Part shown: positions 1-64,000 of the stretch, piece after piece
How the letters are laid out: each line of letters starts with the position of its first letter
Position numbering within the stretch: the stretch's first letter is position 1
Assembly: GCF_000381265.1 (NCBI RefSeq)
Contig: NZ_KB906259.1
Location: 1 to 64,000, forward strand
Reading direction: 5' to 3'
Length of the DNA: 64,000 bases
DNA from: Curvibacter lanceolatus ATCC 14669
GTDB lineage: Bacteria; Pseudomonadota; Gammaproteobacteria; Burkholderiales; Burkholderiaceae_C
Program-made: the position numbers and the translations under genes
Notes under the pieces: model-generated
What the model was told of the DNA's origin: nothing
What the model saw: only the letters and a program-made list of their open reading frames with translations
The model's database searches: none

Positions 1-95
1 GTCAAGGGGTCAAGGGGTCAAGGGGTCAAGGGGTCAAGGGGTCAAGGGGTCAAGGGGTCAAGGGGTCAAGGGGTCAAGGGGTCAAGGGGTCAAGG
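1..95. repeat. Tandem repeat of 8-bp unit (tcaagggg), about 11.8 copies
   Basis: The window opens inside an uninterrupted perfect array of the octamer TCAAGGGG, which ends at about position 95 where the sequence turns into ordinary GC-rich DNA. The left border lies outside the window, so the true copy number is unknown. The unit is not a multiple of three and no gene crosses the visible part, so it behaves as an intergenic variable-number repeat. Its effect on neighbouring genes cannot be judged from here. Confidence 0.95.
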
Positions 96-121
96 CGGCG
101 CCACGAGGGGGCAACGAGCGC

Positions 122-361
122 TCAGCCCACGCGCTTGCTCAAGGCCCAGATGCAGGCGCCTATCGCCAGCAGATCGGCTACGTCCTTCTCGTATCCGTTT
201 GCCTTCGGGTCCAGCCGTTCCAGCAACGACGCGATGTTGGCAATGGCCACATCCGGGTCAGCCGCGCCCCCGCTGGCTTCTGTCTCTAGGATTCTGAGCA
301 TGGCGTCGGGTTGTTTCATGGCGTGAACGGGGCCTGTCGGGGCAGGCTTTGAGGAGGACAC
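122..361 (-). CDS. Small hypothetical protein (79 aa)
   Basis: I do not recognise the family. The frame starts with GTG at 361 and encodes 79 residues with no signal peptide or membrane segment. An in-frame ATG at 319 (MKQPDAML) would give a 65-residue product. Residues about 25 to 75 look like a compact helical domain, with a run of small and acidic residues followed by a leucine-rich helix and a C-terminal ALSKRVG. Upstream GGGG is only a weak ribosome site. Coding status rests on the protein-like composition and lack of a better competing frame. Confidence 0.4.
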   Translation of the reverse strand: MSSSKPAPTGPVHAMKQPDAMLRILETEASGGAADPDVAIANIASLLERLDPKANGYEKDVADLLAIGACIWALSKRVG

Positions 362-527
362 CCCAGCATAACGAAGCTTGCTCCAGGCGTCACGTCAAGG
401 CTGGTGCCGCCGCCTCGCAAAACCCTGAAGTGGACCTCAACTCGGCTGATGGATACAAAACGGCAGGACGAACGGCCAGGCGTGTGGAGGCAGGTCCGGG
501 ACGGCCCCAGAGAGGCCGCTCGGCTGA

Positions 528-719
528 TCAGAGAGGGCCCAAGCGCAGTCCGAGAAATACGAGATAGCGCTTCTCGCAGCCATGGCATTCCATGTGCCGG
601 CTCCCCGGAAGAAGCCGCATCCACAAGTCGCGCGCCACGCGGAACAGTGGCTCATGACAGCGGCTGCAACGCAGCCTGCTTTCATGCCTGAGCGCTGGGT
701 TGGATGAAACTGTGCTCAT
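528..719 (-). CDS. Small zinc-ribbon-like protein (63 aa)
   Basis: This small protein carries two Cys-x2-Cys knuckles, CSRC at residues 19-22 and CHGC near residues 45-48. They are separated by a basic and aromatic stretch (RDLWMRLLPGSRH), a spacing that suggests one four-cysteine zinc ribbon. The start at ATG 719 is decided by a consensus Shine-Dalgarno AAGGAGGT seven bases upstream. The same frame stays open upstream to 842, but that part has no ribosome site and no protein-like composition. No membrane segment is visible. Nucleic-acid binding or a structural role is possible but not shown. It lies alone between unrelated small genes. Confidence 0.6.
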   Translation of the reverse strand: MSTVSSNPALRHESRLRCSRCHEPLFRVARDLWMRLLPGSRHMECHGCEKRYLVFLGLRLGPL

Positions 720-963
720 GAAAGACCTCCTTACCGACATCAGCTGTGTCGAACAGACACGCCGCCGCATACGATTGCTGCGTTGCAACATAGTACGCCT
801 CAACCGTGACAAACCGAAGAATTTCTGGTGCCCCCTATCCAAAGCGACAGGTTCGGTTCGCGAGCCATTGACCAGACATCCGTGACGCCGCTTACCAAAA
901 TTGGGCGATGCGCGCCTGGCTCCTATTTGTCAGACTCGCCTGATGCTCGGGGAGAACAACAAC

Positions 964-1209
964 GTGACAGCAGACTTTTCATTTGAAGACGGTGGCTACC
1001 TCATCGAGGTGTACGCCAGCGAGGTGCTGCCCGGGCAGTGGAAGGTTCACTCTGTCTTCCAACGCCTGAGCGATCTGGACGACGAGCAAGGCATCGCCAC
1101 CGCGATCCGGCACGAATCCGACGTGATCTTCGAATCGATGCCGCACGCCATGCTGGCTGGGCGGGAACAGGCCAAGCAACTCGTGCGGCAGGGTTCGGTG
1201 GGGCTTTGA
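964..1209 (+). CDS. Hypothetical protein (81 aa)
   Basis: I do not recognise this small protein. GTG at 964 is preferred because GGGGAG at 949-954 stands nine bases upstream. An in-frame ATG at 943 is the alternative and adds seven residues. The product has a strand-rich N-terminal half with acidic and aromatic residues (FSFEDGGYLIEVYASE) and a helical C-terminal half ending GSVGL. There is no signal peptide, no cysteine and no membrane segment, so a small cytoplasmic protein is likely. It converges on the ferredoxin gene, whose stop is 16 bases away. Confidence 0.5.
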   Translation: MTADFSFEDGGYLIEVYASEVLPGQWKVHSVFQRLSDLDDEQGIATAIRHESDVIFESMPHAMLAGREQAKQLVRQGSVGL

Positions 1210-1225
1210 AAGCCCCTCCCCGGGC

Positions 1226-1453
1226 TCAGGCCCCCGTCATTGCTGGGGCCATCGTGATGGCCCCGAATGGGCAGTGAACCTCACATTTGCGGCAACCCAC
1301 GCACCTGTCAGCATCATGCAAGGTGGAGAACTTGCGCCACCCCTGGGCCTGCAAACTCAGAAGATGCAGATGACACGTCGGCACGCACCAACCACAGCCT
1401 GTGCAACGCGTGGAATCGATCACTGGAATCTGAATGGAACGGGCGGGGTTCAT
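1226..1453 (-). CDS. 2[4Fe-4S] ferredoxin-like protein (75 aa)
   Basis: A small soluble electron carrier. Two complete CX2CX2CX3C motifs are visible: Cys17, Cys20, Cys23 and Cys27, and Cys51, Cys54, Cys57 and Cys61. Each set is followed by a hydrophobic or proline segment as in bacterial-type ferredoxins. Both clusters should therefore be [4Fe-4S]. The 23-residue spacer between them is a little longer than in clostridial ferredoxins. ATG 1453 is chosen because it sits just before the domain; the frame remains open far upstream across the LysE gene, which is a shadow. No redox partner is adjacent. The gene is divergent from the LysE-type exporter. Confidence 0.85.
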   Translation of the reverse strand: MNPARSIQIPVIDSTRCTGCGWCVPTCHLHLLSLQAQGWRKFSTLHDADRCVGCRKCEVHCPFGAITMAPAMTGA

Positions 1454-1558
1454 GCAAGCCGTGTTAGAAACAGGAGGAAGCCAAAGCCCCTGCCATGACA
1501 GGGCCTGTGCAGGCATGAATGCTGCTGCAGTGATACTTTGGCACTGGAGTATGGCTTC

Positions 1559-2209
1559 ATGAACGCTATTTTCTTTTTTCCGGTGGCCGTGGCCATCGCC
1601 TTGACCCCCGGCCCGAACAATTTCTGTGCCCTGAACAATGGCATCCGCCAAGGCGTGGTGCCGGCGTTGGTAGGCACCTGCGGGCGGGTGCTGGCTTTCT
1701 CGGTATTCCTGACGGTATCGGCTGTGGGTCTGGGCGCCATGCTGCTGGCCTCGGAGGCCGCTTTCAGCACCGTCAAATGGGTCGGAGCCGCCTACCTCTT
1801 CTACCTGGGCTGGCGAGCCTGGCGCAGCCGCGAATTCAGTGGGCTGGCCCAGGCGCAACAAGATGCACCCGACGGACAACCCCCATCCGCCGCCGTGGCC
1901 AAGCCGCGCACCTGGCGGGCCTTGATGCGACAGGAATTCCTGCTGGGCATCACCAACCCCAAGGCCATCATTCTGTTTGCCGCGATCTTTCCCCAATTCA
2001 TTGATGCCAGCCAGCCGGCTGCTCCTCAGTTCGCGGTCCTGGGCCCCACCTATCTGGCCGCAGAATTTGTAGCCAGTCTGGTCTATGCCGCGGGCGGTCT
2101 GCAATTGCGCCGGCTCATCACCAGCCAGCGAGCGGTTGTGCGACTGAACAAGGCCACAGGAGGGTTCTTCATGGGGGCTGCCGGTTTGCTGCTGGCCTCC
2201 AACAAATAA
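1559..2209 (+). CDS. LysE/RhtB-family amino-acid exporter
   Basis: This is an inner-membrane exporter of the LysE/RhtB superfamily, which expels amino acids or similar metabolites by proton antiport. The protein is 216 aa, close to the usual 200-215. It has the family signature TPGPNN at about residues 16-21 and five to six hydrophobic segments, with a hydrophilic loop near residues 95-120. ATG 1559 has GGAG nine bases upstream; an upstream in-frame TTG at 1538 is less likely. The substrate cannot be deduced, because no amino-acid gene is adjacent and no regulator is seen. Confidence 0.85.
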   Translation: MNAIFFFPVAVAIALTPGPNNFCALNNGIRQGVVPALVGTCGRVLAFSVFLTVSAVGLGAMLLASEAAFSTVKWVGAAYLFYLGWRAWRSREFSGLAQAQQDAPDGQPPSAAVAKPRTWRALMRQEFLLGITNPKAIILFAAIFPQFIDASQPAAPQFAVLGPTYLAAEFVASLVYAAGGLQLRRLITSQRAVVRLNKATGGFFMGAAGLLLASNK

Positions 2210-2385
2210 GGCTGCCGCCGAGCCGATCAGGCACTCCGATTCTCGCCAGTCGCGCGACACAACAGCCCGAATGAAGGTTTATTACCCCTGTTCAGGGATA
2301 CTTGTGCCCGTCATTGTGTCAAGCAAGTAAAGACTCAGGCACACTTCTGAAGCTTGGCGCCCATGCCCACGCACTTCTTGCACTG

Positions 2386-2949
2386 ATGAGTAAACGACTG
2401 TTCGATTTCACCCTGGCCAGCCTGGCCTTGATCCTGTTGGGGGTCCCCATGTTGCTGATCGGGCTGGCGGTGCGACTCAATTCACCCGGACCGGCGCTTT
2501 ACTGGTCACTCCGGGTCGGGCGCCAGGGCAAGCCCTTTCTGATGCCCAAGTTCCGCAGCATGCGGGTGGGCACACCCACGGTGGCGACCCACCTGCTGCC
2601 TGATCCTGAAAGCCATGTGACACCGCTGGGCCGTTGGCTGCGCCGCACCAGCCTGGACGAACTGCCCCAGCTGTGGTGCATCGTGCGCGGTGACATGAGC
2701 CTGGTGGGCCCACGCCCTGCCTTGTGCAACCAGCAGACCCTGCACGCCATGCGTGAAACCTCAGGGGTCCATGCGCTGGCCCCGGGCCTCACCGGCTGGG
2801 CCCAGGTGCATGGGCGCGACGATCTGGACGACGCGGAGAAGGCTGCCTACGACGCCGAGTACCTGCGCACCCATTGCCTGGTGCTGGACTTGCGAATCCT
2901 GTGCCGCACCGCCCTGCTGGTCCTGCGCGGCGAGGGCATTCGGCATTGA
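2386..2949 (+). CDS. Bacterial sugar transferase (undecaprenyl-phosphate glycosylphosphotransferase)
   Basis: The protein should transfer a sugar-1-phosphate to undecaprenyl phosphate, the first step of a surface polysaccharide repeat unit. It is 187 aa, which matches the short monotopic class that lacks the N-terminal membrane bundle. One re-entrant hydrophobic segment lies at residues 5-30, followed by the typical KFRSM, the acidic DELPQLW, VGPRP and PGLTGWAQV motifs. ATG 2386 begins with MSKRLFD, a normal family start; the frame opens earlier at 2302 without good composition. It is an orphan here, since no glycosyltransferase, flippase or polymerase gene is next to it. Confidence 0.88.
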   Translation: MSKRLFDFTLASLALILLGVPMLLIGLAVRLNSPGPALYWSLRVGRQGKPFLMPKFRSMRVGTPTVATHLLPDPESHVTPLGRWLRRTSLDELPQLWCIVRGDMSLVGPRPALCNQQTLHAMRETSGVHALAPGLTGWAQVHGRDDLDDAEKAAYDAEYLRTHCLVLDLRILCRTALLVLRGEGIRH

Positions 2950-2977
2950 AACGAGCCGGCCCGGTCCTGCGGCCCCA

Positions 2978-3136
2978 TCAACAGAACATCAGGGCCAGCA
3001 AGGCGGCATCGTCGGCCAGGTTCAGCAAGGCATAGGCCGACAGGCGCAGCAACCAGAACTGGAGCTGCATCGGCAAGCCGTCCAGCACCATCGAGCCGGA
3101 CAGCGGCTCCAGCGCCTCGGACACCTGATCACTCAC
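2978..3136 (-). CDS. Hypothetical 52-aa protein translationally coupled to selD
   Basis: A short frame follows selD directly. Its GTG start at 3136 overlaps the selD TGA stop in the sequence GTGA, and it ends with TGA at 2978. The product begins VSDQVSEALEPLSGSMVLDG and continues with an amphipathic leucine-rich helix (LQFWLLRLSAYALLNLADD) and a hydrophobic C-terminus ending MFC. The coupling and protein-like composition argue that it is real. I do not recognise a family. A role beside selenophosphate synthesis would be only a guess from position. Confidence 0.4.
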   Translation of the reverse strand: MSDQVSEALEPLSGSMVLDGLPMQLQFWLLRLSAYALLNLADDAALLALMFC

Positions 3137-4191
3137 GCGAAACGCACCCCGGCACGCGCGTCTGCCGGCAAAGCCTGCATGCGGCCCACCACCGCAGCTT
3201 CGGCAAAACCGGCCTCGTGGAAGGCGCCAAGTACCGCGTCTGCCGCCTCAGGGGAGCAGCTCACCAGCAAGCCGCCACTGGTCTGCGGGTCAGACACGAG
3301 GGCCTGCTGCCAGGCCTCAGCGCTTTCAGGCCAGCTGATATCACCGCCATATGAGGCCCAGTTGCGCGCCGAAGCACCCGTGACCACCCCTTCGCGGGCA
3401 AAGCGCTGGGCCGCCCCGATCAGGGGCAAGTCGGCCAGACGCACTTCGGCCTGCAGGGCCGAGCCGCGGCACACCTCCAGCAAGTGACCGGCCAGGCCAA
3501 AACCCGTCACGTCGGTCATGGCATGCACACCAGCCAGGCCGCCCAGGGTGCTGCCCACGCGGTTCAGCCGCGTGGTGTGGGCCAGCATCTCGGCATAACC
3601 GGCCTCGTCGAGCAGGCCCTTCTTGAGCGCGGCCGACAAGATGCCCACCCCCAGCGGCTTGCCCAGCACCAGCACATCACCGGCCTGCGCGTCGGCATTG
3701 CGCCGCACGCGATCCGGGTGCACCAGACCCAGGGCCACCAGGCCATAAATGGGCTCCAGCAGGTCAATCGAATGCCCCCCGGCCACCGGGATGCCGGCCT
3801 CACGACAGATCTCGGCCCCCCCCGCCAGCACCTCGCCGATGGTTTCGGGGGAGAGCTTGGCGATCGGCATGCCCACCAGGGCCAGGGCCAGAATGGGGGT
3901 GCCGCCCATGGCGTAGATGTCAGACAACGCATTGGTGGCCGCGATGCGCCCGAAATCGCGCGGGTTGTCGACGATGGGGGTGAAGAAATCGGTGGTGGCC
4001 ACCAGGGCCTGGTGCTCGTTGAGGCGGTACACCGCAGCGTCATCGCTGGTCTCCAGCCCCACCATCAGCTCGGGCGGCATCAGGCCACGCGGTGCGCGTG
4101 ACAAAATCTCGCTCAGCAAGCCGGGGGCGATCTTGCAGCCGCAACCGCCTCCGTGGGAAAACTGGGTCAATGCAGGAGTCGAAGTAGTCAT
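3133..4191 (-). CDS. selD: Selenophosphate synthase SelD
   Basis: SelD makes selenophosphate from selenide and ATP, the selenium donor for selenocysteine and for 2-selenouridine in tRNA. The 352-aa length fits the family. The N-terminus carries the active-site loop HGGGCGCK with Cys17 and Lys20, so this is a cysteine form with no in-frame UGA. The ATP-binding core (DDAAVYRL, TTDFFTP, and the Asn/Asp-rich NALSDIYAMGG) and the C-terminal DPQTSGGLL motif are all present. The gene is divergent from selU with a 36-bp gap, so the two probably share a promoter region. With no selA, selB or selC visible here, the local context points to tRNA modification. Confidence 0.97.
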   Translation of the reverse strand: MTTSTPALTQFSHGGGCGCKIAPGLLSEILSRAPRGLMPPELMVGLETSDDAAVYRLNEHQALVATTDFFTPIVDNPRDFGRIAATNALSDIYAMGGTPILALALVGMPIAKLSPETIGEVLAGGAEICREAGIPVAGGHSIDLLEPIYGLVALGLVHPDRVRRNADAQAGDVLVLGKPLGVGILSAALKKGLLDEAGYAEMLAHTTRLNRVGSTLGGLAGVHAMTDVTGFGLAGHLLEVCRGSALQAEVRLADLPLIGAAQRFAREGVVTGASARNWASYGGDISWPESAEAWQQALVSDPQTSGGLLVSCSPEAADAVLGAFHEAGFAEAAVVGRMQALPADARAGVRFA

Positions 4192-4227
4192 GTCTTATTT
4201 TCACGTTTTTTGGCGACAGGGACGCTC

Positions 4228-5322
4228 ATGAGCCGCCGCGCCCCCGTGCAGGTCAGCGAAATTGACCAATTTGACGTCGTGATCGATGCCCGCTCGCCCT
4301 CCGAGTTTGCACTGGACCACATCCCGGGGGCCATCAATTGCCCGGTGCTCGATGACGAGGAGCGTCGCATCGTGGGCACGATCTACAAGCAGCAAAGCGC
4401 CTTTGAGGCCCGGCGCGTGGGTGGGGCCATGGTGGCCGCCAATCTGGCACGGCACCTGAAGGAGCGCTTTGCCGACCAGCCGGCCGACTGGAAGCCGTTG
4501 GTGTACTGCTGGCGTGGCGGCCTGCGCAGCGGCTCGATGGTGGCCTGGTGGCGCCTGGTCGGCTGGGATGCCCAGCAACTGGCCGGGGGCTACAAGCGTT
4601 TTCGCCAGCAGGTGGTGGCCAGCCTGGCCGAGCTGGCGCCCCGATTGCGGCTGCAGGTGCTGTGCGGCCCCACCGGCAGTGCCAAGACGCGACTGCTGCA
4701 CGCCCTGGCCGAGCAGGGTGCCCAGGTGCTTGACCTGGAGGGCCTGGCCTGCCACAAGGGCTCTTTGCTGGGGGCCGTGCCGGGCCAGGCGCAGCCCTCG
4801 CAGAAAGCCTTCGAGACGGCCCTGTACACGGCGATCAGACGCTTTGACCTGAGCCGGCCCGTCTGGGTCGAGGCCGAGAGCCGCAAGATCGGACGCATGG
4901 CCCTGCCCCAGGCCCTGGTGGACCGCATGCGCAGCGCGCCCTGCCTGGAGCTTCAAGCCCCTCTGGCTGAGCGCCTGGATTTTCTGCTGCGAGACTACGC
5001 CTATCTGGGCGATGCCCCCGAACAACTGGCGCAGCAGTTGGAGCCTCTGCGCACCTTGCACGGCCATGAAGTGCTGAACCAGTGGCAGGCCTGGGCCCGC
5101 CAAGGCCAACTGGCGCCCCTGTTCGAAAGCCTGGTGACGCTGCATTACGACCCGCAGTACGCCCGTTCGCAGGCCCTGCACTTTCGGCATTGGCCCCAGC
5201 GCGAGTTGCTCAGCGTCGACTCGCTCACCCCGACCGCACTGGCCGAGCTGGCCGCCGATGGACTGGCCAGACGTGAATTGCCCACGCCGTCAGGCAACGC
5301 TTCTTATTCATCTTCGTCATGA
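4228..5322 (+). CDS. selU: tRNA 2-selenouridine synthase SelU (MnmH)
   Basis: SelU replaces sulfur with selenium at the wobble 2-thiouridine of certain tRNAs, via a geranylated intermediate, using selenophosphate. It is 364 aa, as expected. The N-terminal rhodanese domain (residues about 10-125) holds the catalytic Cys94 in YCWRGGLRSGS. The C-terminal half has a P-loop GPTGSAKT at residues 147-154. ATG 4228 gives the normal N-terminus; the frame extends upstream into the selD shadow. The adjacent divergent selD supplies the substrate, which makes the functional link strong. Confidence 0.95.
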   Translation: MSRRAPVQVSEIDQFDVVIDARSPSEFALDHIPGAINCPVLDDEERRIVGTIYKQQSAFEARRVGGAMVAANLARHLKERFADQPADWKPLVYCWRGGLRSGSMVAWWRLVGWDAQQLAGGYKRFRQQVVASLAELAPRLRLQVLCGPTGSAKTRLLHALAEQGAQVLDLEGLACHKGSLLGAVPGQAQPSQKAFETALYTAIRRFDLSRPVWVEAESRKIGRMALPQALVDRMRSAPCLELQAPLAERLDFLLRDYAYLGDAPEQLAQQLEPLRTLHGHEVLNQWQAWARQGQLAPLFESLVTLHYDPQYARSQALHFRHWPQRELLSVDSLTPTALAELAADGLARRELPTPSGNASYSSSS

Positions 5323-5406
5323 TTTTTCAGTACTGACAGGGTTATGCTTTGCCCTTTGACGCCTTTGTCAGTGCCCGGCGTGCACTCCTCCTCCTGACCC
5401 TCATCC

Positions 5407-6930
5407 ATGGCTGAACGATCGCCCTACGAGATTGCCAAGGAAACGCTCAAGCTGCTTTCCGTGCGCAAGCTGCTGCCCTCGCCCGAGAACTACCAGGCGC
5501 TCTACCACGAGGTGGCTGGCACCCGGCATGTGCCGAACTTTCCCGAAGAGCAGTTGCGCAGCATCGCCCGGGTGATGCCGGGCCAGACGCCGGCCCAACA
5601 ACGCCTGCTGGGCCAGTTGGACCAGGCCATCCAGAACCGCAACTGGGTGGGTCTGCAGGCGGCCCTGGTGGGCCTGGCCACCCAGCCTCTGGTGAGCACG
5701 CCAGCCCACCTGCCTGACAAACCCGCCGTCACAGACGAATTGATGGCCGAGCTGCGCGAACAGATCGCGCGCCTGATCGAAAACACCCTGCCCATGCTGG
5801 GCCAGGACGACCCGCGCCTGAAGGAGCAGGCCGAGCAACTGCTGAACTTCGCCCGCCAGCCGGCAGCCGATGTGGCCACCCTCAAACTGATGCTGGGCAA
5901 CCTGAGCTTCAAGGTGTCCTTCGCCGCCGAAGACCAGATGGCCATCAAAAGCTCGCTGCTGGAGCTGCTGCACCTGCTGTTCGTGAACATCGGCGAGCTG
6001 ACGGTGGAAGACCGCTGGGTCAAGGGCCAGATCGATGCGCTGGTCAGCGCCACCACCCCGCCGCTCACGCTCAGGCGCCTCGATGACGTGCAGGCCCGCC
6101 TGAAAGACGTGATCTTCAAGCAAAGCGAGGCCAAGGCCCGCACCCAGGAAGCTCAGGAGCAGATGAAGCAGATGCTTGCTGCCTTCATTGAGCGCCTGGG
6201 CCGCATGACCGAACACAGCAGCGCTTACCAGGGCACGATCGAAAACTGCTCGCGCCAGCTGGAATCGGCCCAGACCCTGGTCGACATCGCCCCCGTGCTG
6301 CAAGAAGCCATCCAGGCCACACGGGCCATGTCCATCGACACCTTGCACATGCGCGACGAACTGCGCGAGATGCGTGAACGCACCCAGTTGGCCGACGAGG
6401 CCCTGCGCAAGCTGCAAGAAGAGCTCGACCGCGCCAGCTCGCAGGCGCGCCACGACCCGCTGACCGGCGCGCTCAACCGCAAGGGCCTGGACGAGGCCCT
6501 GCAGCGCGAAATCGCCCGCGCGCGCCGCCAGGGCACGGCCATGTGCGTGTCGCTGCTGGATCTGGACAACTTTAAGCGCCTCAACGACAGCCTGGGCCAC
6601 GACACGGGCGATGCCGCGCTGGTGCACCTGGCCCAGGTGGCCCGCACCACCATGCGCCCGCAAGACAGCCTGGCCCGCTATGGCGGGGAAGAATTCCTGG
6701 TGGTGCTGCCCGACACCGATCAGGCCAAGGGGGTCGAGGTCATGAAGCGCCTGCAGCGCGAGCTGACCAAGCAGTTCTTCCTGAAAGACAACGAAAAGGT
6801 GCTGATCACCTTCAGCGCGGGCGTGGCCCAGGTGGGGGCCGAAGAGGAAACCACCGAAGCCATCAAGCGTGCCGACCAGGCCATGTACCTGGCCAAGCGC
6901 TCCGGGAAGAACCGTGTGGTTGCCGCCTGA
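5407..6930 (+). CDS. GGDEF-domain diguanylate cyclase, cytoplasmic
   Basis: The protein should form cyclic di-GMP from two GTP. It is 507 aa with no membrane segment. Residues 1 to about 335 are an all-helical sensor-like region of unknown type, ending in coiled coil (residues about 300-340). The GGDEF domain occupies about residues 345-505. Its active motif is GGEEF at 426-430, and five residues upstream lies the inhibitory-site motif RPQD, so product feedback is expected. The DNFKRLND segment is the normal substrate region. The next gene, phoD-like, starts 17 bases inside the end of this one, which suggests co-transcription. Confidence 0.92.
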   Translation: MAERSPYEIAKETLKLLSVRKLLPSPENYQALYHEVAGTRHVPNFPEEQLRSIARVMPGQTPAQQRLLGQLDQAIQNRNWVGLQAALVGLATQPLVSTPAHLPDKPAVTDELMAELREQIARLIENTLPMLGQDDPRLKEQAEQLLNFARQPAADVATLKLMLGNLSFKVSFAAEDQMAIKSSLLELLHLLFVNIGELTVEDRWVKGQIDALVSATTPPLTLRRLDDVQARLKDVIFKQSEAKARTQEAQEQMKQMLAAFIERLGRMTEHSSAYQGTIENCSRQLESAQTLVDIAPVLQEAIQATRAMSIDTLHMRDELREMRERTQLADEALRKLQEELDRASSQARHDPLTGALNRKGLDEALQREIARARRQGTAMCVSLLDLDNFKRLNDSLGHDTGDAALVHLAQVARTTMRPQDSLARYGGEEFLVVLPDTDQAKGVEVMKRLQRELTKQFFLKDNEKVLITFSAGVAQVGAEEETTEAIKRADQAMYLAKRSGKNRVVAA

Positions 6931-8545
6931 GCTGCTCCGGCGTGAGTGGCTGCAAGCCCTGCTGCTGGGCACGGCAGCTCAGCCCTGGCGGGCCTGGGCC
7001 CAGCGCAGCAACCCTGCCGGGCTGGCGGCCGACCCGTTTGGTCTGGGTGTGGCCAGCGGCTCGCCCAGCCACAACAGCGTGGTGCTCTGGACCCGGCTGT
7101 GCACCGACGGCCTCGGCCCGGCCAACGCCACGGTGTCCTGGGAGTTGGCCGAGGACGCGCAATTTGCCCGGGTGCTGCAACGCGGCCAGGTGACTGCCCA
7201 GGCCGAACTGGGTCACAGCGTGCATGTCGAGGTCAGTGGCCTGCAGGCCGAGCGCTGGGTCCACTACCGCTTCATGGTGGGCGATGCCGTCAGCCCGGTG
7301 GGCCGCACGCGCACCTTGCCCGCCCCCGAGGCCCTGGCGCCGCGGCTGAGGCTGGCCTTTGCCTCCTGCCAGCGCTGGGAGCACGGCTTCTATGCGGCCT
7401 GGCGTGACGTGGCGACCCGCAACCCCGACCTGGTGCTGTTTCTGGGCGACTACATCTACGAATACGCTTCGCCCCCGGGCGGCCCCACGCCCCAGGCCAA
7501 GACCCCGATCCACAGGGTGCACACCCTGCGCCGGGCCCAGACGCTGGCCGACTACCGCGACCGCTATGCCCTGCACAAAAGCGACCCGGCCCTGCAGGCG
7601 GCCCACGCGGCCTACCCCTGGCTGCTGACCTGGGACGACCACGAGGTCGAGAACGACTACGCCGGCGAGCGGGGGCGCGAGAGCAGCGGCGCCGACTTCC
7701 TGCGCCAGCGCAGCGCCGCCTACCAGGCCTTCTATGAAAACCAGCCCTTGCGCGCCTCGGTGCTGCTGCATGGCCTGCAAGGCCTGGCCCGACCGGATGC
7801 CTTGCGCATCTACCAACGCAGCGACTTTGGGCGCCTGGCGCGCTTTCACCTGCTGGACGACCGCCAGTACCGTGCCGTGCAAGCCTGCCGTGAAGCCGGC
7901 AGCAGCGGCGCCGGCACCGTGCGCGCCGGCCGCTGTGCCGAGCTGACTGACCCGGCACGCAGCCTGCTGGGCCCCGCCCAAGAGCAATGGCTGGCCCAGG
8001 GCCTGGCGCAGGATGCCAGCCCGCAAGGGCCGCGCTGGAGCGTGATCGCCCAGCAGACCTTGTTCTCGCCGCGCCACTATGGCGGCGCCAGCGCCGCCGC
8101 ACGGGCCGATGAACCCACGCCCACCGACCCCTGGGACGGCTACCCCGCGGCCCGCAGGCGTCTGCTGGCCGATCTGCAGGCCACGCCCCCGCGCAACACC
8201 GTGCTGATCGGTGGCGATGTGCACCAGAACTATGTGTGCCGCGTGCAGGCCGACCCCGACCGGCCCGACTCCGCCGTGCTGGCCAGCGAGTTCTGCGGCA
8301 CCTCGATCAGCTCGCACTCGGGCGCCACGCTGGAGCGCGCCGCGGCCTTGCAGCGTGACAACCCGCACATCCTGCTGGCCCGGCCCGACCAACGCGGCTA
8401 CGCCTGGGTGGAACTGAGCCCGCAGCGCTGGCAGACCACGCTGATGGCGGTGGACGACCCAGGCCGGGCCGACAGCCCCGTGCGGCCCCTGGCCCGCTTT
8501 GTGGTGGAGGACGGCCGCGCCGGGCCTCAGCCCGACACGGTCTAG
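6914..8545 (+). CDS. PhoD-family alkaline phosphatase/phosphodiesterase
   Basis: A secreted metallophosphatase of the PhoD family, which hydrolyses phosphomono- and diesters with Ca and Fe cofactors. The 543-aa product starts with GTG at 6914, preceded by GGGAAG at 6904-6909, and this places the start inside the preceding GGDEF gene. The N-terminus contains LLRREWLQALLLG, a twin-arginine-like export signal ending near AWAQ. Family metal motifs follow: FASCQRWEHGFY, LGDYIYEY, TWDDHEVENDY, DDRQYR and GGDVHQNYV. No Pho box was seen. The gene converges on the acyl-CoA ligase gene with only 16 bases between them. Confidence 0.88.
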   Translation: MWLPPELLRREWLQALLLGTAAQPWRAWAQRSNPAGLAADPFGLGVASGSPSHNSVVLWTRLCTDGLGPANATVSWELAEDAQFARVLQRGQVTAQAELGHSVHVEVSGLQAERWVHYRFMVGDAVSPVGRTRTLPAPEALAPRLRLAFASCQRWEHGFYAAWRDVATRNPDLVLFLGDYIYEYASPPGGPTPQAKTPIHRVHTLRRAQTLADYRDRYALHKSDPALQAAHAAYPWLLTWDDHEVENDYAGERGRESSGADFLRQRSAAYQAFYENQPLRASVLLHGLQGLARPDALRIYQRSDFGRLARFHLLDDRQYRAVQACREAGSSGAGTVRAGRCAELTDPARSLLGPAQEQWLAQGLAQDASPQGPRWSVIAQQTLFSPRHYGGASAAARADEPTPTDPWDGYPAARRRLLADLQATPPRNTVLIGGDVHQNYVCRVQADPDRPDSAVLASEFCGTSISSHSGATLERAAALQRDNPHILLARPDQRGYAWVELSPQRWQTTLMAVDDPGRADSPVRPLARFVVEDGRAGPQPDTV

Positions 8546-8561
8546 CCCCTGCGCAACAGAC

Positions 8562-10220
8562 TCAAACGTCGATCGCGCCGGCCGAGCCCGCCTGCTTGCG
8601 CAACTCGAACTTCTGGATCTTGCCGGTGCTGGTCTTGGGCAGTTCACCGAACACCACCGCGCGGGGCACCTTGAAGCCGGCCAGGTGCTTCTTGCAGTGC
8701 GCCACGATGTCTTCGGGCGTGGTTTCGGCACCCACCTTCAGCTCGACAAAGGCACAAGGGGTTTCGCCCCAGCGCGCATCGGGCTTGGCCACCACCGCAG
8801 CGGCCAGCACATCAGGGTGGCGGTACAGCACATCTTCGACCTCGATCGAAGAGATGTTCTCACCGCCCGAGATGATGATGTCCTTGCTGCGGTCCTTGAT
8901 CTTGATGTAGCCATCGGGGTATTGCACCGCCAGGTCCCCGCTGTGGAACCAGCCGCCGGCAAAGGCCTCCTGCGTGGCCTTGGGGTTCTTCAGGTAGCCC
9001 TTCATGGCGATGTTGCCGCGGAACATGATCTCGCCCATGGTTTCGCCGTCCTGGGGCACGGGCTGCAGGGTCTCGGGGTCGAGCACGCGCACATCACGCT
9101 CCAGGTGGTAGCGCACGCCCTGGCGGGCATTCAGGCGGGCGCGCTCGCCGATGTCCAGCGCATCCCAGGCTTCATGCTTGGCGCACACGGTGGCCGGGCC
9201 ATACACCTCGGTCAGGCCATAGACATGGGTCAGGTCAAAACCCATCTGCTCCATGCCTTCGATCATCGAAGCCGGTGGCGCCGCGCCCGCCACCATGGCC
9301 CGGATGCCGGCAGGCACACCGGCCTTCAGCGCGGCCGGCGCGTTGACCAGCAGGCCGTGCACGATGGGCGCCCCGCAGTAATGGGTGACGCCGTGCTCGC
9401 GCATCATGGCAAAGATCGCCTCGGGATCGACCCGGCGCAGGCACACGTTGACACCGGCCCGTGCAGCCACCGTCCACGGAAAACACCAGCCGTTGCAATG
9501 GAACATGGGCAGGGTCCAGAGGTAGACCGAGAACTTGGGCATGTCCCACTCCAGCACATTGGAGATGGCGTTCACCGCCGCACCGCGGTGGTGGTAGACC
9601 ACGCCCTTGGGGTTGCCGGTGGTGCCGCTGGTGTAGTTCAGGGCAATCGCGTCCCACTCGTCGGCAGGCAGCTGCCAGGCGAACTCGGGGTCGCCGCTGG
9701 CCAGGAACTCGTCATAGGTGGTTTGCCCCAGCCGCAGCGGCGCGGCGCCATACACCGCATCTTCCACATCGATCAGCAGCAGCGGGGTCTGGGCCTGGCG
9801 CAGGGCCAGGGCCTTTTGCGCCACCGGGGCAAACTCGGGGTCGACGATCAGGGCCTTGGCCTCGCCATGGTCGAGCATGAAGGCGATGGTCTCGGGGTCA
9901 AGCCGGGTGTTGAGCGAGTTGAGCACCGCCCCAGCCATGGGCACGCCAAAGTGGGCCTCGACCATGGGCGGGGTGTTGGGCAGCATCACGGCCACCGTGT
10001 CGTTCTTGCCGATGCCGGCGCGGCTCAGGGCGCTGGCCAGTTGGCGGCAGCGTGCATAGGTCTGGGCCCAGGTGCGGCGCAGCACCTGCTCACCACGCCC
10101 GTGCACGATGGCCAGGCGATCCGGGTAGACCTGGGCCGTGCGCTCGATGAAGCTCAGGGGCGTGAGGCTGGCGTAGTTGGCTTCGGTGCGGGGCAGATCC
10201 TGGTCATAGAGGGCTGTCAT
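8562..10220 (-). CDS. AMP-dependent acyl-CoA synthetase (DmdB-like)
   Basis: An ANL-superfamily ligase that activates a carboxylic acid to its CoA thioester through an acyl-adenylate. The 552-aa protein has the phosphate loop YTSGTTGNPKG at residues 196-206, the YGLTEVYGP motif, the GWFHSGDLA hinge region and the C-terminal catalytic lysine in PKTSTGKIQKF. Overall sequence resembles the medium-chain and methylmercaptopropionate ligase group (DmdB-like), but the substrate is not determined by these motifs. ATG 10220 has AGGAGA eight bases upstream. It appears monocistronic: the gene downstream is convergent, and 102 bases separate it from the GGDEF gene upstream. Confidence 0.9.
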   Translation of the reverse strand: MTALYDQDLPRTEANYASLTPLSFIERTAQVYPDRLAIVHGRGEQVLRRTWAQTYARCRQLASALSRAGIGKNDTVAVMLPNTPPMVEAHFGVPMAGAVLNSLNTRLDPETIAFMLDHGEAKALIVDPEFAPVAQKALALRQAQTPLLLIDVEDAVYGAAPLRLGQTTYDEFLASGDPEFAWQLPADEWDAIALNYTSGTTGNPKGVVYHHRGAAVNAISNVLEWDMPKFSVYLWTLPMFHCNGWCFPWTVAARAGVNVCLRRVDPEAIFAMMREHGVTHYCGAPIVHGLLVNAPAALKAGVPAGIRAMVAGAAPPASMIEGMEQMGFDLTHVYGLTEVYGPATVCAKHEAWDALDIGERARLNARQGVRYHLERDVRVLDPETLQPVPQDGETMGEIMFRGNIAMKGYLKNPKATQEAFAGGWFHSGDLAVQYPDGYIKIKDRSKDIIISGGENISSIEVEDVLYRHPDVLAAAVVAKPDARWGETPCAFVELKVGAETTPEDIVAHCKKHLAGFKVPRAVVFGELPKTSTGKIQKFELRKQAGSAGAIDV

Positions 10221-10322
10221 GAGGTCTCCTGAAGTGCGAAAGAAAGCAGAGCGGACTGCACGACTTTCATTGTGTGACGGCAGCCTTACGCGGGCGTTTC
10301 AACCCGGAACATGCTGAAACAC

Positions 10323-12035
10323 TCAGGCAGCCGGCCGACTGAGGCGCCCGCTTTGCTTCGCTCGGTACATGGCCGCATCGGCGTCGGCCAGCAGGCTGCG
10401 CACATCATGCCCGTCACGCGGGTACAGGCTGATGCCCACACTGGCACGCACCTGGATCGGTAAGCCCTGGTGCAGCACGGGCTGCTGAAACTGCGCCTGC
10501 AGCTTGGCTGCGATCGGATCGGCATCCGCTTCGCCGTGCAGTCCTTCGCACACCACCACAAATTCATCGCCGCCCATGCGCCCCACCAGGTCGCCGGCGC
10601 GCAGGTCGTCGCTCAAGCGCTGGGCGACGGCACGCAGCACGGCGTCACCCACCTCATGGCCCAAGCCGTCATTGATGTTCTTGAAATGGTCCAGGTCCAC
10701 GAAAAGTACCGCGCAGACCAGGCCCGAACGGTCGGCCCGGTCCAGCGCCTCGGCCAGTCGAGCTTCCACCATGCGGCGGTTGGGCAGGCTGGTCAGCGGA
10801 TCGTGGTGGGCCAGATGATCCATGGCATTGTGGCGACTGCGCAGCTGCGCCATCTGCAGCCAGACCTGCTCCTCCATGTGCTGGAAGCCGCGCGCCAGCT
10901 CACCGATCTCATCTTGGCGCTCAACAGGCAAACCCATCACCCGCTGCCCCTTGCCCATGCTGCGGGTGGCCGCAACCATCGCCTTCAGGGGCTCCGTGAC
11001 CACACGCGACACCAGCACCGCCATCAACAGGGCCGCCAGACACACCAGCAGCAACACCTGGACAATGCTGCGGCCCAGAACCGGCGCATCACCTTCGATC
11101 ACGCTGAGCGTCTGGGCCAGGCCGAGCACCAGGAAGCGCTGCTCCACCTCGGCACCGACCGGCAAACGCACAAAAGCAGCCGCCAGGGGCTCTCCATAGG
11201 CATCGCTGGCCCGAGTGACCAGCGACTGAACCCGCCCACTGATCAAGCCCTGCGCCTCAGGAAAGGTGTCCTGGATGAATATGCGCTGCCCACGATCAAA
11301 GCCGAAGGTCTGGCTGGCGTCCGGGTGCATCAGCCAATCCCCCCAGCGGTTGCTCATGTAGAGCTGAAAGCCGCCCGGCAGATTGGACATCACATCCTGC
11401 AGAAAAGGCCGCGCCGCCACCTGCAACGCCACCACACCCAAGGTGCGCCCCTGAGATACCACGGGTGCCGATACGGTGAATGAGGGCATGTCGTTGGCCC
11501 CCGGAGCCTCGTCGTGGTTGACAGCAAACTCCGACAGGTAAACCTGCCCGGCCGGCTGGGCCAGGGCCTCGAAAACATAGGGGAAATGCCCCTTCTCCCG
11601 CATGTCACGCTCAGGGACGCGCTGCAGAAACTCACCCTCACGCAGGACCCGCACCCGCTCCAGACCATGTTCCCGTGCGGTGATCAGCCGCAGTTGCAGA
11701 TAACCCGGATGGGCAGCCAGCAGGGCCTCGAAGGCTTGCGCCATGGCTTCACGATCGGCCTGCTGTGAGTGCCCAGGAGCCATCCGCCCATCTTCCAGCA
11801 AGGCCCGTGCTGCGGCATGAGCGGCCAGCCCCAGGGCATCTCGCGAGACACTTTGCAGGCTGGAATGCAGGTGGCGGGCCAGCACCTCGGTGGTGCTCAG
11901 CAGGTAGCGCTCAGCGCGCTCGGTCATCATGGCGCGGCTGCTCACAAAGGTGTAATGGCTGGCCAGACCGGCGGCAAATGCACTGAAGGCCACCAGCAAC
12001 AGGCTCAGCCGCAGGGCAATGCCACCGGGCTTCAT
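10323..12035 (-). CDS. Membrane diguanylate cyclase with periplasmic sensor, HAMP and GGDEF
   Basis: A cyclic-di-GMP synthase of the inner membrane, 570 aa. One membrane helix lies at residues 7-30 and a second at about 325-345, enclosing a periplasmic domain of roughly 290 residues that looks like a double-Cache (dCACHE) ligand sensor. A HAMP segment (about 345-400, with EPLKAMV and DEIGELARGF) leads to the GGDEF domain, active motif at 488-492. Inhibitory-site RAGD lies five residues before it. The ATG at 12035 overlaps the stop of the upstream binding-protein gene in ATGA, so the pair is translationally coupled. The binding protein may present a ligand to this sensor. Confidence 0.92.
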   Translation of the reverse strand: MKPGGIALRLSLLLVAFSAFAAGLASHYTFVSSRAMMTERAERYLLSTTEVLARHLHSSLQSVSRDALGLAAHAAARALLEDGRMAPGHSQQADREAMAQAFEALLAAHPGYLQLRLITAREHGLERVRVLREGEFLQRVPERDMREKGHFPYVFEALAQPAGQVYLSEFAVNHDEAPGANDMPSFTVSAPVVSQGRTLGVVALQVAARPFLQDVMSNLPGGFQLYMSNRWGDWLMHPDASQTFGFDRGQRIFIQDTFPEAQGLISGRVQSLVTRASDAYGEPLAAAFVRLPVGAEVEQRFLVLGLAQTLSVIEGDAPVLGRSIVQVLLLVCLAALLMAVLVSRVVTEPLKAMVAATRSMGKGQRVMGLPVERQDEIGELARGFQHMEEQVWLQMAQLRSRHNAMDHLAHHDPLTSLPNRRMVEARLAEALDRADRSGLVCAVLFVDLDHFKNINDGLGHEVGDAVLRAVAQRLSDDLRAGDLVGRMGGDEFVVVCEGLHGEADADPIAAKLQAQFQQPVLHQGLPIQVRASVGISLYPRDGHDVRSLLADADAAMYRAKQSGRLSRPAA

Positions 12036-13141
12036 ACCATCAACCTCTCAGGCCGCTCGCCATCCCGGATGCGCTGCCACAGCGCAGCGCGGCGCGCCTC
12101 ATCCTCGACCGGTTCCAACCACAGCAGAGAGGCGCCGGAGTTCACTTCGGCGGGCTCCTCCAGGGTATTGGCCAGGCCCTGGCGAAAGCTGAAGGTCCGG
12201 CTGACCTCGGGCGACAGCATGGTGTCGATCCAGCGCGCAGCCAAGGTCAGGCTGCGGGCTTGGCGGGTGATGGCCCAGCAGTCCAGCCAGGCCAGGGCGC
12301 CTTCGCGCGGCAAAGCGTAGCCCACATCCAGCCCCTGATCACGCAACAGCTTGAGCTGCTGGCGACCGTAGTTGGCAAACATCAGGGCGACTTGGTGGCG
12401 CCGGAACAGGTCGGCCGACTCGTCTGGCTGGGTGTAAAAGGCACGCACATTGCGGCGCAAAGCCACCAAATGCCGGGCCAAAGGGCCAAACTGGCTGGGA
12501 GGGATGCGAAACGGAGACAAACCGGACGACTGGGCAGCAATGGAGAAACTGTGCGCGCTGGTATCAAAAGCCAGCACCTTGCCACGCCAGCGCTCATCCC
12601 ACAAAGCCTGGATAGAGTCAGGCGGCCGGGTCATCTGGCGACGGTCGAAGATCAGGCCCATCTCGGCGTACGTGAAAGGCATGCCGAACAGCTGAGAGCC
12701 CTGTGTCAAGCCCGGAATCGCGTCCCGCTTCAGAAACCGGGGCAGTTGGGCGGCCGCCTGGGGAATCCAGGCCAACGGCAGAGGCGACAACTGATTCAAG
12801 CCGCGCAGTCGCTGCAATTCAACCGTGTTGGCCGCCACCACGTCAAACGGAGGCCCGCCGGTGTCAGGATCGCGCCGGGCCAGTCGCTCGCGCAGCACTT
12901 CATCGGAGCCCACGATGGTGAGCTCGACACGAACCTCGAAACGACGCTCAAATGCTTTGACGATGTCAGCATCGGCATAGCCGGGCCAGGCCAGCACCCG
13001 CAAGACGCGACTGGCGTCAGCAACCCCACCCCCATCCGTGCCCAGGGCGCAAGCGCCCGTGCTGGCCCAGACGACAGTCTGCGCCAGTCCCGCCCGCCAG
13101 AAGGCGCGCCGTCCAGCCGAGGGTCGCATGCCGCTTGTCAT
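12032..13141 (-). CDS. Periplasmic solute-binding protein, PotD/spermidine-putrescine type
   Basis: A family-1 extracellular solute-binding protein, 369 aa, related to polyamine and iron binding proteins of ABC transporters. The N-terminus has GRRAFWRAGLA, a plausible twin-arginine signal. The mature part opens with the typical LRVLAWPGYADADIVKAFE, and later shows GMPFTYAEMGLIFD and a C-terminal helical lobe. No ABC permease or ATPase is adjacent. Instead it is coupled by a 4-base overlap to a membrane diguanylate cyclase, so it more likely serves in sensing than in transport. ATG 13141 is chosen; ATG 13129 is the alternative and neither has a strong ribosome site. Confidence 0.85.
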   Translation of the reverse strand: MTSGMRPSAGRRAFWRAGLAQTVVWASTGACALGTDGGGVADASRVLRVLAWPGYADADIVKAFERRFEVRVELTIVGSDEVLRERLARRDPDTGGPPFDVVAANTVELQRLRGLNQLSPLPLAWIPQAAAQLPRFLKRDAIPGLTQGSQLFGMPFTYAEMGLIFDRRQMTRPPDSIQALWDERWRGKVLAFDTSAHSFSIAAQSSGLSPFRIPPSQFGPLARHLVALRRNVRAFYTQPDESADLFRRHQVALMFANYGRQQLKLLRDQGLDVGYALPREGALAWLDCWAITRQARSLTLAARWIDTMLSPEVSRTFSFRQGLANTLEEPAEVNSGASLLWLEPVEDEARRAALWQRIRDGERPERLMV

Positions 13142-13186
13142 ATTAGGTGTTCCGTCCAGCTGACAGTTTAAGGGGACAATAGGCGG

Positions 13187-15190
13187 GTGACGATTCCACA
13201 GTCTTTCATCCAGGAACTTCTTGCCCGCACCGATGTGGTGGACATCGTGGGCCGCTACGTGCCCTTGAAGAAGGCCGGGGCCAACTTCATGGGCCTGTGC
13301 CCCTTCCATGGCGAGAAATCGCCCTCCTTCTCGGTCAGCCCGTCCAAGCAGTTCTTCCATTGCTTCGGCTGCGGCAAGAACGGCAATGCCATCGGCTTTC
13401 TGATGGAGCACGCGGGCATGGGCTTTCGCGAGGCCGTGGAAGACCTGGCCCAGCAATACGGCCTGCAGGTGCCCGATGACGACGTCTCCCCGCACGACAA
13501 GGCCCGCGCCGCCGAGCAACGGCAAAAGCAGCTCAGCCTGAGCGAAGTGCTTGAAAAAGCCGGCGACGCCTACCGCAAACAGCTCAAGGTGTCGCCCCGC
13601 GCGGTCAACTACCTCAAAGGCCGGGGCCTGTCGGGTGAGGTGGCCAAGCGCTTCGGCCTGGGCTATGCCCCGGAGGGCTGGCGCAGCCTGGCCAGCGTGT
13701 TTGCCGAATACGACAGCCCTTTGCTGGCCGAATGTGGCCTGGTGATCGTGAGCGACGAAGACGGCCGGCGCTACGACCGCTTCCGCGACCGCATCATGTT
13801 CCCCATCCGCAACGTGAAGGGGGAATGCATCGGCTTTGGCGGGCGCGTGCTGGGCGACGAAAAGCCCAAGTACCTGAACTCACCCGAAACCCCGGTGTTC
13901 AGCAAGGGACGCGAGCTGTATGGCCTGTACGAGGCCCGCACGGCACTGCGCGAGCAGGGCTATGCCCTGGTCACCGAAGGCTACATGGACGTGGTGGCCC
14001 TGGCCCAGCTGGGCTTTCCGAACGCCGTGGCCACGCTGGGCACGGCCTGTACCACCGACCATGTGCACAAGCTGTTCCGCTTCACCGACTCGGTGGTGTT
14101 CAGCTTCGACGGCGATGCCGCCGGCCGGCGCGCCGCCCGCAAGGCGCTGGATGGCGCCATCCCCTACGCCACCGACACACGCAGCGTGAAGTTCCTGTTC
14201 CTGCCGGCCGAACACGACCCCGACAGCTTCATCCGCGAATACGGCCCCGACGCCTTTTCACGTCACGTGGGCGACGCCCTGCCGCTGAGCCGCTTCCTGA
14301 TCGAGGCCGCCCGCGAGCAATGCGACCTGGGCACGGCCGAAGGCCGCGCCCACATGGCGGCCAATGCCCGCCCGCTGTGGAGCGCCTTGCCCGAGGGCGT
14401 GCTCAAGCGCCAGCTGCTGGGCGAGTTGGCCGAACTGACCCAGTTGCCCACCGCCGACCTGGCGGCCCTCTGGCAGGGCAACCCCGATGCCGGCGCCCCG
14501 CCCCGCCAAGGCCAGCGCCATGCCGCCTCGGATGACGCCCCCCACTGGCATGGCGATGGCGGCCAGGGCGCCTGGCCCGACGCCAGCGGCGCTGGCTCTG
14601 GCCACCCCTCGGCCGGCCCGGGCAAGCGCTTCGAAAAGGGCAGCTTCAAGGGCGGCAAGGACGGCTTCAAAGGCTCGCGCGACGGCTGGAAAGGCGGCAA
14701 ATGGAACGCCAAGCCCGAAGAGAACGACGACGGCCCGCGCACCCCGCCCGTGACGCGCCCCGACCATGCGGCCCGCCTGCTGCTGTCGCACATGAGCGCC
14801 CTGGAAAGCCTCAGCCACGATGACCACGACATGCTGTGCCAGCTGCCGGCACCGCACGGCGCCCTGTTCGTCTGGCTGGAAAGCCAATTCCACGAACACG
14901 GGGCCGTGCCCTGGGCGGTGCTGCGCGAGAGCCTGCGCGGGCAGGCCTTCGAGGCCCTGGCGGTGAAGCTCATGACCGGCTCGCACGCCCAGACCGAGGG
15001 CGAAATCAAGGAATTGCGGGCCGAACTGCGCGGCGTGCTCAACCGCATGCTGGTCGAACAGCTCAAGCTGCAGGAAAAACAAGCCATCGAGGCGGTGCGG
15101 CACGACCCGGCCGCCCTGGAGCGCTACCGCGCCCTGTTCAAGCGCCGCACCGAACTGGAGCTGAATCTGCAGCGCGTGGCGATCCAATAA
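13187..15190 (+). CDS. dnaG: DNA primase DnaG
   Basis: DnaG makes RNA primers at the replication fork. The 667-aa protein begins at GTG 13187. The CHC2 zinc finger is complete: Cys38, His41, Cys59 and Cys62. The TOPRIM core has EGYMDVVAL and the acidic [12 protein letters not shown] and [10 protein letters not shown] motifs. The C-terminal helicase-binding domain starts near residue 525. Between the two lies an unusual low-complexity linker (about 478-508) rich in Gly, Lys and Phe or Trp, with repeats such as [20 protein letters not shown]. The gene precedes rpoD, the usual order, but the rpsU and yqeY genes often found upstream are absent. A divergent gene starts only 45 bases away. Confidence 0.98.
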
Positions 15191-15533
15191 AACCTTCTTC
15201 TGGTACCCGGCCCTTGAAAAGCGGCCACATCGGTATAATGTAAGGTTTGCATCGGCAAGAGCGACAGCAGCACCTCCGGCCCGGGCCCGCACCACACCCC
15301 TAGACGGGGCACGCGCCCACCATCCGCAAGGACTGCACACCAAATGTTCGCCCAGACATCTTGCCCCTGAGAACTGCGTGGCCAGGCCCTGCCCGGCTGC
15401 CTGCTTCTCAACTGCAAAGGGCTGCAACAAGCTGCAAGAAATTGCGCCAAACCACCCTTTGCCGTGCCACCCGCGCCGGGATATGTGGCGCTTGCTCGTT
15501 TCTTTGTGTTCCTGTTTGATCCTGAGGTTGTCC
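15191..15533 (+). promoter_or_regulatory. dnaG-rpoD intergenic leader with candidate rpoD promoter
   Basis: This 343-base gap holds no convincing gene. A perfect -10 hexamer TATAAT sits at 15234-15239. The best -35 look-alike, TTGAAA at 15214-15219, is only 14 bases upstream, which is too close, so any promoter would have a poor -35 box at about 15211. If used, rpoD has a leader of nearly 290 bases. The ribosome site GAGG at 15524-15527 stands six bases before ATG 15534. No terminator hairpin is seen after dnaG, so readthrough from dnaG is also possible. Confidence 0.45.
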
Positions 15534-17891
<2,358 letters not shown>

Positions 17892-17941
17892 TCCACGCCC
17901 CCTGATCGACCGGCGCCCCTGCGGCGCTCCCTGATCCACCC

Positions 17942-17973
17942 AGCCCCTGCGCCTTGCGGCCAGGGGCTTTTTG
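17942..17973 (+). terminator. Rho-independent terminator after rpoD
   Basis: The stem AGCCCCTG (17942-17949) pairs with CAGGGGCT (17961-17968) around an 11-base loop, followed by TTTTTG. It lies 50 bases downstream of the rpoD stop and should end the dnaG-rpoD transcript. Confidence 0.85.
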
Positions 17974-18111
17974 CTGGGCGCAGCAGAGCAGGTCGGTCCG
18001 GTTCAAAGCACCTGCTCACAAGCCTTACGTCACGGCAAATAGCCCGCTCATTTGCTACAAAAGCTGTTCGCCTCAGCGACGGAAGATGGTGCAACTGATC
18101 GCTGCACCACC

Positions 18112-20178
18112 ATGACTGCTGCCCTTTCCCACCCAGGCTTCCGGGTCTTGCTCAGCCTGAGCGCCCTGCTCTCCGCCCCCACCTACGCCGGCAGCGGCCT
18201 GGGTGCCGAAACCGGCCCTTGCCTGGGCCCCGACTGCCCCAGCCGCTACAGGCCGCCTGCGGCCTGCCGCAAGCTGGGGGCGGAAGGTCGTGACGAGGCC
18301 TACTCGCTCGTGGTCGGCGGCCACTTCCATGTGCTGCAGGGCAGTGAGGCCGAGGGCCGGGTGTTCGTGGGGGGCGACCTGGTGCTGCGCACCCGGGGCT
18401 ACTACAACCTGGTGCAAGTGGGGGCCGGCGCTTGCGTGGTGCCGCCAGACGCGGATCAGGCCAGCAGCCCCCCACACCTGGTGGTGGTCGGGCAGATCCA
18501 GCCCGTGGACCCCAATGCTGTCTTGGCAGTGGGTCAGCCCAATCTGCGCTCCACGGCCATCATTGGTGGGTCTCGGGTGGGCGCAGGTCAGGTGCAGGCC
18601 CGCGGTGGGGTGCTGTATCAGACCCGCCCGCCTTCGCCCCCGGTCGACTTCAACAGCCTGGCCCAGCGCAGTGCCTACTGGGCCACCCTGCCGCCCACCG
18701 GCACCGTTCGTGGGCAGCACCCGATGGTGCTCCAGGGCGACGGACAGTCCGCCCTGCAGGTGTTCAGCCTCAGTGCCGACCTGCCCAGCGGCGGCCTGCG
18801 CCTGAAAGACATCCCGCCGGGCGCCACCGTGCTGATCAACCACCTGGGCAGCGCCACCGTCAACCTGCAGTACTACGACATGACCGACCCCGCCGGCCAC
18901 GGCGGCTTTCAGTTCAACACCGAACTCACCCGTCGCATGCTGTGGAATTTTCCCCAGGCCAGCCAGGTGAAGCTCGGTGGCGGGGCCCAATGGCAAGGCA
19001 GTGTGCTGGTGGCCCAAGGGGCGCTGTACAACGCCTTGCCCGGGCTGAACGGACGGGTGCTGGTGGCGGGCGATCTGACCCAGGACAGCCAGGGCAGCGA
19101 GTTTCACAACTACGACTTCCTGGGCGAGTTGCCCGACCCGCCGGCTGACGGCAAGCCAACAACCGACCCAGGCTCGGGCAACCCGCCACCCGAGCCGCCC
19201 CCCGAGCCCCCACCAGAAGCCCCGCCCGACAATCCGCCGCCCGGCCCGATGCAAGCCGCCCTGAACATCCTGGTGCGCTACGACGGCGATGCGACTCGAA
19301 TCACGCAAGCCCCCCAGCTTCAGATCGAGAGCCAGTGCGAGCGCTCGGGCACACAGTCGGTGCGCATCACGCCGCCCACGGCCGGCTGGATCGAGGGCTT
19401 GCAGACCGACGAGTCCTGCCTGCTCGTGGCCAGCCTGGAGCGCCCAGCCCAACTGCCGCGAGGCTGGCAATTGCTGCCGCCCCAAGCCGGGCAGTGGGTG
19501 GGTGACAACCCCAGAGTGATCACCCCCGACACCAACCCGGTCGAATTGCTGCTGCCGATCCGACCGGTGATCAACGCCACACTGCGGGTGCTGCCGCGTT
19601 ACCTGGGCAACACCCGGGCCATCCAGATCCATCCCCAAATCGAGTTGAGCTTGCGTTGCAGTCACTCCGGCGAACAAACGTTGCGCCTGCAGGCCCCTCA
19701 AATCGGTCCAAGTGCGCTGCTGCAAGACGGGGAGCGCTGCGAAGTCCTGGCGCAGCGGATCACGGGGGCTGTGCTGCAAGAGGGGTACACCTTGAGTCTG
19801 CCCGACACCGGCGGGTGGAGCCCGGGCAGCACGCTGGTGGCTGGCGACGCACCCGATCCCATCCCGCTGGACATCAGCATCCTGGGGGCATCGCCAGGGG
19901 ATGAGCCCGAGCAGCCCCCGGAACCGCCACCTCCACCGCCACCAGCACCGCCCGCGGAGAACAGGCCTTCGACCTTGAACAGCATCCCGCTGCTGACGCC
20001 CTGGGGTTTGCTGGGGCTGGCAGGTGGTCTGGGCTTGCTGAGCCTGGGTACCTGGATGGGCCCAGCCATCCAACGGCGAGAGCGTCGCCCGGCCGCCAGC
20101 CACCGATCCAGCCCGATCAATGAAAATCGCGGCTGCGCGGGCTCAGCGCGCCCAGGGTCTGGTCCAGCAGCGCATTGA
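18112..20178 (+). CDS. Choice-of-anchor A family surface protein with IPTL-CTERM sorting signal
   Basis: An exported protein of 688 aa. A signal peptide (residues 1 to about 26, ending PTYA) is followed by a choice-of-anchor A domain (about 55-350, with YSLVVGGHF, GRVFVGGDL, GRVLVAGDL and FHNYDFLG). A proline-rich linker (about 350-385) and two related cysteine-pair modules follow. A second polyproline stretch leads to the C-terminal signal: SIPLLTPWGL at about 624, a hydrophobic helix, then QRRERR, which fits the IPTL-CTERM class processed by exosortase-like enzymes. The reading frame continues for nearly 30 residues past the arginine cluster, into the antisense of dnaE2. ATG 18112 gives the signal peptide, although its ribosome site is weak. 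Confidence 0.85.
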   Translation: MTAALSHPGFRVLLSLSALLSAPTYAGSGLGAETGPCLGPDCPSRYRPPAACRKLGAEGRDEAYSLVVGGHFHVLQGSEAEGRVFVGGDLVLRTRGYYNLVQVGAGACVVPPDADQASSPPHLVVVGQIQPVDPNAVLAVGQPNLRSTAIIGGSRVGAGQVQARGGVLYQTRPPSPPVDFNSLAQRSAYWATLPPTGTVRGQHPMVLQGDGQSALQVFSLSADLPSGGLRLKDIPPGATVLINHLGSATVNLQYYDMTDPAGHGGFQFNTELTRRMLWNFPQASQVKLGGGAQWQGSVLVAQGALYNALPGLNGRVLVAGDLTQDSQGSEFHNYDFLGELPDPPADGKPTTDPGSGNPPPEPPPEPPPEAPPDNPPPGPMQAALNILVRYDGDATRITQAPQLQIESQCERSGTQSVRITPPTAGWIEGLQTDESCLLVASLERPAQLPRGWQLLPPQAGQWVGDNPRVITPDTNPVELLLPIRPVINATLRVLPRYLGNTRAIQIHPQIELSLRCSHSGEQTLRLQAPQIGPSALLQDGERCEVLAQRITGAVLQEGYTLSLPDTGGWSPGSTLVAGDAPDPIPLDISILGASPGDEPEQPPEPPPPPPPAPPAENRPSTLNSIPLLTPWGLLGLAGGLGLLSLGTWMGPAIQRRERRPAASHRSSPINENRGCAGSARPGSGPAAH

Positions 20179-23100
20179 GGTTGTGCAGGCGGCGCGCCAC
20201 CAGGTGGCAGACCTCGCCCTCGCGCTGCCACAGCCCGTCCACCGCCATCAGGCGCGAGCCCAGCAAAGCCTCGCGCTGCTCGGCCACCACGGGGGCCCAC
20301 ACAATCACATTGACCACGCCGGTCTCGTCTTCGAGCGTGACGAACACCGTGCCCTTGGCTGTGCCCGGGCGCTGGCGCACCGTGACCAGGCCGCAGGCCT
20401 GCACACGGCGGCGCCCTGGCACCGCCTGCAATTGCTCGGCACTGAAGATGTGGCGCCGCGCCAGCTCGGCGCGCAGCAAGGCCAGCGGGTGCCGACCCAG
20501 GCTCAGGCCGGTGGCCTGGTAATCCCAACCCAGGGCTTCGGCCTCGCTGGCCGTGGGCAGGGCCAACGGGGCCTCATGCACCGGCGCGTGCTGCAGCAGG
20601 CGGGGCGCGCGGTGCAGCGCGGCGCTCTGCCACACCTGCTGGCGGCGGTGCCCGGCCAGGCCCGCCAGGGCATTGGCCGCCGCCAGCGCGGCCAGATCGA
20701 CTGCATCCAGCCCGGCCTCGCGGGCCAGGCGCTCCACGCTCAGCGGCTGGCCGCTGCGGCGCAATTGCACCAGCCGCCGGGCCTGAGCCTCGCCCAGGCC
20801 CTTGACCTGCTGCAAGCCCAGGCGCACCGCGGGCTGGTGCGCGCCGGCCCAGCCCGGCGGCTCCAGGGTGCTGAGCCAATCGCTGTGCAGCACATCCACC
20901 GGGCGCACCTCCACCCCATGGCGGCGCGCGTCCTGCACCAGCTGCGATGGGCCGTAAAAGCCCATGGGCTGCGAGTTCAGCAAGGCCGCCAGAAAACAAG
21001 CCGGCTCGTGGCATTTGAGCCAGGCGCTGGCATAGGCCAGCAAGGCAAAGCTGGCGGCATGGCTTTCCGGAAAGCCGTACTCGCCAAAGCCCTCCATCTG
21101 CTTGAAGATCGACTCGGCAAACTCCAGCGTGTAGCCGTGCGCAGCCATGCCCTCGAACAGGCGCTCGCGCAGGTGGCCGATGCCGCCCTTGCGCTTCCAG
21201 GCCGCCATGCTGCGGCGCAGTTGGTCGGCCTCCTCGGCACTGAAGCCGGCCGCCACCATGGCGATCTGCATCACCTGTTCCTGGAAGATGGGCACGCCCA
21301 GGGTGCGCTCCAGGGCCACCTCCAGCCCGGCCGGGCAGTCATTGGCCTCCAGGCCCTGGCGCCGCCGCAGGTAGGGGTGCACCATGCCGCCCTGGATGGG
21401 CCCGGGCCGCACGATGGCCACCTGCACCACCAGGTCATAGAACTCACGCGGCCTCAGCCGGGGCAGCATGCTCTGCTGGGCCCGCGACTCGACCTGGAAC
21501 ACGCCCACCGTGTCGGCCCGGCACAGCATGTCGTAGGTGGGCCCGTCTTCGCGCGGTACGTCGGCCAGGCCAAAGGGCCGGCCACGCCACAACCCCATGA
21601 ACTGGAAGCTGCGCTGCAGCGCGCTGAGCATGCCCAGGGCCAGCACATCGACCTTGAGCAGGCCCACCTCGTCGATGTCGTCCTTGTCCCACTCGATGCA
21701 GGTGCGCCCGGCCATGCGGGCATGCACCACGGGCACGGTGGCATCCAGGCGCTCGCCGCTCAGCACAAAGCCGCCCGGGTGCTGCGACAGGTGACGTGGA
21801 AAACCCAGCACCTGCTGCGTCAAGGCCAGCCAGCGCTGCAGCAAAGCGGCGTCCAGGGCCAGACCCAGGCTCTGCAGGCGCAGCCCCAGGTCGGCCGGTG
21901 CATCCCACCACTGCAGATGGCGCGCCAGCACATCGACCACCGGGGCCGGCACCCCCAGCGCAAAGCCCACATCGCGGATGGCGCTGCGCGGGCGGTAGCA
22001 GATCACCACCGCCACCAGCGCGGCATGGCCCCGGCCGTACTTGCCGTACAGGTACTGGATCACCTCCTCGCGGCGCTGGTGCTCGAAGTCGACATCGATG
22101 TCGGGCGGCTCCTTGCGGGCGCGGCTGATGAAACGCTCGAACAACAGGCTGTGGCGACCCGGGTCGATCTCGGTGATGCCCAGACAGAAGCACACCGCCG
22201 AATTGGCCGCCGAGCCCCGGCCCTGGCACAGGATGTGGCGTTGGCGGGCAAACCACACCACGTCGTGCACGGTGAGAAAGTACTTCTCGTAGCCCAGCTC
22301 GCTGATCAAGGCCAGCTCGTGCTCGAGTTGGGCGCGCACCGCCTCGGGCGCGCCCTCCGGGTAGCGGCGCCGCACCCCGGCCTCGACCTCGTGGCGCAGG
22401 TGCTGGGCCGGGCTCAGGCCGGGGGGCACCAGGGCCGGCGGGTATTCGTAGCGCAGCTCATCGAGGCTGAAGCGGCAACGCGCGGCCACACGCACGCTCT
22501 CGGCCAACAGCTCGGGCGGGAACAGCGTGGCCAGGCGCAGGCGCGAGCGCAGGTGCGCCTCGGCATTGGCCTGCAGGCTCAGGCCGCAATCGGCCACCGG
22601 GAGGCGCAGGCGGATCGCGCTGAGCACGTCGTGCAGCGGCTTGTCCGATCGCCGGTGCAGGTGCACATCGCCTACCGCCACCAAGGGCAGGCCACAGGCC
22701 TGGCCGGCGGCCTGCAGGGCCTCCAGCCAGCGGGCATCGTCCATGCGCAGCCAGCGGCGCACGGCCAGCCAGGCCCGACCGGGAAAGCTGGCGGCCAACC
22801 CCTGGGCCACCTGGGCCAGGGCCGCGGCCTCGGGGGGGTGGTCTCGCTCGGGGCTCCACAAGGCCAGGCAATCGGCCAGCCGGGCCGGGCTGGCCTGCAG
22901 ATCGGCCCAGCCCAGTTGGTACGCGCCCTTGGGCTGACCGGCCCGCACCTGGGTGATCAGCTGGCACAGCTGGCCATAACCCCGCCGGTTGGTGGCCAGC
23001 AGCACCAGTTGCCCGCCGGGGTCGCCCAGCGACGGGTCGCTGCCCGGCACCGGATCGGGCGGCAGACGAAACTGCGCGCCGATGATCAGCTTGAAGCCCA

Positions 23101-23299
23101 GGCGCTTGGCCTCGCCATGGGCGCGCACCACGCCGGCCACCGAGCACTCGTCGGTCAAGGCCAGGGCCTCATAGCCCAGGGCCTGGGCGCGGGCCACCAG
23201 GTCTTGCGGCCAGGCGGCGCCACGCAGAAAACTGAAGTTCGACAGGCATTGCAGCTCGGCATAGGCCGGCAGGACTGGCCTGGGTATGCTCAGGCTCAT
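20117..23299 (-). CDS. dnaE2: Error-prone DNA polymerase DnaE2
   Basis: A C-family translesion polymerase of the SOS mutagenesis cassette, 1060 aa. The N-terminal PHP domain starts at YAELQCLSNFSFLRGA. The polymerase core has the catalytic acidic motif PDIDVDFEH followed by EEVIQYLYGKYG, and GQGSAANS-like CQGRGSAANS. The C-terminal part includes the helix-hairpin-helix and OB-fold segments. The start ATG 23299 overlaps the imuB stop in ATGA, so it is translationally coupled to imuB. The 3' end overlaps the convergent choice-of-anchor gene by 62 bases. Expression should follow the LexA box upstream of imuA. Confidence 0.95.
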   Translation of the reverse strand: MSLSIPRPVLPAYAELQCLSNFSFLRGAAWPQDLVARAQALGYEALALTDECSVAGVVRAHGEAKRLGFKLIIGAQFRLPPDPVPGSDPSLGDPGGQLVLLATNRRGYGQLCQLITQVRAGQPKGAYQLGWADLQASPARLADCLALWSPERDHPPEAAALAQVAQGLAASFPGRAWLAVRRWLRMDDARWLEALQAAGQACGLPLVAVGDVHLHRRSDKPLHDVLSAIRLRLPVADCGLSLQANAEAHLRSRLRLATLFPPELLAESVRVAARCRFSLDELRYEYPPALVPPGLSPAQHLRHEVEAGVRRRYPEGAPEAVRAQLEHELALISELGYEKYFLTVHDVVWFARQRHILCQGRGSAANSAVCFCLGITEIDPGRHSLLFERFISRARKEPPDIDVDFEHQRREEVIQYLYGKYGRGHAALVAVVICYRPRSAIRDVGFALGVPAPVVDVLARHLQWWDAPADLGLRLQSLGLALDAALLQRWLALTQQVLGFPRHLSQHPGGFVLSGERLDATVPVVHARMAGRTCIEWDKDDIDEVGLLKVDVLALGMLSALQRSFQFMGLWRGRPFGLADVPREDGPTYDMLCRADTVGVFQVESRAQQSMLPRLRPREFYDLVVQVAIVRPGPIQGGMVHPYLRRRQGLEANDCPAGLEVALERTLGVPIFQEQVMQIAMVAAGFSAEEADQLRRSMAAWKRKGGIGHLRERLFEGMAAHGYTLEFAESIFKQMEGFGEYGFPESHAASFALLAYASAWLKCHEPACFLAALLNSQPMGFYGPSQLVQDARRHGVEVRPVDVLHSDWLSTLEPPGWAGAHQPAVRLGLQQVKGLGEAQARRLVQLRRSGQPLSVERLAREAGLDAVDLAALAAANALAGLAGHRRQQVWQSAALHRAPRLLQHAPVHEAPLALPTASEAEALGWDYQATGLSLGRHPLALLRAELARRHIFSAEQLQAVPGRRRVQACGLVTVRQRPGTAKGTVFVTLEDETGVVNVIVWAPVVAEQREALLGSRLMAVDGLWQREGEVCHLVARRLHNLNALLDQTLGALSPRSRDFH

Positions 23300-24612
23300 C
23301 CGAACACCCCGTGCAGAAACCAGCGTGTCGGGCTGCCCCGCTGGGCGTTCAAGGGGCGCACCCGGAACACCCACAGCAAGCCGGCCTGGGCGCTGCGGGC
23401 AATGAAGTAGTCGCGCAGGGTCAGGTCGGGGTCGGCCGAGCCGTGGCCGTCCCACCAACCCGCCTCCAGCCTTTCAGGCCCGGCCAGCAGGGTCAGCGGG
23501 CCGCGGTACTGCGGCCGCTCGCCCACCAGGCGCAGCGGCTCGGGCTCGGGCAGCAGCCAGGGGGGTTGCCAGGCGGTGGCCGTGGCCGGGCGCACCGAGG
23601 CCGGGGTGGGCGGCACCTCGATGGCGGGCTGCCAATGCTGCATGTGCTGAGGCCGGTGGTCAGCCTGCAAGCGGCCGGCCAGCACCCGCCCGGGGCCCAG
23701 GCGTGCGCTGAGGCGCTCCAGGCAGATCGGCAGGGGCTCGCCCCCGGCCAGGTCTTGCGGCAACAGGCTGGCACTGTCGGGGCCCCAGCGCTGCACGCCC
23801 AGCGCCTGCAGGCTCAGGGCCTGCACCGGCGCAGCCAACGTGACACGGGCCAGGTGTTCGGCCAGCAGGCGCTCCAGGTGGGCCACTTCACGCGTGGGCT
23901 GGGCGGTGTGCACCACCAGCTCGGCCCCGGGCGCGCAACCCCGGCGCGGGTCGTGCTGCCAGGCCAGGCGCACCCCGGTCACACCGCTGTGGCGGGCGGC
24001 CAGCCACACGGCCAGGGCCTGCAGCAGGCGGTGTGCCCCCCACATCAGGCCGGCCGCGTGCTCCACCAGGCTGGGGCAGGCCAGGTGCTGTTCGAACTGC
24101 TCGGGCAACACCTGCCAGTCAAACACCTCGGGACGCTGGCCATGAGCGCGGTCCAGGGCGTTCGACAGTTCAGCACCAAAGCGGCGCGCCAGCCCGCCCC
24201 GGGGCAAGGCCCGCACCTGGCCCAGGGTCTGGCAGCCCAGGCGCTGCAGCAGCTCGGCATGCCGGGCCACCTCGGGCAGCGCCTGCAGCGGCAAGGCATC
24301 CAGCGTGGCCGACAGCCGGGCTGCATGGCAGCGGCGCAGTCGCCGCTCGCCAGAGGGCAAGGAACGCGCCAAGGCCAGGGCCGCCAAGGCCGTGGGGGCC
24401 ACGCCGATGCGCTGCACGCCCAGGGCCCCCGCCTCGCCCATGAGGCGGCGCAGCAAGGCTGGCGCCCCGCCGAACAGGCGCAGGCTGGCCTGCACCTCCA
24501 GCACCACGGCGTCCTGCAGCCTGGCCACGCGTGGCGTGTAGCCCAGGGCCCACCACGCCAGCGCCGGCCCAGGCTCAGCCAAGGGGTCGGGCAAGAGCGC
24601 GATCCACCACAT
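23296..24612 (-). CDS. imuB: Y-family polymerase-like protein ImuB
   Basis: ImuB is the non-catalytic Y-family member that links DnaE2 to the sliding clamp during damage-induced mutagenesis. The protein is 438 aa, starts MWWIALLPD and has the palm and little-finger layout of the family (HAEL.QRLGCQTLGQV-type helix-hairpin-helix near residue 145-160). The catalytic acidic residues of active Y polymerases are not evident, as is usual for ImuB. The C-terminal region ends with the conserved block around DYFIARSAQAGLLWVFR. Its 5' end overlaps imuA by 38 bases and its stop overlaps dnaE2. Confidence 0.93.
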   Translation of the reverse strand: MWWIALLPDPLAEPGPALAWWALGYTPRVARLQDAVVLEVQASLRLFGGAPALLRRLMGEAGALGVQRIGVAPTALAALALARSLPSGERRLRRCHAARLSATLDALPLQALPEVARHAELLQRLGCQTLGQVRALPRGGLARRFGAELSNALDRAHGQRPEVFDWQVLPEQFEQHLACPSLVEHAAGLMWGAHRLLQALAVWLAARHSGVTGVRLAWQHDPRRGCAPGAELVVHTAQPTREVAHLERLLAEHLARVTLAAPVQALSLQALGVQRWGPDSASLLPQDLAGGEPLPICLERLSARLGPGRVLAGRLQADHRPQHMQHWQPAIEVPPTPASVRPATATAWQPPWLLPEPEPLRLVGERPQYRGPLTLLAGPERLEAGWWDGHGSADPDLTLRDYFIARSAQAGLLWVFRVRPLNAQRGSPTRWFLHGVFG

Positions 24613-25357
24613 GGCGATCCGGCTTGAAAGGGTTGGGAGACGGGGCCACCACGGTCTGTGACGGTGTGGGTGGCGGTGTGTGTGGCGGCGCCGCCGCCGG
24701 CCCGGCACGCAAGGGCGAAGGCCGGGCCGCAGCCAACAGCAAGGACCGCTCCAGCAGCCGGCCACGGCGTTTGAGCAGCTGCACCTCCAGGGCATCCGCA
24801 GCCCCGGCACGCAGGCCCAGGCGCAGCGGCGCAGGCGAGGCCTGCTGCTGCGCCGCCCAGGGGCGCAGGGCCCACAGGCAAGGCGGGCTGGCCTGCCGCC
24901 CGGCCTGGGCCGCCAGCTGCAGGCGTCGCAGGCCTTGCGACAAGCCCTGCGACAGGCTCTGCGGCAACCAGACCAGCAAGGCCGCCAGCGCCTGGCAACG
25001 CAAGGCCTGCTCGGCGGCCCACAGGCGCTCGGCCGGGCTGCTCGCCTGCACCCAGATCAGCGAGCCCAACGCCAGCCCCTGCCAGGCCAGCGCCGGTAAA
25101 TGAGGTATCAGCGGCGGCCCCACCAGCACCACCGCCCCTTGCTGCGACAGCCGCGCCAGACTGGGGGCCAGCAAGCGCCATTCGCGCCAGCCCGCCTCGG
25201 GCTGCAACACCTCGCTGAGCTGGCCGCAGGGCCAGCCCCCACCGGGCAGCTCGGCATCCAGCGCAGCAAAGCCGCTGGGGCACACCGGTGCAGCGCTGCG
25301 CCCCAGGTCGCTGGCGCGCCAAAGGCTGGGAATGGCATCCAGGAGAAGGGCAGACAT
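24575..25357 (-). CDS. imuA: Translesion synthesis-associated protein ImuA
   Basis: First gene of the imuA-imuB-dnaE2 cassette, 260 aa. It is a RecA-like fold accessory protein (SulA/ImuA group) required for damage-induced mutagenesis. The N-terminal part resembles RecA around ALDAELPGGGWPCGQLSEVL, with a glycine loop in place of a full Walker A motif. The C-terminal 50 residues are proline-rich and degenerate, and this region overlaps the imuB start. A perfect LexA operator lies 27-42 bases upstream of ATG 25357, so the whole cassette should be SOS-induced. Confidence 0.92.
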   Translation of the reverse strand: MSALLLDAIPSLWRASDLGRSAAPVCPSGFAALDAELPGGGWPCGQLSEVLQPEAGWREWRLLAPSLARLSQQGAVVLVGPPLIPHLPALAWQGLALGSLIWVQASSPAERLWAAEQALRCQALAALLVWLPQSLSQGLSQGLRRLQLAAQAGRQASPPCLWALRPWAAQQQASPAPLRLGLRAGAADALEVQLLKRRGRLLERSLLLAAARPSPLRAGPAAAPPHTPPPTPSQTVVAPSPNPFKPDRHVVDRALARPLG

Positions 25358-25383
25358 GGTGAATCGTGGGCCTGATGTGAAAA

Positions 25384-25399
25384 CTGTTTATTTATACAG
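25384..25399 (-). promoter_or_regulatory. LexA (SOS) box upstream of imuA
   Basis: The 16-mer CTGTTTATTTATACAG matches the LexA consensus CTGT-N8-ACAG exactly, with an AT-rich core. Read on the minus strand it contains TATAAAT, which could be the -10 element of the imuA promoter, so bound LexA would block initiation directly. The site is 27 bases upstream of the imuA start. Confidence 0.93.
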
Positions 25400-25576
25400 T
25401 ATTTCAAAACATCCCAAGACAACAGCACAGCCCGCCCAGGGGTCTCTAGGCCCGGGTATCGCGGCAGCCTGTGACCCACGCCACACCTGCGGGCCTTGCA
25501 GCGGTGTTTCGGCATGTTACAAACAGTGGGTGATAGACCTCAGACCGCCGTCCCATCAACCGATCAAGACAGAAGC

Positions 25577-28060
25577 ATGAACAAGACGACACGCGCCATC
25601 AGCCTCCTGGGCCTCTTGTGGAGTTCCCTGGCCCTGGTGGCTTGCGGAGGGGGTGGCGGCGGCAGCAGCACCAGCACGCCCATGGTGGACAGCTATGGCG
25701 TTACCCAATCCAGCAGCTTTGACGGGGGCGTGGCCAGCGCCGCCGGCATCAACGGGGCCGCTTCCGATGGCGCCGTGCTGGCCAATGCGCCGGTCACCAT
25801 CACCGACAGCGCCGGCCACAGCGTGAGCGCCACCACCAACAGCAACGGCATCTACCACGCCCGCATCGACGGCTTTGTGCCTCCGATGGTCGGGGTGGTG
25901 ACCAAACCGGATGGTTCGCGTTGGTACGCTCCTGGCACCGCGGCCCCGGTGGCACGCAGCTTCATCGTGCTGAACCTGACCGGCCTGAGCGACAAGCTGG
26001 CCTCGGACGTGGTGAGCGCCGCCGGCCTGTCGGGCTCGTCGCGCCTCACCCCGACCCTGTTGGCGGCCAACAGCACCGCCCTGGCCCAGGCCAAAGCCAA
26101 CCTGAACAGCAACTTCAGCAGCCAGATCACAGCGGCCGGCTTGAGCACCAGCACTTTCGATCCGGTCACCACCTTGCTGACCAACACCAACACCGGCTAC
26201 GACCTGCTGCTCAACGGCCTGGCCATCAGCAACACCGCCACCACCCCCACGGTGATCGGCACCCGCTACAGCCTCGGCGGCAGCATCAGCGGCCTGGGCT
26301 CGGCGGTCGGCTTGAGCCTGAAGAACGGCAGTGACACCCTGTTCGTGAGCGCCGGTGCCACCAGCTTCGCCTTCAGCCGCCTGATCGCCCCGGGGGCCAG
26401 CTACAGCGTGAGCGTGGCCAGCCAACCCAGCGGCCTGACTTGCAGCGTGAACAACGGCAGCGGCACCATGGGCACGGCCGCCCTGACCAATGTGGCCGTG
26501 GTGTGCAGCACCAGCGTGGCCAGCCTGGGCGGCAGCGTGAGCGGCCTGGGCAGCGCCAGCGGCCTGGTGCTGGCCAACGGCAGCCAGACCGTGAGCGTGC
26601 CGGCCAATGCCAGCAGCTTCACCTTCCCCAGCAACCTGACGCTGGGCGCCAGCTACTGGGTGACCGTGCAGACCCAGCCCACGGGCGCCACCTGCGCCGT
26701 CAACAACGGGGGCGGCACCGTCACCAGCATCGCGCCCATCACCTCGGTGCAGGTGCAGTGCGTGCTCAACACCTACCCGCTGGGCGGCTCGGTGAGCGGT
26801 CTGAGCACCAACGGACTGGTGCTGGGCATCACGGCGCAGAGCGTCAACGTGCCAGCCAACGCGGTCAGCTGGAGCTTTCCGGCCGGTGTGGCGGTGGGCG
26901 TCAACTACAACGTGGCGGTGCGGGCCCAGCCCGTGGGCGCCACCTGCTCGGTGGCCAATGGCAGTGGCACCATGGGGAGCAGCGCCATCAACTCGGTGGC
27001 CGTCAGTTGCAGCACCGCCAGCTACAGCCTGGGCGGCAGCATCAGCGGCCTCACGGGCAGCGGCCTGGTCTTGAGTGCCCTGGGCCAGAGCCTGACCGTG
27101 GCGGCCAACGCCACCCAGTTCACCTTTGACACGCCGGTGGCAGCGGGCACCGCCTACAACGTGCAGGTGCAGACCCAGCCCTCGGGCCAGACCTGCAGCG
27201 TGAGCAACGGCAGCGGCAGCATCGCCGGCAGCGCCGTGAGCAATGTGCAGATCAGCTGCAGCAGCAGCGCCACCACCCTGGGTGGCAGCGTCACCGGCCT
27301 CACGGGCAGCGGCCTGGTGGTGGCCAGCAACGGCCAGAGCCTGTCGATCCCCGCTCCCGGCACGGGCACCAGCACCACCTTCGTCTTTCCGCAGGCACTG
27401 GCCTATGGCACGCCCTACGACGTGACCGTGCCCACCCAGCCCACCAACCAGTACTGCAGCGTGGGCAACGGCAAGGGCAGCATGGCCGGGGTGAACGTGA
27501 GCAATGTGCAGCTCAATTGCGGTGCCGGCTCGTTTGCCCTGAGCGGCACGGCCAATGGCCTGCTGGGCCCGCTGACCCTGGTGGTCAGCAGCACAGGCGA
27601 CACGGCGGCCCTGACCGTGGCCAAGCCCGGCTTCAGCTTTGCCACGCTGATTCCGGTGGGCACGCGCTACCGGGTCTATTCGCAGTTCCCGGCCCTGCGC
27701 GCCTACGCCTGCAACGCGGCGGATGGCACCTTGCCGCCGGGCGGCGTGTCGCTGGTGCTGAGCTGCTTCACCCAGTACGCCCATACACTGACCATCAGCG
27801 GACTGGCCAGCGGCGCCTCGCTGGGTCTGAGCATGACCTTCAGCTACCCCACGGGCAGTTCACCCGACCAGAGTGACACCATGACCCAGACCTTCACCGC
27901 CTCGAACGGCACCCTGACCTACTACCTGCCGGTGGGGGCCCGCTACAACTACGGCATCACGGCCCAGCCGGCCTCGGGCAGCTGCGCCATCAGTCCGACA
28001 GGCACCGACAACGGCAGCCAGACCACCCGTGGCAGTGCTGTGAAGTTCAGTTGCCAATGA
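25577..28060 (+). CDS. Exported lipoprotein with seven cysteine-pair beta repeats
   Basis: An 827-aa lipoprotein. The signal peptide ends in the lipobox LVAC at about residues 21-24, followed by a glycine run. Residues about 48-110 resemble a carboxypeptidase-regulatory or Ig-like module (ANAPVTITDSAG, NSNGIYHARI). From residue 232 to the end there are seven consecutive units of 75-90 residues. Each starts with (S)LGGS(I/V)SGL and has (V/F)xFxxxxxxGxxYxVxVxxQP in the middle. Each ends in a conserved pair of cysteines. The function is unknown; a surface scaffold or adhesin is plausible. Its stop overlaps the nudK start in ATGA, which is a curious linkage to a cytoplasmic enzyme. Confidence 0.8.
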   Translation: MNKTTRAISLLGLLWSSLALVACGGGGGGSSTSTPMVDSYGVTQSSSFDGGVASAAGINGAASDGAVLANAPVTITDSAGHSVSATTNSNGIYHARIDGFVPPMVGVVTKPDGSRWYAPGTAAPVARSFIVLNLTGLSDKLASDVVSAAGLSGSSRLTPTLLAANSTALAQAKANLNSNFSSQITAAGLSTSTFDPVTTLLTNTNTGYDLLLNGLAISNTATTPTVIGTRYSLGGSISGLGSAVGLSLKNGSDTLFVSAGATSFAFSRLIAPGASYSVSVASQPSGLTCSVNNGSGTMGTAALTNVAVVCSTSVASLGGSVSGLGSASGLVLANGSQTVSVPANASSFTFPSNLTLGASYWVTVQTQPTGATCAVNNGGGTVTSIAPITSVQVQCVLNTYPLGGSVSGLSTNGLVLGITAQSVNVPANAVSWSFPAGVAVGVNYNVAVRAQPVGATCSVANGSGTMGSSAINSVAVSCSTASYSLGGSISGLTGSGLVLSALGQSLTVAANATQFTFDTPVAAGTAYNVQVQTQPSGQTCSVSNGSGSIAGSAVSNVQISCSSSATTLGGSVTGLTGSGLVVASNGQSLSIPAPGTGTSTTFVFPQALAYGTPYDVTVPTQPTNQYCSVGNGKGSMAGVNVSNVQLNCGAGSFALSGTANGLLGPLTLVVSSTGDTAALTVAKPGFSFATLIPVGTRYRVYSQFPALRAYACNAADGTLPPGGVSLVLSCFTQYAHTLTISGLASGASLGLSMTFSYPTGSSPDQSDTMTQTFTASNGTLTYYLPVGARYNYGITAQPASGSCAISPTGTDNGSQTTRGSAVKFSCQ
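26270..28057 (+). repeat. Seven tandem degenerate repeats of about 235-270 bp within the lipoprotein gene
   Basis: The units begin near 26270, 26521, 26779, 27025, 27280, 27535 and 27784. The first five are clearly similar in protein sequence (GGSxSGL, then QPxGxxCxVxNGxG); the last two are more diverged. Similarity is at protein level with partial nucleotide identity, which suggests old internal duplication rather than recent expansion. Confidence 0.75.
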
Positions 28061-28806
28061 GCGCGCCAGACAACAGCACCGAGCGCACGCCGCCCCACGT
28101 GCGCCTGCTCGACACCCAGGAACTGGCACACGACTGGACGCGTCTGAGCAAGACGCGCTTTGAGCTGCAGACCCGCGACGGCCGCACCCTGAGCACCGCC
28201 CGCGAGGTCTACCACCTGGGCGACGGGGCCGCGGTGCTGCTGTACAACCGGGCCCAGGGCACGGTGCTGCTGACGCGCCAGTTCCGCCTGCCGGTCTGGC
28301 TGAAGGACGGGGGGGACGGTCAGCTGATCGAAACCTGCGCCGGCCTGATCGACCCGGCTGACAGCCCCGAGTCGTGTGCACGCCGCGAACTCGAAGAAGA
28401 AATGGGGCTGCGCGTGGCGCACCTGCAGCCGGTGTTCCAGGCCTACATGAGCCCCGGCTCGGTGAGCCAGCGGCTGCATCTGTTCTGCGCCGAATACACA
28501 CCGGGCAGCGCCGCCGCCCAGGGCGGCCTGGCCGAGGAGGGCGAAGACATCGAAGTGCTGGAGATGCCCCTGCAGCAGGCCCTGGACATGGTCTACGACG
28601 GCCGAATCCAGGATGGAAAAACCATCATGCTCCTGCTGCACGCGGCCCTGACGGGTCTGGAGGAACTGATCCAGCACAGAACCGATGGAAAAAGCCTGGG
28701 TTCACCTCTTGTTAAAACCTGTGACTTACGTATCGTCTCCAATCAGCAGCACACCTTGAGTGCGCCCCCGCCCCCCCCAACCTGCCCACCCTCGTCTTGC
28801 GCCTGA
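28057..28806 (+). CDS. nudK: NudK-like Nudix hydrolase (GDP-mannose pyrophosphatase type)
   Basis: A Nudix-family nucleoside-diphosphate-sugar hydrolase, 249 aa, close in layout to E. coli NudK, which splits GDP-mannose. Recognisable blocks are REVYHLGDGAAVLLYN, TRQFRLPVWL, the Nudix box AGLIDPxxxPESCARRELEEEMG, and the NudK signature YMSPGSVSQRLHLF followed by EEGEDIEVLEM. NudK proteins end soon after the DGKT block. Here about 45 more residues follow, ending in a polyproline stretch, and that tail may be a late acquisition. The start overlaps the upstream lipoprotein stop and the stop overlaps the next start by one base. Confidence 0.88.
   Translation: MSAPDNSTERTPPHVRLLDTQELAHDWTRLSKTRFELQTRDGRTLSTAREVYHLGDGAAVLLYNRAQGTVLLTRQFRLPVWLKDGGDGQLIETCAGLIDPADSPESCARRELEEEMGLRVAHLQPVFQAYMSPGSVSQRLHLFCAEYTPGSAAAQGGLAEEGEDIEVLEMPLQQALDMVYDGRIQDGKTIMLLLHAALTGLEELIQHRTDGKSLGSPLVKTCDLRIVSNQQHTLSAPPPPPTCPPSSCA
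28709..28736 (+). promoter_or_regulatory. Candidate sigma-70 promoter inside the 3' end of nudK
   Basis: TTGTTA (28709-28714) is followed after 16 bases by TATCGT (28731-28736). It lies about 70 bases upstream of the GGDEF-EAL start, inside the unusual nudK C-terminal extension, and could give that gene its own transcript. The -10 match is moderate. Confidence 0.3.
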
Positions 28807-31475
28807 TGCTTGAACGGATCTTCAGCCCTGCTTTCAGCCCAGCGCCCTGGCGCAGCATGGCACTGATGATTCTGCTGGTGCTGGGCTTCACCGGCCTTTA
28901 CACCTGGACCACCTGGCAACAGGTCAGCAAGAGCCTGGTCGCTGAGCTGAGCACGGTGACGGAATTGGGCGAAAAATCCGCCGATCACTACTTTCAGTTG
29001 CTGCACGTGAGCCTGAGCGGGCTGGCCGAGGAACTGCAAGAGTCCCCCACACCCGATGGCCACTACGATCTGGAGCGTGTGCGCCGCTACAGTCGCAGGC
29101 ACCCCGAATTGCTGGACGTGAGCCTGATCCGTCAGGACGGGCAGATGCTGCTCTCGACCCAGGCCGATGCCGGCACGGTCATGCCCTCTGTGGCGGCACG
29201 GGACACCTTCATGGAGGCGCGCGAGGCCATGATCCGCGGCCAGAACTTCGTGTTCGGGCGCCCCGCCCTGGGCACCCTGACGCAGCGTTGGATGATTCCG
29301 CTGCGCCATGCGCTGCGCGACCGGCAAGGCCGGCTGCAGGCCATGGTGACGGCCTATCTGCCCGCCGAACTGCTGCAGACCTTCTGGCAGAACGCGCCCA
29401 TCGTGAAGCGGGCCTCGATCGGCATACTGGGCGACGACGGCTACCTGCGCAGCCGCTACCCCAACCCGGCCAGCGCGAGCATGCAACAGATCTACGGCCA
29501 GCAGCGCCGAGGTGCCCTGATGCGGGAACTGCAGGCACGCCACTTCCCGTCCCAGGGCACGCTGCAGGGCCGCAATGAAATCGGCGGGCAGGAGAACCTC
29601 AACGTCTACCGCCGCATGAGCCACTACCCGGCCACGCTGTTCGTGACCCTGCCCATGCAGGAGATGCGGGCCGTGTGGTGGAGCAACATGCAGGTGCCCT
29701 ACTTCCTGATCAGCCTGCTGCTGGCCGGTCTGCTGCTGGTGCAGCGCAGCGCACAGCGCCGCCGACACGAGCTGTTGCAACAGCAGGAGATGGTGCAGCA
29801 GGCCAGGGCCCGGCTGGCCGCCATCGTGGAAAGCTCGGACGACGCCATCATCAGCCATGACCTGGACGAACGCATCGTGTCCTGGAACCCCGGGGCCAGC
29901 CGGCTGCTGGGCTACACCGAGGCCGAGGCACTGGGCCAATCGAGCCAGATCATCGTGCCGCAGGAGCGCCAGCAGGAGGAAAGCCGGATCCTGGAGCGGG
30001 TGCGCCAGGGTGAACGTGCCGAGCGCATCGAAACGCAGCGCCTGCACCGCGACGGTACCCGTCTGGATGTCGAGCTCACGCTGTCGCCGCTGACAGACGA
30101 AGCCGGCCGCATCACCGGGGTCTCGAACATCATGCGCGACATCTCCGAGCGCAAATCGGCCGAGCAGGCCATCCATGTGCTGGCCTACTTCGACCCCTTG
30201 ACGGGCCTGCCCAACCGGCGCCAGTTCATGGACCGCCTGGGCCAGACCCTGGGCCAGGCGCAGAGCGGTTTCCAGGTGGGGGCCCTGCTGTTCATCGACC
30301 TGGACCACTTCAAGGACGTGAACGATGCCCGCGGCCACGCCGTGGGCGATGCCGTGCTGTGCCATGCCGCCGCCGTGCTGGTGAGCCTGCTGCGCGAAGG
30401 CCACCTGGTGGCGCGCCTGGGCGGGGACGAGTTCGTGGTGCTGGCCCCCATCCTCAGCAACACCCTGACCGCCGGTGCCAGCGAAGCCATGGCGCTGGCC
30501 GAACGCATCCGCCAGCGCCTGGCCCAGCCCTTCGAGCTGGAGCAGCAACGCTACAGCCTGGGCGCCAGCATCGGCGTGTCGCTGTTCCCCTTCGGCCAGC
30601 AGACCCCGGCCGACCTGCTGCGCGAGGCCGACACCGCCATGTACCGCGCCAAGGGCGCCGGGCGCAACCGCATCGCGTTCTTCGAGACCAGCATGCAGGC
30701 CGACATCGAGCAACGCCTGGCGCTTGAAAACGACCTGGAGAAAGCCCTGACCCAGCAGCAGATGGTGGTCTACCTGCAACCGCAGTTTGACGCCCGGGGC
30801 CAGATCGATGGCGCCGAACTGCTGCTGCGCTGGCAACACCCCGAGCGCGGCCTGGTGCCGCCTGACCGATTCATTGCCGCCGCCGAAAAGTCGGGCCAGA
30901 TCATCGCGCTGGGCGACTGGGTGCTGCAGCAGGCCTGCGAACTGCTGGTGTTGCTGCAGGCGCGCGGCCATCACATCCCGCTGTCCATCAACGTGAGCCC
31001 GCGCCAGTTCCGGCAGACCGACTTCGTGGGCCGGGTGCAAGAAGTGCTGCAACGCACCGGCGCCCCGGCGCACAGCCTGATCTTCGAGGTGACCGAAGGC
31101 CTGCTGATCGACGACTTCGAGGAAACCGTGGCCCGCATGCAGGCCCTGGTGCAACTCGGCATCCGCTTCTCGATCGACGACTTCGGCACCGGCTACTCCA
31201 GCCTGGCCTACCTCAAGCGGCTGCCTCTGTACGAGTTGAAGATCGACCGCAGCTTTGTGAAAGACACCCCCGAAGACCCCAACGACACCGCCATCGTGCG
31301 CATGATCCTGTCCATGGCCAAGCACCTGGGCCTGCGCGTGGTGGCCGAGGGCGTGGAGACGGCCGAGCAGGCCGACTTTCTGCGCCAGAGCGACTGCGAC
31401 GCCTTGCAGGGCTACCTGTTCGCCCGCCCCGCGCCAGCGTGGCAGTGGCTGGCGGAGCAGGGGCAAGAGGGCTGA
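28806..31475 (+). CDS. Membrane sensor PAS-GGDEF-EAL protein
   Basis: A bifunctional-type cyclic-di-GMP protein of 889 aa. A membrane helix at residues 15-38 and another near 297-318 enclose a Cache-like periplasmic sensor. A PAS domain starts near residue 337 (IVESSDDAIISHDLDERIVSWN). The GGDEF motif at 539-543 is intact, but the inhibitory site reads REGH rather than RxxD, so feedback inhibition is probably absent. The EAL domain keeps the catalytic Glu (ELL at 671-673), the Asn in SINVSPRQF, DDFGTGYSS, KIDRSFV and VAEGVET, so hydrolysis looks possible. The ATG at 28806 shares a base with the nudK stop and lacks a clear ribosome site. Confidence 0.93.
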   Translation: MLERIFSPAFSPAPWRSMALMILLVLGFTGLYTWTTWQQVSKSLVAELSTVTELGEKSADHYFQLLHVSLSGLAEELQESPTPDGHYDLERVRRYSRRHPELLDVSLIRQDGQMLLSTQADAGTVMPSVAARDTFMEAREAMIRGQNFVFGRPALGTLTQRWMIPLRHALRDRQGRLQAMVTAYLPAELLQTFWQNAPIVKRASIGILGDDGYLRSRYPNPASASMQQIYGQQRRGALMRELQARHFPSQGTLQGRNEIGGQENLNVYRRMSHYPATLFVTLPMQEMRAVWWSNMQVPYFLISLLLAGLLLVQRSAQRRRHELLQQQEMVQQARARLAAIVESSDDAIISHDLDERIVSWNPGASRLLGYTEAEALGQSSQIIVPQERQQEESRILERVRQGERAERIETQRLHRDGTRLDVELTLSPLTDEAGRITGVSNIMRDISERKSAEQAIHVLAYFDPLTGLPNRRQFMDRLGQTLGQAQSGFQVGALLFIDLDHFKDVNDARGHAVGDAVLCHAAAVLVSLLREGHLVARLGGDEFVVLAPILSNTLTAGASEAMALAERIRQRLAQPFELEQQRYSLGASIGVSLFPFGQQTPADLLREADTAMYRAKGAGRNRIAFFETSMQADIEQRLALENDLEKALTQQQMVVYLQPQFDARGQIDGAELLLRWQHPERGLVPPDRFIAAAEKSGQIIALGDWVLQQACELLVLLQARGHHIPLSINVSPRQFRQTDFVGRVQEVLQRTGAPAHSLIFEVTEGLLIDDFEETVARMQALVQLGIRFSIDDFGTGYSSLAYLKRLPLYELKIDRSFVKDTPEDPNDTAIVRMILSMAKHLGLRVVAEGVETAEQADFLRQSDCDALQGYLFARPAPAWQWLAEQGQEG

Positions 31476-31508
31476 TCACTCGACATCCAGCCTCGATAGA
31501 ATCTCGCC

Positions 31509-31790
31509 ATGCTCGCAGCCAGCACCAGCGTCCGTCTTGAAGCCCACATCAGCACCGATCTGCACGCCATGCTCAAATGTGCCGCCGAACTTCAGGGGCG
31601 CACCATGAGCGATTTTGTGGTGTTCGCCTTGCAAGACGCCGCGCAGCACGCCATCCAGCAAGCGGAAGCTATTCGTCTGACGCCTACCGATCAGGAATGC
31701 TTTGCGCGGGCCTTGCTGTTTCCACCCAGACCAGATCCGGCCCTGGAGCGAGCCTTCTCCCGCCACGGCAAGCTCCTGCGCACTGAATGA
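31509..31790 (+). CDS. DUF1778-family antitoxin (TacA-like)
   Basis: A ribbon-helix-helix antitoxin of 93 aa. The N-terminal STSVRLEAHIST strand-helix and the AELQGRTMSDFVVFALQDAA helix are typical of DUF1778 proteins. The LTPTDQECFARALLFPP segment is the toxin-binding C-terminal arm. Antitoxins of this family pair with GNAT acetyltransferases that block charged tRNA. Here the coding sequence appears complete, but the cognate toxin gene that should follow is reduced to a C-terminal fragment, so the antitoxin may be an orphan kept for repression or protection. Confidence 0.85.
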   Translation: MLAASTSVRLEAHISTDLHAMLKCAAELQGRTMSDFVVFALQDAAQHAIQQAEAIRLTPTDQECFARALLFPPRPDPALERAFSRHGKLLRTE

Positions 31791-31959
31791 GCCCCCCTCG
31801 GTAGGTGTTGCCGCTTTCGCCCTGGTGGTGGACGCCAAGAACGAAGCCGCCACCGCTTTTTACCGACATCACGGCTTCATCAGCCTGCCAAACTCGGCGC
31901 AGACCCTGTTCCTGCCGCTGGCAACCGTCCTCAATCCAGCTTCACACCCACCTGCTTGA
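31791..31959 (+). pseudogene. Remnant of GNAT acetyltransferase toxin (TacT-like), C-terminal part only
   Basis: Directly after the antitoxin stop, a different frame encodes VGVAAFALVVDAKNEAATAF and then YRHHGFISLP and LFLPLAT, which is the C-terminal end of a GNAT-fold TacT-type toxin. The acetyl-CoA binding core and the N-terminal two-thirds of the usual 160-170 residues are missing and there is no start codon with a ribosome site. The frame stops at 31959, overlapping the convergent Bug gene by 29 bases. A deletion between the two genes best explains the junction. Confidence 0.8.
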
Positions 31960-32905
31960 TCACGCGGCCCCATTTTTCACGCTCGGTCTTGGCGTAGCTG
32001 GCCATCTGGGCCGGGGTGCCGGGCAGGGGCTCGACGCCCAGGGCCTGCAGGCGGGCCTTGACGGTGGTCGAGTTGAGGGCCGTCTGCAAGGCCTTGCTGA
32101 GGCTGCTCACCACCTCCGGAGGGGTGCCGGTGGGCACCACCAGGCCTTGCCAGGCGTAGCCCTCAAAGCCTTTCAGGCCTTGTTCGTTGAGGGTGGGCAC
32201 CTCGGGCATGGTGGACACGCGCTGCGGGCTGGCCACGCCGATGGCCTTGAGCTTGCCGCCATTCAAAAAGGGGTAGGCGGTGGCGCTGTCCACCCACATG
32301 GCCGGCACCTGGCCGCCCACCACATCGGTGATGGCCGGGGCTGCGCCACGGTAGGGCACATGGGTGAGCTTGAGGCCGCTTTGCTCGCGGAACAACTCGC
32401 CCACCAGGTGGTGCGGGCTGCCGGGGCCGGCCGAGGCCCAGTTGACGCCATCGGTCTGGGTCTTGGCCCAGGCGACAAACTCTTTGTAGTTGCTGACCGG
32501 CACCTGGTTGGACACCACCAGGAACATCGGAAAGCGCACCAGCAGGCCCACCGGCTGGAAGTCTTTTTCGGCGTTGTAGCTGAGCTTGCTGAACAGAAAG
32601 GGGTTGGCCGCCAGGGTGGCGAAGTCGGCCGAGAACACCAGGTTGCCGTAGTCCTTGGAGCGGGCCGCATATTCGGCGGCGATGTTGGTGCCAGCGCCGG
32701 GCTTGTTGTTGATGACGATGGTGCGGCCCAGGCTGGTGCCCATGGATTCTGCGATGGCGCGGGCCACCACATCCGAGCCCCCGCCGGCGGCGTAACCCAC
32801 CACCCATTCCAGAGGCTTGTCGTTGGCAGCGGCCAGGGCGGAGCTGCCCAGGGCCAGGCCCAGCCAGGACGTGGCCAGGGCGGTCAGAAAAGTGTTGCGT
32901 TGCAT
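31931..32905 (-). CDS. Bug-family TTT substrate-binding protein
   Basis: A periplasmic receptor of tripartite tricarboxylate transporters, 324 aa. A Sec signal peptide (residues 1 to about 25, ending SALAA) is followed by PLEWVVGYAAGGGSDVVARA, a typical Bug opening, with NKPGAGTNIAAE, HVPYRGAAPAITDVVGGQV and a C-terminal KWGRVIKQVGVKLD. ATG 32905 has GGAGA upstream. It is the last gene of a same-strand set with DUF2783, FAD monooxygenase and MBL hydrolase, so the ligand may be the aromatic acid those enzymes handle. No TctA or TctB membrane gene is nearby. Confidence 0.92.
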   Translation of the reverse strand: MQRNTFLTALATSWLGLALGSSALAAANDKPLEWVVGYAAGGGSDVVARAIAESMGTSLGRTIVINNKPGAGTNIAAEYAARSKDYGNLVFSADFATLAANPFLFSKLSYNAEKDFQPVGLLVRFPMFLVVSNQVPVSNYKEFVAWAKTQTDGVNWASAGPGSPHHLVGELFREQSGLKLTHVPYRGAAPAITDVVGGQVPAMWVDSATAYPFLNGGKLKAIGVASPQRVSTMPEVPTLNEQGLKGFEGYAWQGLVVPTGTPPEVVSSLSKALQTALNSTTVKARLQALGVEPLPGTPAQMASYAKTEREKWGRVIKQVGVKLD

Positions 32906-33048
32906 GGTGTTGTCTCCGGTTCGGGTGTGGTTTTTGGAAAGGCTTGTTGTTGTGCGTGAGGGCGCCGTGCACCCTGCCCCGCCACGGAAGGCGGGCCAGA
33001 GAACAGAGGCGTTGCTGAGAGCGCGCTTGGGCGAGGCGGGGCCGGGCC

Positions 33049-33306
33049 TCAGGCCTCGGCGTGCACCGGGGCCACAGGGGTGATGGCGGCGCGCTCGGGC
33101 GCCACCGGTGCCTGGGCCGGCGCGCTGCCGCGGGCCAGTTGCAGCGCGTGGCGCAGGGTGTCGGGCTCGCCGATGTGGTTGGCCAGCAGCAGCACCAGGC
33201 GGGCGTTCATGGCATGGCTTTGCTCGGTGCTGAGGCCCTGGTGGGCTTGGATGAGGGCGTCGTAGAAGTCGTCGCAGGCGCTGAGGTTGGCTTGGGTGTT
33301 GAGCAT
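33049..33306 (-). CDS. DUF2783 family protein
   Basis: An 85-aa protein with the DUF2783 features: NLSACDDFYDALIQAHQGLS at the N-terminus and RLVLLLANHIGEPDTLRHAL in the middle, then an Ala/Pro-rich tail. Such proteins occur next to FAD aromatic hydroxylases, as here, where the hydroxylase gene ends 19 bases upstream of this start. ATG 33306 has GGAGA eight bases upstream. The molecular role is not established; an accessory or stabilising role for the monooxygenase is an inference from conserved linkage. Confidence 0.8.
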   Translation of the reverse strand: MLNTQANLSACDDFYDALIQAHQGLSTEQSHAMNARLVLLLANHIGEPDTLRHALQLARGSAPAQAPVAPERAAITPVAPVHAEA

Positions 33307-33324
33307 GTCGGTGTCTCCAGGGTC

Positions 33325-34995
33325 TCAGGCAGCGGTAGCGGTGGCGGTGGCGGCAGCCGTGGCCGTGGCCAGGGCAGCGCGCACGGCGGCTTCGGTGGGG
33401 GCGCGCCAGCGGGCGCTCACGTGCTGGTCGGGGCGGATCAGGTAGGCCGTGCCGGCCTGGCCGTCCAGACGCTGGGCCACCAGGCCTTGCGGGTCGAGCA
33501 GATCGTGGCCAATGCCGATGGCCTTCACATGCGGCAGGCCGGCGGCCCAGGCGGGCACCGGGCCGAAGCACAGCAGGGTGAAGTCGGCGCCCAGCTCGCG
33601 CAGCAGCCAGCTGTCTTGACCTTCTGGGCGACGCACCGGCGCATCGAGCAGCACGGCGCCGGGCACCTGGCGCGGTGCGGCAAAGGCATCCGCATCGGGG
33701 GTGTTGAGCACCGAGCCATGCAGGGTGGCCGGCACCGACAGGCGCCCGCTGTTGACCAGGCGGCGGGCAAACTCATGCTCGCGGGCCAGGTCCAGCGTGG
33801 CGTCGCGGAACAGGCGGCTGATCTCGCTCTTGGGCGTGATGAAGTCGGTGGCCCGGGTGGAGTTGAGGATGTTCTCGTCGGCCGCGTATTCGCGCTCGGG
33901 GCCGTAGGTGGCGAGCAAGGCCTCGCTGGCGCGGCCCTTGAGCAGCCAGTCGAGCTTCCAGGCCAGGTTCTCGGTGTCTTGCACGCCGCTGTTGGCACCG
34001 CGGGCACCAAAGGGCGACACGCCATGCGCGCTGTCGCCGGCAAAGATCACCCGGCCGTGCACGAAACGGTCCATGCGCAGGCAGGCAAAGGTGTAGACGC
34101 TGGCCCATTCGAGTTCGAACTGCGCGTCATGGCCCAGCAGGGCGCGCACGCGCGGCAGGATGTTCTCGGGCTTCTTTTCTTCTTCGGGGTCGGCATCCCA
34201 GCCGAGCTGGAAGTCGATGCGCCAGACGTTGTCGGGCTGGCGGTGCAGCAGCACGCTCTGGTGCGGGTGGAACGGCGGGTCGAACCAGAACCAGCGCTCG
34301 GTCGGGAAGTCGGCCTGCATCTTGACGTCGGCGATCAGGAAGCGGTCCTGGAAGATGCGGCCCTTGCTCTCCAGGCCCAGCATGGCACGCACCGGCGAGC
34401 GCGAGCCGTCGCAGGCGACCAGCCAGTCGGCATCGAGCTGGTAGGCGCCCTCGGGGGTGTCGATGCTGACCAGGGCCCCCTCGGCGCGCGGTGCCACGGC
34501 CGTCACCTTGTTGTGCCAGCGGATGTCGATCAGCGGCAGTTGCAGGGCGCGCTCGACCAGGTAGGCCTCGGCGTAGTACTGCTGCAGGTTGATGAAGGCG
34601 GGCTGCAGGTGCCCGTCTTCGGGCAGCAGGTTGAACTGGTAGACCTGCTGGTCGTGGAAGAAGACCTTGCCCACATTCCAGGACACGCCCTTGTCGACCA
34701 TGCGCGGGGCCACGCCCAGGCGGTCCCAGATCTCGAGCGCCCGCTTGGAGAAGCAGATGGCGCGCGAGCCGATGGACAGGCGGTAGTCGTTGTCGAGCAC
34801 CACCACCGGCTGGCCGCGCTGGGCCAGGTCGATGGCCAGGCTCAGGCCGGCCGGGCCGGCGCCCACCACCACCACCGGGTGGCGGGCCGGCGTGGCGGCG
34901 TCCTGGTCGGCGCTGCGCCGGTACGGGAACTCGATGGCCTGCACTTCAGGGCCGGTGCCACGCAGGGCTTCGAAGGGAATGTCTTGGGGTTTCAT
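33325..34995 (-). CDS. FAD-dependent aromatic hydroxylase (MhpA/PheA type)
   Basis: A class A flavoprotein monooxygenase, 556 aa, that hydroxylates a phenolic or hydroxyphenylpropionate-type substrate with NAD(P)H and oxygen. The Rossmann motif GAGPAG is at residues 45-50, the DG-type motif is seen in ACDGSRSPVR, and the GD motif is GDSAHGVSPFGARGANSG. The C-terminal domain is thioredoxin-like as in MhpA. ATG 34995 is preceded by GAGGAGA. Its neighbours are an MBL-fold hydrolase upstream, DUF2783 and a Bug receptor downstream. No ring-cleavage dioxygenase lies in the window, so the pathway is incomplete here. Confidence 0.9.
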   Translation of the reverse strand: MKPQDIPFEALRGTGPEVQAIEFPYRRSADQDAATPARHPVVVVGAGPAGLSLAIDLAQRGQPVVVLDNDYRLSIGSRAICFSKRALEIWDRLGVAPRMVDKGVSWNVGKVFFHDQQVYQFNLLPEDGHLQPAFINLQQYYAEAYLVERALQLPLIDIRWHNKVTAVAPRAEGALVSIDTPEGAYQLDADWLVACDGSRSPVRAMLGLESKGRIFQDRFLIADVKMQADFPTERWFWFDPPFHPHQSVLLHRQPDNVWRIDFQLGWDADPEEEKKPENILPRVRALLGHDAQFELEWASVYTFACLRMDRFVHGRVIFAGDSAHGVSPFGARGANSGVQDTENLAWKLDWLLKGRASEALLATYGPEREYAADENILNSTRATDFITPKSEISRLFRDATLDLAREHEFARRLVNSGRLSVPATLHGSVLNTPDADAFAAPRQVPGAVLLDAPVRRPEGQDSWLLRELGADFTLLCFGPVPAWAAGLPHVKAIGIGHDLLDPQGLVAQRLDGQAGTAYLIRPDQHVSARWRAPTEAAVRAALATATAAATATATAA

Positions 34996-35037
34996 GCGGG
35001 TTGTCTCCTCACGCCTGGACTCTTAGGGGTTGGGGGC

Positions 35038-35994
35038 TCAGCCTTCGAGCGACTTCCACATCTGCACATCGCGCTCAGCGGTCCAGATGCGCGGATCGGG
35101 GTACTGGGTCGCTTCGTCGTAGGCACGGGTCACGTCAAAGGGCATGCAGTGGTTGAAGATCACCCACTGGCCGTACTTGGGCTGCAGCTTGGCAAAGGTG
35201 GCTTCATAGACCTTGCGCAGGTCCTGGCCTGCGGCAGCACCGGCCTGGACGCTCTCGTACAGGTCGCTGATGAAGGCACGGGTACCGGCCAGACCGGCCT
35301 GAACTTGCTCGGGCGTCTGCAGGGCGGCGCCACGGCCCGGCACCAGCTTCTCGGGCTTCAGGGCGGCGATGTTGTCCAGGGTCTGCGGCCAGTCCTTGAA
35401 ATAAGCGTCGCCGGCATAGGGGGTGGCGTCGAACTCGACCAGGTCGCCCGAGAACAGGATTTTTTCCTGCGGCAGCCAGGCCACGGTGTCGCCCTTGGTG
35501 TGGCCCCGGCCCAGTTGCAGGATCTGCACCTCGACACTGCCCAGCCACAGGGTCATCTTCTTGTTGAAGGTCAGGGTGGGCCAGGTCAGGCCTTCGGGCA
35601 CGCTTTCGACGTTCTGGAACAGGCGCGGAAAGCGGCCGATCTCGCTGTCCTTGTCGAACTGACCGCGCTCGACGATCAGGTCACGGGTGTCTTCGCTGGC
35701 AATGATGTGCTCGGCGCCGTAGGCGCTGGCCCCCAGCACGCGCACGGCGTGGTAATGGCTCAGCAGCACGTACTTGATGGGCTTGTCGGTCACTTCGCGG
35801 ATGCGGCGGATCACGTCTTGCGCCATCACCGGCGTGGCCTGGGTGTCGATCACCATCACGGCGTCGTCGCCAATGATGATGCCGGTGTTGGGATCTCCCT
35901 CGGCGGTGTAGGCGTAGGCGTGTTCGGACAGCTTGTCGAAGCTGACCTTCTTCACTTCAAGGTCGGCGGCAGAGGCAAAAGTCTTGGTCGTCAT
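35038..35994 (-). CDS. MBL-fold metallo-hydrolase with altered metal motif
   Basis: A metallo-beta-lactamase fold hydrolase, 318 aa. The first metal motif, normally HxHxDH, reads HYHAVR at residues 80-85: the two first histidines are kept, but the Asp and last His are replaced by Val and Arg. The later ligands GRGHTKGD and FSGDLVEFD remain. A single-metal site or an altered chemistry is therefore possible. ATG 35994 starts the usual N-terminus; ATG 36027 is the alternative. It is first in a set with the FAD hydroxylase and is divergent from the IclR gene, which probably controls it. Confidence 0.85.
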   Translation of the reverse strand: MTTKTFASAADLEVKKVSFDKLSEHAYAYTAEGDPNTGIIIGDDAVMVIDTQATPVMAQDVIRRIREVTDKPIKYVLLSHYHAVRVLGASAYGAEHIIASEDTRDLIVERGQFDKDSEIGRFPRLFQNVESVPEGLTWPTLTFNKKMTLWLGSVEVQILQLGRGHTKGDTVAWLPQEKILFSGDLVEFDATPYAGDAYFKDWPQTLDNIAALKPEKLVPGRGAALQTPEQVQAGLAGTRAFISDLYESVQAGAAAGQDLRKVYEATFAKLQPKYGQWVIFNHCMPFDVTRAYDEATQYPDPRIWTAERDVQMWKSLEG

Positions 35995-36027
35995 GGCGGT
36001 CTCGTGGGTGGGTTGATGATTCAACAT

Positions 36028-36045
36028 AGGCAAATTTGTTTGCCT
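36028..36045. promoter_or_regulatory. Palindrome, candidate IclR operator
   Basis: AGGCAAATTTGTTTGCCT is a perfect inverted repeat with 7-base arms and a 4-base centre. It lies just upstream of the MBL gene and 108 bases upstream of the divergent IclR gene, in the only AT-rich patch of this region. It is a natural candidate site for that regulator. Confidence 0.55.
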
Positions 36046-36153
36046 AAACGGAATTCGTTGATCCTAAGCAAAAAATTCATTCATGTCTAAGTCATTCGTT
36101 TAAGTGAAAACCCTAGTCCAAAGACCTCACCCGGGAACGCGCACAATCGGGCC

Positions 36154-36954
36154 ATGAGAAGCACAAGCGAAGAAGAACAAGGCCCAGAGGCAGAAGCCGG
36201 CACCCGCGGGCCGCGTGGCATCCAGAGCGTGGAAGTGGGCGGGCAGTTGCTCAAGGTGCTGGCCCACACGGGGCGCCGCATGGCCTTGAAAGACCTGGCC
36301 CGCGAGGCCGACATGAGCCCGGCCAAGGCCCACCCCTACCTGGTGAGCTTTGGCAAGCTGGGTCTGATCGAGCAGGACAGCGTGAGTGGCCACTACGGCC
36401 TGGGGCCACTGGCCCTGCAACTGGGCCTGATCAGCCTGCAGCAGGTCGACCCGGTGCAACTGGCCAATGCCGAGTTGCCGGCCCTGGCACAACGCCTGGG
36501 GCACACGGTGTCGGCCTCGGTGTGGGGCGCGCGCGGGCCCACCATCATCCGGGTCGAGGAAGGGCCTACTGCGGTGTATGTGGCCATGCGCCACGGCACC
36601 ACCGCCTCGGTGCGGCACACGGCCTCGGGCCAGGTGTTTGCGGCCTACCGGCCCCGCGAGGACGTGGCCATGGCCCTGGCCAGCGACGGCGACGCCGGCG
36701 CCCTGGACGACCCCGCCTTTGCCGCCGAGCTGGAGCGCGTGCGGCAAACCCGGCTGGGTGTTGTCAACAACCACCTGATCACGGGCATCAGCGCGCTGGC
36801 CAGCCCGGTGTTCAATGGCTTTGGTCAACTGGTGCTGGTGCTGGCCTGCATCGGCCCCAGCGCCACGCTGGACACCGATCTCGACGGGCCGGTGGCCCTG
36901 GCCCTCAAGGCCTGCGCCCAGGATCTGAGCCGGCGCCTGGGGGCCACGGGCTGA
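36154..36954 (+). CDS. IclR-family transcriptional regulator
   Basis: A 266-aa regulator. Residues about 23-85 form the winged helix-turn-helix (IQSVEVGGQLLKVLAHTG, then AREADMSPAKAHPYLVSF). The C-terminal IclR effector domain follows, with VSASVWGARGPTIIRVE and the Cys-containing VLACIGPSATL. IclR regulators commonly control aromatic catabolic genes. The gene is divergent from the MBL-FAD hydroxylase set with a palindrome between, so it most likely regulates that operon and itself. It ends 16 bases before the convergent amidase stop. Confidence 0.93.
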   Translation: MRSTSEEEQGPEAEAGTRGPRGIQSVEVGGQLLKVLAHTGRRMALKDLAREADMSPAKAHPYLVSFGKLGLIEQDSVSGHYGLGPLALQLGLISLQQVDPVQLANAELPALAQRLGHTVSASVWGARGPTIIRVEEGPTAVYVAMRHGTTASVRHTASGQVFAAYRPREDVAMALASDGDAGALDDPAFAAELERVRQTRLGVVNNHLITGISALASPVFNGFGQLVLVLACIGPSATLDTDLDGPVALALKACAQDLSRRLGATG

Positions 36955-36970
36955 GGGCCGAGGCCCTTTT

Positions 36971-38461
36971 TCAGCCGACCAGCAAGGGGCTGCGCACCTT
37001 CGAAAACCCCCCGGCCTGATCGTAGGCATGGCCCATCTGCAACACGGCCCAGTCGGCCTGAGCCGGCCCGATGATCTGCAGGCCCACCGGTGAGCGCCCT
37101 TGCGGCCCGCCCAGACCGGCCGGCACGCTGAGGGCCGGCAGGCCGCCCATCGTGGCGGCAATCACCACCTCCATCCAGCGGTGGTAGGTGTCCATGGCGC
37201 GCCCACCCACCTGCGCCGGCCAGTGCTGGGCCAGCTCAAACGGGAACACCTGGGCCGAGGGCAGCACCAGGTAATCAAAACGCTCGAACAGCGCCCTCAG
37301 CGCCTGGTACCAGGCGCTGCGCACCGCGCTGGCCCGAAACAACTGCGGCCCGGTCAAGGCCAGGCCACGCTCGATCTCCCACACCGCCTCGGGTTTGAGC
37401 TGGGCGCGCCGCAGGGGGTCGTCGTACAGCAGGGCGTAATTGCCGGCCACGGTGAAGCTGCGCAAATCCAGCCAGGCCTGCCAGACGCGCTCGAAGTCGG
37501 CCTGCGGCAAGACCGGCTCGACCGTGCAGCCCACGGCTTCGAAATGCCGCAGCGCCTGCTCGCACAGGGGCAGCACCCCGGGCTCGGTGGCCAGGTGGCC
37601 CCCCAGGTCGCCCAGCCAGCCGATGCGCGTGCCTTTGAAGTCACGCCCCAGCGGTCCGGCATAGACCGAAGCATCTTGCTGGCGCGTCAGCGGCTGGCGG
37701 GCATCGAAACCGGCCTGCACCGACAGCAACAGCCCCAGGTCGGGCACGTTGCGCGCCATCGGGCCGCTGACACCGAACTGCTGGAAGAACACCTCATCGG
37801 CCGGCCCCTGTGGCACGCAGCCAAACGATGGCCGGAAACCAAACACATGGTTGAAAGCCGCCGGGGTGCGCAGCGAGCCCATCATGTCGGAGCCATCGGC
37901 CACCGGCAGCAGGTGCAAGGCCACCGCCGCAGCGGCGCCACCGCTGCTGCCACCGGCCGAACGGGTCGGGTCAAACGCCCCGCCGGTGGCACCGTAGACG
38001 CTGTTGTAGGTGTGGCCGCCCAGGCCGAACTCGGGCGAATTGGTGCGCCCGATGAAGACGGCGCCCGCATCGCGCATGCGGGCGAACACCTGGGCATCGG
38101 TGCGGGTGCGCTGGCCCTTGAACAGGGGCGAGCCCCGGGTGGTGATCAGGCCTGCGGCCGGGGCGATGTCCTTGGGGGCCTGTGGAAAGCCATGCAGCAC
38201 GCCCAGGCTCTGCCCCCGACCCAGTTGCTCGTCACGCTCGCGCGCCTGGGCCAGCAGGCCTTCAGGCTCCAGCGCGGCCACGATGGCATTGACCTGGGGG
38301 TTGAGGCGCTCGATGTGGCCCAGCGTGGCCTGCATCAGCTCGACACACGACAGTTCACGGCGGTGAATGGCCTGCGACAGCGCCACGGCATCCAGGGCCA
38401 GAGGGGCCGGCAACACCGGCGGGGGGGGGGGGGGGGGGGGGGGGGTGATTTCGGAGGGCAT
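36971..38461 (-). CDS. Amidase (amidase signature family) with 5' poly-C tract
   Basis: An amidase-signature hydrolase, 496 aa. The Ser-cisSer-Lys triad is visible: Lys in APKDIAPAAG, and the two serines in RSAGGSSGGAAAAVALH. These enzymes cleave amide bonds of varied substrates, and the substrate here is unknown. Close to the start the coding strand has 25 consecutive C, translated as a proline run right after MPSEIT. The family domain begins just after the tract (LALDAVALSQAIHRREL), and an in-frame GTG immediately follows the tract, so an internal start is possible. A slip of one base in the tract would put the ATG 38461 start out of frame. Confidence 0.88.
   Translation of the reverse strand: MPSEITPPPPPPPPPVLPAPLALDAVALSQAIHRRELSCVELMQATLGHIERLNPQVNAIVAALEPEGLLAQARERDEQLGRGQSLGVLHGFPQAPKDIAPAAGLITTRGSPLFKGQRTRTDAQVFARMRDAGAVFIGRTNSPEFGLGGHTYNSVYGATGGAFDPTRSAGGSSGGAAAAVALHLLPVADGSDMMGSLRTPAAFNHVFGFRPSFGCVPQGPADEVFFQQFGVSGPMARNVPDLGLLLSVQAGFDARQPLTRQQDASVYAGPLGRDFKGTRIGWLGDLGGHLATEPGVLPLCEQALRHFEAVGCTVEPVLPQADFERVWQAWLDLRSFTVAGNYALLYDDPLRRAQLKPEAVWEIERGLALTGPQLFRASAVRSAWYQALRALFERFDYLVLPSAQVFPFELAQHWPAQVGGRAMDTYHRWMEVVIAATMGGLPALSVPAGLGGPQGRSPVGLQIIGPAQADWAVLQMGHAYDQAGGFSKVRSPLLVG
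38421..38445. repeat. Homopolymer of 25 G (poly-C on coding strand)
   Basis: An uninterrupted G25 run, the longest mononucleotide tract in the window. It lies inside the amidase gene, six codons after its annotated ATG. Tracts of this kind are prone to slipped-strand mispairing and also to sequencing error, so the exact length should be treated with care. Confidence 0.95.
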
Positions 38462-38503
38462 GGCTGGGAGCTTAGCCGGGCGCAGCCAGTGCAACCAGCG
38501 CCA

Positions 38504-38881
38504 TCAGGCCTCAACAGCCTCTGGTTTGCGGATGAGAACCTCGGCCGGAATGTGAAGCCCCTCACTCAGCCGGCGGATCATGTTGAGAGACAAGGAGCGC
38601 TTGTAGGACAAGACTTCATAGACACGGTTGAGTGAGCCGATGTAAGGCACCAGATCTTTGACCGTCATGCCCGACTGCTCCATGCGGAACTTGATGGCCT
38701 CGACGGGGTCGGGAAGATCGATGGGATGGTGCCTGGCCTCATAGGCTTGCACGAGCGTCCCGAGCACCTCCAACCGCTCCCCTTCGGGTCCATCGGGCGA
38801 AGGATCCAGGTCGATCAGGGCAGACACTTCCTGCAGCGCCGCGAGGTAATCGCCTTCGGTGCGGATGGCTTTGATTTCCAA
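38504..38881 (-). CDS. higA: HigA-like antitoxin
   Basis: A 125-aa antitoxin with an N-terminal EIKAIRTEGDYLAALQEVSAL segment and a helix-turn-helix near residues 70-115 (MTVKDLVPYIGSLNRVYEVL), as in HigA of the HigBA group. The start is a TTG at 38881, supported by AAGGAG seven bases upstream inside the last codons of higB. The toxin gene lies immediately upstream with a 2-base gap, the usual order for this type. HigA should neutralise HigB and repress the operon. Confidence 0.9.
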   Translation of the reverse strand: MEIKAIRTEGDYLAALQEVSALIDLDPSPDGPEGERLEVLGTLVQAYEARHHPIDLPDPVEAIKFRMEQSGMTVKDLVPYIGSLNRVYEVLSYKRSLSLNMIRRLSEGLHIPAEVLIRKPEAVEA

Positions 38882-38883
38882 GA

Positions 38884-39201
38884 TCAGACTCCTTTGAACT
38901 GGTCCACAACGGTAGCGTCCACACGGTCGTATTCAGCGTGGGTTCCGACGAACTTCACGTAGACGTACTGCATTTTGTAGGCGATCGCCACAATCAGACG
39001 GTAGTCATTCCCTTTGATGTTGAAGACGACACGGTTGTTCGCAATGATGCTGGCGTTCGCATACTGGCGCTTCACGTCCTGAGGACTGCTCCAATGTGCA
39101 GCACGGGCTTCTGCGAGCCACGCCTTCAAAGGCCCCTCCGCATCGCGGCAATGAGTTTGCCGCCAGAAGGACTCCAGGTTGCGCAAAGCGACGATGTGCA
39201 T
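38884..39201 (-). CDS. higB: HigB-like mRNA interferase toxin
   Basis: A RelE-superfamily toxin of 105 aa that would cleave mRNA at the ribosome. The typical HigB sequence is present: MHIVALRNLESFW, the RDAEGPLKAWLAEARAA helix, NRVVFNIKGNDYRLIVAIAY and the C-terminal FVGTHAEYDRVDA. Length and motifs are complete, so the toxin is probably active. ATG 39201 lies only a few bases after the likely transcription start, so its message may be leaderless. The module lies between the amidase and the aminotransferase terminator. Confidence 0.92.
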   Translation of the reverse strand: MHIVALRNLESFWRQTHCRDAEGPLKAWLAEARAAHWSSPQDVKRQYANASIIANNRVVFNIKGNDYRLIVAIAYKMQYVYVKFVGTHAEYDRVDATVVDQFKGV

Positions 39202-39206
39202 GCCAC

Positions 39207-39235
39207 AGAATAGTCCCAAAACGGTACTCTAACAA
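39207..39235 (-). promoter_or_regulatory. Candidate higBA promoter
   Basis: On the minus strand TTGTTA (39235-39230) is followed after exactly 17 bases by TATTCT (39212-39207). The expected start point is within one or two bases of the higB ATG at 39201, which predicts a leaderless or nearly leaderless transcript. Confidence 0.4.
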
Positions 39236-39334
39236 ACACTGTGGAGTCAGCGCACGCCGTGAACCAGCGTCAGGAAATTTCCGACTCCCGTCACAGATAT
39301 CTCACGCTCAAAACCTGGCATCCCTCGCAAAGCC

Positions 39335-39380
39335 CAAAAAGCCCGGGCCTGCCCGTCTTTCGACAGGGCAGGCCCGGGCT
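39335..39380 (-). terminator. Rho-independent terminator of the aminotransferase gene
   Basis: A 15-bp perfect stem pairs 39340-39354 with 39366-39380, sequence AGCCCGGGCCTGCCC on one arm, around an 11-base loop. On the minus strand it is followed by TTTTT. It lies 36 bases after the aminotransferase stop. Confidence 0.9.
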
Positions 39381-39415
39381 CGTTGCCGTGCGCTGGCGCG
39401 AACTCGCGCCTTGGA

Positions 39416-40789
39416 TCAGGCGGTTTCGGCCAGGGCGTCACCCAGGGCGTTGATCAGGCGGTCGATCTCGGCCTTTTCGGTGATGAAGGGGGGTGCCAGC
39501 TGGATGGTGTCGCCACCGTAGCGCACGTAGAAGCCCTTCTTCCAGCAGGCCATGGCCACCTCGTAGGGGCGGCGGGCCGGCTCGCCGGGCAGGGCCTGCA
39601 GCGTGATGCCGGCGGCCAGGCCGTAGTTGCGGATGTCGGCCACGTGCTTGCTGCCCTGGAGGCTGTGCACCGCGGTCTCGAAGTACGGGGCCAGGGTGCG
39701 CACGCGGCCCAGCATGTCTTCCTTTTGCAGCACATCGAGGGCGGCCAGGCCGGCCGCGCAGGCCACCGGGTGGGCCGAGTAGGTGTAGCCGTGCGGGAAC
39801 TCCAGCATGTAGTCGGGGCCGCCCACGGCCATGAAGGTGTCGTAGATCTCCTTGGTGGCCAGCACGGCACCCAGGGGCTGGGCACCGTTGGTGATCTGCT
39901 TGGCGCAGTTCAGGATGTCGGGGGTGACGCCGAAGGCCTCGGCCCCGGTGAAGGCGCCGGTGCGGCCAAAACCGGTGATCACTTCATCAAAGATCAACAG
40001 GATGTTGTGGGCCGTGCAGATGTCACGCAGACGCTTCAGGTAACCCACGGGCGGGATCACCACGCCGGCCGAACCAGAGAAGGGCTCGACGATGACGGCC
40101 GCGATGTTCGAGGCATCGTGCAGGGTGATCATGTCGAGCAGGCGGTCGGCCAGTTCGGCACCGGTGGGCGGCATGCCCTTGTAGAACGAGCCTGCGGCCG
40201 GCTGGGTGTGCGGCAGGTGGTCGGCTTCGACGCCCTGGCCGAAGATCTTGCGGTTGGCGCCGATGCCGCCCACCGAGATGCCGCCGTAGTTCACGCCGTG
40301 GTAGCCCTTTTCGCGGCCGATCAGGCGGGTCTTGCTGCCCTGCCCCTTGGCACGCCAGTAGGCGCGCGCCAGCTTGAGCGAGGTGTCGGCCGACTCGGAG
40401 CCCGAACCGGTGAAGAACACATAGTCGAGGCCGGCCGGGGTCAGCTCCTTGAGGCGGTTGGCCAGCGCGAACGAGCCGGGGTGACCGAACTGGAAGGCCG
40501 GCGCGTAGTCCAGCTTGGCGATCTGGCGGCTCACGGCTTCGGTGATCTCGGGGCGGCCATGGCCCAGGCCGCTGCACCACAGGCCCGACAGGCCGTCGAA
40601 GATCTTGCGGCCATCGGCGTCGGTAAAGTAGGCACCCTTGGCCTCGACGATGATGCGCGGGTCTTTCTTGAAGCTGCGGTTGGCCGTGTAGGGCATCCAG
40701 TGGGCTTCGAGCCAGGCGGCATCGGTGCGACCGGCAAAAGAGGTGTCCGGTGCCGGGGTGGCAGAGGGTTCGGCGGCGAGCTGGGTCAT
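39416..40789 (-). CDS. Omega-amino acid:pyruvate aminotransferase (BauA/OAPT type)
   Basis: A class III PLP-dependent transaminase, 457 aa. It closely follows the beta-alanine:pyruvate aminotransferase family, with HWMPYTANRSFKKDPR at the N-terminus, SGLWCSGLGHGRPEI, RAYWRAKGQGSKTR and EFPHGYTYSAHPVACAAGLA. PLP-binding Lys297 is in NCAKQITNG and the ring-contacting Asp268 in IFDEVITGFGRTG. It would move an omega-amino group to pyruvate and feed the resulting semialdehyde onward, though no semialdehyde dehydrogenase is adjacent. ATG 40789 is preferred; ATG 40849 would add 20 residues. The divergent LysR gene likely regulates it. Confidence 0.92.
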   Translation of the reverse strand: MTQLAAEPSATPAPDTSFAGRTDAAWLEAHWMPYTANRSFKKDPRIIVEAKGAYFTDADGRKIFDGLSGLWCSGLGHGRPEITEAVSRQIAKLDYAPAFQFGHPGSFALANRLKELTPAGLDYVFFTGSGSESADTSLKLARAYWRAKGQGSKTRLIGREKGYHGVNYGGISVGGIGANRKIFGQGVEADHLPHTQPAAGSFYKGMPPTGAELADRLLDMITLHDASNIAAVIVEPFSGSAGVVIPPVGYLKRLRDICTAHNILLIFDEVITGFGRTGAFTGAEAFGVTPDILNCAKQITNGAQPLGAVLATKEIYDTFMAVGGPDYMLEFPHGYTYSAHPVACAAGLAALDVLQKEDMLGRVRTLAPYFETAVHSLQGSKHVADIRNYGLAAGITLQALPGEPARRPYEVAMACWKKGFYVRYGGDTIQLAPPFITEKAEIDRLINALGDALAETA

Positions 40790-40900
40790 GGCGGTCGGGC
40801 CACGCGGCGAACGTGGCAGTGTGGGTGAAACAAGTTGCCCATTCTTCATGCCGCCGTTATTCTTGAAAATGGATCAATATCAATACTTACTTCGCAATCC

Positions 40901-41872
40901 ATGCAAGTAAAAAACACCCCTCCCCCACCCTCCCCCGCGGCCGAGCGCCCCACCAAGAACCGCGCCATCCTGGGCCAGCTCAGCGACATGGACTTGCGCC
41001 TGCTGCAGGTGTTCAAGACGGTGGTCGAATGCGGCGGCATGTCGGCGGCTGAACTGGAGCTGAACATCGGCACCTCCACCGTCAGCCGCCACGTGAAAGA
41101 CCTGGAAACCCGCCTGGGCCTGGTGCTGTGTCGGCGGGGCCGGGCCGGCTTTGCCCTCACGCAGGAAGGCCAGCGGGTGTATGACGAAACCCTGCGCCTG
41201 CTGGCCGCCGTCGACGGCTTTCGCAGCAGCGTGGACGACATCCACCACCGCATGGGCGGCCAACTGGAGCTGGCCCTGTTCGACAAGACCGCCAGCAACC
41301 CGGCCTCGCGCATCCACGAGGCCATCGCCCTGTTCACTGAGCAGGCCCCCGATGTGAACCTGGTGCTGCGCGTGGCCTCGATCAACACCATCGAGCGCGG
41401 CATCATGGACGGCAGCCTGCAGGTGGGCGTGATCCCGGCCCACCGCAGCTCGCCCAGCCTGATGTATGCCGACCTGTTCAACGAGAAGATGCTGCTGTAC
41501 TGCGGCGCCCGCCACCCCCTGTTCGGGGCCGAGCACAGCGGCCTGGACTGGGACAGCCTGCGCCGCTGGCACTTTGCCGGCCTGGGCTACCACTCGCCCA
41601 ACATGGAGCTGAGCCACCAGGCCCGCCTGTCGCGCCGCGCCACCGGCTTTGACCAGGAGGCCATTGCCACGCTGATCCTGTCGGGCCGCTTTCTGGGCTT
41701 TCTGCCCGACCACTATGCCGAGCCCTTCGAACGTCAGGGCCTGATGCAGGCCGTGCAGCCCGACGCCCTGCACTATGAATGCCAGTTCGTCAGCCTGCTG
41801 CGCCGCTCGCCCCAGCCTGGGCGGGCCGCGCAGCTGTTTCATGACTGCCTGGTGAAGGCGCATGCGAGCTGA
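40901..41872 (+). CDS. LysR-family transcriptional regulator
   Basis: A 323-aa LysR-type regulator. An N-terminal proline-rich arm of about 25 residues precedes the helix-turn-helix (MDLRLLQVFKTVVECGGMSA, TSTVSRHVKDLETRLGLVL). The C-terminal ligand-binding domain follows, with LELALFDKTASNPASR at its start. It is divergent from the aminotransferase gene with a 111-base gap, the classic LysR arrangement, so that gene is the likely target. The next Bug gene downstream is on the same strand, 180 bases away, and could be a second target. Confidence 0.9.
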   Translation: MQVKNTPPPPSPAAERPTKNRAILGQLSDMDLRLLQVFKTVVECGGMSAAELELNIGTSTVSRHVKDLETRLGLVLCRRGRAGFALTQEGQRVYDETLRLLAAVDGFRSSVDDIHHRMGGQLELALFDKTASNPASRIHEAIALFTEQAPDVNLVLRVASINTIERGIMDGSLQVGVIPAHRSSPSLMYADLFNEKMLLYCGARHPLFGAEHSGLDWDSLRRWHFAGLGYHSPNMELSHQARLSRRATGFDQEAIATLILSGRFLGFLPDHYAEPFERQGLMQAVQPDALHYECQFVSLLRRSPQPGRAAQLFHDCLVKAHAS

Positions 41873-41900
41873 CTCGGGTCAACCCTGAGCGTGATGCTGG

Positions 41901-41963
41901 TCAATCTGTTTGATTGTCAAATTTTTTGAGACAGACCGTCAACTTTTCCTCCGATTGTCAAAC
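41901..41963. promoter_or_regulatory. Iterated GTCAA motifs upstream of a Bug gene, candidate operator
   Basis: GATTGTCAAA occurs at 41913-41922 and 41954-41963, with a related GACCGTCAAC at 41935-41944, spaced 22 and 19 bases, about two helical turns each. Another GTCAA is at 41901. The first full copy is also part of the inverted repeat TTTGA-TTG-TCAAA (41910-41922). The cluster lies in an AT-rich gap 90 bases before the Bug start and looks like a multi-site regulator target. Confidence 0.4.
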
Positions 41964-42052
41964 ACAGTTTATTGACCAACAATCTGCCGGCCCCAAGGCT
42001 CGCAGACGTCTGCCAGCCTCAGCGGGGCACCTTCCCCCTTCGAGAGACAAGC

Positions 42053-43051
42053 ATGACGACAAGCCACCCGACCCTGAACCGCCGGCAGTTGCTGGCCCTG
42101 GCCACCGCTGCCGGCGTGGGCAGCCCCCTGCCAGCGCTGGCCCAGAGCAAATACCCAGGCGGCAAGCCGGTGACCGTGGTCGTGCCTTTTGCCGCAGGCG
42201 GCACCACCGACATCCTGGGCCGGCTGATGGCCCGCCACCTGGGCACCCGCCTGGGGGGCACCGTGATCGTGGACAACAAGGCCGGCGCCGGCGGCGGCAT
42301 CGGTGCCGCCGTGGTGGCCAAGGCCCCCGCTGACGGCTACACCTTGCTGATGGGCACCATCGGCACCCACTCGATCAACCAGTTCCTGTACAAAAAGCTG
42401 GCCTACGACCCGGCACGCGACTTCGCGCCCCTGGGCCTGGTCGCCAAGGTGCCCAACGTGCTGGTCGTGCACCCCAGCCAGCCCTACAAGACCGTGAAAG
42501 AGCTGATCGCCTACGCCAAGGCCAACCCAGGCAAGGTGACCTATGCCTCGGCCGGCAATGGCACCTCCATCCACCTGGCCGGGGCCCTGTTCGAGCAGAT
42601 GGCCCAGGTGGACATGGTGCACGTGCCCTACAAGGGCAGCGCGCCGGCCATTGCCGACCTGCTCGCCGGCCAGACCTCCTGCAGCTTCGACAACCTGCCC
42701 TCGGCCATGCCGCACATCAAGTCAGGCGCCTTGCGGGCCATTGCCGTCACCGGGTCGGCCCGCTTTCCCAGCCTGCCGCAGCTGCCCACCATCGCCGAAA
42801 GCGGCCTGCCCGGCTACGACGCCACCTCGTGGTTCGGCCTGTGGGCGCCCGCTGCCACCCCGCCCGAACTGGTGGCCCGCCTCAACGCCGAGATCAACCA
42901 GATCCTGAACCAGGTCGAAGTGCGCCAGCAGATGCTGGAGCAAGGCGCCGAAGCCGCCCCCGGCACGCCCCAGCAGTTCAGCAGCTTCATCCAGGCCGAA
43001 GCCGCCAAGTGGTCGAAAGTGGTTCAGACCGCCAACGTGCAGCTGGACTGA
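42053..43051 (+). CDS. Bug-family TTT substrate-binding protein with Tat-like signal
   Basis: A 332-aa periplasmic receptor of the tripartite tricarboxylate transporter family. The N-terminus LNRRQLLALATAAGVG fits a twin-arginine signal and ends near PALAQS. The mature protein has VTVVVPFAAGGTTDILGRL, NKAGAGGGIGAAVVAKA, MVHVPYKGSAPAIADLLAGQ and a C-terminal KWSKVVQTANVQLD. ATG 42053 is the family start; its ribosome site is weak (GAGA at about 42042). No TctAB pair is adjacent. The ligand is unknown; the neighbouring aminotransferase suggests an amino or keto acid, but this is only positional. Confidence 0.92.
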   Translation: MTTSHPTLNRRQLLALATAAGVGSPLPALAQSKYPGGKPVTVVVPFAAGGTTDILGRLMARHLGTRLGGTVIVDNKAGAGGGIGAAVVAKAPADGYTLLMGTIGTHSINQFLYKKLAYDPARDFAPLGLVAKVPNVLVVHPSQPYKTVKELIAYAKANPGKVTYASAGNGTSIHLAGALFEQMAQVDMVHVPYKGSAPAIADLLAGQTSCSFDNLPSAMPHIKSGALRAIAVTGSARFPSLPQLPTIAESGLPGYDATSWFGLWAPAATPPELVARLNAEINQILNQVEVRQQMLEQGAEAAPGTPQQFSSFIQAEAAKWSKVVQTANVQLD

Positions 43052-43075
43052 ACACCGCAATCAGCCGAGTCGGCT

Positions 43076-44077
43076 TCACCCGCCGCGCCGGGCGTAGTAG
43101 CCCAGCAGGGCCTGGGTGCTGTTGATGCCGGCCTTTTGCGCCCACTCGCGGCCGAAGCGTTCGCCCAACTGGTCCAGGGTGCGGCGCAGCTCGGCGGTGG
43201 GGGGCACCACCTGCACACGCTGTTCGGCCAATTGCTTCTTGGCCGCCTCGTCGGCGCTGCGGGCCATCTGCCAGCCCTGGGTCTCGGCCTGTTTGGCGGC
43301 CTCCAGCAGGCTCTGACGCACGGCCGGGCTGAAGCCATTCCAGACTTTTTCACTGACGCACACCATGTTCTTCGGGATCCAGGCGCGCAGGTCCACAAAG
43401 AACTTCATGTACTTCCAGGCCTGGCTGTCCACCCCAGTGGTGCTGGACGTGACCATGGCGTCCACCTGCCCGGTCTCGATGGCCTTGGAGAGGTCTTGCG
43501 CGGCGATGGTGGTGGCCGTGGCGCCCGACAGCTCGGCCAGACGCTTGGTGGCGTCGTTGTAGACGCGAAAGCGCAGGCCCTTCAGATCGCTCAACTGGTT
43601 GACCGCAATGCGGCTGTAAAGCCCTTGCCCCGGCCACGGCACGGCATACAGCACGCGCACGCCGTGCGCCAGCATCTCGTCGCCCACGGCCTTGCGCGAG
43701 GCCTCCCACATGTGGGCGGCATCATCGAAGCCACGCACGATGAAGGGCAAGGAATCGAGGGTCAGCAGCGGGTACTTGGCGCCATAGGAGGACATCAGCA
43801 CCTCGCCAAAGGCCAGTTCGCCCTTTTCGAGCGCCGGCAGCACCTCGGCCATGGGTTTGAGTTGCGAGTTCACCCCCAGCTCGACAGGCGAGCCCGCCAG
43901 CTCAGCCACACGGCGAGCGAACTGACGCAGGTTCTGGGTATGGAACACGGCGTCGCCATAAGCGCCTGAAAAACGCAGGGCGAATGCCTGGGGCTGGGCC
44001 AGGACAGAGCCACTGCCGAACAGCGCAGCCCCCCACAGCGAAGCCAGCGCCTGACGGCGCGCAATGCAATCGGACAC
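43076..44077 (-). CDS. TRAP transporter substrate-binding protein (DctP family)
   Basis: A 333-aa periplasmic receptor of TRAP transporters, which import carboxylates with sodium coupling. The start is GTG 44077, supported by GAGGG eight bases upstream. A signal with CIARRQALASLWGAALFGSG ends near VLAQ. Family features are the arginine block KGLRFRVYNDATKR and AAQDLSKAIETGQVDAMVTS. No DctQ or DctM membrane gene is adjacent, so it must work with a complex encoded elsewhere. It lies 110 bases downstream of the ABC operon on the same strand. Confidence 0.9.
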   Translation of the reverse strand: MSDCIARRQALASLWGAALFGSGSVLAQPQAFALRFSGAYGDAVFHTQNLRQFARRVAELAGSPVELGVNSQLKPMAEVLPALEKGELAFGEVLMSSYGAKYPLLTLDSLPFIVRGFDDAAHMWEASRKAVGDEMLAHGVRVLYAVPWPGQGLYSRIAVNQLSDLKGLRFRVYNDATKRLAELSGATATTIAAQDLSKAIETGQVDAMVTSSTTGVDSQAWKYMKFFVDLRAWIPKNMVCVSEKVWNGFSPAVRQSLLEAAKQAETQGWQMARSADEAAKKQLAEQRVQVVPPTAELRRTLDQLGERFGREWAQKAGINSTQALLGYYARRGG

Positions 44078-44187
44078 GGGAAAACCCTCGGTTGAAACGC
44101 TGTGGGCATGATACGACCCGTCCGCGGAAATGCACCGCTCATCGGCCGTAAAGTGTAGAAATGCGCAGCCTCCGGCCGCCCACTCTG

Positions 44188-44887
<700 letters not shown>

Positions 44888-44895
<8 letters not shown>

Positions 44896-45691
44896 GGGCG
44901 TCTCCGTGGCCCAGGTACACGGCCTTGACCTGGGGATCGTTCGCAATCGCTTCGGGCTCGCCCTCGGTCAGCACCGTGCCATTGACCAGCACCGTCATGC
45001 GGCGGGCAAAGCTGAACACCAGGTCCATGTCGTGCTCGATCAGCAGCACCGAGACATCGGCCGGCAAGGCCGCCACGGTCTGCAGCAGTTCGTCGCGCTC
45101 CCCCGCCGGCACGCCGGCCACAGGCTCGTCCAGCAGCAGCACGCGGGGCTCACAGGCCAGGGCGATCGCCATCTCCAGCAGGCGGCGCTTGCCGTAGGCA
45201 AGCACCCGCGTGGGCTGGTGGGCCACATCGCTCAGGTGAAACTGCTCCAGCAACTGCTCGGCGCGCTCGACCACGGCGCGGTCACGGCCCAGGGCCTGCC
45301 ACCAGCGGCCGCCCTGGCCGCGGTGCTGCGACACCACCAGGCTCAGCGTCTGCAAGGGGCTCATGCTGTCGAACAACTGGTTGATCTGGAAGGTGCGCAC
45401 CAGGCCGCGCTGCACCCGCAGGTGGGGCGCCAGCGTGGTGATGTCCTGCCCGTCCAGCCACACACTGCCCTCGGACGGGGCCAGCACGCCGGTGAGCTGG
45501 TTGATCAAGGTGGTTTTGCCAGCGCCATTGGGGCCGATCAGTGCATGGCGGGCCCCCTGGCGCAGCTGCAGCGACACCTGGTTGGTGGCGGTGATGCCGC
45601 CAAAGCGCATCACCAGCGAGCGCGTCTCCAGCACCACCGGCGCTTCGGCCCGGGTGCTCTCGGCAATGGCTTCGTAGTAGGCGGCGCTCAT
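44888..45691 (-). CDS. livG: Branched-chain amino acid ABC transporter ATPase LivG-type
   Basis: The larger Liv ATPase, 267 aa. It has an N-terminal extension of about 20 residues, then LVMRFGGITATNQVSLQL, Walker A GPNGAGKTT, a signature block LAYGKRRLLEMAIAL that replaces the usual YGQQR form, Walker B LLLDEPVAG and EHDMDLVFS. ATG 45691 overlaps the livM stop in ATGA. The frame continues far upstream inside livM as a shadow. The gene is translationally coupled within the operon. Confidence 0.93.
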
Positions 45692-46698
45692 TGCGGGCCC
45701 CCTGGCGGATGGCTGCGGCCGAACCAGGTCCAGGGGCGCAGCAGGCGCTCGCGCCCCACCAGCACCAGCAACACCAGCAACAGGCCGATCCAGAACATCC
45801 AGTACTGCGGCGTGATGGCCGACAGGCTGTCTTGCAGCAGCTTGAAGACGATGGCCCCGACGATGCCGCCGTACAGCCAACCCACCCCGCCGATCACCAG
45901 CATCAGCAACACATCAGCCGAGCGGTCGAAGGCCAGCACATCGAGCGAGGCAAAGCCCGTGGTCTGCGCCAGCAAAGCCCCGGCCGCGCCGGCCACCCCG
46001 GCGGCCACGGCGTAGATCAGCACCAGGCGCTGCACCACCGGGATGCCGATGGCCATGGCGCGCAGGCGGTTGTCGCGGATCGCCATCAAGGTGGCGCCCA
46101 AGGGCGAATGCACCAGGCGCCGCATCAGCACGAACAGCCCCAGGGCCACGCCCAGCGAGTACCAGGCCGCAACCTGGCCTGTCAGGTCGAACTCGAAGTA
46201 ACCCAGCACCGGGCCCATGATCACGCCCTGCAGGCCGTCGGCGCCCCCGGTCAGCCAGTCGAGCTTGTTGGCCAGCTCCAGCAGGATCAGCGCGGTGCCC
46301 AGGGTCACCATCAGCCGGGTCAGATCAGTGCCGCGCAGGATGGTGACGCTGCACAGCGCCCCCAGCGCGGTGCACAGTACCGTGGCCACCAGCAGGCCCA
46401 GCGTGGGGTCGGGCATGACCAGTTTGGCAAACAGGGCCGCCGAGTAGGCGCCAAAGCCGAAGAAGGCCGCATGGCCCAGCGAGACGATGCCGGTGTAGCC
46501 CAGGATCAGGTCCAGCGACATGGCAAACAAGGCCACGATGGCGATCTCGTTGATCATCAGCGCGTGCGAGGGCAGCACGGCGGGCGCGGCCAGGGCTGCG
46601 GCCCAGACCACGAACTCCCAGGCCCGGGGCCGCGAGCGGCGCAGCAGCGCAGATGACATGTCGAGAGCGGGTGTCAGAGAAGGCTTGGGGCTGGACAT
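45688..46698 (-). CDS. livM: Branched-chain amino acid ABC transporter permease LivM-type
   Basis: Inner-membrane permease of 336 aa with about nine to ten hydrophobic segments. The LivM signature GYTGIVSLGHAAFFGFGAY is present near residues 66-85 and the cytoplasmic EAA-like loop MAIRDNRLRAMAIGI in the second half. The ATG at 46698 shares a base with the livH stop (TGATG). It forms the transport channel together with LivH. Confidence 0.93.
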   Translation of the reverse strand: MSSPKPSLTPALDMSSALLRRSRPRAWEFVVWAAALAAPAVLPSHALMINEIAIVALFAMSLDLILGYTGIVSLGHAAFFGFGAYSAALFAKLVMPDPTLGLLVATVLCTALGALCSVTILRGTDLTRLMVTLGTALILLELANKLDWLTGGADGLQGVIMGPVLGYFEFDLTGQVAAWYSLGVALGLFVLMRRLVHSPLGATLMAIRDNRLRAMAIGIPVVQRLVLIYAVAAGVAGAAGALLAQTTGFASLDVLAFDRSADVLLMLVIGGVGWLYGGIVGAIVFKLLQDSLSAITPQYWMFWIGLLLVLLVLVGRERLLRPWTWFGRSHPPGGPQ

Positions 46699-47570
46699 CA
46701 GCGGCCCCCCCGGCGCGTGAACAGCCCCTGCGGGCGCCACAGAAGAATCATGATCATGAGCGTGTAGACGATGAAGGCGCCCAGCTTGGGGATGAAGTAC
46801 TTGCCCGCCACATCGGCCACGCCCAGCAGCAGCGCGGCCAGCAAGGGCCCGGTGATCGACGAGGTCCCCCCCACCGAGACCACGATCAGGAAATAAATCA
46901 TGTACTTGAGCGGGAAGGTCGGGTCCAGCCCCAGCACCTCGGCCCCCAGCGCGCCACCCAGCCCGGCCAGGCCCGAGCCCACGGCAAAGGTGAGCAGAAA
47001 GATCTGGTTCACATTGATGCCCAGGCCGGCGGCCACACGCGGGTCGTCCACCGCGGCGCGCAGCCGGCTGCCGAAGCGGGTGCGTGTGAGCACCAGCTGC
47101 AGCACCACCGTGAGCGCTGCACACACCGCGATGATGAACAGGCGGTAGTGGCCCATGCCCAGCTGCAGCAGGCCCTCGCCCAGCTCGGTGCGGCCGCGCA
47201 GCCATTCGGGCAGTTGCACGTTCTGCTGGCTGGAGCCGGCAAAGTAGTCCACCCCGGCCACCGCCATGAAGGCCAGGCCAATGGAGAACAGCACCTGGTC
47301 CAGGTGCGGCTTGCTGTACATGGGCCGGTACAAGGTGCGCTCCAGCAAGGCCCCCATCAGCCCGGCGCCCACAAAGGCCAGCGGCAGGCAGGCCAGAAAT
47401 GGCAGGCCCAGGCGCTGCATCGCCATCACGGTGATGTAGCCGCCCGCCATGGCAAAGGCGCCATGGGCCAGGTTGATGAAGTTCATCAGCCCCAGGGTCA
47501 CGGCCAGGCCCACGGCCAGCACAAACAACAGCATGCCGTAGGCCACGCCGTCAAAAAGAATCGTCAACAC
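46698..47570 (-). CDS. livH: Branched-chain amino acid ABC transporter permease LivH-type
   Basis: Inner-membrane permease of 290 aa. The family sequence GLMNFINLAHGAFAMAGGY is at about residues 27-45, and the loop AAVDDPRVAAGLGIN and the VVSVGGTSSITGPLLAALLL segment are typical. The start is GTG 47570, decided by the strong ribosome site GGGAGGTGA eight bases upstream. A terminator hairpin lies between this gene and the receptor gene, so permease and ATPase genes are likely transcribed at a lower level than the receptor. Confidence 0.93.
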   Translation of the reverse strand: MLTILFDGVAYGMLLFVLAVGLAVTLGLMNFINLAHGAFAMAGGYITVMAMQRLGLPFLACLPLAFVGAGLMGALLERTLYRPMYSKPHLDQVLFSIGLAFMAVAGVDYFAGSSQQNVQLPEWLRGRTELGEGLLQLGMGHYRLFIIAVCAALTVVLQLVLTRTRFGSRLRAAVDDPRVAAGLGINVNQIFLLTFAVGSGLAGLGGALGAEVLGLDPTFPLKYMIYFLIVVSVGGTSSITGPLLAALLLGVADVAGKYFIPKLGAFIVYTLMIMILLWRPQGLFTRRGGR

Positions 47571-47606
47571 GGCGGCTCACCTCCCGGTGGTGCTCAGTGG
47601 TCAGTC

Positions 47607-47634
47607 AAAAACCCCGCCTGCCGGCAGACCGGGG
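47607..47634 (-). terminator. Internal terminator between receptor and livHMGF
   Basis: On the minus strand CCCCGGTCTGCC pairs imperfectly with GGCAGGCGGGG and is followed by TTTTTGAC. It lies 33 bases after the receptor stop and 37 bases before livH. It probably acts as a partial terminator that gives more receptor than membrane components. Confidence 0.75.
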
Positions 47635-47667
47635 CCACGGTGCCCAGGTGGGCGGATGGGCAGGCGC

Positions 47668-48852
47668 TCAGCGCGCCTTGCCGGGGTCTTTCACGTCCTT
47701 GATCACGTCGAACTCGACGTTGTAGAGCTGGCCGTTCTTTTTCTCGACCTTGCGCAGGTACACGTTCTGCACGATGTCGCGCGTCTGCGCATCGATGAAG
47801 ACCTGGCCACGCGGGCTCTCGAAGATCTGCCCCTTCATGGCGCCCAGCAGTGCCGTGCCGTCGCCCTTGCCCTGGGTGGCCTTGAGGGCCTCGTAGATCA
47901 CGCGCATGCCGTCGTAACCGCCCACGGCCATGAAGTTGGGGCGCATGGCCGGGTTGGCCTTCTGGAAGGCTTCGACAAACTTCTTGTTGACCGGTGAGTT
48001 GTGGTCGGCCGAGTAATGGTGCGAGGTGACCACGCCCAAGGCGCCATCGCCCATGTCGTTGAGCTGGTCGTCATCGGTCACGTCGCCGGTGGCGATCAGG
48101 CGGATGCCGGCCTTGTCCATGCCGCGCTCCAGAAACTGCTTCATCACCGCGGCGCCGGCCCCCGAGGGCACGAAGACAAACAGCGCATCGGGTTTCTCGT
48201 CGCGCACCTTCTGCAGGAAGGGGGCGAAGTCGGGGTTGCGCAGCGGCACGCGCAGCGCATCCACCACCTGACCACCATTGAAGGTGAAGCGTTCCTTGAA
48301 GAACTTCTCGGCATCGATGCCCGGGCCGTAGTCCGAGACCAGGGTGACCACCTTCTTGATGCCGTTCTTGGGGGCCCAGTCGGCCATGGACACCGTCACC
48401 TGCGGCAGCGTGAAGCTGGAGCGCACGATGAAGGGCGAGGCCTGGGTGATGCTGGAGGTGGCAGCCGCCATCACCACCATCGGGGTCTTGGACTGTGTGG
48501 CGATGGGCGCGGTGGCCAGGGCCAGCGGCGTGAGGCCGAAGCCGCCCAGCACATTGACCTTCTCATTGACCACCAGCTCTTGCGCGATGCGCTTGGTCAC
48601 GTCGGGCAGACCGGTGTCGTCCTTCACGATCAGCTCGATCTTGCGGCCGGCCACGGTGTCGCCGTTCTGCGCCATGTAGAGCCGTGCCGCCGCCTCGATC
48701 TGGCGCCCGGTGGAGGCCGATTGCCCGGTCATGGGCAGGATCAGCCCGATCTTGAATTTGCCGGCGTCCTGCGCCAGGGCCGTGCCGGCCTGGGCGGCCG
48801 CCAGGGCCAGTGCAGACAGCGCCACACGCTGAAAGAATTGACGTTTTTGCAT
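47668..48852 (-). CDS. Branched-chain amino acid ABC transporter receptor (LivK-type)
   Basis: A periplasmic binding protein of type I fold, 394 aa. The signal peptide (residues 1 to about 27, ending GTALAQ) is followed by KFKIGLILPMTGQSASTGRQ. Other family features are VNVLGGFGLTPLALATAPIA and AVGGYDGMRVIYEALKATQG. ATG 48852 has GGAG eight bases upstream. It heads the operon with livHMGF on the same strand. Ligand specificity of this class covers branched-chain amino acids, amides and aromatic acids and cannot be settled here. Confidence 0.92.
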   Translation of the reverse strand: MQKRQFFQRVALSALALAAAQAGTALAQDAGKFKIGLILPMTGQSASTGRQIEAAARLYMAQNGDTVAGRKIELIVKDDTGLPDVTKRIAQELVVNEKVNVLGGFGLTPLALATAPIATQSKTPMVVMAAATSSITQASPFIVRSSFTLPQVTVSMADWAPKNGIKKVVTLVSDYGPGIDAEKFFKERFTFNGGQVVDALRVPLRNPDFAPFLQKVRDEKPDALFVFVPSGAGAAVMKQFLERGMDKAGIRLIATGDVTDDDQLNDMGDGALGVVTSHHYSADHNSPVNKKFVEAFQKANPAMRPNFMAVGGYDGMRVIYEALKATQGKGDGTALLGAMKGQIFESPRGQVFIDAQTRDIVQNVYLRKVEKKNGQLYNVEFDVIKDVKDPGKAR

Positions 48853-49046
48853 CTCTTTGTCTCCAATGCGGCGGGCACCGGGCGAAGCCCTTTTTGGCCG
48901 CGGGTTGATCTGCCGGGGTCCGGATCTCTGTTGTTTGCGCGGACTCTATCACGCGCAATGTACGGGCGGCAGGCTCAAGGGCATCGCCGGTAATGCCCTG
49001 CCGTCATGCTGACCCCGCCAACAAGTTACACGAGCACCTGCGAAGA

Positions 49047-49061
49047 CGTAATAAAATTACC
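49047..49061. promoter_or_regulatory. HexR-like palindrome upstream of glk
   Basis: CGTAATAAAATTACC contains the perfect palindrome GTAAT-AAA-ATTAC, which matches the HexR operator core (TGTARTWWWAYTACA type) used for glucose and Entner-Doudoroff genes in proteobacteria. It is 57 bases upstream of the glk start, in the divergent gap with the ABC receptor gene. Confidence 0.65.
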
Positions 49062-49117
49062 AACCCTCTCTGAGGATATTCTTCAACCCCCTCGCAGCCC
49101 GCCCAGACGCAAGCCCC

Positions 49118-50125
49118 ATGTACGAAGCCCGCGCCCCCGAGACCCCCGCCCTGCCCACCGAGTTTCCCCGCCTGCTGGGCGACATCGGCGGCACCAACGC
49201 CCGTTTCGGCTGGCAGCATCAGGCCGGCAGCCCCATCACCCAGGTGCAGGTGGTGCCCTGTGCCGAGCACCCCAGCCTGCTGGCCGCGGTGCAGCACTAT
49301 CTGAGCACCCAGCAGTTGCCCCAACCGGCCCGCGCCGCCTTCGGCATCGCCAACCCGGTCAACGGCGACGCGGTGCGCATGACCAACCACCACTGGGCCT
49401 TCTCGGTGGAGGCCCTGCGCGCCGGTCTGGGCCTGCAGCGCCTGTTGTTGCTGAACGATTTCACGGCGCTGGCCTTGTCCTTGCACAGCCTGCCTGCTGA
49501 AGACCTGCGCGCCGTCGGTGGCGGCACTGCAGCAGCCGGTGCTGCCGTCGCCTTGATCGGCCCGGGCACGGGCCTGGGGGTGTCGGGGCTGGTCCCAGCC
49601 GGGCCGAAGGGGCCCTGGGCCCCGGTGGCGGGCGAAGGGGGCCACGTGAGCGTGGGCGCCATGAACGCCCACGAATTTGCGGTGATCGAGGTGCTGCGCC
49701 AGCGCCACGGCCATGTGTCGGCCGAACGGGTGGTGTCGGGCACAGGCCTGCCCGAGCTGTACCAGGCGGTGCGCCAGGTGCAGGGCCTGCCCGCCGACGA
49801 CAGCGCCGGCGCGCCGCAGATCATCGAAGCCGGCCTGCGCGAACCCGGCTCGGCCGCCGAGCACACCTTGCACCTGTTCTGCCGCTTCCTGGGCGATGTG
49901 GCCGGCAACCTGGCCCTGACCCTGGGGGCCCGCGGCGGCGTGTACATCGGCGGCGGCATCGTGCCGCGCCTGCTCGATTTCTTTGTGGCCTCTGACTTCC
50001 GCCAGCGCTTCGAGGCCAAGGGCCGCTTCAGCGCCTACATGAGCCAGGTGCCCACCTGGGTGATCACCAGCCCGGTGTCGCCGGCGCTGCAGGGCGCGGC
50101 CAATGCGCTGGACAACCTGCGCTGA
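49118..50125 (+). CDS. glk: Glucokinase
   Basis: Glucokinase of the bacterial Glk family, 335 aa, phosphorylates glucose with ATP to glucose-6-phosphate. The phosphate-binding LLGDIGGTNARF is at residues 19-30. The catalytic-region sequence LNDFTALALSL and the GTGLGVSGLVP and AGEGGHVSVG blocks are intact. No other sugar gene is adjacent. A HexR-like operator upstream suggests control by Entner-Doudoroff intermediates. The gene converges with the ComFB-like gene with a 16-base gap. Confidence 0.95.
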   Translation: MYEARAPETPALPTEFPRLLGDIGGTNARFGWQHQAGSPITQVQVVPCAEHPSLLAAVQHYLSTQQLPQPARAAFGIANPVNGDAVRMTNHHWAFSVEALRAGLGLQRLLLLNDFTALALSLHSLPAEDLRAVGGGTAAAGAAVALIGPGTGLGVSGLVPAGPKGPWAPVAGEGGHVSVGAMNAHEFAVIEVLRQRHGHVSAERVVSGTGLPELYQAVRQVQGLPADDSAGAPQIIEAGLREPGSAAEHTLHLFCRFLGDVAGNLALTLGARGGVYIGGGIVPRLLDFFVASDFRQRFEAKGRFSAYMSQVPTWVITSPVSPALQGAANALDNLR

Positions 50126-50141
50126 AGCTCAAAAAACCCGT

Positions 50142-50426
50142 TCAGCCCGCCTGCCGCTTGGCCGCCCGTTCGGCCACGAAGCGGAAACCGAAACTCAGAG
50201 CGTCTTCCATGGCCTGCTCGATGCCGTGGCGCTCTTTTTCAGTCAGGTAGAACATCAGGTCCACGTCGTGGCGCACGTAGCGCGCCGGCAGCCGGTTCAG
50301 CGCCACGCAGGCCACGTCGGCCAGCATGTCGTGGGTGAACTCGGGGTATTTCTCGGAGCGGTGGCTGACTTCCTCGAACACCAGCCGCTCGTAGAAATTG
50401 TGGATCTGCTCAAAGTCGGTGCTCAT
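50142..50426 (-). CDS. ComFB-like late competence family protein
   Basis: A small 94-aa protein with the ComFB pattern: an N-terminal NFYERLVFEEV helix, HDMLADVACVALNRLPARYVRHDVDL and a C-terminal helix. The cysteine pairs of the Bacillus-type zinc site are not present; only one Cys remains. ATG 50426 has the good ribosome site AAGGAGA seven bases upstream. In other bacteria ComFB-like proteins are reported as cyclic-di-nucleotide binding, which would fit the many cyclic-di-GMP genes in this window, but that link is inference. Confidence 0.75.
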   Translation of the reverse strand: MSTDFEQIHNFYERLVFEEVSHRSEKYPEFTHDMLADVACVALNRLPARYVRHDVDLMFYLTEKERHGIEQAMEDALSFGFRFVAERAAKRQAG

Positions 50427-50505
50427 GGTGTTCTCCTTCTAGTCTGTTGGGGGCCTGCTGAGACGCCAGCCTCCGACATTAACAGCGAGGCCGGGCCACC
50501 ACAAG

Positions 50506-50534
50506 ACAGAAAGGGCCTGCCCCAGGGCAGGCCC
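50506..50534 (-). terminator. Terminator after the amidohydrolase gene
   Basis: A stem with arms GGGCCTGC and GCAGGCCC closes a 6-base loop (50513-50534). On the minus strand it is followed by TTTCTGTC, a modest T-run. It lies 12 bases downstream of the amidohydrolase stop. Confidence 0.55.
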
Positions 50535-50545
50535 AGGCCGCGGCC

Positions 50546-51421
50546 TCAGGCGGCCTGGCGGTCCAGGCCGAGCAGGCGCACCGCGTTGTCCTTCAGGATG
50601 CCGGGCATCACCTCGGGCTTGAAGCCGGCCACCTCGAAGTCCTTCATCCAGCGCTCGGGCGTGATCAGCGGGTAGTCGCTGCCGAACAGGATGCGGTCTT
50701 TGAGCAGGCTGTTGGCGTACTGGATCAGCTGCTTCGGAAAGTACTTGGGGCTCCAGCCCGACAGGTCGATCCAGACGTTGGGCTTGTGCGTGGCCACCGA
50801 CAGGGCTTCATCCTGCCAGGGGAAGCTCGGGTGGGCCATGACGATCTGCATGTCGGGGAAGTCGATCGCCACATCGTCCAGGTGCATGGGGTTGCTGTAC
50901 TCCAGACGCAGACCGCCGCCGCAGCGCATGCCGCTGCCGATGCCGCTGTGGCCGGTGTGGAAGATGGCGGGCAGCTTGTAGTGGTTGATCACCTCGTAGA
51001 TCGGCCAGGCCATCTTGTCGTAGGGGTGGTAGCCCTGCACCGTGGGGTGGAACTTGAAGCCTTTGATGCCGTGTTCGGTGATCAGCTTCTCGGCCTCGCG
51101 CGCGCCCATCTTGCCCTTGTGCGGGTCGATGCTGCCGAAGGCCATCATCATGTCGCTGTTGGCCTTGGCCGCCTCGGCGATCTCTTCGTTGGGGATGCGC
51201 TTGCGGCCCAGCTTGGACTCGCTGTCCACCGTGAACATCACCAGACCGATCTTGCGCTCGCGGTAGTAGGCCACGGTCTCTTCGATGGTGGGGCGGCGGT
51301 TGCTGCCGAAGTACTTGTCGGCGGCGCGGTCGTACTCCTCGCCATAGTTGTCAAAAGGGTTCCAGCAACTCACTTCGGCGTGGGTGTGGATATCGATGGC
51401 AATCAGGTTCTTGTAGTCCAT
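50546..51421 (-). CDS. Amidohydrolase-2 family metal-dependent hydrolase
   Basis: A TIM-barrel amidohydrolase of 291 aa. The metal motif HTHAE follows IAIDI at residues about 8-16, with further ligands in IFHTGHSG, MAHPSFPWQDEA and LFGSDYPL. Family members carry out decarboxylation or hydrolytic C-C cleavage of aromatic and beta-keto compounds. ATG 51421 has AGGAGA seven bases upstream. It is divergent from a crotonase-CoA ligase operon and shares an operator-like palindrome with it. A role in cleaving a 3-keto-acyl-CoA, as proposed for related hydrolases in actinobacterial phenylpropanoid clusters, is inferred. Confidence 0.88.
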   Translation of the reverse strand: MDYKNLIAIDIHTHAEVSCWNPFDNYGEEYDRAADKYFGSNRRPTIEETVAYYRERKIGLVMFTVDSESKLGRKRIPNEEIAEAAKANSDMMMAFGSIDPHKGKMGAREAEKLITEHGIKGFKFHPTVQGYHPYDKMAWPIYEVINHYKLPAIFHTGHSGIGSGMRCGGGLRLEYSNPMHLDDVAIDFPDMQIVMAHPSFPWQDEALSVATHKPNVWIDLSGWSPKYFPKQLIQYANSLLKDRILFGSDYPLITPERWMKDFEVAGFKPEVMPGILKDNAVRLLGLDRQAA

Positions 51422-51490
51422 TGACGGTCTCCTGGGGTGGATAGAAACAAGGGTTTTCACCAAGATCAAAGCGGCTTTGTTGGCTTGAAT

Positions 51491-51509
51491 TGGTTATTTT
51501 TTATAACCA
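51491..51509. promoter_or_regulatory. Palindromic operator between amidohydrolase and crotonase genes
   Basis: TGGTTATTTTTTATAACCA is a perfect inverted repeat with 7-base arms and a 5-base T spacer. It lies centrally in the 115-base divergent gap, 28 bases upstream of the crotonase ATG. Size and symmetry fit a MarR-type repressor site, but no MarR gene is in the window. Confidence 0.6.
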
Positions 51510-51536
51510 TAATCGATTCAACAACGGAACGCAATC

Positions 51537-52331
51537 ATGAACCAGACATCCTCCCACCCCGACCTTCAAATCGAATTCCACGGCGAAGAACAGCAGGTGG
51601 CCGTGTTGCGGCTGACCCGCCCTGCCAAGCGCAATGCGCTCAATGACGGGCTGATCATTGCCATCCGCAATGCCTTCGACGGCCTGCCCGAGACGGTGCG
51701 CGCCGCGGTCATCGACGGCCAGGGCCCGCACTTCTGCGCCGGCCTGGACCTGAGCGAACTCAAGGAGCGCGATGCCGGCCAGGGCGTGCACCACTCGCGC
51801 ATGTGGCATGCCGCCCTGGAGCGTGTGCAGCATGGCCCCGTGCCCGTGATCGCGGCCCTGCATGGTGCGGTGGTGGGCGGCGGCCTGGAGCTGGCCAGCG
51901 CCTGCCACATCCGCGTGGCCGACGAGACCACCTTCTACGCCCTGCCCGAAGGCTCGCGCGGCATCTTTGTGGGCGGCGGCGGTGCGGTGCGCATCCCGCG
52001 CCTGATCGGTGCGGCCCGCATGACCGACATGATGCTGACCGGCCGCGTCTACAACGCCGCCGACGGCGAGCGCATCGGCATGGCCCAGTACCTGGTGCCC
52101 GAAGGCACGGCCTTCGACAAGGCCCTGGAACTGGCCCTGCGCGTGGCCCAGAACGCCCCGCTGACCAACTACGCCCTGATGCACGCCCTGCCCCGCATTG
52201 CCGAGCAGCCGGCCGACCAGGGCTTCTTCACCGAGGCGCTGATGGCCGCGATTGCGCAAAGCGCCCCCGAGGCCAAGGACCGCGTGCGCGCCTTCCTCGA
52301 AGGCCGCGCCGACAAGGTTCGCAAAGACTGA
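51537..52331 (+). CDS. Enoyl-CoA hydratase/isomerase (crotonase) family protein
   Basis: A crotonase-fold protein, 264 aa. The oxyanion-hole regions are CAGLDLSEL and GAVVGGGLELAS. Both glutamates expected of a hydratase are kept, one in GGLELAS and one in ALPEGSRGI. It may therefore hydrate an alpha,beta-unsaturated acyl-CoA, for example a cinnamoyl-CoA made by the next gene product. It lacks clear evidence for the lyase activity of classical feruloyl-CoA hydratase/lyase. It is the first gene of the operon, and its ATG at 51537 lies close behind the palindrome. Confidence 0.9.
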   Translation: MNQTSSHPDLQIEFHGEEQQVAVLRLTRPAKRNALNDGLIIAIRNAFDGLPETVRAAVIDGQGPHFCAGLDLSELKERDAGQGVHHSRMWHAALERVQHGPVPVIAALHGAVVGGGLELASACHIRVADETTFYALPEGSRGIFVGGGGAVRIPRLIGAARMTDMMLTGRVYNAADGERIGMAQYLVPEGTAFDKALELALRVAQNAPLTNYALMHALPRIAEQPADQGFFTEALMAAIAQSAPEAKDRVRAFLEGRADKVRKD

Positions 52332-52369
52332 GCCCAACCGCCCCACCAACCACCAGCGAGCAGAAGAAC

Positions 52370-54256
52370 ATGAGCGAGACAAACCAAGCAGCGGCCCCGG
52401 CCCGCTACCGCCCCCTGGAATTCGGTGTCACCCGGGTTCAGTTGCAGCAAGGCCAGACCGGCACCCGCTACCTGCAGGCCGAGCAGTCGCTGGCGCCCCA
52501 TGCCGAGCGCATGACCGACCGGCTGCTGCACTGGGCGCAAACCCAGCCTGAACGCACCTTCATGGCCCAGCGCGTGCGCGACAGCCAGGGCCGCACCGGC
52601 GACTGGCGCCACGTGAGCTATGCCGAGGCACTGCAGACGGCAAGGCGCATCGGCCAGGCCCTGCTGAACCGGGGCCTGAGTGCCGAGCACCCGGTGGTGA
52701 TCCTCAGCGAGAACAGCCTCGAGCACGCCCTGCTGGCACTGGGCTGCGTGTATGCGGGCATCCCGCACTCGCCAGCCTCCCCGGCGTACTCGACCGTCAG
52801 CCAGGACTACGACAAGCTGCGCCATGTGATCAACACGCTCACGCCGGGCCTGGTGTTTGCCACCGAAGGCAGCCGCTTCGCCAAAGCCATCGCAGCCGCC
52901 GTGCCGGATCGGGTGGAGGTGGTGCTGGTCTCGGGCGAGGTGCCGGGCCGGGCCCACACCGCCTGGAGCGATCTGATCGCCACCGAGGCCACCGACGCGG
53001 TGGACGCGGCCATGCAGGCCACGGGGCCGGACACCATCACCAAGTTCCTGTTCACCTCGGGCTCCACCAAGCTGCCCAAGGCGGTGATCAACACCCACCG
53101 CATGTGGTGCGCCAACCAGCAGCAGATGCGCCAGTCCATGCCCGTGCTGGCCGACCCCGAGCAGCCCCCGGTGCTGATCGATTGGCTGCCCTGGAACCAC
53201 ACCTTCGGCGGCAACCACAACGTGGGCCTGACGATCTACAACGGCGGCACGCTTTACATCGACGACGGCAAGCCCACCCCGACCCTGATCGGTGAGACCC
53301 TGCGCAACCTGCGCGAGATCGCACCCACGGTGTACTTCAACGTGCCCACCGGCTTCGAGGCCATCGCCAACGCGATGAAGACCGATGAGCTGCTGCGCAA
53401 GACCCTGCTGTCACGGGTGCGCATGTTCTTCTACGCCGGGGCCGCCCTGGCCCAGCCGATCTGGGACGATCTGCACGCGGTGCAAGAGGCCGAGATCGGC
53501 GAGCGCATCGTCATGGGCACGGGCCTGGGCATGACCGAGTCGGGGCCTTTTGCCATCTTCATCACCAACCCACAGGTCAAGTCGGGCGATCTGGGCGTGC
53601 CCACCCCGGGCCTGCAGCTCAAGCTGGTGGACAGCGACGGCAAGGTCGAGGTGCGCTACCGCGGCCCCAACATCACGCCGGGCTACTGGCGCGCACCGCA
53701 AGAGACGGCCGCCCACTTCGACGACGAAGGCTTCTTCTGCAGCGGCGACGCCGTGCAGTGGATCGATGACGACGACATCCACCTGGGCCTGCGCTTTGAC
53801 GGCCGCATCGCCGAAGACTTCAAGCTGGCCACCGGCACCTTTGTGAGCGTGGGCCCGCTGCGCGCCAAGATCATCGCGGCCGGCGCTCCCTATGTGCAGG
53901 ATGCCGTGCTGACCGGGATCAACCTCAAGGAGGTGGGCGCCCTGCTCTTCCCGACCCCCGCCTGCCGCGCTCTGAGCGGCCTGCCGGCCAACGCCCCCTG
54001 GGCCGAGGTGCTGAGCAGCGCCCCGGTGCTGGAGAAGTTCCAGCAAATCATCGACGAGCTGGCCCGCCACGCCACCGGCAGCGCCAACCGCATTGCCCGT
54101 GCCGCCCTGCTGGCCGAGCCGCCCTCGATCGACCGCGGCGAAGTGACAGACAAGGGCTCGATCAACCAGCGCGCCGTGCTCAAGCACCGCGACGCCCTGG
54201 TGCAAGCCCTGCACGAGGGCAGCCTGCCCCACATCTTCCAACCTCAAGGAAACTGA
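52370..54256 (+). CDS. fcs: Feruloyl-CoA synthase-like ligase
   Basis: An ANL-family ligase of 628 aa, which is the typical length and sequence of feruloyl-CoA synthases. It activates hydroxycinnamates such as ferulate or p-coumarate to CoA esters using ATP. The phosphate loop is FTSGSTKLPK at residues 228-237, the A5 motif is GTGLGMTES, and the family segment LPWNHTFGGNHN is present. The C-terminal lysine region reads VTDKGSINQRAVL, as in this family. The substrate range is inferred from family. It follows the crotonase by 38 bases and is two bases from the SDR gene. Confidence 0.93.
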   Translation: MSETNQAAAPARYRPLEFGVTRVQLQQGQTGTRYLQAEQSLAPHAERMTDRLLHWAQTQPERTFMAQRVRDSQGRTGDWRHVSYAEALQTARRIGQALLNRGLSAEHPVVILSENSLEHALLALGCVYAGIPHSPASPAYSTVSQDYDKLRHVINTLTPGLVFATEGSRFAKAIAAAVPDRVEVVLVSGEVPGRAHTAWSDLIATEATDAVDAAMQATGPDTITKFLFTSGSTKLPKAVINTHRMWCANQQQMRQSMPVLADPEQPPVLIDWLPWNHTFGGNHNVGLTIYNGGTLYIDDGKPTPTLIGETLRNLREIAPTVYFNVPTGFEAIANAMKTDELLRKTLLSRVRMFFYAGAALAQPIWDDLHAVQEAEIGERIVMGTGLGMTESGPFAIFITNPQVKSGDLGVPTPGLQLKLVDSDGKVEVRYRGPNITPGYWRAPQETAAHFDDEGFFCSGDAVQWIDDDDIHLGLRFDGRIAEDFKLATGTFVSVGPLRAKIIAAGAPYVQDAVLTGINLKEVGALLFPTPACRALSGLPANAPWAEVLSSAPVLEKFQQIIDELARHATGSANRIARAALLAEPPSIDRGEVTDKGSINQRAVLKHRDALVQALHEGSLPHIFQPQGN

Positions 54257-54258
54257 CC

Positions 54259-55023
54259 ATGGACATCCAAGGACAAGCCGCGCTCGTCACCGGCGGCGCA
54301 TCCGGCCTGGGCGAAGCCACCGCCCGCGAACTGGCCCGACTGGGCGCCCGCGTGGCCGTGCTCGACGTGAATGCCGAACTGGCCGCCAAGGTGGCGGCCG
54401 ACATCGGCGGCATCGCCTGCGTCTGCGACATCACCAACACCGACAGCGTGCAGGCCGCGCTGGACCGGGCCACCGAGGCCCATGGCCCGGCCCGCATCCT
54501 GATGAACATCGCCGGCATCGGCACCGCCAAGCGTGTGGTGCAAAAGGACGGCAGCGCCGCGCCGCTGGAAGACTTCAGCCGCGTGGTGACGGTGAACCTG
54601 ATCGGCGCCTACAACATCAGCCGCCTGTTTGCCGCCCAATGCGCCAAGCTGAGCCCGCTGGAAGACGGCGAACGCGGCGTGATGATGTTCACCGCCTCGG
54701 TGGCCGCGTTTGACGGCCAGGTGGGCCAGCAGGCCTACAGCGCCTCCAAGGGCGGCCTGGTGGGCATGACGCTGCCGATGGCGCGCGATCTGGCGCAGCA
54801 CGGCATCCGCGTCTGCACCGTGGCGCCCGGCCTGTTCGCCACCCCGCTGATGAAGCAGTTGCCCGAGCCCGTGCAGGCCTCGCTGGCAGCCTCCATCCCC
54901 TTCCCCTCGCGCCTGGGCAAGCCCGAAGAGTTCGCGCAACTGGCCTGCCACATCGTCACCAACGGCCACCTCAATGGCGAGGTGATCCGCCTGGACGGTG
55001 CCCTGCGCATGGCGCCGCGCTGA
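54259..55023 (+). CDS. SDR-family 3-hydroxyacyl-CoA dehydrogenase-like
   Basis: A short-chain dehydrogenase of 254 aa. The cofactor motif TGGASGLG is at residues 11-18 with Asp in AVLDVN favouring NAD. The catalytic Tyr160 and Lys164 lie in YSASK, with Ser in FTASVAAF. Layout resembles type II 3-hydroxyacyl-CoA dehydrogenase (HSD10 group). In this operon it would oxidise a 3-hydroxy-phenylpropionyl-CoA formed by hydration. It starts 2 bases after fcs, and its ribosome site AAGGA lies inside the fcs end. Confidence 0.9.
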   Translation: MDIQGQAALVTGGASGLGEATARELARLGARVAVLDVNAELAAKVAADIGGIACVCDITNTDSVQAALDRATEAHGPARILMNIAGIGTAKRVVQKDGSAAPLEDFSRVVTVNLIGAYNISRLFAAQCAKLSPLEDGERGVMMFTASVAAFDGQVGQQAYSASKGGLVGMTLPMARDLAQHGIRVCTVAPGLFATPLMKQLPEPVQASLAASIPFPSRLGKPEEFAQLACHIVTNGHLNGEVIRLDGALRMAPR

Positions 55024-55069
55024 AGCGCACCCCTGAAGCCTGATTCAAATAAAACGGAGACAACACACC

Positions 55070-56065
55070 ATGAGCAACCGCCGTCAATTCATCCAGGGCC
55101 TGAGCGCCCTCGGCGCCCTGGGCAGCACCGGCCTGCTGGCCCCCAACGCCTTCGCCCAATTGGTCGAACAGTGCAAGATCTTCTACGGCTTTCCGGCCGG
55201 CAGCTCGGGCGACAGCGTGGCCCGCCGCGTGGGCGAGAAGGTGGCCGGCAGCGCTTTCAGCAAGAACGCCGCCGTGGTCGAGAACAAGCCCGGCGCCGGC
55301 GGCCGCATCGCCCTGGAGTCGCTCAAGCCCGCGCCCGCCGACGGCTCGGTGCTGGCCCTGTCACCCTTCTCGGCCCTGGCCATCTACCCGCACATCTACA
55401 GCAAGATGAACTACGAGATGAAGGACTTCGTGCCCGTCTCGATCGGCGCCGTGATGCACCACGGCCTGGCCGTGGGCCCGCTGGTGCCGGCCAGCGTGAA
55501 GACGCTGAAAGACTTCCTGGCCTGGGCCAAGGCCAACCCCAAGGACGCCAGCTATGGCTCGCCGGGCGCCGGCTCCACGCCCCACTTCCTGGGTGCCCTG
55601 CTGGGCCTGAACAGCGGCGTGGAGATGCGCCACGTGCCCTACCGAGGCTCCATCCCCGGCGTGACCGACCTGGTGGGTGGTCAGATCGCCGCCATGCTGA
55701 CGCCCAGCGGCGACTTCATCGCCAACGCCAAGGCCGGCAAGCTGCGCATCCTGGCCACCTCGGGTGAAAAACGCTCGCCCTTCCTGCCCGATGTGGCCAC
55801 CTTCGCCGAGCAGGGCTTTGCCGACCTGACCACCGAAGAGTGGTTCGGCTTCTACGCCCCGGCCAAGACCCCGGCCCCGGTGATTGCAGCCGCCAACGCC
55901 GCCATCAACGCCGCGCTCAAGGACAAGACCGTGATCGACAGCCTGGCCCTGGTCGGCCTGATTGCCCAGGGCTCCACCGCCGAAGAAATGGGCCGCTCGC
56001 AAAAGCACGAGTTCGAGCGCTGGGGCCCCCTGGTCAAGCGCATCGGGTTCAGCGCCGAATCCTGA
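55070..56065 (+). CDS. Bug-family TTT substrate-binding protein of the CoA-ligase operon
   Basis: A 331-aa periplasmic receptor. The N-terminus SNRRQFIQGLSALGAL is a twin-arginine signal ending near AFAQ. The Bug pattern shows as IFYGFPAGSSGDSVARR, NKPGAGGRIALESLK, HVPYRGSIPGVTDLVGGQ and a C-terminal RWGPLVKRIGF. ATG 55070 has GGAGAC upstream. Position inside a phenylpropanoid-type operon suggests it binds an aromatic acid, which would be an unusual ligand class for TTT receptors, though related receptors bind aromatics such as terephthalate. Confidence 0.92.
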   Translation: MSNRRQFIQGLSALGALGSTGLLAPNAFAQLVEQCKIFYGFPAGSSGDSVARRVGEKVAGSAFSKNAAVVENKPGAGGRIALESLKPAPADGSVLALSPFSALAIYPHIYSKMNYEMKDFVPVSIGAVMHHGLAVGPLVPASVKTLKDFLAWAKANPKDASYGSPGAGSTPHFLGALLGLNSGVEMRHVPYRGSIPGVTDLVGGQIAAMLTPSGDFIANAKAGKLRILATSGEKRSPFLPDVATFAEQGFADLTTEEWFGFYAPAKTPAPVIAAANAAINAALKDKTVIDSLALVGLIAQGSTAEEMGRSQKHEFERWGPLVKRIGFSAES

Positions 56066-56090
56066 TCCGCGGATCCACCGATCCCAACCC

Positions 56091-56112
56091 GGGGCCTTCG
56101 GGCCCCTTGTTG
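56091..56112 (+). terminator. Weak terminator-like hairpin between Bug and acyl-CoA dehydrogenase genes
   Basis: GGGGCC and GGCCCC close a TTCG tetraloop at 56091-56106, followed by TTGTTG rather than a full T-run. It may reduce readthrough into the next gene. Confidence 0.45.
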
Positions 56113-56138
56113 TCTCTGCCACCCTCTTTTTCTGCACC

Positions 56139-57884
56139 ATGTCTTCCTCCTACCAGCCCCGCCCTGCCGACAACGCCTTCTTGCTGTTCAACGTGCTGCA
56201 GGCGCCGCAGCAACTGGCCCCCTTGTCGGCCCTGACCGAAGCCGACCAGGCCTTGATGGAACAGGTGCTGGACGAAGCCGGCAAGTTTGTCGGCGAGGTG
56301 GTGGCCCCGCTGTCGCGCGAAGGCGACGAGATCGGCTGCCGCTGGGAGGCCGGGAGCGTCACCACGCCGCCGGGCTTTCGCGAGGCCTACCAGGCCTTTT
56401 GGCAGGCCGGCTGGCCTGCACTGGCCGGTGCCGCCGAAGACGGCGGCCAAGGCCTGCCCTGGGTGCTGGAGGGCGTGCTGTACGAATGGCTGAGCGCCGC
56501 CAACCACGGCTGGACCATGGCGCCCGGCCTGCTGCACGGCGCCTACGAATGCATCAAGCACCACGCCTCGGACGAACTCAAGGCACGCTACCTGGCCAAG
56601 GTGGCCAGCGGCGAGTGGCTGGCCACCATGTGCCTGACCGAACCCCACGCCGGCAGCGATCTGGGCCTGGTGCGCACCCAGTCCACGCCCGTGGAAGGCG
56701 GTGCCCTGCCCGGTGAACACCTCATCAACGGCAGCAAGATCTTCATCTCGGGCGGCGAACACGACCTGACCGACAACATCGTGCACCTGGTGCTGGCCCG
56801 CCTGCCCGGCGCACCGGCCGGGCCCAAGGGCCTGTCGCTGTTCCTGGCGCCCAAGTTCCTGCCCGACGGCACACGCAATGGTGCCCACTGCGACCGCATC
56901 GAAGAAAAAATGGGCCTGCATGGCAGCCCCACCTGCGTGATGCGTTTTGAAGACGCCACCGGCTGGCTGGTGGGTCAGCCCGGCGCCGGCCTGAACGCAA
57001 TGTTCGTGATGATGAACGCGGCGCGCCTGCACGTGGCCCTGCAAGGCATCGGCCTGCTCGACGCCGCCTGGCAGAAGGCCGATGCCTACGCCCACGAACG
57101 CCGCCAGATGCGGGCCCCCGGGCCCCGCCCCGCCTCGCGCGGCGACAAGGACAGCGCCGACCTGCTGATCGAGCACCCGGCCATGCGCCGCATCCTTGAT
57201 GTGCAGCGCGCCTGGATCGACGGCGGCCGCCTGCTGGCCTACCGCACCGGCCTGGCCCTGGACACGGCGCGCCACCACCCCGACGCGGCCGAGCGCGCCC
57301 AGGCCCAGCGCTGGTGCAGCCTGGTGACCCCGGTGCTGAAGGCGGCCTGGACGCACCAGGCCTTCTACGGCGCCAGCGAATGCCTGCAGGTGTTCGGCGG
57401 CCATGGCTATGTGCGCGAATGGGGCATCGAGCAGATCGTGCGGGATTCGCGGGTGGCCATGATCTACGAGGGCACCAATGAGATCCAGGCCATCGACCTG
57501 CTGCAGCGCAAGGTGCTGCCCGACGGTGGCGAGGCCTTGGGCGCCCTGCTGCTGTCGCTGCGCGCCACGCTGGACGCCAGCCGCCCATTCGATGCCGAAG
57601 TGCTGCGCCGACTGGCCGAGCTTCGCTACCTGAGCACCACCCTGGCCGCCGCCTGCGCGGCCGACCCGATGCTGGCCAGCCTGAGCGCGGACGACTACCT
57701 GCGCGCCGTGGCCCTGGTGCTGCTGGCCTGGGCCTGGGCCCAGATCGAGCACACCCCGGGGGCCGAAGCCCCGCGCTGGCAAGGCCCGCTACAGGCCCTG
57801 CAACAGCGAGTGCTGCCTGAGTTCGAGATGCGTCTGAAGATGATCCGCCAACTGATCCCGGCCACGCCCTTGCACCCGGCCTGA
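56139..57884 (+). CDS. Acyl-CoA dehydrogenase (large DmdC-like form)
   Basis: An FAD acyl-CoA dehydrogenase of 581 aa, the long form with an extra C-terminal domain as in the DmdC group. Recognisable are MCLTEPHAGSDLGLVRT, NGSKIFISGGEHDL, KMGLHGSPTCVMRFEDA and FGGHGYVREWGIEQIVRDSR. The catalytic base should be the Glu in IYEGTNEIQ. In a side-chain pathway it could oxidise a saturated phenylpropionyl-CoA to the cinnamoyl-CoA, as the ACAD member of comparable phenylpropanoid clusters does. It lies 73 bases after the Bug gene on the same strand, behind a weak hairpin. Confidence 0.92.
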   Translation: MSSSYQPRPADNAFLLFNVLQAPQQLAPLSALTEADQALMEQVLDEAGKFVGEVVAPLSREGDEIGCRWEAGSVTTPPGFREAYQAFWQAGWPALAGAAEDGGQGLPWVLEGVLYEWLSAANHGWTMAPGLLHGAYECIKHHASDELKARYLAKVASGEWLATMCLTEPHAGSDLGLVRTQSTPVEGGALPGEHLINGSKIFISGGEHDLTDNIVHLVLARLPGAPAGPKGLSLFLAPKFLPDGTRNGAHCDRIEEKMGLHGSPTCVMRFEDATGWLVGQPGAGLNAMFVMMNAARLHVALQGIGLLDAAWQKADAYAHERRQMRAPGPRPASRGDKDSADLLIEHPAMRRILDVQRAWIDGGRLLAYRTGLALDTARHHPDAAERAQAQRWCSLVTPVLKAAWTHQAFYGASECLQVFGGHGYVREWGIEQIVRDSRVAMIYEGTNEIQAIDLLQRKVLPDGGEALGALLLSLRATLDASRPFDAEVLRRLAELRYLSTTLAAACAADPMLASLSADDYLRAVALVLLAWAWAQIEHTPGAEAPRWQGPLQALQQRVLPEFEMRLKMIRQLIPATPLHPA

Positions 57885-57900
57885 GGCTGCCACCCACTCC

Positions 57901-57926
57901 CCGGGGCCAGTTCAGGCCCCGGTTCA
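57901..57926. terminator. GC hairpin between convergent genes
   Basis: CCGGGGCC (57901-57908) and GGCCCCGG (57915-57922) form a perfect 8-bp stem with a 6-base loop. No T-run follows on either strand. It lies between the convergent acyl-CoA dehydrogenase and cyclase genes and may aid termination both ways. Confidence 0.4.
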
Positions 57927-57958
57927 GCCCCAGGTTCAGCCGCCGCTGATGAGCCGGC

Positions 57959-59107
57959 TCACGCTGGCTCCAGGGGCACGGTGGGCTGCTCGAACCGGTC
58001 GGCCTGCGCCACCTCAACCCGGTTGCGACCTCGGCTCTTGGCCAGGTACAAGGCCTTGTCAGCAGCGGCCAGCAACTCACCCGGCAGTTGCCCATGCTCC
58101 GGGTAGGAGGCCACCCCGGCCGACAGCGTGATGCGCAGCCGCTGCCCCTCGATCAGCAAGGTCGAGCCGGCCAGGCTCTCGCGGTAATGCTCGGCACGCT
58201 CCAGGGCGGCCGAGAGAGGCATGTTCGGCAACATCAGCAGGAACTCCTCGCCGCCGTGTCGACACACCACATCGCTGGCCCGCGATTCGTGGCTCAACAG
58301 AAAAGCCACGCGCCGCAACACCTCATCACCCACCGGGTGGCCGGCGTTGTCATTGACCTTCTTGAAATGATCGATGTCGATCACGATCAGCGCCAGGGGT
58401 TGCCCCTCGCGCTGGCAGCGGATCAGCTCACGGCCCAGCGTGGCATCCAGAAAGCGCCGGTTGAACAGGCCGGTGAGCGAATCCCGATTCGCCTGCTCGC
58501 TCAGGCGCACCTGCAGGACCTGGTTCTCGGCCAGCTGGCGTTGCAGCGCCCGCTCGCTGTCGGTCAGGCGCATCCGGATCGCATGCAGCTTGCGGGTGCG
58601 CTCGTTGGCACCATGGGCAAAGGCCATCATGTAACCCGACAGGGCCAGCATGCACAAGGCGGTCGGCCCAGGCGCCAGATCGGGCTGAAATCGAAAGCCA
58701 TGCACGAGCACCGCCAGGGCCGCTCCGCAGCACTGCAGCAGCACCGAAATGAGCAAACCCCTGGGCCCTTTGAAGGCCGCCAGGTTCATGGCCCCACAGA
58801 CGCACAAGGCATAGGCCAGCCACAGAGGCGCCCCCAGCCAAGCCACCCAAAAGCCGATGGCCAGCGAGTCGAAGGTCATGGTGCGCAGCTCGAAGGCCAG
58901 GGGGTCGTCGGACAGGCGAGCAAACAGGTAGGCCAGCTGCGGGTACAGCACAAACTGCAGACCCAGACCGACCCACCAGAACCAGGGCCAGGGGCTGGCC
59001 CACCATTGCCATGCGACCACCGATATCACCGCCAGCCACGACACTGCGCGGTTGCGGTAATTCATGCGCACCACCCAATGGGGGGGGCGTGGCGGGAAAG
59101 GCGACAT
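57959..59107 (-). CDS. MASE2-GGDEF diguanylate cyclase
   Basis: A membrane cyclase of 382 aa. The N-terminal part has the MASE2 pattern, with several membrane helices and the diagnostic YPQLAYLFARLSDDPLAFEL and RTMTFDSLAIGFWVAWL. A short coiled coil leads to the GGDEF domain. The active motif GGEEF is at 285-289, with inhibitory-site RASD five residues before, so it should be active and feedback-controlled. MASE2 is found in AdrA-like cyclases that promote matrix production. The start could also be the internal ATG at 59065. Two palindromes lie just upstream. Confidence 0.9.
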   Translation of the reverse strand: MSPFPPRPPHWVVRMNYRNRAVSWLAVISVVAWQWWASPWPWFWWVGLGLQFVLYPQLAYLFARLSDDPLAFELRTMTFDSLAIGFWVAWLGAPLWLAYALCVCGAMNLAAFKGPRGLLISVLLQCCGAALAVLVHGFRFQPDLAPGPTALCMLALSGYMMAFAHGANERTRKLHAIRMRLTDSERALQRQLAENQVLQVRLSEQANRDSLTGLFNRRFLDATLGRELIRCQREGQPLALIVIDIDHFKKVNDNAGHPVGDEVLRRVAFLLSHESRASDVVCRHGGEEFLLMLPNMPLSAALERAEHYRESLAGSTLLIEGQRLRITLSAGVASYPEHGQLPGELLAAADKALYLAKSRGRNRVEVAQADRFEQPTVPLEPA

Positions 59108-59138
59108 GGGCAGCGGGCAGGCCAGATATCAGAGTCGT

Positions 59139-59161
59139 CAACTGTATCAGTTGGTAACCAA
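59139..59161. promoter_or_regulatory. Two adjoining palindromes upstream of the MASE2 cyclase
   Basis: CAACTGTATCAGTTG (59139-59153) is a perfect inverted repeat, and it overlaps TTGGTAACCAA (59151-59161), a second one. Both lie 32-54 bases upstream of the cyclase start and could bind a regulator. The M20 gene converges from the other side with its stop 33 bases away. Confidence 0.35.
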
Positions 59162-59193
59162 ACCCGCACCCGTACCTACCCACCCTGCCGGGG

Positions 59194-60399
59194 TTAATCC
59201 AGAAAGCGTTGTGCGAGCAGGCTCCAATAGGCCGCCCCCCGCACCAGGTTGCGGTCGTTGAAGTCGTACCCTGGGTTGTGCACCATGCAGGCGCAGTGGC
59301 CGGCAAAGGGGTGGTCGGCCTCCTGCCCGTCGCCATTGCCGATCAGCAGGTAGCTGCCCGGCACTTTTTCGAGCATGAAGGCAAAGTCTTCACTGCCCGG
59401 CAAAGCCGGGGCCTGCAGCGTGACCTGCTGGGGCCCGGCCAACGCCAGCGCCACCTCTCGGGCCAGCGCGGTCTCGGCCGGGGTGTTGACCAGCACGGCA
59501 TAGCCGTCGCGGTAGTCCACCTGGGCCGTGCAGCCAAAGCTGGCGGCCTGGGCCTGGGCCAGCGCGGTGATGCGCTCGCGCAGCAGGCGGCGCACCTCGC
59601 GGTCCAGGGCGCGCACGCTGAGTTTCAGGGTGGCGGTCTCGGGGATCACGTTGTTGGCCTGCCCGGCGTGGAAGGCCCCCACCGTGACCACGGCCATGCC
59701 CAAGGGGTCGACGTTGCGCGACACCACCGTCTGCAAGGCCATCACCAGGCTGGCGCCGGCCACCACCGGGTCGGCGGCGCGGTGCGGCATGGCGCCATGG
59801 CCGCCCACGCCGTGCAGGGTGATCTCCACATAGTCGGACGAGGCCATGGCCGGGCCTTCGCGCAGGGCCAGGTGCCCTTGCGGGTAACCCGGCATGTTGT
59901 GCATGGCAAACACGGCGTCGCAGGGAAACTGCTCGAACAGACCGTCCTGCATCATGCGCACCGCCCCGCCCAGGCCCTCTTCAGCGGGCTGGAAGATCAG
60001 GTTCAGCGTGCCGTCAAACCGGCCCGACTCGGCCAGCAGCTTGGCCGCGGCCAGCAGCATGGCGGTGTGGCCGTCATGGCCGCAGGCATGCATCACCCCC
60101 GCGTGCTGGCTGGCGTGCGGCAGACCGCTGGTCTCGGTGATGGGCAGGGCATCCATGTCGGCGCGCAGGCCCAGCCGGCGCGTGCCGCTGCCGCGCCGCA
60201 GCTGGCCCACCACGCCGGTGCCGCCCAGCCCACGCGTGACCTGGTAGCCCCAGCCCTGCAGGGCCTCGGCCACGCGTTCGCTGGTGCGGTGCTCTTCAAA
60301 GCCCAGCTCAGGGTGTTGGTGGATATCGCGGCGCCAGGCCTCGAACTCGGGGGCCAGGGCCTGGGCCCGGGCCAGCAGATCAGCGATGTCGGTGCTCAT
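59194..60399 (-). CDS. M20-family amidohydrolase (hippurate hydrolase-like)
   Basis: An M20D peptidase-family amidohydrolase of 401 aa, similar to hippurate, N-acyl-amino acid and IAA-amino acid hydrolases. The metal ligands show in ACGHDGHTAM, FQPAEEGLGG and AMHNMPGYP, and the lid domain carries GVGGHGAMPH. ATG 60399 is preferred; GTG 60414 overlaps the upstream Bug stop and is possible. It follows the Bug gene by a few bases on the same strand, so the pair may import and cleave an N-acylated amino acid such as hippurate. The LysR gene beyond is divergent. Confidence 0.9.
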   Translation of the reverse strand: MSTDIADLLARAQALAPEFEAWRRDIHQHPELGFEEHRTSERVAEALQGWGYQVTRGLGGTGVVGQLRRGSGTRRLGLRADMDALPITETSGLPHASQHAGVMHACGHDGHTAMLLAAAKLLAESGRFDGTLNLIFQPAEEGLGGAVRMMQDGLFEQFPCDAVFAMHNMPGYPQGHLALREGPAMASSDYVEITLHGVGGHGAMPHRAADPVVAGASLVMALQTVVSRNVDPLGMAVVTVGAFHAGQANNVIPETATLKLSVRALDREVRRLLRERITALAQAQAASFGCTAQVDYRDGYAVLVNTPAETALAREVALALAGPQQVTLQAPALPGSEDFAFMLEKVPGSYLLIGNGDGQEADHPFAGHCACMVHNPGYDFNDRNLVRGAAYWSLLAQRFLD

Positions 60400-60410
60400 G
60401 GTCTGGGTTC

Positions 60411-61409
60411 TCACTGGGGCTGCAGCTGGATGGTTTTGGCCAGGGCCCTGAATTGGGCCGTGCCGTCGGTGTAGGCCTGGGCGGCCTCCTGCAGGCTCAG
60501 GGGGCGTGACACCTGCTGGCTCTGGGCCTCCAGGCCGGCGCGCACGGCCGGGTCGGACAGGGTGGCGGTGAGGGCCTTGTACAAGACCTGCACGACCGGC
60601 TCGGGCGTGTCCTTGCGCACGAAGTAGCCGGTCCAGATCTTGTAGCTGAAGTCTTTCAGCGCCCGGCTCTCGCGCAGCGTGGGCACCTGCTTGAGGCCCT
60701 CCAGCCGCTCCTCGCTGAGGGTGGCGACAAACTTGAGGCGCCCCTGCTGCGCCATCTCGAGCTGGGCCTTGCCGAACACGGTGATGAAGATGTCCACCTG
60801 CCCGCCCATCAGGTCGGTGAAGGCCGGTGCCGCGCCCTTGTAAGGCACATGGGTCATGGGCACGCCCAGGGTGTGAGACATGTGCTCGCCCATGAAATGG
60901 TAGAACGAGCCCGGCCCCACGCTGGCATAGGTGAGAGGGCGCCCCTCGCGCGCCATGCGGGCCGCGTAGGCGGCCAGTTCGTCGCCATTGCTGACGGGCA
61001 GATCGGCGCGGGCAATGACGGCCAGCGGGGCCACCGAAATCATCTGCAGCAGGCGGAAGTCTTCGCTCTTGAACTTGACAGCCGCATTGGCCAGTGGCGA
61101 CAGGATCAGCTCATTGGGCGAGCCCTGAAAAAGCAGGTAACCGTCGGCCGGCGCGCTCAGGGTCTTCTGGGCGGCAATCGCGCCGCTGACCCCGCCCAGG
61201 TTCTCGACCACCACGGGCTGCCCCAAATGCTTGCCCAGCGCCGTGTTCACCGTGCGGGCGATCACATCAGACACCCCACCCGCCGGGTACGGCACCATCA
61301 GCGTGACAGGGCGCTGCGGAAAGCTCTGGGCCCAGCTGCCGCCAGCCAGGGTCAGGGCCGCCAGGGCCAGGCCGGTTTTCAGGGACGCACGACGAAGAAG
61401 CGATTTCAT
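60411..61409 (-). CDS. Bug-family TTT substrate-binding protein linked to M20 hydrolase
   Basis: A 332-aa periplasmic receptor with a Sec signal (residues 1 to about 28, ending SWAQ). The mature protein opens QRPVTLMVPYPAGGVSDVIA, with VVENLGGVSGAIAAQK and MTHVPYKGAAPAFTDLMGGQ. ATG 61409 has AAGGA nine bases upstream. It precedes the M20 hydrolase gene in a tight pair and is divergent from a LysR gene, which probably controls both. The ligand is likely the hydrolase substrate, by position. Confidence 0.92.
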   Translation of the reverse strand: MKSLLRRASLKTGLALAALTLAGGSWAQSFPQRPVTLMVPYPAGGVSDVIARTVNTALGKHLGQPVVVENLGGVSGAIAAQKTLSAPADGYLLFQGSPNELILSPLANAAVKFKSEDFRLLQMISVAPLAVIARADLPVSNGDELAAYAARMAREGRPLTYASVGPGSFYHFMGEHMSHTLGVPMTHVPYKGAAPAFTDLMGGQVDIFITVFGKAQLEMAQQGRLKFVATLSEERLEGLKQVPTLRESRALKDFSYKIWTGYFVRKDTPEPVVQVLYKALTATLSDPAVRAGLEAQSQQVSRPLSLQEAAQAYTDGTAQFRALAKTIQLQPQ

Positions 61410-61524
61410 GGGGGATTTCCTTGCCATCAGGTGATGAGATGAGGAGCCCATGCTAGAAATGCTTCAAAAATGTGTCCAATGCATAATTTTCCTGAAACCC
61501 ATTCAATCAGCTCATACACACCCC

Positions 61525-62424
61525 ATGGACCTGCGCCAACTCCAGCACCTGATCTGCCTGGCTGAGACCGGCTCGTTCAGCCGGGCCGCCGAGCAACTGC
61601 ACCTGACCCAGTCGGCGCTGAGCCGCAGCATCCAGGCCCTGGAGCGCACGCTGGACGCGCGGCTGATCGACCGCCTGGGCAAGCGCAATGAGCTCACCCC
61701 CTTGGGCGAAGTCGTGGTCACGCATGGGCGACGCATGTTGTTTGAAGCCGACGAGCTGAAGGAGAACCTGAAGCGCCTGGCCCAGGGTGGGTTGGGCTCG
61801 CTGCGGCTGGGCCTGGGCTCGGGCCCCGGGGCCTTGCTGATGACGCCCCTGCTGAGCCACATGGCACGCGAGCATCCGCAGGTGCGGGTCAGCGTCTCGC
61901 GCGGCCCCACCGAGCTGCAGTTGCAGATGCTGCGCGAGCGCCAACTGGATGCGCTGGTCATCGATCTGCGCCGCGTGGTACCGGCCGATGACCTGCAGAT
62001 CGAATCGCTGGTGGAACTGCGCGCCGGCTTCATCTGCCGCGCCAGCCACCCGCTGGTTGGGCGCCGCAGCCTGGCCTTTGAGGAATTGCTGGCCTACCCC
62101 ATTGCCACCACCCCGCTGAGCGATGAGGTGGCCCGCCTGCTGGTGGACCGCTACGGCCCGCAGGCCCACCCGGAGCACCTGGCTTCGCTGCACTGTGAAG
62201 ACGTGAGCAGCCTGGTGGAGACCGCCCTGAACACGGATGCGATCTTTCTGGGCGTGCAGGCGGCTGCGAAAGCGCATCTGCAATCGGGGGCGCTGGTAGC
62301 CCTGACCGTGCAACCACCGCTGCAGGCGACGGCACGCTTTGGCCTGATCACGCTGCGCGGGCGCACCCCTTCGCCGGTCATGCACCTGCTGCGCCAGTTT
62401 GTCGACCAGCACCTTTGCGAGTGA
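61525..62424 (+). CDS. LysR-family transcriptional regulator
   Basis: A 299-aa LysR regulator. The helix-turn-helix is at residues about 1-60 (MDLRQLQHLICLAETGSFSR, LTQSALSRSIQALE). The effector domain opens with LGLGSGPGALLMTPLL. Start ATG 61525 fits the family; the frame is open from 61450 with no ribosome site. It is divergent from the Bug-M20 pair with a 115-base gap rich in AT, the expected place for its binding sites. Confidence 0.92.
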   Translation: MDLRQLQHLICLAETGSFSRAAEQLHLTQSALSRSIQALERTLDARLIDRLGKRNELTPLGEVVVTHGRRMLFEADELKENLKRLAQGGLGSLRLGLGSGPGALLMTPLLSHMAREHPQVRVSVSRGPTELQLQMLRERQLDALVIDLRRVVPADDLQIESLVELRAGFICRASHPLVGRRSLAFEELLAYPIATTPLSDEVARLLVDRYGPQAHPEHLASLHCEDVSSLVETALNTDAIFLGVQAAAKAHLQSGALVALTVQPPLQATARFGLITLRGRTPSPVMHLLRQFVDQHLCE

Positions 62425-62544
62425 AGGCCATGTGCTGATCAAAGCGCCCGCTGCAGTGTCGGTCACTGGCAGGTAAAGGCCCCGCTGATGCCCGGTTAAG
62501 GTCTGTTGAAGCGCTGACATCCTGTCACATAATCGACGCCACCC

Positions 62545-63768
62545 ATGAAATTAGCGCCCGTCAGCTTCAGCAACATTCCGCTCGGTCGCCCGCTGCCCTT
62601 CGGCCTGCACAATGCCGACGGGACCTTGCTGGCCAGTCGCGGCTACATCTTCACCGAACGCGAGGCACTGGACACCCTGGCGGCCCACGGCACCTTGTTC
62701 GTCGACCCGCAGGAGGTGCGCCAGTACCGCCGCGCGATGGAAGCACAGATGCATGCGATGGTGAACAACAACAACACCACGCTGGGCCAGATCGCCGACA
62801 CCCAGATCATGGCGCCAGAACTGATGACCGCCACTGCGAAGACGGCCGACGAGTACAGCGACCCCGATGCGCCGATCGACTGGCTGGACATGCAAAGCCG
62901 GGCCAACGCCATGATGCGCGACCCGCGCAGCCAGCGCTTCATGTTCCGCCTGGACAAGCTGCAGCGCGACTTGAGCCGCATGCTGCGCAGCAACCCCGAC
63001 ACGGTGCTGTTTGCCCTGATCCACCTGACCGCCAGCGAAACCCGCTTCTACAGCGCCACCCACGCCATGCTGGTGTGCGCCATGTGCTCGCTGGCCGCGC
63101 GCGATGTGCTGAACTGGTCGCCCGAGCTGGAGACCGCCATGGTGCGGGCCTGCCTGACCATGAACATCGGCATGACTGAGCTGCAGGACCAGTTGACCCT
63201 TCAGCACGACCCACCCACCACCGAACAGCGCGTCCTCATCGAAAGCCATCCCGAGCGTTCGGTGAGCCTGCTGCGTGAGCGCGGTGTGCAGGATGACGTC
63301 TGGCTGGAGGCCATCCGCCTGCACCACGACGCCATGGCCGGCCCCCTGGGCGGGCGCAGCCCGGCCGAGCAGATCGCCCGGCTGATCCACCGGGCTGACG
63401 GCTTTGCGGCCCGGCTGTCGCCGCGGGCCACCCGTCCCCCCATGGCCCCCTCGGCGGCCATGCACGCCACCTATTTCGATGAGCGCAAGAAGGTGGATGA
63501 GGCCGGTGCCTCCCTGATCAAGGCCGTGGGCATCTACCCGCCGGGCTCGTTCGTGAAGCTGGCCAGCAACGAGGTGGCCACCGTGGTGCGCCGGGGTGCC
63601 AACACCCTCACCCCCCGGGTGGCCGTGCTGGTGAACCGCGAAGGCATGCCCATGCTGGAGCCCGCCATCCGCGACACGCGGGTGAGCGACCACCGCATTC
63701 TGTCGAGCGTGAATTACCGGGACATCCGGGTGCGGACGGACCTGGTTCGTCTGCTGGCGTTGACTTGA
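62545..63768 (+). CDS. HD-GYP-like protein with degenerate catalytic motifs
   Basis: A soluble 407-aa protein. The N-terminal 130 residues are of unknown type (ASRGYIFTEREALDTL). The central part aligns with HD-GYP domains: YSATHAMLVCAMCSLAARDV carries the first conserved His, HHDAMAG takes the place of the HHExxDG motif, and RADGFAARLSP resembles the final VADxYDA segment. But the HD doublet position reads LTMNIGM and the GYP motif is lost (GPLGGRS). Phosphodiesterase activity is therefore doubtful, and a role as a cyclic-di-GMP effector is possible. ATG 62545 is used. It runs towards the repeat-like end of the window. Confidence 0.8.
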   Translation: MKLAPVSFSNIPLGRPLPFGLHNADGTLLASRGYIFTEREALDTLAAHGTLFVDPQEVRQYRRAMEAQMHAMVNNNNTTLGQIADTQIMAPELMTATAKTADEYSDPDAPIDWLDMQSRANAMMRDPRSQRFMFRLDKLQRDLSRMLRSNPDTVLFALIHLTASETRFYSATHAMLVCAMCSLAARDVLNWSPELETAMVRACLTMNIGMTELQDQLTLQHDPPTTEQRVLIESHPERSVSLLRERGVQDDVWLEAIRLHHDAMAGPLGGRSPAEQIARLIHRADGFAARLSPRATRPPMAPSAAMHATYFDERKKVDEAGASLIKAVGIYPPGSFVKLASNEVATVVRRGANTLTPRVAVLVNREGMPMLEPAIRDTRVSDHRILSSVNYRDIRVRTDLVRLLALT

Positions 63769-63960
63769 CCCCCCCCCCTGAGCCGCCTTCGGCGTCATCC
63801 CCCCAGGGGGACGACTCCAACGGCCTGGCAAAGCCAGCTCCGTGGTGTCTGCTGGCTTGGCCTGCTCCGCGGCCATTCGAACGGTGAGGCAGTTGCTCGT
63901 GCGAGCCCGGCGCTCCTTGGCAGAAGCCTTTGGCGGAGGTTTCCTCATTCATGCGCCGGA
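63769..63960. repeat. Possible dispersed intergenic repeat with nested hairpin
   Basis: After the last gene, a C10 run leads into CCCCCTG (63774-63780) that can pair with CAGGGGG (63804-63810), enclosing a smaller CGCC-TTC-GGCG hairpin (63784-63794). Elements of the style CCCCTGAGCCGC followed by CCCCCAGGGGG are common between genes in Comamonadaceae genomes, so I interpret this as one copy. No second copy is visible in the window. No convincing gene is seen to the end. Confidence 0.4.
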
Positions 63961-64000
63961 ATCATCTGAGGCGGACGACACCACTTGACTCCCCGCTGAG

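Follow-up and report, generated by a model that had tools for sequence, protein, structure and literature searches.

Six genes of Curvibacter lanceolatus ATCC 14669 are grouped around one divergent palindrome at positions 50546-57884 of the window, by which we mean the whole 64,000-nucleotide stretch of contig NZ_KB906259.1 that was analysed. All six are found where the original prediction placed them, as full-length open reading frames of the kinds that it named: an amidohydrolase (AH) on the minus strand and, divergently from it, a crotonase (ECH), a feruloyl-CoA synthase-type ligase (FCS), an SDR, a TctC/Bug solute-binding protein and an acyl-CoA dehydrogenase (ACAD) on the plus strand (Table 1). 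Also as predicted, no vanillin dehydrogenase gene is present, positions 1-64000 having no match to the aldehyde dehydrogenase family PF00171, while many matches are found elsewhere in the genome. The same holds for thiolases (PF00108), with no match in positions 1-64000 and many elsewhere.

Table 1. Genes and sequence features at the locus (window positions; scores in bits)
Feature	Position	Strand	Evidence or remark
AH, Amidohydrolase_2 protein; proposed 3-oxo-3-arylpropanoyl-CoA hydrolase (CouO/PhdC-like)	50546-51424	-	PF04909, 163.5
ECH, crotonase; proposed hydroxycinnamoyl-CoA hydratase	51537-52331	+	NCBIfam PRK08150, 422 (cut-off 232)
FCS, feruloyl-CoA synthase-type ligase	52370-54256	+	PF00501; PRK12582, 713.8 (below cut-off 777)
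SDR, type II 3-hydroxyacyl-CoA dehydrogenase family	54259-55023	+	PDB 3tl3, 260.2; 4xgn, 252.9; 1e6w, 249.8
TctC/Bug solute-binding protein with Tat signal	55070-56065	+	PF03401, 169.4; TIGR01409, 20.8 (cut-off 16.7)
ACAD, acyl-CoA dehydrogenase; proposed entry for saturated phenylpropanoyl-CoA	56139-57884	+	8pns, 451; 6ijc, 391.7
Liv-type ABC transporter, two ATPases, two permeases and binding protein (47668-48852)	44188-48852	-	Upstream of cluster; complete
Divergent palindrome, proposed MarR operator	51485-51521		13-nt arms, 85% complementary
Sigma-70-like promoter TTGAAT-17-CATAAT	51485-51513	+	Palindrome core in spacer; 9/12 matches

Predicted pathway and its enzymes

Our analysis recorded gene content, protein families, conservation, operator-motif conservation and co-occurrence. 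We consider it likely that ferulate, p-coumarate and similar hydroxycinnamates are deacetylated through the cluster in a CoA-dependent beta-oxidative scheme, of which we infer every reaction, substrate, regulator-operator link, effector and transport role. The ligase would make hydroxycinnamoyl-CoA from hydroxycinnamate, the crotonase would hydrate this to the beta-hydroxy thioester, and the SDR would oxidise the product to the beta-keto thioester. AH would then cleave the latter hydrolytically into acetyl-CoA and free hydroxybenzoate, making both a thiolase and an aldehyde dehydrogenase dispensable. ACAD is probably the entry for saturated (dihydro) phenylpropanoids, the Bug protein and the upstream Liv-type transporter would serve uptake, singly or together, and a CouR-like MarR protein would occupy the divergent palindrome until released by hydroxycinnamoyl-CoA. 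Homology, gene context and the lack of a recognised lyase agree with the cou/phd-type pathway that was originally predicted; what that prediction said of the receptor, the thiolase and the "little described" nature of the system was not supported, apart from the absence of a thiolase from the window itself.

A Rhizobium plasmid (Q54) carries the same five enzymes and a MarR gene, with identities of 58.4% (AH), 55.3% (SDR), 54.7% (ECH), 48.3% (FCS) and 38.7% (ACAD). There, the AH counterpart is annotated as a 4-hydroxyphenyl-beta-ketoacyl-CoA hydrolase and the FCS counterpart as a feruloyl-CoA synthase; FCS is predicted, by homology only, to be a hydroxycinnamoyl-CoA ligase. The SDR matched 16 PDB sequences at 214-260 bits, most of them named 3-hydroxyacyl-CoA dehydrogenase, before scores dropped to 121. 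It seems unlikely that the same chemistry serves mainly another substrate (non-phenolic cinnamates, phenylpropionates or another aryl-propenoate), "feruloyl" being then just the name of the ligase family: FCS scores below the PRK12582 cut-off, ACAD points to saturated acids and the best PDB relatives of the Bug protein are terephthalate-binding proteins (8hka, 182.9 bits), but tannase/feruloyl esterase and VanA family genes occur in some relatives' stretches (17 and 15 loci, respectively, in 118 stretches, each family label being checked on one member) and the MarR protein is nearest to CouR.

The best PDB match of ECH is 3hin, an R. palustris protein, followed by 4izb, and ECH keeps both catalytic glutamates, as does DmdD. 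GGG-x-E was found in 98/98 crotonases and the second glutamate motif, searched with a strict pattern, in 92/98. None of the 31 genome matches to the hydratase-lyase (HCHL) model was above the cut-off, the window ECH itself scoring 74.7 bits (cut-off 276). The assignment of ECH as a putative hydratase, and not a hydratase-lyase, is supported at the sequence level. Degradation of DMSP/methylmercaptopropionate was also considered, as ECH resembles DmdD and ACAD resembles 6ijc, which we take to be a DmdC, but was rejected since the ligase, the SDR and the amidohydrolase do not fit. A non-beta-oxidative route, with ECH releasing vanillin or 4-hydroxybenzaldehyde for an aldehyde dehydrogenase encoded elsewhere, is very unlikely in our view: such dehydrogenases are many in the genome, and excerpts of PMC3610893 assign this route to the cou genes of R. 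palustris, the source of 3hin, but besides the HCHL result and the two hydratase glutamates, this route would leave the 3-hydroxyacyl-CoA dehydrogenase and AH without a role, and the window lacks an aldehyde dehydrogenase.

Conservation and distribution of the amidohydrolase

In the beta-oxidative route that we favour, the last step would fall to AH, which we propose to be a beta-keto thioester hydrolase, its likeness to CouO/PhdC being one of family, motifs and context. Its likely metal motifs are kept in relatives. The predicted structure is moderate (mean pLDDT 70.8) and its fold matches, most of the 50 listed being decarboxylases, leave the reaction unsettled.

AH is much more conserved in relatives than the neighbouring genes. 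Its identity was 93.0% versus 90.4% for DnaK (recognised by eye in relatives) in 35 pairs from 9 loci, a comparison biased by the selection of most loci for their AH similarity; in the same comparison set, FCS and ECH were at 72.8% and 77.1% (20 pairs). Horizontal spread was rejected as the cause of this high identity, since AH was close to its neighbours at fourfold sites: among FCS-selected loci, with rows at or above 99% and short alignments dropped, median identities to the window were 71.7% for AH (n=16), 62.7% for FCS (18), 65.2% for ECH (17) and 69.7% for SDR (14). Constraint is therefore the better reading, and AH may have a second role behind it.

Co-occurrence in relatives, which had been suggested as a check of the original prediction, was high among 100 relatives including the window genome (AH-FCS, 26/27; MarR-FCS, 28/29), with 14/40 FCS genomes lacking AH at the threshold used. 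The names of the relatives' records include Limnohabitans, Hydrogenophaga, Polaromonas, Ramlibacter and Curvibacter. The absence of a thiolase, correctly predicted for the window, is not a property of the cluster type: 31/85 dereplicated relative loci carry a thiolase gene, 23 of them together with AH, and a 4HBT thioesterase is more frequent where a thiolase is present (25/31 loci with thiolase versus 14/54 without; Fisher p ~1e-6), these labels, like those of the MarR, MetE-like and CoA transferase families, being checked on one member each. AH and thiolase were rejected as simple alternatives, as they showed no association in the 85 loci (p 0.25); the 30 FCS-selected loci (2 with both, 12 with AH only, 8 with thiolase only and 8 with neither) gave only a hint (p 0.058). 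That a thiolase encoded elsewhere in the genome cleaves the beta-keto thioester, AH doing something else such as decarboxylation, appears quite improbable: the thioesterase-linked thiolases of relatives and the decarboxylase folds speak for it, but the window has neither a thiolase nor a 4HBT match, nor do 33/69 AH loci (whose flanks may end early), and the annotated AH relative is a beta-ketoacyl-CoA hydrolase.

Members of the AH family also occur outside this cluster type: homologues on a P. putida plasmid (72%, closer than the Rhizobium ones) and in R. opacus sit among other genes. It is possible, though doubtful, that AH is a general beta-keto-aroyl-CoA hydrolase and has become the constant centre of a phenylpropanoid module spanning the family Comamonadaceae, with exchanged uptake. 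On this reading, constraint is far stronger on AH than on the ligase, hydratase and dehydrogenase, and many thiolase-bearing loci retain AH; with AH as such a centre, AH and ACAD would let one cluster take unsaturated and saturated phenylpropanoids.

Palindrome, proposed regulator and uptake

The palindrome has a perfect 7-bp core, TGGTTAT-N5-ATAACCA (51491-51509), with a single occurrence in the window and none in 100 shuffles. GGTTAT-N3-8-ATAACC matches at a single site of the 6.83-Mb genome; such rarity alone proves little, as a reversed control pattern also gave one match per strand. Conservation is better evidence: TTAT-N5-ATAA is present in 81/84 unique AH/ECH intergenic regions (shuffled copies, mean 0.38), drawn from the 88 loci with a divergent AH-ECH pair among 118 stretches and not amounting to 84 independent events because the loci are related. 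The exact 7-bp core of the window recurs in 13/88 of these loci. The sigma-70-like promoter is weak evidence alone, as shuffles give a mean of 0.3 (sd 0.6). A gene for a CouR-like MarR protein, proposed on sequence grounds as a repressor acting on the palindrome, lies ~9-10 kb downstream on the same contig, outside the window, and also in three related Curvibacter-type genomes. Its reading frame is interrupted in this assembly, and each of eight genomes (G001-G008) has one uninterrupted match. With a query from a relative's locus (L059), the nearest PDB entry was CouR 6c28 (76.5 bits), presumably an R. palustris protein. Neither the upstream regions of the MarR genes examined nor two Rhizobium clusters contained TTAT-N5-ATAA; one is present in Phaeobacter.

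Uptake through the Bug receptor would be one option, but the predicted assignment of the receptor to the cluster as "its own" is unproven because this uptake module is exchangeable and the cluster has a complete Liv-type transporter upstream of it. Behind the SDR, some relatives carry a Bug protein and others a Liv-type transporter, the latter label being read from sequences, as were the livK2, livH2, livM2, livF, DctP, HxlR, GntR and DnaK labels of relatives' families. No TctA permease gene stands beside the receptor gene, the only genome match (C7:297755-299020) being ~240 kb away. We propose the upstream transporter as a rival or additional uptake system: the best PDB matches of its binding protein are 4ey3/4eyg/4eyk (519.3 bits), whose ligands we take to be of hydroxybenzoate type, and homologues are found in 12 other relative loci (not dereplicated). 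A structure model of this binding protein was poor (mean pLDDT 43.5) and was set aside.

Comparison with known systems

R. palustris provides the nearest solved relative of ECH, and CouR 6c28 is nearest to the MarR protein; Delftia acidovorans is presumably of the same family as the window organism. In R. palustris, ABC and TRAP uptake genes stand with the enzymes (CouA, CouB, CouR, CouPSTU, TarPQM), and, unlike here, the available passages assign the cluster to the non-beta-oxidative route (PMC3610893); a title in the reference list of the same paper gives D. acidovorans a mainly non-beta-oxidative route. Cupriavidus basilensis B-8 is likewise a betaproteobacterium that starts ferulate degradation with a feruloyl-CoA synthase, but its dispersed hcaABC genes are assigned to HCHL, vanillin dehydrogenase and feruloyl-CoA synthase, and that text makes no use of the word amidohydrolase (PMC3560178). 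Among the matches listed from the open-access literature, we recognised none that describes the amidohydrolase route experimentally in Burkholderiales.

The cou and phd clusters are actinobacterial. According to excerpts, R. jostii RHA1 uses CouO, an amidohydrolase-superfamily enzyme under MarR control, for the last step (PMC4737184), and C. glutamicum PhdA/E/B/C are a ligase, a hydratase, a 3-hydroxyacyl-CoA dehydrogenase and a 3-oxoacyl-CoA ketohydrolase (PMC5479773), with uptake by the PhdT transporter. The S. scabies proteome in ferulate medium, as excerpted, includes four proteins whose locus tags are consecutive, among them an amidohydrolase (PMC6904314).

Five further alphaproteobacterial plasmids have AH, ECH, FCS and MarR genes close together; the Terrarubrum stretch shows no SDR and the Paracoccus ligase is annotated in two pieces. 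As far as the available sections of PMC7797058 go, the hydroxycinnamate cluster of Agrobacterium fabrum SpG8-1b (Atu1415-Atu1422, HcaR) takes the same four steps, with a feruloyl-CoA synthase, an enoyl-CoA hydratase, a phenylhydroxypropionyl-CoA dehydrogenase and an enzyme that cleaves the beta-keto-CoA, and it has a MarR repressor. The SDR-FCS and MarR-AH pairs of Rhizobium Q54 correspond to the A. fabrum transcription units atu1415-atu1416 and atu1421-hcaR. Atu1421 is called a beta-keto-thiolase in that paper, and by analogy with Q54 it may be an amidohydrolase. Unlike in A. fabrum, the MarR gene here is not beside the hydrolase gene and the cluster has no vanillate O-demethylase; its proposed operator motif is also unlike the intergenic sequences of Rhizobium. 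With a core common in the family and the enzymes of the characterised Agrobacterium pathway, the system can hardly be called "little described"; most likely, it adds a well-supported case of a known two-carbon cutting route and no new mechanism, while offering a candidate regulator-operator pair and an enzyme of unusual conservation that calls for explanation. If this reading is right, Comamonadaceae would widely share the beta-oxidative amidohydrolase route known from actinobacteria and Agrobacterium, and ferulate degradation there should therefore not be assumed to proceed via vanillin.

Gene cluster and the encoded enzymes

All six genes of the original prediction are present, full-length and of the families named, together with the divergent palindrome (table below); the window covers C7:1-64000 in a 6.83-Mb genome assembled into 72 contigs. 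The promoter-like hexamers TTGAAT and CATAAT stand on both sides of the palindrome core, the hexamer match alone being within chance (1 match versus 0.3 in shuffles, sd 0.6); an operator lying inside a promoter spacer in this way is the arrangement that a repressor would use. A small ComFB-family gene (50142-50426) lies with a glucokinase on one side and AH on the other, and its family adjoins AH in 8 loci, the window counted.

Features of the candidate hydroxycinnamate cluster
Feature	Family or type	Coordinates	Strand	Remark
AH	amidohydrolase, Amidohydro_2	50546-51424	-	full-length
Palindrome		51485-51521		perfect 7-bp core; divergent AH/ECH intergenic region
ECH	crotonase	51537-52331	+	full-length
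FCS	feruloyl-CoA synthase-type ligase, AMP-binding	52370-54256	+	full-length
SDR	proposed 3-hydroxyacyl-CoA dehydrogenase	54259-55023	+	full-length
Bug	TctC/Bug solute-binding protein	55070-56065	+	full-length
ACAD	acyl-CoA dehydrogenase	56139-57884	+	full-length

The claim that this cluster encodes a CoA-dependent beta-oxidative degradation of phenylpropanoids, with AH as the cleaving enzyme, is probably right, considering the enzyme families, the hydratase glutamates of ECH and a search for hydratase-lyases that left nothing above its cut-off. Hydratase-lyases generally carry a serine at the first glutamate position. Among the 98 crotonases in relative loci that reach 240 residues, all have the first glutamate motif and 92 have the second, the latter counted with a strict pattern. 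The hydratase-lyase model NF006588, whose cut-off is 276 bits, gave 31 matches in the genome; none exceeded that value, and the window ECH scored 74.7 bits. ECH was assigned to NCBIfam PRK08150 (422 bits versus a cut-off of 232). In the PDB it came closest to 3hin at 322.8 bits, followed by 4izb at 229.8 bits, which we take to be DmdD. DmdD retains both catalytic glutamates of enoyl-CoA hydratase, and its structure was solved with R. palustris 3HIN as search model (PMC3660561). SDR is a member of the type II 3-hydroxyacyl-CoA dehydrogenase family: 16 PDB sequences score between 214 and 260 bits, and the next scores 121. FCS scores 713.8 bits with PRK12582, under the model cut-off of 777. ACAD, whose nearest PDB entries are 8pns with 451 bits and 6ijc with 391.7 bits, may act on phenylpropanoyl-CoA.

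AH itself had no NCBIfam match, and its distant PDB relative 3irs (90.1 bits) is of unknown function. Its nearest named relatives, among the matches listed, where own-genome records may be omitted, are Curvibacter records. The motifs D-x-H-x-H, GFK(F/L)HP, AHPS(F/W)PW and GSD(Y/F)P were found in 99/99 relatives of at least 280 residues, and HTGHS in 94 of these. In FCS-selected loci, the median identity to the window was 91.3% for AH (16 loci) versus 71.9% for the ligase (18 loci), and identity at fourfold sites was alike for AH and its pathway neighbours despite the far higher protein conservation of AH. Elsewhere in the same genome (C33:32390-35058), a second, distant AH match is split into two parts, one of them containing a stop, and adjoins a thiolase and a crotonase-bearing ORF.

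A conserved core and its variants

We followed these genes in the window's genome and 99 relatives, and of these 100 genomes found FCS in 40 (E 1e-100), AH in 27 (E 1e-90) and a MarR-type regulator in 29 (E 1e-22). FCS accompanied AH in 26 of 27 genomes and MarR in 28 of 29 (Fisher p 7e-13 and 3e-14, respectively, kinship ignored), the sole exception in both pairings being a 600-contig assembly from the same genus (G003); with the nine same-genus genomes left out, the pairings were 18/18 and 20/20. AH was not found in 14 of the 40 FCS genomes.

A protein search of the species-genome collection matched at least 594 stretches, 589 of them from relatives, and the best 80 were kept. Among the matches listed, 52 AH-selected loci were 18 kb or longer and held FCS in 51, ECH in 51, SDR in 49, Bug in 23 and ACAD in 21, with all six genes in 15. 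The 37 FCS-selected stretches, out of 42 FCS places outside the window, held ECH in 33, SDR in 24, AH in 19, ACAD in 12 and Bug in 10, with all six in 4; the two sets share species, and some contigs are short. The counts in both sets therefore identify AH-ECH-FCS-SDR as the conserved core and the six-gene set as one variant of it.

For accessory genes, the count covers the 85 FCS loci that were 12 kb or longer after dereplication and whose flanks often stop short of the cluster end: SDR was found in 71, AH in 69, Bug in 42, a 4HBT thioesterase in 39, a Liv-type binding protein in 35, and thiolase, MarR and ACAD in 31 each. The thioesterase accompanies thiolase (25 of 31 loci with thiolase versus 14 of 54 without). 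The noted lack of a thiolase holds for the window, which has neither thiolase nor 4HBT thioesterase, but not for these 31 relative loci; the lack of both would fit an enzyme that frees the acid directly. Before dereplication, the tannase/feruloyl esterase family was found in 17 loci and the VanA family in 15, with one member confirmed each, and elsewhere the window's genome has two VanA-like matches (44 and 42%), the 44% one with an internal stop.

Outside this group, the strongest evidence for the pathway comes from a plasmid of Rhizobium sp. Q54. One arm encodes an acyl-CoA dehydrogenase, a 3-hydroxy-2-methylbutyryl-CoA dehydrogenase and a feruloyl-CoA synthase, and the divergent arm an enoyl-CoA hydratase, a MarR protein and an annotated "4-hydroxyphenyl-beta-ketoacyl-CoA hydrolase", after which comes a TRAP transporter. 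Compared with the window's proteins, identity is 58.4% (AH), 55.3% (SDR), 54.7% (ECH), 48.3% (FCS) and 38.7% (ACAD). AH also lies near ECH, FCS and MarR on plasmids of Rhizobium TH2, Phaeobacter G2, Terrarubrum (in a stretch where SDR is absent), Peteryoungia and Paracoccus (where the ligase is annotated as two pieces). Eight records were examined from the 40 listed of 99 matched, and the 6 of 8 with the cluster do not give a frequency because records were partly picked for a MarR gene named under the match. Against this evidence, two of the eight records show AH in other contexts: on a P. putida plasmid (L170, 277-8867) a 72% identical AH homologue lies beside biotin carboxylase subunits and an acetoacetate-CoA ligase, and on an R. 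opacus plasmid a homologue lies with AMP-binding, SDR and MaoC genes. The P. putida context suggests another possible substrate for the AH family.

Proposed operator motif, MarR regulator and uptake

Of the 84 unique AH/ECH intergenic sequences, 81 contain the motif TTAT-N5-ATAA and 74 the longer GTTAT-N5-ATAAC. The longer form occurs 88 times over 1.89 Mb of loci, and in 85 cases the start of AH or ECH is less than 400 bases away. The nearest PDB relative of the cluster-associated MarR family (query from the relative locus L059) is CouR (6c28, 76.5 bits). From co-occurrence and the CouR precedent, we propose that this MarR may bind the palindrome; a search next to the MarR genes examined did not turn up the motif. 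In several relatives (e.g., L101, L106, L136 and L160), the cluster is immediately followed by MarR and an HxlR-like gene. MarR lies about 9-10 kb past ACAD in the window's genome and in the same-genus genomes G002, G005 and G006. In the window's genome, this CouR-like gene is split over two frames beyond the window (C7:67010-67240 and 67221-67448; L161, L173), and an HxlR-like gene follows it. The eight same-genus genomes G001-G008 have one stop-free MarR match each. The frame break is either an assembly error or a true repressor loss, in which case the operon would be constitutive.

The best PDB relatives of the Bug protein are terephthalate-binding proteins (182.9 bits), which speaks for a putative aromatic acid ligand, not for ferulate in particular. 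A Liv-type system at 44188-48852, separated from the cluster by the glucokinase and ComFB-like genes, has a binding protein scoring 519.3 bits with 4ey3/4eyg/4eyk, which presumably bind hydroxybenzoates; its homologue was found in 12 other loci (not dereplicated). Across the 85 loci, Bug tends to be absent where the Liv-type binding protein is present, and vice versa (p 0.002): 10 have both, 25 the Liv-type protein only, 32 Bug only and 18 neither. Two more Bug receptors and one DctP protein lie near the cluster (42053-43948 and 60411-61409). The window has no TctA gene.

Comparison with described pathways

Among the open-access papers listed, we recognised no experimental description of this pathway in Burkholderiales, and a betaproteobacterial account of ferulate degradation describes the lyase route (PMC3560178). 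In A. fabrum, ferulate is converted to vanillate by a feruloyl-CoA synthase, a hydratase, a dehydrogenase and a beta-keto-CoA cleaving enzyme, named a thiolase there, under the MarR repressor HcaR (PMC7797058, PMC10458429). The amidohydrolase CouO performs the last step in RHA1 (PMC4737184), and PhdA, PhdE, PhdB and PhdC account for the four steps in C. glutamicum (PMC5479773). The ferulate-medium proteome of S. scabies includes a hydratase, a feruloyl-CoA synthetase, an amidohydrolase and a dehydrogenase with consecutive locus tags (PMC6904314), and similar enzymes serve the piperine pathway of R. ruber (PMC12753220).
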